Positions 1 through 37,864 are shown, counted from the stretch's first letter. The stretch is 37,864 nucleotides of DNA from Ignavibacteriaceae bacterium (GCA_031292455.1 JARLHC010000152.1:1-37864); one strand, 5' to 3'. Notes: generated by a model from the letters alone, not told the origin. Translations and numbers: made by a program.

Positions 1-602
1 CAACTTTATCAGGTCCGGTTCTCCCAGTAGAATTAACATCATTCCAATCAAATGTACAGGGACGCACAATAGTGCTGAACTGGGCAACCAGTACAGAGAA
101 GAACAGCAACAGGTTTGAAGTCCAGAGATCATCTGCAAGTACAGGCTGGTTAACAGTATCCTCAGTAAAGGCATCAGTACTGAGCAACTCAACAAAAGAA
201 TACTCATATTCAGACAATAAGCTGCAGTCAGGTAAATATCAGTACAGATTGAAGATGATTGACAACGACGGTACATTCTCCTACAGCAAAGTAGCAGAAG
301 CTGAAGTATCAGTCCCGAAAGATTTCCAGGTAAGCCAGAACTATCCTAATCCATTCAATCCAACAACAAAGATAGATTACCAGGTACCAGTAGATGCAAG
401 AGTAATAATGGAAGTATACAACATTGCAGGTCAGAAGGTAGCCGAAGTAGTAAATCAGGATCAGTCGGCTGGTTATTACACAGTAGATTTCGGATCATCA
501 TATAGATTATCCTCAGGTGTTTATATTTATCGTTTAACAGCAAGCGATAAAGTAACAGGGAATAATTTCTCCTCAATTAAAAAGATGATGCTTCTGAAGT
601 AA
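1..602 (+). CDS. T9SS-sorted surface protein, C-terminal end only
   Basis: This is the 3' end of a gene that begins before the window; the reading frame is open from base 3. It encodes a fibronectin-III-like linker module starting with the LPVELTSF motif, followed by a type A T9SS sorting domain with NYPNPFNPTT and a final KMMLLK. The sorting domain is known to direct export across the outer membrane and surface attachment. The function of the missing N-terminal part cannot be judged. The same linker-plus-sorting cassette recurs in the genes at 943-3222 and 25471-27750. Bases 383-602 are 97.7% identical, inverted, to the other end of the window (37645-37864). Confidence 0.85.
   Translation, partial: TLSGPVLPVELTSFQSNVQGRTIVLNWATSTEKNSNRFEVQRSSASTGWLTVSSVKASVLSNSTKEYSYSDNKLQSGKYQYRLKMIDNDGTFSYSKVAEAEVSVPKDFQVSQNYPNPFNPTTKIDYQVPVDARVIMEVYNIAGQKVAEVVNQDQSAGYYTVDFGSSYRLSSGVYIYRLTASDKVTGNNFSSIKKMMLLK
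383..602 (+). repeat. Near-identical inverted repeat, left copy (T9SS sorting-domain DNA)
   Basis: This 220-nt stretch matches the reverse complement of 37645-37864 with five differences by eye, all transitions. Both copies begin at GGTACC and end at the stop codon of a T9SS protein. Similarity stops right after the stop codons. The left end of the match is cut by the window edge, so the repeat may be longer. Confidence 0.9.
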
Positions 603-623
603 TACTTCAATTGATTTATAAAG

Positions 624-658
624 AAGCCGGAAGAGTTCAACTTTTCCGGCTTTTTTAT
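624..658 (+). terminator. Rho-independent terminator after the first T9SS gene
   Basis: AAGCCGGAA (624-632) pairs perfectly with TTCCGGCTT (644-652) and is followed by a T-run. It lies 21 nt after the stop codon at 602 and ends that transcript. The same GCCGG stem design is used after the next T9SS gene. Confidence 0.85.
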
Positions 659-762
659 TTCAGGTATTACATAATCCGACAATGTCATATATAATTTCAT
701 TAAAATATTATGATTATTCTTGACTTTAGGTAAAATATTTATGATGTTATACTGAAAGTTTC

Positions 763-786
763 TTTATCGTTTACTTAATCGATAAA
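763..786. promoter_or_regulatory. Candidate operator (imperfect 24-bp palindrome) upstream of the 943-3222 gene
   Basis: The site has TTTATCG at its left end and CGATAAA at its right, with 10 of 12 positions symmetric. Bases 766-787 match the minus strand of 34956-34977 at 21 of 22 positions. A -10-like TATACT lies at 748-753, so a transcript would start around 760 and the palindrome would cover the start region, a typical repressor position. TTGACT at 720-725 is 22 nt before that -10, too far for a normal -35. The surrounding 603-942 gap holds only this site and the terminator. The binding protein is inferred, most likely the LacI-family product at 12091-13125. Confidence 0.6.
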
Positions 787-942
787 GCTTATACAAGATA
801 GATTCATAATTTTACTAAAATTATTCTATTAAATTTATGATACGCGTTTCTCAATTCTCAAGATTTCTTTTTATTCTCATTGAATCAAATCACCATATTA
901 CTCAAATTAATTTCTTAAGGAATTTATTATAAAGGAGTTCGA

Positions 943-3222
943 ATGAAAAAACTTAGTTTACTTTTTGCGTTATTATTCATCATTACCGGGCTAACCCAGG
1001 CGGGAGTATTTCACAGTAAAGGGACATTATCAGGTTCGGTGACTACTGCCGGAGTAGCAACAGGGGGAGGACTCTGGAGTGCTACAACCAGCTGGGCGGA
1101 AGGATCTGTACCAACAGCTACAGACACAGCGATAATTGTAAGTGGCGACTTAATGAAAGTAAGTGCCACAGCAAACATATTAAACCTCACAATTCAGACT
1201 GGCGGTATGTTATGGCAGGGAGCCAGTGTAACAAATCCTGCTACAGGGACAGGAACATTTACAATGGCATCAGGATCAATCTGGTATGCAGCATACGGCA
1301 GTGCAACCAAATTGGCTCAGGGATTCGGAACATATTCTATTGATCCTAATAGTAATTGGGTGATAACAACCGCAGCCAGTTCAACATTGATCAATGCTTC
1401 ACCTGCGCTTTATGGAAATTTGACCGTATACAAAGGCGGAAGTATATTAGCCGGCGTTACCGGTCTTACCAATCCTCTTACCAGTGACAATATAAATATT
1501 CAAGGCAATCTGACAATAGATGATGGCAGTGCATCCAGTGCTGTTAAAGGAGCCAACACTAAGAGCGACGCTTCAACAACTATACACGTTGGTGGTAATG
1601 TCTATATTAAAACCGGAGTATTATCAGGTGTTGATGCTGTTACCCAGGCAACAACATGTACATACAACATTGACGGCAGTGTTTTCGTAGGCGATGCTTC
1701 AACATCATCAGGTATGGCTGCGTTAGCTCCTGTTTCTGCGGCAGATGCAGGATATCAGAGAACAGGAATATTCAATATTGCAGGAAATTTAAGCTACATA
1801 AACGGAGCTAAATTCGAAGCAGGCACTAATGGAACCTCAACGAATGTTAACGAAGCAGCGGTTATAAACCTAAAGGGAAATTTATCAACTGATGGAACTG
1901 TAGTAACAGCAAACAACACACCAGGAACATTTGTTGTTAGTTTTGTAGGAACCAATGCTCAGACAGTATCACTTGGAATATCGCTTGGATTTTCACCAGC
2001 AAGCTTATTCACATTAAAGGTTAATAAAACTTCCAACAGTGTTACACTTAACAGCGGAGTTACAATTTCAGGAACACTTAACCTTACGAGCGGAAATTTA
2101 ATATTATCAGGACATGCTTTAGCAGTTACCGCAATATCGGGTGGTTCTGCAACAAGCAGTATTGTATTTGATGATGCAGGAACGGGGAGTGTTGCATTAA
2201 ATGTTCCAGCAAGTACAAGTTTACTGAGTCTTCCAGTTGGAACCGCATCATATTATACTCCTCTTACACTTCAGTACGGAGTTGCACCAACAGCAGGCGT
2301 AATCACTTTAAGCAAAGTTACACCTGACATGGACGGCAGTGATATATCTGCTTTGAACGATGCCGGATATCCGTTAACAAGAAGATCAGATCAATACTGG
2401 TCATACAGCAATACAGCAAGCGGAAGCAGTTATACTTTAACCATAAATGGAAGCGGTTCACAGACGGGAATTACCGATCCTCCGAATCTAAGAGTAATCC
2501 ATTCAGCAGACGGAACTACATTTGATTTAGTTGGAAGCCATTCTACAGGTTCAGGGTCGACAGCTGTCCGTACCGGTATTCCTGACGGAACGAGCGGAAG
2601 ATTTTATTTAGGCGGACAAAAAGATGCTAACAATCCATTACCGGTTGAATTAACATCCTTTACGTCAAGTGTTAATGGAAGGACAATACAGCTTAACTGG
2701 GAAACCAAGACAGAAAAGAACAGCGACAAATTTGAAGTTCAGCGTTCAGTAGTTGGAAACCAGAATTGGGCAGTAGTCGGATCAGTCAGGGCAGCTAATT
2801 TAAGCAATTCGACAAAACAGTATTCCTATAGTGATACTAAACTACAATCAGGAAAGTATCAATACAGATTGAAGATGATTGACAATGACGGTACATTCTC
2901 ATACAGCAAGGTAGCTGCAGCAGAAGTTGCAGTACCAAAAGATTTTTCTGTAAGCCAGAACTATCCTAACCCATTCAATCCAACAACAAGGATAGATTAC
3001 CAGGTACCGGTAGATGCAAGAGTTATACTTGAAGTATACAATATTGCCGGTCAGAAAGTAGCCGATATAGTAAACCAGGATCAATCTGCCGGTTACTATA
3101 CAGTAGATTTCGGATCAACAGTAAAATTATCATCCGGCATTTATATCTATCGCATGACAGCAAGCGACAGAGTAACAGGAAATAATTTCACTTCAATGAA
3201 GAAGATGATGCTCCTTAAATAA
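943..3222 (+). CDS. T9SS-sorted secreted surface protein with repetitive beta-rich body
   Basis: This 759-aa protein has a signal peptide at about residues 1-20 and a long Ser/Thr/Gly/Asn-rich body without catalytic motifs that I recognise. The body looks beta-helical or adhesin-like. An LPVELTSF-led fibronectin-III-like module follows (about 566-665), then a type A T9SS sorting domain (about 668-759, NYPNPFNPTTR, ending KMMLLK). It is therefore expected outside the cell, attached to the surface. AAGGAG at 932-937 supports the ATG at 943. The candidate operator at 763-786 lies upstream and a terminator follows. Position in a pectin locus suggests a role in binding plant cell wall material, but this is inference. 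The C-terminal cassette is close to those at 1-602 and 25471-27750. Confidence 0.8.
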   Translation: MKKLSLLFALLFIITGLTQAGVFHSKGTLSGSVTTAGVATGGGLWSATTSWAEGSVPTATDTAIIVSGDLMKVSATANILNLTIQTGGMLWQGASVTNPATGTGTFTMASGSIWYAAYGSATKLAQGFGTYSIDPNSNWVITTAASSTLINASPALYGNLTVYKGGSILAGVTGLTNPLTSDNINIQGNLTIDDGSASSAVKGANTKSDASTTIHVGGNVYIKTGVLSGVDAVTQATTCTYNIDGSVFVGDASTSSGMAALAPVSAADAGYQRTGIFNIAGNLSYINGAKFEAGTNGTSTNVNEAAVINLKGNLSTDGTVVTANNTPGTFVVSFVGTNAQTVSLGISLGFSPASLFTLKVNKTSNSVTLNSGVTISGTLNLTSGNLILSGHALAVTAISGGSATSSIVFDDAGTGSVALNVPASTSLLSLPVGTASYYTPLTLQYGVAPTAGVITLSKVTPDMDGSDISALNDAGYPLTRRSDQYWSYSNTASGSSYTLTINGSGSQTGITDPPNLRVIHSADGTTFDLVGSHSTGSGSTAVRTGIPDGTSGRFYLGGQKDANNPLPVELTSFTSSVNGRTIQLNWETKTEKNSDKFEVQRSVVGNQNWAVVGSVRAANLSNSTKQYSYSDTKLQSGKYQYRLKMIDNDGTFSYSKVAAAEVAVPKDFSVSQNYPNPFNPTTRIDYQVPVDARVILEVYNIAGQKVADIVNQDQSAGYYTVDFGSTVKLSSGIYIYRMTASDRVTGNNFTSMKKMMLLK

Positions 3223-3243
3223 TTTCATTGCTCTCCTTATAAA

Positions 3244-3277
3244 AAGCCGGAAGAGTTTTTCTCGACCGGCTTTTTTA
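3244..3277 (+). terminator. Rho-independent terminator between the T9SS gene and kduD
   Basis: AAGCCGG (3244-3250) pairs with CCGGCTT (3266-3272) and runs into a T-tract. It separates the T9SS gene from kduD, so kduD probably has its own promoter. A possible -10 is TATACT at 3335-3340, but no good -35 is visible. Confidence 0.85.
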
Positions 3278-3360
3278 ATTTACACCATAGAGGGGCACTT
3301 TATTATATTTAAGTAATAAGAAAATAAAATTAGTTATACTCAACCAGGAAGAATTAACCA

Positions 3361-4116
3361 ATGAATAATTTATTTGATCTAAAGGGTAAAACAGCCATTG
3401 TAACCGGTGCAAGCACAGGACTGGGCCAGGGGATGACACTTGGACTAGCAGAGGCCGGGGCTGATATACTTTTAGTTGATTATGTGTCATCGGAAGAAAC
3501 ATTAAAAGCAGTAACTGCAATGGGAAGGAAAGCAGAACAAATTGTAATTGATCTGATGCAGAAGGATGCGATTCAGACAGTTATTTCCAAAGCGCTGAAT
3601 ACTTTTAATAAAATTGATATCTTAATAAACAATGCAGGGATTATCAGGAGGACGCCGGCCATAGATTTTTCAGAAAAGGACTGGGATGATGTAATGAACC
3701 TGAATTCCCGGGTAGTATTCTTTTTAAGCCAGGCAGCGGCAAAGGATATGATGAAGCGGAAGTACGGAAAGATAATTAATGTAGCTTCCCTGCTCAGTTT
3801 TCAAGGCGGTATAATAGTCCCATCGTATTCGGCGAGTAAGGGAGCGGTAGCTCAAATAACGAAAGCTTTAGCTAATGAGTGGGCGAAATACGGTCTTAAT
3901 ATTAATGCAATTGCGCCAGGTTATATGGCTACAAACAATACGAAGGCATTAAGAGCAGATGAGGGAAGATCAAAGTCTATACTGGACAGGATACCTGCAG
4001 AAAGATGGGGCACGCCGGAAGATCTTAAAGGAGCGGCGGTATTCCTTGCATCGAAAGCTTCGGATTATGTTAACGGGCATGTACTGACAGTAGACGGCGG
4101 CTGGTTAGCAAGATAG
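3361..4116 (+). CDS. kduD: 2-dehydro-3-deoxy-D-gluconate 5-dehydrogenase (KduD), SDR family
   Basis: This 251-aa short-chain dehydrogenase reduces 3-deoxy-D-glycero-2,5-hexodiulosonate to 2-keto-3-deoxygluconate, the step after KduI in use of unsaturated galacturonate. The nucleotide motif TGASTGLG is at 15-22, NNAG at 90-93, and the catalytic Ser143, Tyr156 and Lys160 are in place. Length equals the family norm. The pattern GIIRRTPA, ERWGTPEDL and VNGHVLTVDGGWLAR is typical of KduD rather than of other SDRs. The partner kduI is at 13192-14025 on the other strand. An AGGAA sequence lies upstream of the start, and a strong terminator follows. The enzyme should be cytoplasmic. Confidence 0.93.
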   Translation: MNNLFDLKGKTAIVTGASTGLGQGMTLGLAEAGADILLVDYVSSEETLKAVTAMGRKAEQIVIDLMQKDAIQTVISKALNTFNKIDILINNAGIIRRTPAIDFSEKDWDDVMNLNSRVVFFLSQAAAKDMMKRKYGKIINVASLLSFQGGIIVPSYSASKGAVAQITKALANEWAKYGLNINAIAPGYMATNNTKALRADEGRSKSILDRIPAERWGTPEDLKGAAVFLASKASDYVNGHVLTVDGGWLAR

Positions 4117-4140
4117 ATTTCTTAATTTTTATTTAAAAGA

Positions 4141-4172
4141 AAAAAGCCGCCTTAGATAAGCGGCTTTTTTTA
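4141..4172 (+). terminator. Rho-independent terminator after kduD
   Basis: AAAAAGCCGC (4141-4150) pairs with GCGGCTTTTT (4160-4169) around a 9-nt loop, followed by further T residues. It lies 24 nt after the kduD stop codon. The A-run before the stem means it could also stop minus-strand transcription. Confidence 0.9.
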
Positions 4173-4218
4173 TAAGATACAGAGGGAAAAATTTATTTTA
4201 TTATTTTAGAAAAATCTC

Positions 4219-4247
4219 TTGACAATTAAATTAAATTTTACTATAAT
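4219..4247 (+). promoter_or_regulatory. Full-consensus sigma70-type promoter with no gene downstream
   Basis: TTGACA (4219-4224) and TATAAT (4242-4247) are separated by exactly 17 nt. The next gene, gnd, is on the opposite strand and ends at 4424, so a transcript from about 4254 would be a short RNA or antisense to the 3' end of gnd. Ignavibacteria promoters are poorly known and AT-rich DNA gives chance matches, but a 12/12 match with ideal spacing is rare. Confidence 0.5.
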
Positions 4248-4262
4248 ATTTGTTCTGTAATT

Positions 4263-4283
4263 ATTTGATCTAAGAGATCAAAT
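4263..4283. other. Perfect hairpin downstream of the orphan promoter
   Basis: ATTTGATC (4263-4270) and GATCAAAT (4276-4283) form a perfect 8-bp stem with a 5-nt loop. It would sit about 10 nt inside a transcript from the promoter at 4219-4247. No T-tract follows, so it is not an obvious terminator. It may be the 5' stem of a small RNA or a protein-binding palindrome. Confidence 0.45.
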
Positions 4284-4307
4284 GCCCCTCCTGAATAGAT
4301 AATTCCA

Positions 4308-4390
4308 CGGATTTTTACTGATATTCACCGATTTTTACAGATTTTTCTGTATACTCAGCCGGGGACAACAATGGGACGACAGCGGGACGC
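4308..4390. repeat. Two short degenerate repeat blocks in the kduD-gnd gap
   Basis: Three copies of a GATTTTTAC-like word occur at 4308-4318, 4328-4338 and 4338-4348. A second block has GGGAC at 4362, 4373 and 4384, an exact 11-bp period over about 2.5 copies (GGGACAACAAT, GGGACGACAGC, GGGACGC). Similar ACGGATTTT and GGGAC strings are common intergenic dispersed repeats in bacteria; whether these are dispersed in this genome cannot be seen here. With the promoter and hairpin they account for most of the 307-nt gap. Confidence 0.5.
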
Positions 4391-4423
4391 ATATATTAAC
4401 TCCATAAAAGGTACAGGAAATTA

Positions 4424-5878
4424 TTATACGGTATAAGTGGTAGAAGAGGTATCCCCTCCCCTGCCGGTCCAGTTTGTATGGAAGAATTTACCCCGCGGGC
4501 TATCAATTCTTTCGTAAGTATGGGCCCCGAAATAATCTCTTTGAGCCTGGAGGAGATTTGCGGGGAGTCTTTCGCTCCTATAGCCGTCAAAGTAATTTAA
4601 TGCAGTAGACATAGCTGGAATCCAGACGCCATTAGTAATAGAAGCGGCGACAACTTTCCTCCAGGATGCCTGAGAGCTTTCAATTTTATCTTTAAAGAAA
4701 GGATCGAGGAGGAGATTAGTGAGTTTAGGATTATGGTCGAAAGCTTCTTTTATTTTACCAAGGAAGGTAGAGCGGATAATACATCCACCGCGCCACATGA
4801 GGGCGATTCCGCCATTATTGAGATTCCATTTATATTCTTCTGCAGCAGCTCTCATCAGGACATAGCCCTGTGCATAGGATACGAGTTTAGAAGCGAACAA
4901 TGCATTTTTGATATCTTCAATAAATGCTTTTTTATCGCCGGTAAAGGAAGGTTTTGGACCGTGGAGTAATTTAGAAGCTTCAACTCTTTCTGCTTTTTGA
5001 GCAGAGAGGCAGCGTGCATAGACAGCTTCGCCAATGAGAGTAAGTGGAACGCCAAGATCGAGGGAAGCGACGCCAGTCCATTTACCAGTACCTTTCTGAC
5101 CAGCAGTATCAAGGATTTTATCTACAAGAGGTTTACCGTCGGTATCTTTGAAAGCAAGAATATCGCGGGAGATTTCAATAAGATAGCTATTGAGTTCTCC
5201 TTTATTCCATTCTTTGAAGACGTCATGCATTTCGAAAGCGGACATACCGAGGAGGTCTTTCATTATCATATAGGCCTCGCAGATAAGCTGCATATCGCCG
5301 TATTCGATACCGTTATGCACCATTTTAACAAAATGTCCGGCGCCATTTTCGCCAACCCAATCGCAACACGGGGTACCATCTTCGACCTTAGCGGCAATAG
5401 CCTGGAATATCGGTTTAACTGCTGGCCAAGCAGCAGGAGACCCGCCGGGCATAATAGAGGGGCCTTTAAGAGCTCCTTCTTCACCGCCGGAGACACCGGT
5501 TCCGATAAAGAGGAGACCTTTGCTTTCGAGATATTTTGTCCTTCTGATAGTATCCGGGAAGTGGGAGTTGCCGCCATCTATAATAATATCCCCTTTATCA
5601 AGAAGAGGGATAAGCTTTTCTATAAAGTCATCCACAGGCTGGCCGGCTTTTACCATGAGCATAATTTTTTTAGGAGCCTTTAGGTTTTTAACAAGATCTT
5701 CTATTGAATGGCATCCGATAAAATTTTTACCTTTTCCACGACCTTTTATAAAATTATCGACTTTATCTACAGTTCTGTTAAAGACTGCGACAGTAAAACC
5801 ATGACTTTCCATATTAAGTACTAAATTCTCACCCATTACTGCGAGACCTACGAGTCCGATATCAGCTTTGTTAGCCAT
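4424..5878 (-). CDS. gnd: 6-phosphogluconate dehydrogenase, decarboxylating
   Basis: This 484-aa enzyme oxidises and decarboxylates 6-phosphogluconate to ribulose-5-phosphate with NAD(P)+. The N-terminal nucleotide-binding loop is at 11-16 (GLAVMG) and FNRT at 33-36 is of the NADP-preferring type. [11 protein letters not shown] and the [20 protein letters not shown] region carry the catalytic Lys185 and Glu192. The C-terminal [13 protein letters not shown] block is intact. Length is normal. It is the last gene of the long minus-strand array, 37 nt after the LarA-family gene. A pentose-phosphate enzyme is unusual at the end of a pectin operon. It fits a route in which uronate carbon reaches 6-phosphogluconate. 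No clear terminator was seen after it. Confidence 0.95.
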
Positions 5879-5915
5879 TATATATTTCCTTTAATTTTTA
5901 TGAATTATAATGTAA

Positions 5916-7190
5916 TCAATCTTTGAATTTCTCTTTCCATGCCCACAAACCGAGAGCAGGATTAGATATAAAGAATATCTCTTCCCCGCCGGGCATAGTG
6001 TTAAAACCATCTTTCAGCTTTTCAGGATTATATTTGTTAATCATTGTATTTATATCAGCGTAGCTGAAGTTAACGCTTTCAATTTCTTCTTTTGTAAGGT
6101 GACCGGGGCAATAAGTAATTTTAAATCTCCCTTCGGAGGAACCGTGAATGAGATGAGCAGCGGCGCTAAGGTTATTTTTCAGGTCATCTGTTTCGGCGAC
6201 AAATTTAAGAACTTCGGGAGTAGTGACATAGCCATATTTCCTGATTAGCGAGTCAATAGTTTTATCCTCACCGAATTCCCTGAGGCCGGGAGCGAGGACA
6301 ACAAGTTCGCCGTCATCTGCGATAGCCATCCTGGTTCTGTAGATACTTTTATTGCCGAGCCAGGTGCTCTTAAATTCGGACGGATCGAGATAGACCACAA
6401 CTTTTTTCAATGGTTTATCGAGCATCTCGAAATTTACCTGCAAGGAGAGCTGAGCGGCCTTATTAAAGGTATCAAAATCATCACCTATAAAGAGACCTCT
6501 TACTACAAGTTTATTATTCTGATCTTTGCCAACAACGGTAAGGACATAGACTATCGGGAGGTGTTTTGCGAAGTTATCAGATGCATAGTTAAGAACTTTC
6601 CTAACGGGGGTATCTGCGCGTCCCATCATTCTTTCCATACCATAAACTGCACCAAGGAAGTGGCTTTTGTTAATCCCTTCCTGACCTCCGGTGCCGACAA
6701 ATATGTTCTTATTATAATTTGCCATACCGACAACTTCATGAGGAACGACCTGACCTATTGAAAGGATAAGATCGTGTCCGCCCACCTGAATCAATTTATT
6801 AACCTGAGCGGGCCACGAATAATTAAGTTTACCTTCAGAGACTTTATTTATAAATTCAGGCGGGACCTCACCGAGGGTATAGAGATCTTTTCTCCAGTTA
6901 TGCACTCTGAAAAGATCATGGGGGACTCCCTCATACATTTTAGATATTTCTTTTTCCGTCATGAGGAAATGGGTACCCAGAGCTGGGAGAATATCCGTGA
7001 GTTTATCTTTATAATATTTATGAGTTAGACCTGTAAGAACGCCTGCCATGGAATGGTAACGAGTAAAATCAGGGGGGATGGCGAGTACTTTATTCTTAGG
7101 GCCAAGTTTATCAAAGGCAGAATATAATCCTTCGGCCAATTCTTTCTGGCCAAGGACATCGTTAATACTTCCTTTTGCAAAATACTGCAT
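5916..7190 (-). CDS. LarA-superfamily nickel-dependent 2-hydroxyacid epimerase, candidate D-mannonate/D-gluconate 2-epimerase
   Basis: This 424-aa protein belongs to the LarA (DUF2088) superfamily, whose founder is lactate racemase with a nickel-pincer cofactor. The N-terminal PDFTR (D41, R44) matches the DHTRP motif of LarA, and GTHF gives His74, matching LarA His108. His151, Lys161 and His177 keep the exact spacing (10 and 16 residues) of LarA His174, Lys184 and His200, the nickel ligands and cofactor-anchoring lysine. The start lies 3 nt after the mannonate dehydrogenase gene, implying coupling. D-gluconate 2-epimerase activity is known in this superfamily, and D-mannonate is the C2 epimer of D-gluconate, so this substrate is the best guess from context. 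Cofactor genes larB, larC and larE are not in the window. Lactate racemase is unlikely here. Confidence 0.8.
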   Translation of the reverse strand: MQYFAKGSINDVLGQKELAEGLYSAFDKLGPKNKVLAIPPDFTRYHSMAGVLTGLTHKYYKDKLTDILPALGTHFLMTEKEISKMYEGVPHDLFRVHNWRKDLYTLGEVPPEFINKVSEGKLNYSWPAQVNKLIQVGGHDLILSIGQVVPHEVVGMANYNKNIFVGTGGQEGINKSHFLGAVYGMERMMGRADTPVRKVLNYASDNFAKHLPIVYVLTVVGKDQNNKLVVRGLFIGDDFDTFNKAAQLSLQVNFEMLDKPLKKVVVYLDPSEFKSTWLGNKSIYRTRMAIADDGELVVLAPGLREFGEDKTIDSLIRKYGYVTTPEVLKFVAETDDLKNNLSAAAHLIHGSSEGRFKITYCPGHLTKEEIESVNFSYADINTMINKYNPEKLKDGFNTMPGGEEIFFISNPALGLWAWKEKFKD

Positions 7191-7193
7191 TAT

Positions 7194-8030
7194 TTATACA
7201 CCGCCGTATGCATTAAAACCACCATCCACAGGTATTACAACACCAGTGACAAATTTAGACTGATTGGAAATAAGGTAAAGGAGGGTACTGTTTAAATCCT
7301 CGGGTTCACCAAATCTTCCCATAGGGGTGCTGTCGAGGATTTTATGTCCACGTGCAGTAAGTTCACCAGTTTTCTCATCGGTAAGGAGGAACCTGTTCTG
7401 GTTAGTAAGGAAGAAGCCAGGAGCGATAGCATTTACTCTTATATTAACTTTTGCAAAATGGACAGCGAGCCATTCAGTAAAATTATTTATAGCAGACTTA
7501 GCGGCAGAATAAGCAGGGATCTTGGTTAAGGGTCTATATGAATTCATAGAGGAAATATTTACAATTGATCCGCCCCTGACCAGCATATCCTCAGCGAAGA
7601 CCATTGTAGGGAGCATAGTACCAAGGAAGTTAAGGTCAAAAACGCTTCTGAAACCGTTGAGATCGAGTCCGAAGAAAGTTCTTGAGAGGTCGTTAAGGTT
7701 GCTCTCGTTAATATTTTCATCCTTAGTAGTTGCAGTGGGAGCATTACCGCCGGCGCCATTGATAAGGACATCAATTTTACCGAACTGTTCGTTGACAAGT
7801 TTTTTAGCCTGAACGAGACTTTCTTTATCGAGCACATTGGCCACTGCACACAGTACGGGAGCGCCTGCTCTTTTAGCTATTCCCTGTCTGCACTCTTCGC
7901 ATCTGCCCTGTTTATAATCCAGGATTGCGACTTTAGCTCCGGCATTGATCAGAGCCATTGAAAACACACTACCAAATACACCACATCCACCAGTAAGGAC
8001 AACAACTTTATCTTTTATATCATCAAACAT
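7194..8030 (-). CDS. uxuB: D-mannonate oxidoreductase (fructuronate reductase), SDR type
   Basis: This 278-aa short-chain dehydrogenase matches the SDR form of fructuronate reductase (the B. subtilis YjmF type, same length), not the long-chain E. coli UxuB. It reduces D-fructuronate to D-mannonate. TGGCGVFG (13-20) binds the cofactor; Ser161, Tyr174 and Lys178 form the catalytic set. The insertion around residues 96-125, with NAPTATT and a Phe-rich stretch, and the PMGRFGEPEDL and VDGGFNAYGGV blocks are typical of the family. It lies 38 nt after the GH28 gene and 3 nt before the LarA-family gene. It follows UxaE logically, since UxaE makes fructuronate from tagaturonate. No mannonate dehydratase is present in the window. 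Confidence 0.85.
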   Translation of the reverse strand: MFDDIKDKVVVLTGGCGVFGSVFSMALINAGAKVAILDYKQGRCEECRQGIAKRAGAPVLCAVANVLDKESLVQAKKLVNEQFGKIDVLINGAGGNAPTATTKDENINESNLNDLSRTFFGLDLNGFRSVFDLNFLGTMLPTMVFAEDMLVRGGSIVNISSMNSYRPLTKIPAYSAAKSAINNFTEWLAVHFAKVNIRVNAIAPGFFLTNQNRFLLTDEKTGELTARGHKILDSTPMGRFGEPEDLNSTLLYLISNQSKFVTGVVIPVDGGFNAYGGV

Positions 8031-8068
8031 TTATGAAATCTCCTGATCTTTTTTCTATTTATGAATAT

Positions 8069-9694
8069 TTATTTTATTTCAAATGAATTACTATTTACTT
8101 CCTGGGACAGCACCACAGGAACCTTTAGTTTAGACAAATCGGTACCTGATACTTTAACCAAATTAGTCTTATTACCTTTAAGGGAGGCAAAAGACTTAAT
8201 ATTTCCAGAAAAAGAAATATTATTAAGATTTATATTATCTGACTGGCTGAGAGTAAATAAAGTTTCAGATTTAGTTTCGAATTTAACCTTATCGAGAAAG
8301 AGACCACTAGCAAAATTAGTTTCGACACCCACTTCGGTTTCAAAATATGAATTAGTTAAATTGATACTTTTTACCGGACTTTCGGGAAGAGCATCGATAG
8401 CGAGAGCAAACTTTGCACCGATGCAGACAATATTATTGAAATTAAAGTTACGGAACACGGGAAGTTTTTCTTCCTTATTTTTATTTTGTTCAAGATCCTG
8501 TTCGTAAGAGAAGCTAAAGAGGATGGCTTCATTCTGAATATCCTTCATATAAATCCCATCCACAAAGATATTTTCAACCAATCCCCCTCTATCTCTTGCG
8601 CTTTTGAATCTGAGGCCAACATCTGTACTGATAAAATTGCAGTTTGTTACGGAAATATTTTTAATACCGCCGTCAGATTCGCTGCCAATAACAAAGCCGC
8701 CATGCGCATGGTATACAATGCAGTCAGCGATAATTATATTGGTAAGGACGGGAGATTTCTTTTTACCTCCGCCAGCCTTCATGCAGATCCCATCGTCACC
8801 AGCATTAACGGTACATTTATAGACAAGGACATTATCGCAATTATTTATATCTATACCGTCGCCATTCTGTGCCCACCATTCATTATTTATTTTCACATCC
8901 CGAATAATTACATTTTCGCATTGGATTGGCTGCAGAGCGAACATAGGTGAATTTTTAATAGTGATACCATCGAGAAGGACATTTTTGCAGTTAATCAACA
9001 AGGTCATATACGGGCGGAGAGATTCCCTATATGGGATAAAATCAGATGTAGTAATGTTCTTATTCGATTTTAATGTTTTTACATTCTTAAGTCCGTCAAA
9101 TGCATCTTTAGAAGTATACCAGGTATTATTATCAACGTACCCACCAGACTTAACAAGGTTCTGCCATTGGGAGGAAGTAGTCTTTGATTTTTTAACGGGT
9201 CTCCAGGTATCGCCGGAACCATCAAAGATTCCCTCACCGGTGACGGCTATATTTTCAAGGTTATAGCCCAATATAGGGGAGGCAACAGAATATCCCTTAA
9301 CAGGAAGTTTTAAGATTGGATAGTTCTGATGGTCTTTGGAGAAAGAGACCAATGCGCCTTTTTCAAGATGCAGATTGACATTACTTTTAAGCATGATAGG
9401 TCCTGTTACCCATAACCCGGCGGGGATAATGACAGTACCGCCTCCGGCATCAGAGCATTTACTTATAGTATTATTGATTGCATCAGTATTCAAAGTATGG
9501 CCATCAGGAACGGCGCCATAATCCCTGACATTGTATTGCTTGTCACGGAAAGAGGGGGGAGTAATTTCCACTGATTCAAATGGAAGGTTAGAGGTATATT
9601 TTTTTATTTCCTCGCCATAATCTCCGGGAGTATATGCCCGTACGGGGAACAGGCAAGAGCAAAGAGCAACGATATAGAATAATTTCCTGATCAT
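8069..9694 (-). CDS. Secreted GH28 polygalacturonase
   Basis: This 541-aa protein has a signal peptide (about 1-20) and the GH28 right-handed beta-helix. It should hydrolyse alpha-1,4-galacturonan, probably in an exo manner in the periplasm, since no T9SS sorting domain is present. The four GH28 motifs are visible with variation: NGDGID (277-282), GDDG (299-302) with the paired catalytic Asp, HAHGG (329-333) for the usual GHG, and RFK (362-364). The N-terminal RDYGAVPDG motif is also typical. The start codon is 1 nt after the uxaE stop codon, a tightly coupled arrangement. A second GH28 of 456 aa is at 27819-29189; this copy has the less canonical GHG motif and a longer C-terminus, so it may prefer a different chain end or decorated substrate. 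Confidence 0.88.
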   Translation of the reverse strand: MIRKLFYIVALCSCLFPVRAYTPGDYGEEIKKYTSNLPFESVEITPPSFRDKQYNVRDYGAVPDGHTLNTDAINNTISKCSDAGGGTVIIPAGLWVTGPIMLKSNVNLHLEKGALVSFSKDHQNYPILKLPVKGYSVASPILGYNLENIAVTGEGIFDGSGDTWRPVKKSKTTSSQWQNLVKSGGYVDNNTWYTSKDAFDGLKNVKTLKSNKNITTSDFIPYRESLRPYMTLLINCKNVLLDGITIKNSPMFALQPIQCENVIIRDVKINNEWWAQNGDGIDINNCDNVLVYKCTVNAGDDGICMKAGGGKKKSPVLTNIIIADCIVYHAHGGFVIGSESDGGIKNISVTNCNFISTDVGLRFKSARDRGGLVENIFVDGIYMKDIQNEAILFSFSYEQDLEQNKNKEEKLPVFRNFNFNNIVCIGAKFALAIDALPESPVKSINLTNSYFETEVGVETNFASGLFLDKVKFETKSETLFTLSQSDNINLNNISFSGNIKSFASLKGNKTNLVKVSGTDLSKLKVPVVLSQEVNSNSFEIK

Positions 9695-9695
9695 T

Positions 9696-10946
9696 TTACT
9701 TTCCTAAGAAAAGAGGTTTGATATGACGCGAATAAATGTTTTCAGTAACATTCTTCGCTATTACATTTTCATATTTAACAAGAGCGTTAGTATATCTTTC
9801 GCCCATTTCGGCGGCAACTTTAAAGCCAATATGGACTAACTGCCGGAAATGAATATTAAAGGCAGGATTAGACTGATCATGACGCAAGGTAACGGCAAAT
9901 TTTTCACCAGACCAGTTATACACTTCGATTGGATTAGGCAATTTGTCGAAATCGATATCAACAACAGTAAGATAAGGTTTCATCATTTCATCAATCCTGT
10001 TAAAGGACTGTTCATAGATTTCCTTTGCGATTTTGGTACCTTCTCCGCCAGCCTCTGCAAGTCCAATAACCTCTTCCAACCAGGTAGTGCCAGCGGTTTT
10101 GAGATGGACACCTGCATCATGTTTAATTAATACATCATGGATCGGTTTATAGAGGGAGAATTTATCGCTACCGGAGTGAACGCTCAGCTTTAAGTTTGGA
10201 GAGAGGGAGAATTCTTTAATTGCATATTTTATAACGCAAATATCGTCCTCAAATTCATTAATAAAGACATTCGTATCGCCGATATAATCTATACCTTTAT
10301 TGAATCTGCCGGTAAATTTAGGAGCAATAGTCTGGATATTGATATTTTCCGCAGCAAGACCCAGAAGGATAAAAAATAATTCTTCAGGAGACTGTGGTTG
10401 TTCATTCTCGTCGAGAGATACTTCAGTAACAAAGGAATCAGCCCCTTTTAATGACAGAAGATGCTGGTAAATCCGGGCAGCTTCTTTAATAGCTACGAGA
10501 TATTTTTTTGCTATAGTATTTATTTTATTTTCTGTAATATCAAATTGTCCGGAAATGCCAGGAATTTCAATTTTACCAAGATAAGCGGAGGCTTTCTTAA
10601 CAAAAGACTTAACACTTTGTTCATTAGGATATTCACCAATAAAATCGGCCACATCGATCGTAAAGAAATTGCAATACTTAACGAAATCATCGACTGTTTT
10701 GATACCAATATGATCAGCATCGATATAATAAGAATCTTTCCAACCAAGCTCACTTACCGCATTATCAGCTTCTTTTCTGGCATCAGCAGGGATGGAGCCG
10801 ATTAAGGAATGTTCCCTTTTAGATTTATTCCAGACGGGTACGATAGAGACTCCTTCATTTTTAGCACACACCAGAGCTTTCAATTGAGCTACACCCTGAT
10901 GTCCGTACCGGTCACCGATACCTATCGAGTATTTTTCTAATAACAT
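9696..10946 (-). CDS. uxaE: Tagaturonate / fructuronate epimerase UxaE
   Basis: This 416-aa protein matches the UxaE family, which converts D-tagaturonate to D-fructuronate and so feeds galacturonate into the mannonate branch without altronate enzymes. Recognisable parts are the N-terminal GIGDRYGHQG motif (8-17), the YYIDADHIG stretch near 72-80, the SVHSGSDKFSLY block in the middle and the KTAGTTWLEEV block. These are conserved in the family known from Thermotoga and many Bacteroidota. Its presence, with uxaC at 30814-32274 and the SDR at 7194-8030, explains the lack of altronate enzymes. It lies 48 nt after the pectinesterase gene and 1 nt before GH28. Confidence 0.85.
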   Translation of the reverse strand: MLLEKYSIGIGDRYGHQGVAQLKALVCAKNEGVSIVPVWNKSKREHSLIGSIPADARKEADNAVSELGWKDSYYIDADHIGIKTVDDFVKYCNFFTIDVADFIGEYPNEQSVKSFVKKASAYLGKIEIPGISGQFDITENKINTIAKKYLVAIKEAARIYQHLLSLKGADSFVTEVSLDENEQPQSPEELFFILLGLAAENINIQTIAPKFTGRFNKGIDYIGDTNVFINEFEDDICVIKYAIKEFSLSPNLKLSVHSGSDKFSLYKPIHDVLIKHDAGVHLKTAGTTWLEEVIGLAEAGGEGTKIAKEIYEQSFNRIDEMMKPYLTVVDIDFDKLPNPIEVYNWSGEKFAVTLRHDQSNPAFNIHFRQLVHIGFKVAAEMGERYTNALVKYENVIAKNVTENIYSRHIKPLFLGK

Positions 10947-10994
10947 TTAAAATTGACCTCTTTATTTTACTTGCAAAAAACCTAAAGAATAAAA

Positions 10995-12011
10995 TTATTT
11001 ACTGTAAGTGTTTAATAATTCCCGGAGAGCTTTATAAGGATCCCATTTACCATTAAAAGTCCATAATGCAGATATCTGATGAGGGTTAGGAGAACCAGGT
11101 GCCTTAGAAAGATTATCTGCAAACCAGGGATAATCGACACTATCTCCATGGCAATTATAATAATAATATCTATTTTCGTTCCATTTTAAAGTGATCGGAG
11201 GTTTGGAAGGATAGAAGTAGATATTTTTATCGGCCATATTTTTAGAGAATTTACAATCAAGGAGGTAGAACTGAGCATCCCTATGATGCCGTCCCAAGGG
11301 GAAGCCGGGAACACCATCGAACACAGAATTTCTTATAACGAACTTATTGTCCTCTCTACCGGAACCATCGTGCCAGATAGAGGCAGTTTTATTATGCCCG
11401 TAAAAACGGCTATTTTCAATAAAGCAATATCCACGAGGGCACACATAATCGACATATCCTTCAAAGGAGCAATTATTATGATAATACATTCCGTCGGGAG
11501 TATTCCACAGACTTAAAGCATCGCCACCATCTGATTTAATATTACAAGTATCAAGGATGATTCTGGTTGTGCCTGTTCCACTTCTAACAGAAAACTGATG
11601 GTCAGTATTGTTAAAGAGACTGCCATAATTATTATAGACAGTTAAATTCTGCATTATAAAATCTGTTACACTATCTTTTATATTAACAACAGCTGCACCA
11701 TAATCATTAGGATTGGTAAGTTTCCAAGTACTTCTAAGAACAGCATAAATTATTCGCGTGCTATCCCTGCTCTCACCAATTATTGCAACATTGCATTTTT
11801 CAATGAACAATTTCTCATTATAGAGACCATTTTTGACAAAGATAATATGTCTTTTACCATCAGAGCTATTAACATTATTTAAAGCAAGCTGAATAGAAGA
11901 ATAATTACCGGAGCCATCTTTAGCGACAACAAAATCAGGCGCAGCTATATGTGCAGGTGCAGACATAACAAATATTAGTATAATCGAAATATAATATAAA
12001 ATATTGCTCAT
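10995..12011 (-). CDS. Divergent CE8-type pectinesterase
   Basis: This 338-aa secreted protein (signal peptide about 1-23) is a pectinesterase-like right-handed beta-helix that should remove methyl esters from homogalacturonan. The opening VVAKDGSGNYSSIQ and GLYNEK (62-67, matching GxYxE) are classic. The catalytic blocks are altered: QDTL becomes GGDAL with Asp164, DFIFG becomes DYVCPRG with Asp188, and LGRPW becomes LGRHH with Arg241. So both catalytic Asp and the Arg seem kept, but the residues around them differ. It has no T9SS domain, suggesting a periplasmic enzyme. It may act on another ester or on short oligosaccharides. Confidence 0.72.
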   Translation of the reverse strand: MSNILYYISIILIFVMSAPAHIAAPDFVVAKDGSGNYSSIQLALNNVNSSDGKRHIIFVKNGLYNEKLFIEKCNVAIIGESRDSTRIIYAVLRSTWKLTNPNDYGAAVVNIKDSVTDFIMQNLTVYNNYGSLFNNTDHQFSVRSGTGTTRIILDTCNIKSDGGDALSLWNTPDGMYYHNNCSFEGYVDYVCPRGYCFIENSRFYGHNKTASIWHDGSGREDNKFVIRNSVFDGVPGFPLGRHHRDAQFYLLDCKFSKNMADKNIYFYPSKPPITLKWNENRYYYYNCHGDSVDYPWFADNLSKAPGSPNPHQISALWTFNGKWDPYKALRELLNTYSK

Positions 12012-12090
12012 TACAGAGTAAAGAAATTCATAATTAAAAGGTTAAAATGCCAGGCGGGGAGGAAGAAAACTTATGATCAATTAAATAAGA

Positions 12091-13125
12091 TCAGCCGGCA
12101 ACTTCTTTTTTAGCATTAGAATTACCGATGATCAGTTCTGTATTCAGGATTATATTTTTAGGGCGAGCTTCCGGATTATTTATTTGTTCTATCATAAGTT
12201 TAACGGCTTCGCTTCCTAACTCCTGTGTGGGCTGATCAATAAAATTAAAAATAGTCGGTGTGAACCTATTGAAAGTATTTTTACCGAAACAGGTAACTTC
12301 AATATCTTCAGGGATACTTAGCCCATATTCATTAGCAGCGGCATAAATACCAAGGGCTATTGGATATGTGGCGGCAAAAATATATTCAGGGATATTCTTT
12401 TTTTCGTATATTTTTTTAAATCCATTGTAACCATCTTCCTCGCCAAATCCCCCTTCAATAACCCAATTGTTATTAATAGGGATTCTATTAAGCCGCATAG
12501 CTTTAATAAACCCTTCATAACGAGCGCGGCCAATATTTATATTTCTAAAACCGCCAATATGGGCAATTTTAGTATAACCTTTTTTAACAGCATAATCGAT
12601 TGCCGAATATGCACCTTCAATATCATTGACAGTAACGCTTGAGATACCAGACATTGCAGGAACTCTATCGATAAAAACAAGCGGCACTCCGCTATGAGTT
12701 ACTCTTTCAAAAATAGAGATGTCTTTAGTTTCCTGGGTTACTGAAACCAGTAGTCCATCAACACGCATTGATAGCAAAGACAGAATATGTTTCCGTTCTC
12801 TTTCAGATTTTTCCTGAGAAACGGTCAGTACGATTTCATAATTATTTTCGAAAGCAGTATTATAAATAGATTCGATTACTGATGCGAAAAAGAAATGTGC
12901 AATCTTGGGAACAACCAGTCCTATATTATTAGATTTTCTTGCTGATAAATTTTTTGCCATAACATTAGGCATATAGCCGAGTTTATCGGCCAACTCTTTG
13001 ACTTTTGCAGTAGTGGCAGCAGAAATATCAGGGTGATCCCGAAGAGCTTTAGAAATAGTGACCTTTGAAACTTTCAGTTTCTTAGCAAGGTCTTCCAGTT
13101 TAATGGGTCTATATTTTTTATTCAT
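12091..13125 (-). CDS. LacI-family transcriptional regulator of the pectin/galacturonate locus
   Basis: This 344-aa protein has an N-terminal LacI helix-turn-helix (about 9-30, LEDLAKKLKVSKVTISKAL), a hinge helix with AKNLSARKS (57-65), and a periplasmic-binding-protein-like ligand domain (about 67-336). Length is normal for the family. It sits between kduI and the pectinesterase gene, so it is very likely a local regulator responding to a uronate intermediate. The best candidate sites are the shared palindromes at 766-787 and 34956-34977. The centre of those sites is not the CG pair most common in LacI operators, so the link needs proof. No strong ribosome binding site is visible in the AT-rich leader. 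Confidence 0.85.
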   Translation of the reverse strand: MNKKYRPIKLEDLAKKLKVSKVTISKALRDHPDISAATTAKVKELADKLGYMPNVMAKNLSARKSNNIGLVVPKIAHFFFASVIESIYNTAFENNYEIVLTVSQEKSERERKHILSLLSMRVDGLLVSVTQETKDISIFERVTHSGVPLVFIDRVPAMSGISSVTVNDIEGAYSAIDYAVKKGYTKIAHIGGFRNINIGRARYEGFIKAMRLNRIPINNNWVIEGGFGEEDGYNGFKKIYEKKNIPEYIFAATYPIALGIYAAANEYGLSIPEDIEVTCFGKNTFNRFTPTIFNFIDQPTQELGSEAVKLMIEQINNPEARPKNIILNTELIIGNSNAKKEVAG

Positions 13126-13191
13126 AACACTTAAAAAATAAATAATATTTTAAAATTTAATAATAAATATTGTTAATAGCACAAAGACAGA

Positions 13192-14025
13192 CTATTTTAT
13201 ATTTATTAAATTTAAGGAATCCATATCATCAAACACCTGGTTTTCCCCACCCATTCCCCAAATAAAGGAATAGTTGGAACTGCCTACACCCGAATGAATA
13301 GAAAAACTTGGAGAAATTACGGCTTGTTTATCACGGACGACAATATGTCTTGTTTCATTCTCTTCTCCCATAAAATGGAAGACCATAGAATCATCTTTAA
13401 TATTAAAATAAAGATATATTTCTGTTCTCCTCTGATGAGTATGGGGGGGGAATGTATTCCAAACACTACCATTTTCAATTTCAGTTAATCCCATTACCAA
13501 CTGGCAACTTTCCACCTTACCAGGAAGAATATATTTATTTATTACCCTTTTATTACAATTTTCAATCGTTCCCAGCGACTGTTTTTCTGCTTCCGCATAC
13601 TGAATAAGCTTAAGAGGTAATTCCTTATGGGCAGGATAACTTACAATATAGAATAAGGATGGATCATTTTTATTATCAGAGGATAATTTAATTTCTCTAG
13701 CTCCTTTACCTACATAGAGACAATCTTTATTATCCAGATGAAATGACTTGCCATCGACCTGAATAGTTCCACCTTTACCGATATTAATAACGCCTATTTC
13801 TCTTCTTTCGGCAAAATATTCCGAAGCAGTTTCCTTTTTACTTCCTGTGAGAGAGAGATCCTTATTGGTTGGTACTGCTGAACCAATAATGCAACGATCA
13901 ACATCTGTATAAATTAATTTTAACCTACCCGGTTTAAATAAAGAATCGACTAAAAAATTATTCCTGAGTTCTTCAGAATTCATTTTTTTATAATAATTTG
14001 GGTTATATGTATATCTTACTTCCAC
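13192..14025 (-). CDS. kduI: 5-dehydro-4-deoxy-D-glucuronate isomerase (KduI)
   Basis: This 277-aa enzyme isomerises 5-keto-4-deoxyuronate, the product of unsaturated galacturonate ring opening, to 3-deoxy-D-glycero-2,5-hexodiulosonate, the KduD substrate. Zinc ligands are His195, His197, Glu202 and His244, at nearly the same positions as in E. coli KduI. RREIGVINIG, CQLVMGLTE and SIHSGVGSSNYSFIWGMGG are typical. The start is GTG, 2 nt after the GH105 stop codon. It is preferred over the ATG at residue 15 because MEVR aligns with the MDVR start of known KduI. The gene follows the enzyme that releases its substrate precursor, as expected. Confidence 0.94.
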   Translation of the reverse strand: MEVRYTYNPNYYKKMNSEELRNNFLVDSLFKPGRLKLIYTDVDRCIIGSAVPTNKDLSLTGSKKETASEYFAERREIGVINIGKGGTIQVDGKSFHLDNKDCLYVGKGAREIKLSSDNKNDPSLFYIVSYPAHKELPLKLIQYAEAEKQSLGTIENCNKRVINKYILPGKVESCQLVMGLTEIENGSVWNTFPPHTHQRRTEIYLYFNIKDDSMVFHFMGEENETRHIVVRDKQAVISPSFSIHSGVGSSNYSFIWGMGGENQVFDDMDSLNLINIK

Positions 14026-14027
14026 TT

Positions 14028-15962
14028 TTATCTTACCACTTCTTTTTGTTTAATTGTTTTGCTTAACAGCCACCCGAAAAGATTTTCGGCTGCTTTATGA
14101 TTATCGAAATCATCAGTTAATTTCCTGTTATCAATATACTCATTATATAGCCAGGGATCGCCAACTGCGAATACAAATCCTTTACCGTATTGGGAGGAGG
14201 ACATGAATACTTTGCCCCTTTGTTTAAGAACCGATATGGCATTTTTGCTTAGTTTTATTGTTGAGATTTCCTTCAAGAATATATTTTTAACATCTTTAAA
14301 GAGAGGATGTTCCGGTAAATTATTAAATTTACCTAAATTGAAATTTTTCCCTGTAACTCTGTTTTCGCTATCTTCATTGAAATGGATGCCGAATACTTCT
14401 GCCAGCTTGTTAAGATGAGTAAATTCACAGTTGGCACTATCATTAGCCAGAAGGACTAATACTCCTCCCTGTTTTACCCATGAAGTAATATTTTTAACTG
14501 CTTCGGAACTGATATAATTAGGAGTTCTTGTTTCTTCGGGAGTATCCGGATCAACGATAATATAAATATCAAATTTTTTCAGGTTTTCAGGTGATGGAGA
14601 AACCACAAGTGAATCAATACCGGCGCCAAATCTTTTAATGATTCCGCCTAATTCTGAAAACCCAGAATTTTCGACATCTTCCCAGATATAGTGATATCTT
14701 TTATTGTTTTTATATTCATTATTATAAAAATAGTCGAGACCAACTTTTTTATTTTTATATTTAATCAGATTCCCTTTTTCCAGTTCAACAGAAGCTAACA
14801 AAAGAGGGCCATAGCCCTTGAAATCATTGGTTCTTCTGAGTTCATGAATATAATAATTATAACTTCCATCGCGGTAGGGGTTTCCGCCCAGCCCAGCGCC
14901 GGCGCATACATTAGTTAAATTTAGCTGACCATCATTAAATTTAATAAAATTATCCTGCAATGAAATAAAGGATTGCTTAGCTATATTAAAATAATTGTCC
15001 GGTAGGTAACCTTTATTAGAACCCTTAGCGAAGGCATAAATAAACATCAAAGAAGCGGAAGTTTCGATATAATTTCCATCTTCTTTTCCCTTATCGATTA
15101 TCTGATACCATAAATTCAGTTTAGGATCACGATAATTTAACAAACTTGAAGATAGTTCACGAAATATTCTTAATAATTCATTTCTTTGAGGATGGTTTTG
15201 AGGGAAATAATCGAGCACATCCACAAGAGCCATTAGATACCATCCCATTGCGCGGCCCCAGAAACATGGGGAAGTACCCTTAACCGGATCAGCCCATTTC
15301 TGAGATTTACTTTCATCCCAGCCATGATAATAAAGTCCAGTTGACTTATCCTTCAAATGCTTTTCAACAAGCAGAAACTGGTTTGCGATATCATTGAACG
15401 AGTCTTTTTCATCAGACAATGAAGCATATTCAGCATAGAAAGGTTCTGCCATAAAGAGACCATCCAGCCACATTTGGCCGGGATAGATCTTTTTATGCCA
15501 GAATCCCCCTTCTGATGTTCTTGGTTGTTTTCTTAATTGTTCTCTTAAAGTATCGGCAGCTTTCTTATATTTTTCATTTTTAGTGAGACTAAACAAATTT
15601 AATAATACCCTGCCCTGAGAGATATTATCCAGGTTCTGGTCATTCAATTTATATGTTTTAATTTTTCCATTATTTTCAATATAATAATCAAGATTTTTCT
15701 TTATATAGTTCAGATAAACATTCTTTCCTGTTTCTATCCACATTTGATCAAATGCTTCAAGGACAAGTCCCTGTTCATAATTCCATTTCCGGCTATTACT
15801 TTGATCGTAATAAATTATTGAATCCGGGTAAAGACTAAGGAAATTTGCTGCAATTTCAACAGAAGTTAATACATGATTGATATTATTCTGCTGAGAAAAC
15901 AGACAAAAGGGGAAAGATAATATTATGAAAGATATAATGAGTACTGAATTTTTAAATTTCAT
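14028..15962 (-). CDS. GH105 unsaturated galacturonyl/rhamnogalacturonyl hydrolase fused to a ThuA/DUF4350-like C-terminal domain
   Basis: The protein removes unsaturated uronic acid from the non-reducing end of pectin lyase products. It has a signal peptide and a six-hairpin barrel over the first about 400 residues. The general acid Asp is in the QMWLDGL motif, and WGRAMGW follows about 70 residues later, both typical of GH88/GH105. The last about 210 residues form a second domain resembling the glutamine-amidotransferase-like fold (DIYIIVDPDTPEETRTPN, WVKQGGVLVLLAND, GKGFVFAVGDPWLYNEY). Its role is unknown. I chose the ATG at 15962 (644 aa); a TTG five codons earlier at 15977 is also in frame. 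The kduI gene follows after 2 nt. Confidence 0.85.
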   Translation of the reverse strand: MKFKNSVLIISFIILSFPFCLFSQQNNINHVLTSVEIAANFLSLYPDSIIYYDQSNSRKWNYEQGLVLEAFDQMWIETGKNVYLNYIKKNLDYYIENNGKIKTYKLNDQNLDNISQGRVLLNLFSLTKNEKYKKAADTLREQLRKQPRTSEGGFWHKKIYPGQMWLDGLFMAEPFYAEYASLSDEKDSFNDIANQFLLVEKHLKDKSTGLYYHGWDESKSQKWADPVKGTSPCFWGRAMGWYLMALVDVLDYFPQNHPQRNELLRIFRELSSSLLNYRDPKLNLWYQIIDKGKEDGNYIETSASLMFIYAFAKGSNKGYLPDNYFNIAKQSFISLQDNFIKFNDGQLNLTNVCAGAGLGGNPYRDGSYNYYIHELRRTNDFKGYGPLLLASVELEKGNLIKYKNKKVGLDYFYNNEYKNNKRYHYIWEDVENSGFSELGGIIKRFGAGIDSLVVSPSPENLKKFDIYIIVDPDTPEETRTPNYISSEAVKNITSWVKQGGVLVLLANDSANCEFTHLNKLAEVFGIHFNEDSENRVTGKNFNLGKFNNLPEHPLFKDVKNIFLKEISTIKLSKNAISVLKQRGKVFMSSSQYGKGFVFAVGDPWLYNEYIDNRKLTDDFDNHKAAENLFGWLLSKTIKQKEVVR

Positions 15963-16033
15963 TAAATCTAAAATCAATATTTTAAATAAGGAAGAAATGA
16001 AAAGGACATATTGTTATTATCAAGGGACATGAT

Positions 16034-16070
16034 TTCAGAAGGACAGAAAATTAATCTCTGTCCTTCTGAA
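16034..16070 (-). terminator. Perfect 14-bp hairpin between the T9SS gene and GH105
   Basis: TTCAGAAGGACAGA (16034-16047) pairs perfectly with TCTGTCCTTCTGAA (16057-16070), with a 9-nt loop. It lies just after the stop codon of the 532-aa T9SS gene. No T-tract follows on the minus strand, so it may reduce read-through or protect the upstream mRNA rather than stop transcription fully. Confidence 0.6.
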
Positions 16071-16078
16071 TCAAAATA

Positions 16079-17677
16079 TTATTTAATAAGATTCATTTTC
16101 TGAATAGAGACTTTATCACCTTGCTGTAATCTTGCAAAATAAATACCCGATGGTCTATTTCTTGCATCGAAGGTAACTTCTAACATGTTACCAGATTTTG
16201 CATTTCCTTCAAACAAAGTAGTAACTTCCTGGCCTAAAATGTTCAATACTTTTAATGAAGTAAACCCATCCTTTGGAACTGTAAAACGAATAATTGTACT
16301 AGGATTAAACGGATTGGGGTAATTGTTAAATAATTTGAACACTCTTGGAGCGGGAGAAACATTTTTAACTCCTTCGGGCCAACCCTGGATTGGAACAGCA
16401 GTATGCCCACCAGCGTAAACAACTGAGCCATTAGTTCCAATAACAATGGGATTAACGCTATTATTCAGAAGTCCCTGCTTTAGAGTAAGAACTCCATTTA
16501 CAGTATCAGCCTTGCTAAAAGAAACTGTGTCAGGATTATCTATAGTAAGGTTATTTACAGTTGTTGGCACCAAAGAATCGATTTGTGAAGTAATTCCGTG
16601 ATACAGATAATTACCATCCTTTGGTAATATTTTTAATCCTTGCATTGAAAGGTTCCCACTTAGACCTCTGTTATGTGAAGTCATTAAAGTTGTACCAGAA
16701 GATTGAGTAAATGTAGCTGTCGTCGAACCGCCAATTGAAGTTGTTGTCAAGTCAACTATTGCGCCAGGACTCACTATAAAATTAACATTTGATATTGAGC
16801 CGAGAGAATCTGCTTTGTAAAAAGTCTGTTTTGTTGTGCCAACAAAAAAGAATGTATCTGCCAGAGTCCCAACGGAAGAATTAGTAGTCATTGATCCATC
16901 CTGAAGATTTAGGTCACCCGAAAGGTACCAATTACAAGCAGCCCCACTACCATTGGCAAGATTAAGGATACCATGGGAAGTGATGTTTCCTTTTACATGA
17001 ATTTCGATAGTATCCCCTCCACTAGAACCAGTTGATGTAAGAACGCTGGTAGTATCCAGAAGATTAATGTCACCATTGATTGTAATTACGTTTGCTTTAG
17101 GAGCAGAATTACCGGTCTTGCTATCAGTTAAACGCAAATATGTTTTATTTATATTACCTTGTATTACGTTAACATTTCCTCCTATTGTATTATTATTCCA
17201 CGACAGGTTAACCGCAGTGGTGTTATTGGGACACTTCCAGGAAAAGTTATAAAAATTCTGATTGCAGTTTGAAGGCATGGTATCCTTAACCGCTGTAAAT
17301 AAACAGGTTGATCCGGGACCCCAAGCCGCTGATGGAACGCTCCCCGCATTGATAGCATGTTCATAGACACCATTATTTCCGAAAGTTAAATTAGTTGAAG
17401 AGTTACCTAGTTTTCCGCCTAAGCTGTCTACTATTTCCCCGGTAATTGTAATCGATATATTTACATCAACTGAGTCACGAAGTGTAATATTTTCAGAACC
17501 GGTTGGAGCTGCAGAAGCAGCTACCCAGGTAGTACCGTTATAAGTCTGCCAGGTTGCAGCAGAATTCCACTTTCCCTGACCGTGACTTCGGAAGTCACCA
17601 TTTGACTGAGAAAATATATTAGCTGGCAAAAGCATAAAGAGAGAAGCCAAGATACATAATGAAATTTTAGTTCTCAT
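16079..17677 (-). CDS. T9SS-sorted secreted protein with GDFRS...WQTYNG N-terminal motif
   Basis: This 532-aa protein has a signal peptide (about 1-23), then a motif of the form GDFRS-x-G-x-W-TWQTYNG-x-x-WVAA. A repetitive beta-rich body follows, and a type A T9SS sorting domain (NNYPNPFNPST, SGIYFARLQ, ending KMNLIK) ends it. It is expected on the cell surface. The N-terminal motif and the NFYN-CPN segment recur in the 759-aa protein at 25471-27750, so the two are paralogues flanking the outer-membrane genes. A strong ribosome binding site (TGGAGGT) precedes the ATG. No enzymatic motif is recognised; a pectin- or cell-wall-binding role is guessed from context. Confidence 0.78.
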   Translation of the reverse strand: MRTKISLCILASLFMLLPANIFSQSNGDFRSHGQGKWNSAATWQTYNGTTWVAASAAPTGSENITLRDSVDVNISITITGEIVDSLGGKLGNSSTNLTFGNNGVYEHAINAGSVPSAAWGPGSTCLFTAVKDTMPSNCNQNFYNFSWKCPNNTTAVNLSWNNNTIGGNVNVIQGNINKTYLRLTDSKTGNSAPKANVITINGDINLLDTTSVLTSTGSSGGDTIEIHVKGNITSHGILNLANGSGAACNWYLSGDLNLQDGSMTTNSSVGTLADTFFFVGTTKQTFYKADSLGSISNVNFIVSPGAIVDLTTTSIGGSTTATFTQSSGTTLMTSHNRGLSGNLSMQGLKILPKDGNYLYHGITSQIDSLVPTTVNNLTIDNPDTVSFSKADTVNGVLTLKQGLLNNSVNPIVIGTNGSVVYAGGHTAVPIQGWPEGVKNVSPAPRVFKLFNNYPNPFNPSTIIRFTVPKDGFTSLKVLNILGQEVTTLFEGNAKSGNMLEVTFDARNRPSGIYFARLQQGDKVSIQKMNLIK

Positions 17678-17786
17678 ATCAAACCTCCAAATAATTGTTG
17701 AATAGAAATAATAATTAGTTTTCTAAAGCTCCTGAATAATAATCGACTTTTAATTTTAATAAATATAAAAGGGTAAACATGTTTAT

Positions 17787-19286
17787 TTATTTAGACCATG
17801 GCATACTAATATTATATGCAATTTCTGCAGTTATATAATTATTTTTAGAACTATTGAGGAATACGGCATCCTGCAACATATCATCATATTTAACATTAAA
17901 ATATTCATAAGTAATATCCAGTTTCAGATTATACCAGCTAAAGCCAAGTCCACCTGAAATAACTGTGGTATAAACGGGATCACCCAGAAAAGGATTCCCT
18001 TCCTCTTCAAAAACTTCAGCCTTATCGCTATATCCGCAGCGGATAGTAAGCCAATTTAAAGGAGCATATTCAGCTCCAAGATGCAACAAATGAGAAGATT
18101 CCCATGGGTTGGAAGTAACTGCTCCACTGGAATAGCTGGCATTTCCCATTGGTCTTAATTCATATTCAATTATTCCTCTTAAATTCTCTAAAACAGAGAC
18201 AGACAAACCGAAGCTACCCCGCCAGGGAAGTTTAATTTTATCGGAACCGCTAACAGAAGTAGTATTTGAAATGCCGATTGTATCATTCTGATATGCATAT
18301 TGATAATTTCTGGTTATTGTAGTAGGTGGTTTAATTGAAAACCCCATGGTCAGGTTACCGGATTTATATAAACCGCTAAAATTTATTTCTGCACCACTAT
18401 AATCAGAAGTTCCGTTTTTTGTATTTTGATAATCAACTGAATCTACCCGAAAATAACTTGAATAAAAAACAAGTCTACCCCGTCCTAACTGAGATTCAAA
18501 ATCATTAGTTGATCCTTTTATAAGCATACCACTCAGACCAAATGAAAGGTTTTCTGTGACACCAAAAGAAAAAGCAGCACCATAACCATATATTGATCCC
18601 TCTCTGTTCCGGATATTCTGATACCATTGAACAGGCAGAGAACTGGAATCGTTTTTAACGAGTTCGACCGGGAAAGGACGTTGAATATTTACTGCAGGAG
18701 ATAAAACATTGTTATCCTGAAAGTAAAAATTCATATTGGCATATTCAACAGCACCTAACCCTGCTACTGCTTTATATTCGCCGATGTTAAAAGGAATGGC
18801 AGCCATAATTTGAGTTGGAAGGTTTTTATTTTTTGTCCGACTCCAACTTGGTCCGATTTTATCGAATGGTCTTTGAACCGAATCCTTTGCAGTATGAGTT
18901 GTTGTAGAATCTAAAACAGGATTCGGGATAAGTCCAGTCAGTCCTTCCATTAAAAGGCTGAAATTAGGATAATATTTGGCAGGTCCATATTGTTGTATCT
19001 GACTTTGATCAAGCATCCAATAAGAGTTTCCCAAAGTCACCTGAAATGAGTTTAAATTCAGCAATTCAGCAGGGTTTGAAAACATTATGGAAGCATCGTT
19101 TTTAATTCCAATTGTTGTACCGCCCAAAGCTCTGGAAACAGCCGAATAATTTGTATTCTTATCCAATCCCTGCATAGTTAAGGGTTCGTTAAATCTTGTT
19201 CCCTGTGCAAAGGAAATATTTCCCGGGATAACAAGGAAACTAAAAAGCAAAAAGATTAAAGATAAAAGAGTAAATAAATTCCTCAT
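17787..19286 (-). CDS. FadL/OmpP1-like outer membrane beta-barrel protein
   Basis: This 499-aa protein has a signal peptide (about 1-27, ending SFAQ) and a long series of alternating beta-strands, with the SRALGGTTIGIKNDASIMFSNPAE segment that resembles the hatch region of FadL/OmpP1 porins. It should sit in the outer membrane as a transport channel. The start codon overlaps the stop codon of the PorV-like gene by 4 nt (ATGA), so the two are translationally coupled. In this setting it may carry oligogalacturonides or serve the T9SS, but substrate cannot be told from sequence. Confidence 0.7.
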   Translation of the reverse strand: MRNLFTLLSLIFLLFSFLVIPGNISFAQGTRFNEPLTMQGLDKNTNYSAVSRALGGTTIGIKNDASIMFSNPAELLNLNSFQVTLGNSYWMLDQSQIQQYGPAKYYPNFSLLMEGLTGLIPNPVLDSTTTHTAKDSVQRPFDKIGPSWSRTKNKNLPTQIMAAIPFNIGEYKAVAGLGAVEYANMNFYFQDNNVLSPAVNIQRPFPVELVKNDSSSLPVQWYQNIRNREGSIYGYGAAFSFGVTENLSFGLSGMLIKGSTNDFESQLGRGRLVFYSSYFRVDSVDYQNTKNGTSDYSGAEINFSGLYKSGNLTMGFSIKPPTTITRNYQYAYQNDTIGISNTTSVSGSDKIKLPWRGSFGLSVSVLENLRGIIEYELRPMGNASYSSGAVTSNPWESSHLLHLGAEYAPLNWLTIRCGYSDKAEVFEEEGNPFLGDPVYTTVISGGLGFSWYNLKLDITYEYFNVKYDDMLQDAVFLNSSKNNYITAEIAYNISMPWSK

Positions 19287-20308
19287 AATGCAACTCCTAA
19301 ACTAATTCGGTGAACATCTCCCAGAAAATTGCTAACAGATCCATAGCTATAGTCAAAAGAGAATTTAACGGTACTAATTGCCTGTTTAATTCCAATGCCT
19401 GCAGTGAACCCTTCCGAGTCATAATTAAATTTATATCCAGCTCTCAGAGCGAAGGTGCCAGCGAATTCATATTCAATTCCAAGATGTTCCTGTTGAGCAT
19501 AATCGTTTGGCTGGAACAAATCAAAAGCGAGGCTAAGGCGGTTGTTATCCATATTAAGTAAAAGAGCATCTTTCCCTATTAAATCGGCAGCTACGCCCCA
19601 CCTGAACTGCAATGGAACCGGACTTGATTCTTGTGCATATTTTATATTAGCACCAAAATTCTGTACAGCAATACCAAGCTGGATGGATTTATAGCCGGTA
19701 TTATAATGCATACCGAAGTCAAAAAGCAGCCCGTCTCCCCAAGTATTTACCGTTTCATAAGTTCCCGAAGAAGTCATAGCGTTAAATGTACTACCATTGT
19801 AGAGCGATTCATGTGCATATTTTACAGATATACCAGTTGAAAATTTATCTGTTAAGTTTATTGCATAGCTTAAAGCAACCGCGTAGGCGAATGGATTAAA
19901 TGTTTTTCCAGTAAGAAAAGGATAAGGACCAGTATTAGCATATGCTCTATTCCAAATTGCCTCTTCCATTTCTCCATAATCCACATACTGAAGTGATACG
20001 GCAATAGCTCCGTAATCTTTAAGTGTACTAGCAAAGGAAAGAGCGCCAATTTTAGTATCCATCATCCACATCAAATAAGTAGATGAGAATTCCTGATTTA
20101 CCACCTGAGCTACTCCTGAAGGATTCCAGAACACAGCTTCCGCCCCTGATGCTAAAACGGAGTAGGCATCACCCAGAGCCGTAGCTCTGGCACAAGGCAT
20201 AACTTTAAGGAACTGCATTGAGGTTGTTCCGACTTTTTGCGCATAAATTAAATTAGTACTAAGCATGAACACAATAAGCAGTATTAAATATTTTTTCCAG
20301 TTATTCAT
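19283..20308 (-). CDS. PorV/PorQ-family outer membrane protein
   Basis: This protein of about 341 aa has a signal peptide (about 1-24) and then the signature of the PorV/PorQ (UPF0164) family: VGTTSMQFLKV, ARATALGDAYSVLASGAEA and AVFWNPSG. PorV is the outer membrane shuttle of the T9SS that hands cargo to the surface attachment machinery. The frame is open upstream to 20476, inside the preceding gene. I chose the ATG at 20308 because it gives a normal signal peptide and has AAGGA about 11 nt before it. Its position just after a T9SS cargo gene suggests a dedicated partner. It could also be a simple porin. Confidence 0.8.
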   Translation of the reverse strand: MNNWKKYLILLIVFMLSTNLIYAQKVGTTSMQFLKVMPCARATALGDAYSVLASGAEAVFWNPSGVAQVVNQEFSSTYLMWMMDTKIGALSFASTLKDYGAIAVSLQYVDYGEMEEAIWNRAYANTGPYPFLTGKTFNPFAYAVALSYAINLTDKFSTGISVKYAHESLYNGSTFNAMTSSGTYETVNTWGDGLLFDFGMHYNTGYKSIQLGIAVQNFGANIKYAQESSPVPLQFRWGVAADLIGKDALLLNMDNNRLSLAFDLFQPNDYAQQEHLGIEYEFAGTFALRAGYKFNYDSEGFTAGIGIKQAISTVKFSFDYSYGSVSNFLGDVHRISLGVAL

Positions 20309-20327
20309 TCTTTTTGAATTCCTTATT

Positions 20328-22520
20328 TTAATGAATAATGACAAATTTACCTTTAGCAAGTTTACCGGTGGCTGCATCCACAACGGTAAAGAAATATACG
20401 CCTGAAGCAACCATCTGGTGGTTTCTAGAAATCTGGAACCAGGATACATCTGCGTATGCATCGACATCATGATCAAGCGTTTGAATCAGTTGTCCGCTAA
20501 AGGAAAATATTTTGATTGTACATTTTTTTGTGAGTCCGAAGAACCCAATCTGATCAGAAACTTCTCCTCCAGCTGCAGAACCCGATCTACCATTTGTAAC
20601 GACTAAAGGATTTGGGACGACATATACTTTATCTAAAGTAGGAGCAGCTGGGGCTTGAGTAACATGGTACGTCATATTAGTAAAACCACTCTTCCTTCCA
20701 GTAATATCAACAGAATACACAGCATAATAAACATCAACACCAAGATCGCTTAGAGGATCCAATACGACATATACTGAATCATGAAAATAACGGATGTCTT
20801 TTATACCCACAGTATCAATTATAGACCATGGTCCAAGGGGATCAAGAGCACGCATAACGAGATAATGACTAAACGGAGCATTGAGCCGAGGTGTGGTGAA
20901 GGACTCAACCTGTGGTCCCCAAATAATTTTATTTGAAGCTGAAATAGTATTTTCAATTCTAATTATAGGTGCAGGGAAAGGGATTTTAACCTGATATATT
21001 CCTTTATCAGGTGTATTAGTCGGATCGAACTGCAGTGAATCCCATTTTACCAATGGGTTTCCAGTATACATCTGGATAGCTCTATCAGCTACATCGCGAA
21101 TAGAAACTACATCAGGATCAACATACCAAGGGAGCGGATGAGTTTGCAAGTAATCACTTCCCATACTATTAGGATTTTGAACTTCAGGATATGAGATAGC
21201 CTTATACCAGCTTGGAACAGGGTGTAATCCAGAACCGGTTTCAGTACTCCCCAAAGTACTGCCGCCCATATCTTTATATATACTATCCGATGCTCTTCCC
21301 GGTCCATAACCGACTACTTCAGCAACTGAAAACTTAGCTACATCACCTGGAGCTAAGGTATAGGGGCCAAAAATCGTTCCATGATTAACAGGTAAAGTAA
21401 ATGAACCTTTATAATAAGGCTTACCACGTCCAAGCCAGTAATAGTTATTATTCGGGAAATTCGTAGAATCAGTATGGCCTTTAAAAGGACCTTGTTTGCG
21501 GTTTTGATTATCCAACCATGCGTTAACTTTAGTATTATATAAATTGCCATTTTCCTGTCTTAACACATAAGGCTGTTTGACTTTATGATTTGCATCCCAG
21601 ATTACCTGAGCTTCATCAGTAGGTACATACAAATTTGTTTTGCCACTGTCAGCAAGATGATTATAATCATAATGTAAAGTTATCAAACCAGCTGCCTGTG
21701 GAGAGTTTAATCCTCCTCTATCTCCCGGCTGTGACCAAGTATTGAACAATACAGTATCCGGGCGCCCATCTCGTTCATGATTATACACCATCCACCTTCT
21801 AAGATCAAATCTTCCAAAAGCTTTACTTCTGTAATCTGCTTCACTCCAACGGTTAAACTTTCTCTCATAACCAAACATTGAAGGAGAAAAAGAATATGTC
21901 CAGCCAATAAAAGCCTCTGTCAGGGTATCAGGGGTTGTATTCTGAAATTCATATTCATAAATGATGAAGTTATTGTATCCCGGAAAGCTCCAGGCACGGC
22001 TGGTACGGGTAACTGTAACCCCTGTTTTAATCATTTTCCATTGAGAAACAATAATTTCTTCAGCTTCATTTGGGTTATAAGACGGATTTAAATTGCCATT
22101 GGAGAGAACAGGGTAATTTTCAATCCTTTGTAAAAATTTTGGACTACTGTATACACCTTCTACCGGGGTAGTCTTACCGTCGGTGGTGGAGACTGCACCA
22201 CACAAATCGTAGAGCCTTGGTAGATTTGGACCGGTCGGGTCAGTAATGCCAAAATAAACCCCTCCACCCATTGAATTATGCTGCCCTTCATATTCTGTTC
22301 TGTCAATAAATTCATGCGAATTTGGAGGCCATTCCATAGAAGGAGGAGAACCTCCGGCAATACCAGCACTACCCGCATCGTAGGCTCTTCCCAATTCACC
22401 AGTATTATAAACGGTTTGATGCAGCATACTTCTTGAATGCACACGGTAATCCCTTAATTGGGGGAAAACGATAGATGCCGATAATACTAATAAGAGAAAG
22501 ATTTGTTTCGTTTTTTTCAT
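20328..22520 (-). CDS. Large secreted protein with C-terminal T9SS-type sorting domain, partner of the TonB receptor
   Basis: This 730-aa protein has a signal peptide (about 1-20, no lipobox Cys) and a mostly beta-rich body with many Trp, Tyr and Pro residues. A fibronectin-like region precedes the C-terminal end, which has PNPLVV, IKIFSFSGQLIQTL and SGVYFFTVVD, matching a T9SS type A sorting domain. It follows the TonB receptor gene by 28 nt, the place where a SusD lipoprotein gene would be in Bacteroidetes. I see no SusD-like TPR features. A surface substrate-binding partner of the receptor is a reasonable inference, but the function is unknown. Confidence 0.65.
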   Translation of the reverse strand: MKKTKQIFLLLVLSASIVFPQLRDYRVHSRSMLHQTVYNTGELGRAYDAGSAGIAGGSPPSMEWPPNSHEFIDRTEYEGQHNSMGGGVYFGITDPTGPNLPRLYDLCGAVSTTDGKTTPVEGVYSSPKFLQRIENYPVLSNGNLNPSYNPNEAEEIIVSQWKMIKTGVTVTRTSRAWSFPGYNNFIIYEYEFQNTTPDTLTEAFIGWTYSFSPSMFGYERKFNRWSEADYRSKAFGRFDLRRWMVYNHERDGRPDTVLFNTWSQPGDRGGLNSPQAAGLITLHYDYNHLADSGKTNLYVPTDEAQVIWDANHKVKQPYVLRQENGNLYNTKVNAWLDNQNRKQGPFKGHTDSTNFPNNNYYWLGRGKPYYKGSFTLPVNHGTIFGPYTLAPGDVAKFSVAEVVGYGPGRASDSIYKDMGGSTLGSTETGSGLHPVPSWYKAISYPEVQNPNSMGSDYLQTHPLPWYVDPDVVSIRDVADRAIQMYTGNPLVKWDSLQFDPTNTPDKGIYQVKIPFPAPIIRIENTISASNKIIWGPQVESFTTPRLNAPFSHYLVMRALDPLGPWSIIDTVGIKDIRYFHDSVYVVLDPLSDLGVDVYYAVYSVDITGRKSGFTNMTYHVTQAPAAPTLDKVYVVPNPLVVTNGRSGSAAGGEVSDQIGFFGLTKKCTIKIFSFSGQLIQTLDHDVDAYADVSWFQISRNHQMVASGVYFFTVVDAATGKLAKGKFVIIH

Positions 22521-22548
22521 AATTTCAACCTGTTTACAAGTAAATAAT

Positions 22549-25455
22549 TTATAATTCTAATGAAACACCCAGATTAAATGATCGCGGCTGATTACTGTAA
22601 ATTAAGAAGGACTGATCTACACTGAACTTAGGAATATAGTTCGGATTTGCGTTCCAATATTTAATCCCATCAATCCCATTTTGTTCATATAATTGAGTAA
22701 CTGTACTAACCGCCAGGGCATTTGGCGTGGCGAAAATATAATCATAGTTTAAGATCTTATTATTGAACAAGTTGAATACCTCAAAGTAAATATTAACCGC
22801 CTGGATCCCCCAGAAATTGGTAAGTCGTTTGGTTAATCTCAGATTAGTGTTATACTCGGCAGGAGTTCTTGAACCATTTATTAACTTTGGATTGCTAGGA
22901 GAAGTGTATGGGAGCCCACTACGCGCAAACATATTTAGTGATAAATAAGTACCCAGATTAAGGTCAGATCCCAAAGAACGTAATAATTCGTCCGAATCAA
23001 ATACAAGATTTACGGTAAGATTGTGTGTCCTGTCAAAACCAAGGAGTACGTCTTTTAAGGGTACCTTATCATTATTTGTGGTAACATTTCCATCCAAATC
23101 CTGAATAAAAGAAGGAGGGGCATAGTCTGCAGTAGCGCTTTTTCCAGTAGCAACGCTATATTGATAATTTATTGACCCAGATACAAAACCGGATTTTTTT
23201 GCCAGTGCTACTCTGAACCCGCGTATATCTGCATTATCCCTATTATAATATGATGTATATGTTAAGCCCTTATTGCTTGTAAAATTAGCAGCCTCAACCA
23301 AGTTTTTAACATCTTTATAATAGCCACTGATGTCTAGTGTAAAACCCGCTACAAGGCCCTGCATAATACCAACATCATAACTATTTGTAATCTGTGGTTC
23401 AAGTCTTGGATTTCCAAGTATTTGGGGCATATTACTTCCCTGTTGAACAGTTGCACCTACAACATATTGGAATGAAGGCCTCTGCATAAACGAACCATAA
23501 TTGGCGTGAAATACTGTAAATTCTCCTACAGGAAAAGAGACACCAACTCTTGGCTGAAGCCTTGCAATGATCGGAGATTTAGCTTGTGATGCTGATGCAG
23601 CATCATAGCGGACCCCAATACTATCCATAATAAGCTTATAAGGTGCAAACAAATTAGTATAATAATTTAAACCGGAATTCCAAACATCAAGACGAAGCCC
23701 CACATTTGCAATCATGCCTTCAAATTCCATCTTGTCCTGTATATAAAGTGCACCTTCGTATGGATGGGCTGAATATACCGATATAGCACCACCTGAACCG
23801 GTCTGAGTAGATGCTGCATCATTAACATCGATTGTATAAGCATTAAACTGAATGCCTCCATTAAGCAGATGAGATTTAGTAACCTGGCTTGTCATAGAAG
23901 CATCAAGAGAATAAGTTCGGGTTTTTTCATTTTTGAAATTGTCATCTCCCTTTAAATAATAAAACAGGTCGGGTGATGTAGTAGCACCAACCAGAACTTT
24001 ATCCCAATCAATTATAGGCTTAGGATATATGAGTGAATCGGCCACGGAACTGGGAGCCGGAGCTGAACCAACAGTATTATTCGTAATCAAACTATTAAGC
24101 TTGATATCATAAAAAGTACTTTTATCTAATGCTTTTGAAAAGCGCAAACCAAGCTGAATATTTTCATTTTTCTGGTAATTTATTGAAAGAATCCGGTCCC
24201 ACATCCAGTTATAAAAGCCCAAACTGTTCTGACTAGGAAAAACATTTGTATTATCAAGCGCATAACCGCCACTTAACCTTAGTGAAGCGCCATCACTAAC
24301 ATCGAAAACAAGATTGCCCATTATCTGTCTTTGTTTATCAGGTTGTTCTGTAGGAAAAGTTGGCCAATTTATATCATTCCGGAAAGCTAAAAACATACGC
24401 ATTTTTTCATTGACCGGTCCACCAAGAGTAAATTCGGCAGATTGGTCCATTTCTGTTCCATAATTCCTATTCATATCGCGTTTAGTTTGGTAACGCCAAA
24501 GAGTTCTGGCAGCCGCCAATTGAGCTGCAGTATCACCACCGAAAATATTATTTAATCCAAAAGCTCTGAAATACCCCTGATTATTTGAGCTTGGATCAGA
24601 TGATAACCAAGCTGATAGGCTGTCATTCAGCAACGATAATCCAGGATTAGATTTAGGATCAAATACACTAGGTCCAAAATGTTTTCTACCCGGAGCTCTG
24701 GTACGCACATCTGCCGTGGCTCTCCATTTGTCTGATTTACCTTCTTTCATTGTAATATTAACAACACCCGATTGGGCATTACCATACTCGGCCCCAAAAC
24801 CGCTGGTAACAACTTCAACTTCTTCAACAGCGCTCATAATTGGAAGGAAAGCACTTGTACTGTTTAGAGGATTAATAATTCCCATACCCTGAAGAGTATA
24901 GTACTCTTCCCCAGTTCTACCACCCCTGAAATGACCATCAGTAACATCAGCGGCAAGTCCGATTACATCACCCACGGTTCTTATTCCTGCCATATTTTGA
25001 ATATCATCGGTACGTATGATAGTGCTAGTTGATGTTTTTTCTTTTTCAACATCAGGACGAGTTGCTTGAATTACAACAGTACTAAGTTGAAGGCTAGACG
25101 ATATCATTGAGAAATTTGCAATCGTAGTCTTTCCTGAGTTTACGATTGTATTTTTCTGAATTATTTTCTGATAGCCTAACATTGAAACCTGCAGATCATA
25201 TTTACCCGGAGTAATATTAAGGATATAGTATGAACCATCAACACCAGAAGCTGCTCCCATTGAAGTTCCTAAAACAACAATATTAGCACCGATAAGAGGT
25301 TCCCCAGTAACTTGGTCCTTAATTGTACCAGATATTTTACCCTCGTTTTGTGCATAAAGGGCTCCTGCGGATAGTACCGCAAATAATCCTATAGAGAAAA
25401 TTACTCTTGCTCCTTTTAAAAGAGCATTGATAAAAGAAGTAATCTGTTTTATCAT
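22549..25455 (-). CDS. TonB-dependent receptor with CarboxypepD_reg-like N-terminal domain
   Basis: This 968-aa outer membrane receptor has a signal peptide (about 1-36), a CarboxypepD_reg-like domain (about 39-125, with GKISGTIKDQVTGEPLIGAN), a plug (about 140-245, with VEEVEVVTSGFGAEYGNAQSG and VVNITMKEG) and a long beta-barrel to the C-terminus. It should import oligosaccharides, here presumably oligogalacturonides, using TonB energy. The N-terminal layout is SusC-like, but no SusD gene follows. It lies 15 nt after a T9SS protein gene and 28 nt before another. Iron or cobalamin uptake is possible but unlikely in this setting. Confidence 0.88.
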   Translation of the reverse strand: MIKQITSFINALLKGARVIFSIGLFAVLSAGALYAQNEGKISGTIKDQVTGEPLIGANIVVLGTSMGAASGVDGSYYILNITPGKYDLQVSMLGYQKIIQKNTIVNSGKTTIANFSMISSSLQLSTVVIQATRPDVEKEKTSTSTIIRTDDIQNMAGIRTVGDVIGLAADVTDGHFRGGRTGEEYYTLQGMGIINPLNSTSAFLPIMSAVEEVEVVTSGFGAEYGNAQSGVVNITMKEGKSDKWRATADVRTRAPGRKHFGPSVFDPKSNPGLSLLNDSLSAWLSSDPSSNNQGYFRAFGLNNIFGGDTAAQLAAARTLWRYQTKRDMNRNYGTEMDQSAEFTLGGPVNEKMRMFLAFRNDINWPTFPTEQPDKQRQIMGNLVFDVSDGASLRLSGGYALDNTNVFPSQNSLGFYNWMWDRILSINYQKNENIQLGLRFSKALDKSTFYDIKLNSLITNNTVGSAPAPSSVADSLIYPKPIIDWDKVLVGATTSPDLFYYLKGDDNFKNEKTRTYSLDASMTSQVTKSHLLNGGIQFNAYTIDVNDAASTQTGSGGAISVYSAHPYEGALYIQDKMEFEGMIANVGLRLDVWNSGLNYYTNLFAPYKLIMDSIGVRYDAASASQAKSPIIARLQPRVGVSFPVGEFTVFHANYGSFMQRPSFQYVVGATVQQGSNMPQILGNPRLEPQITNSYDVGIMQGLVAGFTLDISGYYKDVKNLVEAANFTSNKGLTYTSYYNRDNADIRGFRVALAKKSGFVSGSINYQYSVATGKSATADYAPPSFIQDLDGNVTTNNDKVPLKDVLLGFDRTHNLTVNLVFDSDELLRSLGSDLNLGTYLSLNMFARSGLPYTSPSNPKLINGSRTPAEYNTNLRLTKRLTNFWGIQAVNIYFEVFNLFNNKILNYDYIFATPNALAVSTVTQLYEQNGIDGIKYWNANPNYIPKFSVDQSFLIYSNQPRSFNLGVSLEL

Positions 25456-25470
25456 TTGGGTTCCTATTTT

Positions 25471-27750
25471 CTATTTTAAGAGCATCATTTTTTTAATTTC
25501 AGAGAAATTATTCCCAGTAACTTTTTCTGTTGCAGAAATTCTATAGAAATAAACTCCGGATGGAATACTCTTATTTATTAAAGATGAATTAAAATCTACG
25601 GAATAATAACCAGCTGATTGTTCATCATTAACAAGTTGAGTAACCCTTTCTCCAGTCAAGTTATAAACATCAAGAATAACTTTTGAATCGGTAGAAAGGG
25701 AATAATTTATTCTAGTTGACGGATTAAAAGGATTTGGATAGTTTTGGCTTAAATCAAACTTCTTTGGTAAAGCAATTTCAGCTTCTACAATACCACTGTA
25801 TTTATATGTGCCATCATAATCAATCATTTTTAATCTATAATGGTACTTACCTGCCTGCATATTCTTTTCAGTAAAGGAATAATTCTTTGTTGAAGTGCTA
25901 GTCCCGGATGCCTGTACAGATCCGACATTTAGCCATGATAATGATTCTCCATTAGTTTTTAATAGAGCACGTTCAATTTCAAATTTACTGCAATTTTTTT
26001 CAGTACTGGTTACCCATTTAATCTGAATAGTTCTTGAATTATTTGATGCAGAAAAAGAAGTTAACTCGACGGGTAATACATTTGAACCGCCTGTATGATC
26101 AGCTATTGTGAAAATGGTGCTACTGGTCAAATCTGTAAAGCTATTTGTTGAAGTAATAGCGCCTGCGGGACTCCCTTTACCTGTTCCACCCAGATCGGTC
26201 CAAGTTCCTGTACCAGTGACCGAACCTTGTGCTATCCTCAAATTTAGTGTATCTAAAACACCATCAGCGGCAGTATAATTTAATAAAACTGATCCTGCTG
26301 TAAATGATGAACCACCCGTACTCTCTGAAATATTATAATATCCAAGAGCGGCAACTTTATCCAAAGTTCCAGGTAAAGTATTGTGGGGGGGAGCAGCATT
26401 AAACAATTCTGCAGTATAGGTTGAAATTGTAGCCGCGCTTTGGGTAAGTGACAAACTCAGCGGACGATAATTTGAACCTTTACCAACTGGATAATTTTTT
26501 GTAGTTGAACTAGCAGATGCATAGAGATATGCCATTGGCCCATTTACATAACTTGTTGAACTTCCCGGTGCAGTTGAACTTACTGTTCCACTTGTGACTG
26601 AAGTTCCAGTCCACCACCCCATAATTAATGGATTTGAAGCAGAGGACGCGATGATGCCGCCATTTAAATATAATGTTGTTACATTTACAGGTGATAACAG
26701 AGAAACTGTTGCCCCAGCACCTATTTCGATTGGAGTTGCATTACCAGTCAGAGCTGTAGGTGCAAGATAAAGATATTGGATACCATTTTTCTTAAATATA
26801 AACTTTGCACCATCCGGTGTGGAATTGGAGTTTTGCATTGATGCAGCTATTATTTTAACCGAATCACCATAGAAATTCCAAATCGCTGTTCCGACAGAGC
26901 CCTGAGATCCGCGGGATAAAGAAAAATTACCTGTTGTATTTACATTTACTTTACCATAAATATTTATCGTATCGTTTGTACCTGAACTTGTTCCATTATT
27001 TGTAGCATTTGCAGCACCGGAGACAATAAAATCTCCCATTATATTAATAGTGCCGCTGCTGCCTCCAAATAATTGTAAACGACCAAGGTTTGTATTTAAT
27101 ATAGATAATGTTCCTCCAATAGTATTAGCAATGAAACCCCAGCCAAAGCTTCCCGTTTGAGAAGGGCAATTCCAATTAACATTATAAAAATTTTGAGTAG
27201 CACCAGCAGCCCAACCTGTGGCACTTATTAATCCAGTAGAGTTAACATTAAGTGTTGAACCTGTTAACCATGTAGCGACCGGAAGAGCGGGCTTAGTTGT
27301 TCCCGTTTGGTTATAATTAACAATACCCCCATTTCCAATTGTTAAAGTACCGGTTGTTTTAGTTATACTAAAAGGTGCTGCAGTAGGTACATTACCATTT
27401 ATAGTAAGAGTCCCATTAACAGTCATGCCTTCCAAGGTTACATAGAGTACTACCGAATCTTTGATAATAACATTTGCACCTGCATTTACAGTAACATTCC
27501 GAATACCAACTGTAGCTGCGACAGTAACCTCATGAGGACTTTGAATTGTAACAGCAGCAGGAGAAGTTGAATCGGGTGATGAGACAGCAGCAACCCATGC
27601 TGAACCATTCCACGTCTGCCAGGTAGTTAAATCCTGCCAATTGCCAGACTGTGCAGACCGGAAGTCACCTGAGCTTTGTCCAAACAAAAATGATGTGGAA
27701 ACGAACCCAGTAATGAACATTGCTAAAAAAAGTAAACTTAGTTTTTTCAT
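25471..27750 (-). CDS. T9SS-sorted secreted protein with GDFRS...WQTWNG N-terminal motif
   Basis: This 759-aa protein has a signal peptide (about 1-24) and the same N-terminal motif as the 532-aa protein at 16079-17677 (GDFRS, W-TWQTWNG, WVAA). A repetitive beta-rich body follows, then an LPVELTSF-led fibronectin-III-like module and a type A T9SS sorting domain (NYPNPFNPST, ending KMMLLK). It should be surface-attached. The C-terminal cassette is a more distant relative of those at 1-602 and 943-3222. AAGGAG lies before the ATG. It directly precedes the TonB receptor gene (15 nt), suggesting a role in capturing substrate at the surface. Confidence 0.8.
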   Translation of the reverse strand: MKKLSLLFLAMFITGFVSTSFLFGQSSGDFRSAQSGNWQDLTTWQTWNGSAWVAAVSSPDSTSPAAVTIQSPHEVTVAATVGIRNVTVNAGANVIIKDSVVLYVTLEGMTVNGTLTINGNVPTAAPFSITKTTGTLTIGNGGIVNYNQTGTTKPALPVATWLTGSTLNVNSTGLISATGWAAGATQNFYNVNWNCPSQTGSFGWGFIANTIGGTLSILNTNLGRLQLFGGSSGTINIMGDFIVSGAANATNNGTSSGTNDTINIYGKVNVNTTGNFSLSRGSQGSVGTAIWNFYGDSVKIIAASMQNSNSTPDGAKFIFKKNGIQYLYLAPTALTGNATPIEIGAGATVSLLSPVNVTTLYLNGGIIASSASNPLIMGWWTGTSVTSGTVSSTAPGSSTSYVNGPMAYLYASASSTTKNYPVGKGSNYRPLSLSLTQSAATISTYTAELFNAAPPHNTLPGTLDKVAALGYYNISESTGGSSFTAGSVLLNYTAADGVLDTLNLRIAQGSVTGTGTWTDLGGTGKGSPAGAITSTNSFTDLTSSTIFTIADHTGGSNVLPVELTSFSASNNSRTIQIKWVTSTEKNCSKFEIERALLKTNGESLSWLNVGSVQASGTSTSTKNYSFTEKNMQAGKYHYRLKMIDYDGTYKYSGIVEAEIALPKKFDLSQNYPNPFNPSTRINYSLSTDSKVILDVYNLTGERVTQLVNDEQSAGYYSVDFNSSLINKSIPSGVYFYRISATEKVTGNNFSEIKKMMLLK

Positions 27751-27818
27751 AACAGCTCCTTATCGTAATTAGAAAAGAGAATCCATTGTAAAGTAATAAT
27801 CATATTAAATAAACCGAA

Positions 27819-29189
27819 CTACTTCTTAATTTGTATAGGCTTACCATTAACGGTAACAGATTGACATTTTGTAATATCAATATTTTCTAAAACATTACTA
27901 TTTTTTACATTTTCAAAAGAACAATTTTCTATCTGAAGATTCTTCACAGGAGACCTTTCATAAGCCTTCATATTTAAAGCATACCGAGATTTCTTTGAAG
28001 TAACATTGTCGAAATAGAAATTTCTCATAACAGGAGTAAACTTCCCGACATCCCCCTTGTCATAATAGTAATCAATAAGAATTACTGCTTCTTTAACTTC
28101 GCCAACATCAATATTTCTGCAATAAACATTTTCAATAACCCCACCTCTTTCGGAGTTTGTTTTAAAACGCAGGGCCCTATCAAGGTTCGGACTGCTCATA
28201 ACACAATTTTCTGCATACACATTTCTAACACCACCTGATACTTCGCTACCGATAACTACCCCACCATGTCCATCTTTCATCACGCATCCCTGAATAACAA
28301 TATTGCTGGATGGAACGTTAACTCTTCTGCCGTCATTGTTACGCCCTGATTTTATAGCGATACAATCATCACCATTATTGAAAGAGCAACCTTTTATTAA
28401 TACATCAGTGCATGATTCCGGATCGCAGCCGTCATTATTGGGGCCAATTCCATCAGTTGCTACATTATTAAATGTTACATTTTTGCATAAGACCGGATTA
28501 AGGAACCACATTGAGGAATTTCTAAAGGTTACCCCATCAACAAGAATATTCTTACATTTATACGGTTGGAAGAAAACAGGTCTTAGAAATGAACTTTTAC
28601 CAAACACACGATCTTTAACGGGGGTATTATCTTCCCCCATTTTAACTAATTTATCCCTTGCAGGTGTCTGACTAAATTCCCCTTCAGAAGCTTTCCATTT
28701 CCACCAGTTTTCTTTACTCCCCTGCCCGTCGAGAAGTCCTTGGCCTGTAACAGCGATATTCTTTTGATCATACGCATAAATTAGAGGTGAATAATTGAAA
28801 CATTCAACTCCCTCGAATCGTGTATATACAACGGGTAAATATTTGGAAGGATCAGTAGAGAATTTAACAATTGCCCCTTTAGAGACGTAGAGATTTACGC
28901 CGCTTTTCAGATGAATGGCACCGGTAAGGAATGTCCCTTCAGGGACTATTACTTTTCCTCCTCCTTCTTTCGAACATTTATCAATTGCAACTTTGAATGC
29001 ATTAGTACAATCAGTAACTCCATCAGCAACCGCACCAAAAGATGTAATTAAATAATCTTTATCCCTGAACTTCGGAGGCTTAATATTCTTTAGTATTTTA
29101 TTAAGACCATTCCATCCGTCATCAGCGGGAAAAATGTTTGCATGTAGAAATAGAAAGTTAAGTAATAAAAACAGTAGCGTTTTATTCAT
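27819..29189 (-). CDS. Secreted GH28 polygalacturonase (exo-type)
   Basis: This 456-aa enzyme has a signal peptide (about 1-22) and a GH28 beta-helix. All four motifs are near canonical: NNDGCD (251-256), GDDC (273-276), GHGG (307-310) and RFK (341-343), with SFGAVADGVTD near the N-terminus. The long insert around 120-205, with YTRFEGVECFNYSP, is typical of bacterial exo-polygalacturonases that release mono- or digalacturonate. No T9SS domain is present, so a periplasmic place is likely. It follows the PL9 lyase gene by 34 nt. Confidence 0.92.
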   Translation of the reverse strand: MNKTLLFLLLNFLFLHANIFPADDGWNGLNKILKNIKPPKFRDKDYLITSFGAVADGVTDCTNAFKVAIDKCSKEGGGKVIVPEGTFLTGAIHLKSGVNLYVSKGAIVKFSTDPSKYLPVVYTRFEGVECFNYSPLIYAYDQKNIAVTGQGLLDGQGSKENWWKWKASEGEFSQTPARDKLVKMGEDNTPVKDRVFGKSSFLRPVFFQPYKCKNILVDGVTFRNSSMWFLNPVLCKNVTFNNVATDGIGPNNDGCDPESCTDVLIKGCSFNNGDDCIAIKSGRNNDGRRVNVPSSNIVIQGCVMKDGHGGVVIGSEVSGGVRNVYAENCVMSSPNLDRALRFKTNSERGGVIENVYCRNIDVGEVKEAVILIDYYYDKGDVGKFTPVMRNFYFDNVTSKKSRYALNMKAYERSPVKNLQIENCSFENVKNSNVLENIDITKCQSVTVNGKPIQIKK

Positions 29190-29223
29190 AGATTTTATGT
29201 AATACTGTATTTGAAGAGATTTT

Positions 29224-30738
29224 TTATTTCATCAGAATCATTTTTTTAGTCTGAACGTAATCATCAGTTTTTAAAGTATAGAAATAGATCCCGCTGGCGA
29301 GATTAACAGCATTAAATTTAACATAATATGTTCCTTCCCGTTTATCTTCATTGACAAGAGTTTCAACCTCTTTTCCAAGAATGTTGTATATAGTTAAAAT
29401 TACATGAGATGAAGCCGGAATCTGGTAAGCAATCTCCGTAGAAGGATTAAAGGGGTTTGGATAATTATTAGATAAATAATAGCCAACTTTATGATTAACT
29501 TCATTTTTCAAACTTGTAAGAGTATCATCTGTTTCAAAACAGCCGAGATCAGGAGCAATTCCATTATATGGACGCCCAGGGATAATTGTGCCTGAATTTA
29601 TCAAGTGGGTGCCATGAGTAAGATGCATAAAATTAACATCAGGAAGACTGCCATCCGGTTTACGCGGACCTCTTACACCGGCAGTATCAAGACTTACAAA
29701 ATCGGACATAGTTACTGAATCGGGAAGCATCCAGCTATTTGTTGTAAGGATAGGATTAAATAAAGTTCCTAATACACCGTAGACAAGACAATTAGTTACT
29801 GTTAAAACTTTACCAGAATCCAATGCATAGGGCACACTATAATTTTTAGATCCGTTTCTATAGCCTGTGCAGTTAATAAGGGTCATGGAGCCTTTATTAT
29901 TATTCTGGTCAAATCCTTTTACTTTATTATCAAAAGAAAGGCAGTTATACAAGATGAAATTATGTTCAAGGTTCTTGAGATCGCTACCCCCCATTTTGAA
30001 TCCATTTCCGTTTCCAGCGCTGCTAACCGTCCAATCTTTATGAAAACCGTTCATAAAAGTCCAGCAGTTATCGAGAGTAGTTGTAATGTTATTAGAGGGT
30101 CTGAGGTAACCATCAAAACCATCATCAGTATTCTGCCATGACCTGCAGCCATAAAAATAATTGTTTGTTCCCACGTCAAGTTTAGGTGAAAAACCATCTG
30201 AATTCCCTTCGGTAGGATCCATATTATAATAAGAATCGCAGTTAATTATTTTATTATTGTTTGCTCCGCCACCTAGCTGCATTCCAGAATCTCTATTTTG
30301 CGACATGCTGCAATTTTCAACTATATTGAATGAACCAGATATATAGATTCCATTATCACCAGCACCAATAATATCGAAGCCTCTTACATGCCAGTATTTT
30401 GCTTTTATTTGAAGACCTTTACTTCCCAGTGCCTGAGCAGAAAAATCCAAGACAGCCCTTTCTCCCGGATAAGCAAACAAATGGCACAATGTATCCTGTT
30501 TTCCGCTGGGGGTGGTATTAATTGTCAATGTTGCTGTTAAAGTATAGACGCCACCTCTCACAAAGATAGTATCACCGGCAACAATTGAGGATGTAAGTGC
30601 TTTAGAAATAGACTTAAACGGAAAATCTATTGTACCAGCGTTAGTATCAGCTCCGGCAGTTGAAACATAAAGAGTTTTACTATTAATAACCGATATAAAC
30701 AGAATGGAAAACAGCAGAACAGTGCAAGATAATTTCAT
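29224..30738 (-). CDS. PL9-type pectate lyase with T9SS sorting domain
   Basis: This 504-aa protein cuts polygalacturonate by beta-elimination, giving 4,5-unsaturated ends. It has a signal peptide (about 1-20) and a parallel beta-helix. The segment NSDGFSPKLDVGTNNYF with Lys186, followed by NTDDGFDGYLRP (calcium-binding Asp residues), matches the PL9 catalytic region. Residues about 420-504 form a type A T9SS sorting domain (NNYPNPFNPST, ending KKMILMK). So this is the surface depolymerase of the locus, while both GH28 enzymes lack that tag. It lies 75 nt after uxaC. A PL1 or PL3 assignment does not fit these motifs. Confidence 0.85.
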   Translation of the reverse strand: MKLSCTVLLFSILFISVINSKTLYVSTAGADTNAGTIDFPFKSISKALTSSIVAGDTIFVRGGVYTLTATLTINTTPSGKQDTLCHLFAYPGERAVLDFSAQALGSKGLQIKAKYWHVRGFDIIGAGDNGIYISGSFNIVENCSMSQNRDSGMQLGGGANNNKIINCDSYYNMDPTEGNSDGFSPKLDVGTNNYFYGCRSWQNTDDGFDGYLRPSNNITTTLDNCWTFMNGFHKDWTVSSAGNGNGFKMGGSDLKNLEHNFILYNCLSFDNKVKGFDQNNNKGSMTLINCTGYRNGSKNYSVPYALDSGKVLTVTNCLVYGVLGTLFNPILTTNSWMLPDSVTMSDFVSLDTAGVRGPRKPDGSLPDVNFMHLTHGTHLINSGTIIPGRPYNGIAPDLGCFETDDTLTSLKNEVNHKVGYYLSNNYPNPFNPSTEIAYQIPASSHVILTIYNILGKEVETLVNEDKREGTYYVKFNAVNLASGIYFYTLKTDDYVQTKKMILMK

Positions 30739-30813
30739 AAAACCTCAAAAATAGGGACTGATGTTGAAACAGTACAATTATTTTTTTAGATAATGATTAT
30801 AAGTTAATATTAT

Positions 30814-32274
30814 TTATTTCCTTTCGCTGAAGCCGAAATAACTTTTTGCGTTATAGTAACATATATTTTCAATAACCGGGACAATTAAATCCCCGGCATT
30901 TGGAATAAGACCTGCTTCAACATCTTTTCCAATTAAATTGCACAGTACTCTCCTAAAATAATCATGTCTTGGATAGGAAAGGAAGCTACGAGAGTCTGTA
31001 AGCATACCAACGAATCTGCTTAATAATCCCATATTGGATAAAACATTTAACTGCTTTTCGATTCCATCTTTCTGATCGAGGAACCACCATCCACTTCCGA
31101 ACTGAATTTTACCTGGGACAGAACCATCCTGGAAATTTCCAGTCATAGTTGCGACAAGTTCATTATCAGAAGGGTTAAGATTATATATAATGGTTTTAGC
31201 AAGTTTTCCCTGCTGATCAAGTTTATTTAAGAATTTGGCAAGCGGTCGTGCAATTTCAAAGTCTCCGACAGAATCATAGCCGGTATCGGGGCCTAATTTT
31301 CGATACATTTTAGTATTAGTATCCCTAATGGCTCCAAGATGCAACTGTTGAGTCCAGTTCTTCTCATAATCCATAATACTGAATTCATAAAGCATTGCGG
31401 ATTTAAATTTTAAGATCTCTTCCAGCTTCAATTCTTTATTCAGTAATACTTTGGAAAAGATTTTATTTATTTCTTCCAGGGAATAATCTTCAGCATAGAC
31501 AGTTTCCATTCCATGATCAGAAAGGCGGCATCCATTATTATGGAAATAATCGTGTCTTTTTCTGAGAGCGTCAAGATATGATTTAAAATCTGCAATGTGC
31601 ATATTGGTAGTTTCCTGCAATTTATTAAACCACAGGTTGAACAGTCCAAAATTTTCTATCATCATACCTTTATCAGGTCTGAAGGCAGGGAGAACATTAA
31701 TTTCGTAATTATCTTTTATAAGTTGTTTATGAAATTCAAGATCATCATTGGGGTCATCAGTAGTACAGATAGTTTCGACATTAAATTTGTTAATTAATTC
31801 TCTGGCAAAGAACGATTTGGTATTAAGCAATGAATTACATTCATCCCATATTTCTTTTGCAGTATCTTCATTAAGGAGGCGATCAGAAATCCCAAAGGGA
31901 TTTTTAAGTTCCATATGAGTCCAGTGGTAGAGTGGATTCCTAACAGTATAAGGAACAGTTTTAGCCCAGGCGAGGAATTTTTCCCAGTCGGATGCCTCCC
32001 CTGTAATATATTTTTCAGAGACGCCATTTGCACGCATCGCACGCCATTTATAATGATCGCCGTTCAGCCAAATTTTTGTCAGGTTCCCGAAATTTATATT
32101 AGCAGCAATTTCCTCGACAGGAAGGTGACAATGATAATCAATAATAGGCAAATTTTTAGCGTGGGCATGATATAAAAATTCCGCAGTTTTATTTTCCAGA
32201 AGAAAATTCTCTGAAATGAACTCTGCGTTATCTTTGATACTTAACAAATCCGAATACTGTGTTTTTGTGTGCAT
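30814..32274 (-). CDS. uxaC: Uronate isomerase
   Basis: This 486-aa enzyme interconverts D-galacturonate and D-tagaturonate (and D-glucuronate and D-fructuronate). IIDYHCHL (44-51) carries the metal-binding His48 and His50 of the amidohydrolase-like barrel. FNVETICTTDDPNDDL, the LHLGAIRDTNTKMY block and SYPRHDYFRRVLCNL are family hallmarks. The length is near the usual 470. The start codon lies 4 nt after the stop of the MFS transporter, so uptake and the first catabolic step are coupled. Tagaturonate is then taken by UxaE. Confidence 0.95.
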   Translation of the reverse strand: MHTKTQYSDLLSIKDNAEFISENFLLENKTAEFLYHAHAKNLPIIDYHCHLPVEEIAANINFGNLTKIWLNGDHYKWRAMRANGVSEKYITGEASDWEKFLAWAKTVPYTVRNPLYHWTHMELKNPFGISDRLLNEDTAKEIWDECNSLLNTKSFFARELINKFNVETICTTDDPNDDLEFHKQLIKDNYEINVLPAFRPDKGMMIENFGLFNLWFNKLQETTNMHIADFKSYLDALRKRHDYFHNNGCRLSDHGMETVYAEDYSLEEINKIFSKVLLNKELKLEEILKFKSAMLYEFSIMDYEKNWTQQLHLGAIRDTNTKMYRKLGPDTGYDSVGDFEIARPLAKFLNKLDQQGKLAKTIIYNLNPSDNELVATMTGNFQDGSVPGKIQFGSGWWFLDQKDGIEKQLNVLSNMGLLSRFVGMLTDSRSFLSYPRHDYFRRVLCNLIGKDVEAGLIPNAGDLIVPVIENICYYNAKSYFGFSERK

Positions 32275-32278
32275 AGTT

Positions 32279-33625
32279 TTAATTAAGATTAACTTGTTTC
32301 ATTTTAGGTGCAAGGATATTAAAGATGACCCAAGCAAGCAGGTAAGCTGAACCGCAGACAATAAACATAACAAAATAGCCAGTATTTATGTTACCGAGAG
32401 CTTTGTAATAATCAAGCAGCGCACCAGCTAATTTTGCTATAAGGATACCACCTACAGCTCCGGCCATTCCACCGATACCAGTAACAGAAGCAACTGCTTT
32501 TCTGGGAAACATATCGGAAGCTGTTGTAAAAATATTAGCTGACCATGCCTGGTGAGCTGATGCAGCAAGACCTATTATCAGAATAGCATACCATGGGCTA
32601 AATTGTCCAAGGTACTGAGCAAAGATAACGGGTGTAACGCAAAAAGCAAAAATGAGCATTGCAGTCATTCTAGCTTTATAGACCGGCCATCCCTTTTTAA
32701 TAAAACTACCTGATAACCATCCTCCGTAAATACTTCCAACAGTAGTCATTGTATAAACAAGAGCAATCGGTAAAGCAAGGTCGGTCTTTGTCATATGGTA
32801 TTGCTTATTAAGGAATGAAGGGAGCCAGAACAGGTAAAACCACCAAACAGGATCGGTCAAGAATTTTCCTATAAAGTACGCCCAAGTTTGTCTGAAAGTA
32901 AGGAGGTTAAACCAGCTTACTTTTTCCTGGAAATGGTTATTCTCTTCAATAGATTCCTTATCGCTATTTATATAATCAAACTCAGCTTTTGATAATTTTT
33001 TATGTTTAGCAGGAATTTCATAAACAGCCAGCCAGAAGAATAACCAGATAAGTCCGATTGCACCGGTTATAATGAAAGCCCACTGCCAGCCCCATGCTAA
33101 TGCGATAAGGGGAACGGTAAGAGGGGCAATAATAGCGCCTACATTAGATCCTGAATTAAATAAACCGGCGGCAAGAGCTCTTTCCTTTTTAGGGAACCAC
33201 TCAGCCACTGTTTTTATTGCAGCAGGAAAGTTACCGGATTCACTAACCCCAAGAGTAGCGCGGGCGGCCATAAAGCCCAAAGTATTTCGAGCTGCGGAAT
33301 GGCAGATAGCGGCAACACTCCAAACAGCTAAAGCAAGAGCATAGCCAAGTTTTGTACCGATTTTATCTATTACCCATCCGACGCCAAGCATTCCAAGCGC
33401 GTAAGCAATCTGGAAAACAACCACAATGTTCGCATAATCTGTTTCAGACCAATGGAACATAGGAGCGAGGTAATCATCTTTCAGAAGGCTGATAACCTGC
33501 CGGTCGAGGTAATTTATAGTAGTAGCAAAGAATACCAGTGAAAGGATAGTCCAACGATATTTACCAAGTTGAATTTTTTCGTTGGGAGCAGAAATAGTTT
33601 CAGGTTTAACCTGGGATTCAATCAT
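32279..33625 (-). CDS. MFS hexuronate transporter (ExuT-like)
   Basis: This 448-aa inner membrane protein has about 12 hydrophobic segments and the anion:cation symporter signature NYLDRQVIS near residue 39 and ESGNFPAAIKTVAEWFPKKE near 130-150, typical of ExuT-type galacturonate/glucuronate permeases. A hydrophilic central loop lies near 205-235. It probably imports galacturonate from the periplasm by proton symport. It is 29 nt after the DUF4861 gene and 4 nt before uxaC. Specificity among hexuronates cannot be told from sequence. Confidence 0.9.
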   Translation of the reverse strand: MIESQVKPETISAPNEKIQLGKYRWTILSLVFFATTINYLDRQVISLLKDDYLAPMFHWSETDYANIVVVFQIAYALGMLGVGWVIDKIGTKLGYALALAVWSVAAICHSAARNTLGFMAARATLGVSESGNFPAAIKTVAEWFPKKERALAAGLFNSGSNVGAIIAPLTVPLIALAWGWQWAFIITGAIGLIWLFFWLAVYEIPAKHKKLSKAEFDYINSDKESIEENNHFQEKVSWFNLLTFRQTWAYFIGKFLTDPVWWFYLFWLPSFLNKQYHMTKTDLALPIALVYTMTTVGSIYGGWLSGSFIKKGWPVYKARMTAMLIFAFCVTPVIFAQYLGQFSPWYAILIIGLAASAHQAWSANIFTTASDMFPRKAVASVTGIGGMAGAVGGILIAKLAGALLDYYKALGNINTGYFVMFIVCGSAYLLAWVIFNILAPKMKQVNLN

Positions 33626-33654
33626 ACAATTATTCCGTATTTAATAATGTGCTA

Positions 33655-34914
33655 CTATAAGGCGACAATAATAGGGTTATTCAGAGCTTCAATTGTACTA
33701 TTTAAGAACTGTAGAAAAGACTTTTGAGTTTTAACACCATTTTTTTCTTTTTCCCAGGCGGCCGCAAAGAAATATTTTACACAATTACCCAATGGTTTTA
33801 AAAGAACAATCTGACTTATCTTATCTTCAGTTAATTTAATAAGATCCTTAGAATTATAGAATAGTACGATACCCAGATTGTCATTACAAATTGTCTGTTT
33901 ACCCCAAATTGCGACATAGTTCCAGCCATCATTATTCTTAGAAAAGAGAGTACTGGTACTATCATGTTTAGCCAATCCGGTACATAAATTTTCTATCGGC
34001 TTATCTGTTTTAACATTAACTTCAGTTAACCTGCTACCGGGGTAAATTGAATAATTTATACTAATATTAAATTTATTATTATCAACCTTCCATCCAATAT
34101 GATCGGATACAACAGAAGAATGGACATTATAATTAAAGACGGCGCACCTAATACTATCAGTTTCAGAGACCGTACAGACTTTATCGTTCATAAATGAAGC
34201 GACGGAGCCAATCCCCAAAGAAGTGCCTACTTTAAAGATATCCTGCCCCCACCACAACGGATATTCATAGGATTCGTCGCCTGATAACAGGTCATTTTTA
34301 CCAACAATATCCAGGACCATTTTATTTGTAGATTTGCCAAAGATATCAGTCCGGTTTCTTTCATCGAGGTAGAACCGATAGGCCACTTTATCGGATTCCC
34401 ATGCAGGGCCTTCCATCTGATACAAGGCATCGTGAGGGAAATGGCTTTTAGGGACAACAGCATGATCTGTACTTTCAAAATTTCCGCCGGTATAGACACC
34501 TTCCTTAACAGCATAATTCTTTTTAACTCCGAGATAAGCCCTTGTTCTGTTGTTATGAAAAACAGGCTTTTTAGCCGAATAAGAAAGAGTAACTAGTTTT
34601 AGTTCATCCGGTTTAAAATTCAACTGGAATACTAAATTAACTTTGTTATAATTATCCTTAACCAGATCAAAGGGAATGTTCTTTCCGTTTAATTTGATTA
34701 CACAATTATTCTCATCAAAATCTTTAATATGATTCTTAAGGTCTGAAAGAGGAACCATGACCCGTTCATCATATCTTTCCGAATGTAAGGAATTTTTTAA
34801 CTTTATTGTATAAGGATGGAAATTACTTGCCCCATGTAAAGGAGCAACTGAAAGGAGCAGGATAATTAAAGAGGTCAATAGAGAGACTTTATTCAGAGAG
34901 AGAATCATTTTCAT
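33655..34914 (-). CDS. DUF4861-family secreted protein
   Basis: This 419-aa protein has a signal peptide (about 1-29) and matches the DUF4861 family by the core EGPAWESDKVAYRFYLDERN and DIFGK segments. These proteins are common in pectin and other uronate utilisation loci of Bacteroidota; to my knowledge their activity is not settled. No lipobox or T9SS domain is visible, so a periplasmic place is likely. As first gene of the 20-gene minus-strand array it lies 42 nt downstream of the operator-like palindrome (34956-34977) and so is expected to be strongly induced on pectin. A role in processing unsaturated or modified galacturonides is a guess. Confidence 0.78.
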   Translation of the reverse strand: MKMILSLNKVSLLTSLIILLLSVAPLHGASNFHPYTIKLKNSLHSERYDERVMVPLSDLKNHIKDFDENNCVIKLNGKNIPFDLVKDNYNKVNLVFQLNFKPDELKLVTLSYSAKKPVFHNNRTRAYLGVKKNYAVKEGVYTGGNFESTDHAVVPKSHFPHDALYQMEGPAWESDKVAYRFYLDERNRTDIFGKSTNKMVLDIVGKNDLLSGDESYEYPLWWGQDIFKVGTSLGIGSVASFMNDKVCTVSETDSIRCAVFNYNVHSSVVSDHIGWKVDNNKFNISINYSIYPGSRLTEVNVKTDKPIENLCTGLAKHDSTSTLFSKNNDGWNYVAIWGKQTICNDNLGIVLFYNSKDLIKLTEDKISQIVLLKPLGNCVKYFFAAAWEKEKNGVKTQKSFLQFLNSTIEALNNPIIVAL

Positions 34915-34955
34915 TGCTTCGCCATGTGAGTCACAAATGTTACTAACCGACTTAA

Positions 34956-34977
34956 CTTTATCGTTTAAGTAAACGAT
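34956..34977 (-). promoter_or_regulatory. Candidate operator at the head of the long minus-strand array
   Basis: The core ATCGTTTA-N2-TAAACGAT is a perfect palindrome apart from the central two bases. The minus-strand sequence matches 766-787 (+) at 21 of 22 bases. Two TTGACA boxes (minus strand, 34998-35003 and 35017-35022) lie just upstream, but no clear -10 was assigned. The site is in the divergent region between the array and eda and could control both. The LacI-family regulator at 12091-13125 is the leading candidate to bind it. Confidence 0.65.
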
Positions 34978-35119
34978 TCAGATACCAGTCTCTAAATTGT
35001 CAATATTTTATTATATTGTCAAGAAATAAAATTACTTTTTTTAACAAAAATTTATTTTATTCTTAGGATTCTACTATTGACTATGGATAATTATTTTACA
35101 TATTAATTCAGGAATGCTG

Positions 35120-35764
35120 ATGAAAAGAGAGGAAATATTAAGTGAATTAGCCAGATTAGGGGCAATAGCCGTAATAAGGATGAGCGATTCAGAAAAGCTA
35201 AAAAGAGTAAGCGAGGCAATACATAAGGGAGGGGTTTCGGCAATTGAGATTACCATGACAACACCGAATGCATTAGCTGTAATTGAGAATCTATCAAAAT
35301 CAATGGGAGATGAGATTCTGATAGGGGTAGGGACAGTAACAGATCCACAAACCGCAGAGGATGCAATAAATGCTGGAGCTCAATTTGTAGTAAGCCCCTT
35401 TTTCAAAAAAGAGATAGTTGAAAAGGTTAAGAGCATGAAGATCCCGGTAATGCCAGGTGCATTTACACCGACAGAAATACAGACAGCATATGAGAATGGT
35501 GCTGATATAGTAAAAGTATTTCCTGCAGATGTTTTAGGCATGGCATTTTTTAAGGCAGTAAGAGCTCCGATGCCTTATTTGAAATTAATGCCTACAGGAG
35601 GAGTTACTTTAACCAATGCAGGCGATTGGTTAAAGGCAGGAGCTTGTGCTGTTGGTGTAGGTACAGCTCTTCTTGACAAGAAGGCGATAGATGAAAATAA
35701 TTTCAGTAAATTGACTGAAAATGCAATGATTCTTGTTCAGAGCATAGCTGAAGGAAGAGGGTAA
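35120..35764 (+). CDS. eda: KDPG aldolase (2-keto-3-deoxy-6-phosphogluconate aldolase)
   Basis: This cytoplasmic class I aldolase splits 2-keto-3-deoxy-6-phosphogluconate into pyruvate and glyceraldehyde-3-phosphate. Visible motifs are the active-site Arg and Glu in VIRM and AIEITM, GVGTVT, the Schiff-base Lys in ADIVKVFPAD, and PTGGV. I chose the ATG at 35120 (214 aa) because AGGA (35110-35113) sits 6 nt before it; the ATG at 35114 would directly abut that sequence. It is divergent from the DUF4861 gene. The kinase that makes its substrate (KdgK) is not in the window. Confidence 0.94.
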   Translation: MKREEILSELARLGAIAVIRMSDSEKLKRVSEAIHKGGVSAIEITMTTPNALAVIENLSKSMGDEILIGVGTVTDPQTAEDAINAGAQFVVSPFFKKEIVEKVKSMKIPVMPGAFTPTEIQTAYENGADIVKVFPADVLGMAFFKAVRAPMPYLKLMPTGGVTLTNAGDWLKAGACAVGVGTALLDKKAIDENNFSKLTENAMILVQSIAEGRG

Positions 35765-35807
35765 GATTCATCCAAGTTTATATTAATATAGTACCTTCAC
35801 CCTGTTT

Positions 35808-37469
35808 TTAATAAATTTCTACTAAATGACTTGGAGCTCCTGGAGGAACTTGCTTTCCAATAAAGTTTGTATTATTGTTATCTACAAATGTCATATCATC
35901 TCCGGATATAAAACCATCTCCGTTTAAGTCGTTTACTGCATGATAATCAAAATTGGTGTTATCATTATCTATACCTGTCATATCATCACCGCTGACAAAA
36001 CCGTCCTGGTTTAAGTCGCCGCTGTATATGCAATATTTACCACCATGAAGCGACATTGGATCTGCACTTCCGTCTGTATATGCTTTATTCAGAGCAGTTG
36101 TGAAATCATAGCTTAATGCACCGCCTGTAAAGCTAACTGCTGTGGCGCTCCAGGTCTCTACTGTATTCATGCTTTTTACTACTATATAATAGTTGGTTCC
36201 GTTTACTGCGGTTGTAAAACTGAATGTTCCAACTCCTGCTGTGCTTAAAGTACCTGTCTGTGATTCAACCAAAGCATAAGGAGAAGTGGCATTATGCAAC
36301 TCTACTGTAACGGTAGGAGTAACAGGCATTGATGTATTTAAACCAGCTACAAATAATGCTTCAATAAGAGCCGTGAGAGTTAGCTGAACGGAAGGACTGT
36401 AATTATAACTTGCAGAGCTAGAAAAAGTTGAATTGCCGAATGTATTTTCAGAACGTATGCGATAATAATATGTATGTGCAGAAGTTACAGTATCCGTATA
36501 AGTTTTAACATTTTTAGGAGCAGGTGCATAATAAGACCAAGTTGTTCCATCAAGGGAGCGGTCGATCCTAAATTGATCTTCATTATTAGAATTATCATTC
36601 CAAGTGAGTTTTATTCTACCACCTGATAAACCTGATGCACTTAAACTGCTTGGTGCGGAAGGAAGATTTGTTGCAGTTCCTTTATCAAGAGAGAAATCAT
36701 CGAAGCGGACAAGTTCATCCCTGAGTTGTGATTGGTTATTAAGTGACCGGTAAATACCCCATTTGGGTCTAATAAAAGTTGTTCCGCTTCTCCACATAAC
36801 AAGATTATTATTAGTATAATTAAGAAGTACTGCGTCATCACTTACTCTTTTAATCACAAGGCTATAGGTACCGGTTTCACTGAATAAAATTTTCTCATAT
36901 GCTTCAACCCATACACCCTGGAAGGCGGACAGGTTAACCTGATATTCAGTAGTAGTTATAGAATCAGGAGAGATAAATATTATCTGTAATTTATTTGCTG
37001 AACTATTATATCGAGGAGTAATGGTTATTACAGGATTATCCTGATTAGGACCATCACCCGGTTTTATCTGGTGAATATGGGTAAAACTGGAAGAAGGCTG
37101 AAACAGTGAATCCAATCTAAATTTCCATCGAAAAGTTAAAGTTTCCCCGTGAAAAGCTTTCATGGAATCAGGTGAATTGCTATCTGTCTTTAATTCATTA
37201 CGCTGCCTATCAAAATTTATACATCGGTCGTTATCCGGAGTAACGTGAATTGAAAAAATAAAACCAAACTTCTTCAGATCTTTATTCCATTCTTCATTTA
37301 TATGTCTTACAGGATGGACACAATCAGGAACTTCATAGTAAAATCCATTATTAGTAATCCTGTTATAGGCATCCCCGGTATTATCTGCATCCATAAAGGT
37401 CTGTGGAAAAGCATAAGATCCAAAAAGAAGGAAGCATGACAGGTATAATATTCTAATCAAATTTCTCAT
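35808..37469 (-). CDS. Modular secreted polysaccharide-lyase-like protein with FnIII and dockerin-like EF-hand repeats
   Basis: This 553-aa protein has a signal peptide (about 1-22), a jelly-roll-like domain (about 25-265), a fibronectin-III domain (about 270-356), an Ig-like region (about 361-480) and two EF-hand loops. The jelly-roll part resembles the heparin-lyase-like polysaccharide lyase fold (FTHIHQIKPGD, FRWKF, KWGIYRS), but the family and substrate are uncertain. The EF-hands are DLNQDGFVSGDD (485-496) and DLNGDGFISGDD (514-525), as in type I dockerins. It ends soon after, with no T9SS sorting domain. No cohesin is seen in the window. It faces eda with a 43-nt gap and no clear terminator between. 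Confidence 0.65.
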   Translation of the reverse strand: MRNLIRILYLSCFLLFGSYAFPQTFMDADNTGDAYNRITNNGFYYEVPDCVHPVRHINEEWNKDLKKFGFIFSIHVTPDNDRCINFDRQRNELKTDSNSPDSMKAFHGETLTFRWKFRLDSLFQPSSSFTHIHQIKPGDGPNQDNPVITITPRYNSSANKLQIIFISPDSITTTEYQVNLSAFQGVWVEAYEKILFSETGTYSLVIKRVSDDAVLLNYTNNNLVMWRSGTTFIRPKWGIYRSLNNQSQLRDELVRFDDFSLDKGTATNLPSAPSSLSASGLSGGRIKLTWNDNSNNEDQFRIDRSLDGTTWSYYAPAPKNVKTYTDTVTSAHTYYYRIRSENTFGNSTFSSSASYNYSPSVQLTLTALIEALFVAGLNTSMPVTPTVTVELHNATSPYALVESQTGTLSTAGVGTFSFTTAVNGTNYYIVVKSMNTVETWSATAVSFTGGALSYDFTTALNKAYTDGSADPMSLHGGKYCIYSGDLNQDGFVSGDDMTGIDNDNTNFDYHAVNDLNGDGFISGDDMTFVDNNNTNFIGKQVPPGAPSHLVEIY

Positions 37470-37596
37470 AATATATCTTTAGCAATAATTGGACAAAATT
37501 TAAATATTTAATATCACAAATCAATATCATTAATAATTTTCTTAATTCACTTTATAATAACAAGTAATTAATAGGATTGTGAACTAGCTGTTTGTC

Positions 37597-37633
37597 AAAA
37601 AGCAGGAGAGTCCATAATATTTATGAACTCTCC
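37597..37633 (-). terminator. Rho-independent terminator after the right-end T9SS gene
   Basis: On the minus strand the sequence 37633-37605 folds into a 13-bp stem with one G-U pair and a 3-nt loop, then TGC and a run of T. It lies 11 nt after the stop codon of the partial gene at 37645-37864. The rest of the 37470-37644 gap is AT-rich leader of the 35808-37469 gene, with nothing else seen. Confidence 0.85.
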
Positions 37634-37644
37634 ATTCTAACTTT

Positions 37645-37864
37645 TTACTTCAGAAGCATCATCTTTTTAATTGAGGAGAAATTATTCCCTGTTACTTTAT
37701 CACTTGCTGTTAAACGATAAATATAAATACCTGAGGATAATTTATATGATGATCCGAAATCTACTGTGTAATAACCAGCTGACTGATCCTGATTTACTAC
37801 TTCAGCTACCTTCTGACCTGCAATGTTGTATACTTCCATTATTACTCTTGCATCTACTGGTACC
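37645..37864 (-). CDS. T9SS-sorted surface protein, C-terminal end only
   Basis: The frame is open to the right edge, so the gene continues beyond the window. Only about 72 residues of a type A T9SS sorting domain are present (VPVDARVIMEVYNIAGQK, SSGIYIYRLTASDK, ending KMMLLK). Protein sequence differs from the end of the 1-602 gene at two residues (Lys for Arg, Ile for Val). Nothing can be said about the rest of the protein. Confidence 0.85.
   Translation of the reverse strand, partial: VPVDARVIMEVYNIAGQKVAEVVNQDQSAGYYTVDFGSSYKLSSGIYIYRLTASDKVTGNNFSSIKKMMLLK
37645..37864 (-). repeat. Near-identical inverted repeat, right copy (T9SS sorting-domain DNA)
   Basis: This is the inverted partner of 383-602, with 215 of 220 bases identical by eye and only transitions between them. 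It reaches the window edge, so the true length is unknown. Confidence 0.9.

Follow-up and report, generated by a model that had tools for sequence, protein, structure and literature searches.

A conserved cassette of a TonB-dependent receptor, a T9SS-tailed protein and a PorV/PorQ-family barrel in a pectin locus of an Ignavibacteriaceae bacterium, proposed as a SusCD-analogous uptake complex

The genes for a TonB-dependent receptor (TBDR), a T9SS-tailed protein of 730 aa (hereafter X) and a PorV/PorQ-family barrel form a strictly conserved cassette that is inherited as a unit (TBDR-X-PorV), and one copy lies in the window, i.e. the whole stretch of 37,864 nt from an Ignavibacteriaceae bacterium that was analysed. 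The SusCD pair is the textbook mark of polysaccharide loci in these bacteria, and such loci are often sought through it. The cassette is best read as a SusCD-analogous uptake complex, in which the T9SS-exported X would serve the receptor, probably on the cassette's own PorV/PorQ-like barrel and in this locus for oligogalacturonides (probability of about 0.58). This reading is favoured because of the strict linkage of the three genes, their co-inheritance, the T9SS markers of the genome, the four cassettes of the genome, the fold predicted for X, its PorZ-like tail, the substrate-specific neighbours and the identical gene order in an alginate locus of Rhodothermus marinus.

The cassette lies within a minus-strand run of six intact, open and co-directional genes (16079-27750). 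In the order of transcription, the run comprises the genes for a T9SS-tailed protein of 759 aa located 5' of the receptor (25471-27750; TIGR04183, 28.7 bits, cut-off 23), the TBDR of 968 aa (22549-25455), X (20328-22520), the PorV/PorQ-family barrel of 341 aa (19283-20308), a FadL-like barrel of 499 aa (17787-19286) and a T9SS-tailed surface protein of 532 aa (16079-17677; PF18962, 32.6 bits, cut-off 27), with the intergenic gaps of 15, 28, 19, -4 and 109 nt, respectively. The six contiguous genes and the 4-nt overlap between the PorV-like and FadL-like genes described by the first-pass annotation were confirmed from ORFs, strand and gaps, and the overlap is genuine. The PorV/PorQ-like gene probably starts at 20308, the mechanical ORF reaching 20476 being over-extended. 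As a six-gene module the run was upheld in part: the TBDR-X-PorV core stood, and the two outer T9SS proteins did not both prove to be members. Homologues of the 532-aa protein follow the FadL-like gene in pectin-type loci (L077, L079-L087, L108 and L114) and occur mainly in the pectin branch, of which this protein is an accessory. Recurrence of homologues of the 759-aa protein next to the receptor was not seen in the examined loci, and for this reason its candidacy as a core member was rejected. The feature noticed at first pass is real and general, and its core was correctly recognized.

By its predicted gene content, the surrounding gene cluster is a pectin locus. Upstream of the run lie a GH28 exo-acting galacturonidase-type enzyme (27819-29189, minus strand; PF00295, 109.6 bits), a PelN/Pel9A-like pectate lyase with a T9SS tail (29224-30738, minus strand; assigned by family matches), UxaC and an MFS transporter. 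Downstream lie a GH88 unsaturated glucuronyl/galacturonyl hydrolase with a fused C-terminal GATase-like region (14028-15977, minus strand; PF07470, 354 bits), then KduI isomerase, a LacI-type regulator and a pectinesterase (together 10995-14025, minus strand; family matches), as well as UxaE, a second GH28 and sugar dehydrogenases.

Conservation of the cassette was determined from several samples of loci. Relatives of X were matched in 155 of 164 genomes of the order, many of them through the tail only, and in all 42 loci examined in the order a TBDR precedes X and a PorV-family gene follows it, with an intervening ORF between X and PorV in one. A scan of genome contigs with the single X sequence gave zero matches; with an alignment-based query of named genomes, 78 X loci were obtained, spanning Ignavibacteria, Rhodothermales, Calditrichota, KSB1, Neomarinimicrobiota and others. 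By tblastn, X is adjoined, contig reach permitting, by the TBDR in 75/75, by PorV in 74/74 and by the FadL-like gene in 65/65 loci, a set that overlaps partly with the 42 loci (some genomes being common to both). A wide sample was drawn by profile search from 20 different families spread over the phylum, and all 20 of its X genes have a TBDR gene before and a PorV gene after them. The FadL-like gene is taken as a feature of the close branch because it is present in just one of these 20 distant cassettes. The first-pass annotation had asked whether X homologues stand mostly away from TonB receptors; a TBDR of this class adjoins X in all tested loci of the three sets within contig reach, and the original proposal was not refuted on this point.

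The same linkage was recovered when the receptor was taken as the starting point. X and PorV stand beside all 20 lower-ranking receptors of this TBDR class sampled in the order, PorV preceding X in one of these loci, and the X proteins of this sample are larger (914 to 1173 aa). The linkage as a sampling artefact of near relatives was rejected by the 20-family and the receptor-centred samples.

The three genes also share their descent. Among 83 cassettes, the correlations of pairwise distances were 0.94 for X and TBDR, 0.88 for X and PorV and 0.95 for TBDR and PorV, values that are also raised by shared ancestry alone; the stronger point comes from paralogous cassettes within one genome, which are 23-41% identical, the nearest neighbours of their X, TBDR and PorV being found in cassettes of the same type from other genomes and not among the same-genome paralogues. 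The genome of the window carries four TBDR-X-PorV cassettes (C165, C10, C49 and C127) and a separate canonical PorV. Spread by plasmids was considered, and a search of the plasmid collection gave no match.

The receptor consists of a CarboxypepD_reg_2 N-terminal domain (62.9 bits, cut-off 32.2), a plug and a TBDR barrel according to Pfam. It had been called SusC-like, a label that was not borne out by the family score, which is 46.7 bits on the SusC/RagA model TIGR04056 against a cut-off of 368. In its own genome, the receptors with at least 439 bits on the TBDR profile (those of the four cassettes) precede X and PorV, and those with at most 124 bits have no X and PorV after them. SusD, claimed to be missing, was indeed absent from the window's assembly (96.7% complete) when searched with PF07980 and PF14322. 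Within the order, SusD was matched in 41 of 164 genomes, with one to three matches each, and the receptors beside SusD in the inspected loci have 40-122 bits on the same TBDR profile, where they score at all. Judged from these profile scores, SusC-SusD and TBDR-X-PorV co-exist in the order as separate types with different receptors. A strict exclusion of X and SusD per genome was rejected, both being present in many genomes. A pairing of this receptor class with SusD elsewhere, raised at first pass as a point that would tell against the proposal, was not encountered, the 20 sampled receptors being paired with X instead.

The neighbours of the cassettes bear on what is transported. The close branch, i.e. 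the cassettes with the FadL-like gene, lies largely among polyuronate genes: pectin genes adjoin the group nearest to the window, and chondroitinase B, heparinase II/III and alginate lyase families adjoin other cassettes of this branch. In the genome of the window, a gene of the alginate-lyase/heparinase type lies next to the C127 cassette, and a GH130 gene next to the C165 cassette. That the cassette is a general TBDR system mostly for cargo other than glycans, with pectin and alginate as specialisations of one branch, is unlikely, though it is the strongest of the alternatives; it draws on the C10 cassette, which has no evident carbohydrate gene adjacent, and on the distant cassettes, whose neighbours are mixed (TIG, FG-GAP/ASPIC, GHL10 and TPR) and in some cases include no obvious glycan genes nearby, and the polyuronate setting of the close branch speaks against it. 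It is compatible with the uptake of oligogalacturonides proposed for the window and concerns generality alone.

For X, a T9SS tail without a lipobox had been reported, and both points held. The tail scores 23.9 bits on TIGR04183, barely over the cut-off of 23, and is conserved in the family; the N-terminus is hydrophobic and signal-like, with no Cys in residues 1-40. A lipobox-like string was found in 3 of 105 family members, and in one or more of the three it precedes the probable start. X has the features of type A T9SS cargo (a C-terminal sorting domain, a signal peptide and a T9SS in the cell). No SusD family match was obtained for X at an E-value of 0.1. The AlphaFold model built on an alignment of 22 sequences was poor (pLDDT 67.5); with 94 sequences, the pLDDT was 90.3 and the pTM was 0.91. 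The latter model is mostly beta and is predicted to comprise a super-beta-sandwich (residues ~20-510), an FN3-like domain (~515-615) and the T9SS C-terminal domain (~617-730). The region ~20-510 matches the super-beta-sandwich of dextran dextrinase, GH116, GH94 and GH65 with Z-scores of 14-20 over 234-296 residues, and the best Foldseek E-values are near 1e-6; this places it with the N-terminal super-beta-sandwich domains of the GH15/65/94/116 hydrolases and phosphorylases. SusD was not among the 50 PDB matches listed, an absence that is no proof. The candidate that X is a diverged SusD was rejected on its sequence and the missing lipobox, and the model is beta-rich. By sequence, X does not belong to the SusD family, and its predicted fold is a scaffold associated with carbohydrates, a shared fold proving no function.

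These nearest folds are carbohydrate-enzyme domains, and E154, R172, E189 and E401 are nearly invariant acidic or basic residues of the family, from which X might be thought a secreted super-beta-sandwich/galactose-mutarotase-like enzyme (a lyase, hydrolase, epimerase or mutarotase) with the task of trimming oligosaccharides at the cell surface, and not a binding partner of the receptor. This is improbable: the (alpha/alpha)6 catalytic barrel is missing from the model, in which the sandwich is followed by the FN3-like domain and the T9SS tail according to the secondary structure, and pectin, alginate and other loci would all need to rely on one enzyme family, whose gene is always placed between those of a receptor and of a PorV barrel, a position that the ordinary T9SS enzymes of the same clusters do not take.

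The T9SS and its barrels were also located in the genome. Its markers include the translocon SprA, C25 peptidases and a canonical PorV, the last at C68 directly after a C25 peptidase, with 255 bits against the PorV equivalog cut-off of 250. The barrel of the window belongs to the wider PorV/PorQ family (NF033709, 215 bits, cut-off 90; PF19572, 47.7 bits, cut-off 27) and stays outside both equivalogs, with 95 bits on PorV (cut-off 250) and 112 bits on PorQ (cut-off 220). For three of the four cassette barrels of the genome, the PorQ score exceeds the PorV score, and all are below the PorV equivalog cut-off. The suggestion that the module has a PorV-like partner of its own is supported, the barrel being a dedicated, cassette-specific paralogue and the canonical PorV being separate. 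The product of the fourth gene of the polyuronate branch has weak FadL, BamG and PorV-family scores (18.9 bits on PF03349 against a gathering score of 29.7, which places it outside FadL/TodX, and 48 bits on BamG against a cut-off of 250), and by these scores it is FadL-like in a broad sense only.

The tail of X matches PorZ of P. gingivalis (5m11) at the sequence level with an E-value of 0.0017. In PorZ, the C-terminal domain is kept and binds PorQ, a PorV-family barrel (PMC10202324). The cassette resembles PorZ-PorQ in that the tail of X matches PorZ and its barrel is PorV/PorQ-like, both being below the equivalog cut-offs, and differs from it in having a TBDR as a partner and in the body of X, which is unlike that of PorZ. 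That X is a PorZ-like T9SS accessory or a surface adhesin, with a regulatory or assembly-related link to the receptor and not one of substrate uptake, is suggested by this tail and barrel and is the least probable of the alternatives, since the matches of the body of X are to super-beta-sandwich domains and not to PorZ, and a core T9SS part would not be expected in many divergent copies, each linked with a particular receptor.

For the preferred reading, i.e. the SusCD-analogous uptake complex, the following course is proposed. Pectin would be cleaved extracellularly by the secreted pectinases, and the resulting oligogalacturonides would be taken in by the TBDR. The signal peptide would take X across the inner membrane, and the C-terminal domain would direct it to the T9SS for passage through the outer membrane. 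Having no lipid anchor, X would most likely be retained at the surface next to the receptor, its T9SS tail docked on the cassette's PorV/PorQ-like barrel in the way that PorZ is held on PorQ. There it would serve the receptor as its surface partner, a role filled in SusCD by SusD, to which X is unrelated. The FadL-like barrel would be a fourth subunit in the polyuronate version. We infer the formation of the complex, retention by the tail, ligand binding and the direction and cargo of transport; X would also physically replace SusD and take part in glycan capture. On the side against this reading are the similarities to PorZ and PorQ, which are far under the family cut-offs, the cassettes that have no obvious glycan neighbours, and the super-beta-sandwich, which could be catalytic.

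Several known systems were compared with the cassette. Like SusCD/RagAB, it lies in a polysaccharide locus and has a TBDR with a CarboxypepD_reg_2 domain, the gene of the proposed surface partner coming directly after that of the receptor; unlike SusCD/RagAB, its X is no SusD by sequence, is without a lipobox and is T9SS-tailed, a PorV/PorQ-like barrel is always present, and its receptor is far under the SusC family cut-off. In SprB-SprF and type B cargo, the cargo gene is clustered with the gene of its own PorP/SprF barrel (PMC10202324), which resembles the clustering of X with a dedicated PorV-like barrel; the tail of X, however, is type A-like, its barrel belongs to the PorV/PorQ family, and a receptor is absent from SprB-SprF pairs. 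In BamG-BamH of the Bacteroidota BAM complex, a FadL-family barrel grips a surface protein via extracellular loops beside another outer-membrane barrel (PMC12578637, PMC12611786), a precedent for the architecture proposed here; BamH, however, is a lipoprotein, and BamA does not belong to the TBDRs.

The closest published likeness is the alginate locus tonB-hypA-hypB-hypC of Rhodothermus marinus (ON640824), in which a TBDR, a T9SS type A protein (2,181 nt), a PorV/PorQ family protein and a hypothetical protein (1,398 nt) are coded beside alginate lyases (PMC9530828). The gene order is the same as that of the cassette, the likeness being one of published annotation and not of sequence comparison. 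The genes of that locus were coded as transport or hypothetical, and hypA-hypC were given no functional reading and were not recognized as a conserved system (PMC9530828). In the open-access literature, the scope of the search (subscription papers and preprints lying outside it), no treatment of the TBDR-X-PorV trio as a system was found, and its novelty as a system is provisional.

Gene clusters of Ignavibacteriales are reported to contain few susCD pairs and those of Ca. Kapabacteria none (PMC10576277), and a susCDE operon has been described in Melioribacter roseus (PMC3534657). Given this scarcity, the cassette may be the route by which these abundant bacteria take up glycans. With a probability somewhat below one half, TBDR-X-PorV may represent, besides SusCD, a second general class of TonB-dependent importers in the Bacteroidota/FCB group that work with a surface partner; it would parallel SusCD and be abundant where the latter is scarce. 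Its partner would be delivered by the T9SS and held on a dedicated PorV/PorQ-like barrel through the sorting domain that it retains, so that nutrient uptake would depend on a secretion system. If the cassette is indeed this route of glycan uptake, TBDR-X-PorV could be used as a marker for glycan loci across the FCB group. If this is true, nutrient import would be tied to the T9SS, and a role would be offered for many PorV/PorQ-family paralogues.

In the genome from which the window comes (G000), the X proteins of two cassettes, L053 on contig C165 and L167 on contig C10, were 1097 and 1275 aa in length, respectively, both far above the 730 aa of the T9SS-tailed X protein in the window. Both were matched by the X profile, and no Pfam model was matched by either of them. 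The swapped gene order TBDR-PorV-X, as opposed to the usual TBDR-X-PorV, was observed in L252 (G096:C27:90600-101000, from another genome of the order), alone among the cassettes seen. Further PorV/PorQ-family genes, with matches exceeding the family cut-off, were located outside the four cassettes found in G000, on contigs C106, C114, C58 and C167.

The pectin cluster in the window was flanked by a DUF4861 protein (33655-34914) and a 553-aa protein (35808-37469), for the latter of which no Pfam match was obtained at 1e-5; homologues of this 553-aa protein were also present near the alginate-type cassettes L100, L101 and L122. The GH88 protein (14028-15977) was assigned an additional C-terminal region on the basis of matches to the GATase-like models LBP_M, IFT52_GIFT and DUF4350, an unusual fusion. 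The start of its gene was listed as TTG, which is probably incorrect, and an ATG was present at codon 6. The N-terminal domain of the protein encoded at 5916-7190 is of the lactate-racemase type (LarA-like); this protein, flanked by a 6-phosphogluconate dehydrogenase on one side and a short-chain dehydrogenase on the other, with uronate catabolic genes around, is possibly a sugar-acid racemase or epimerase.
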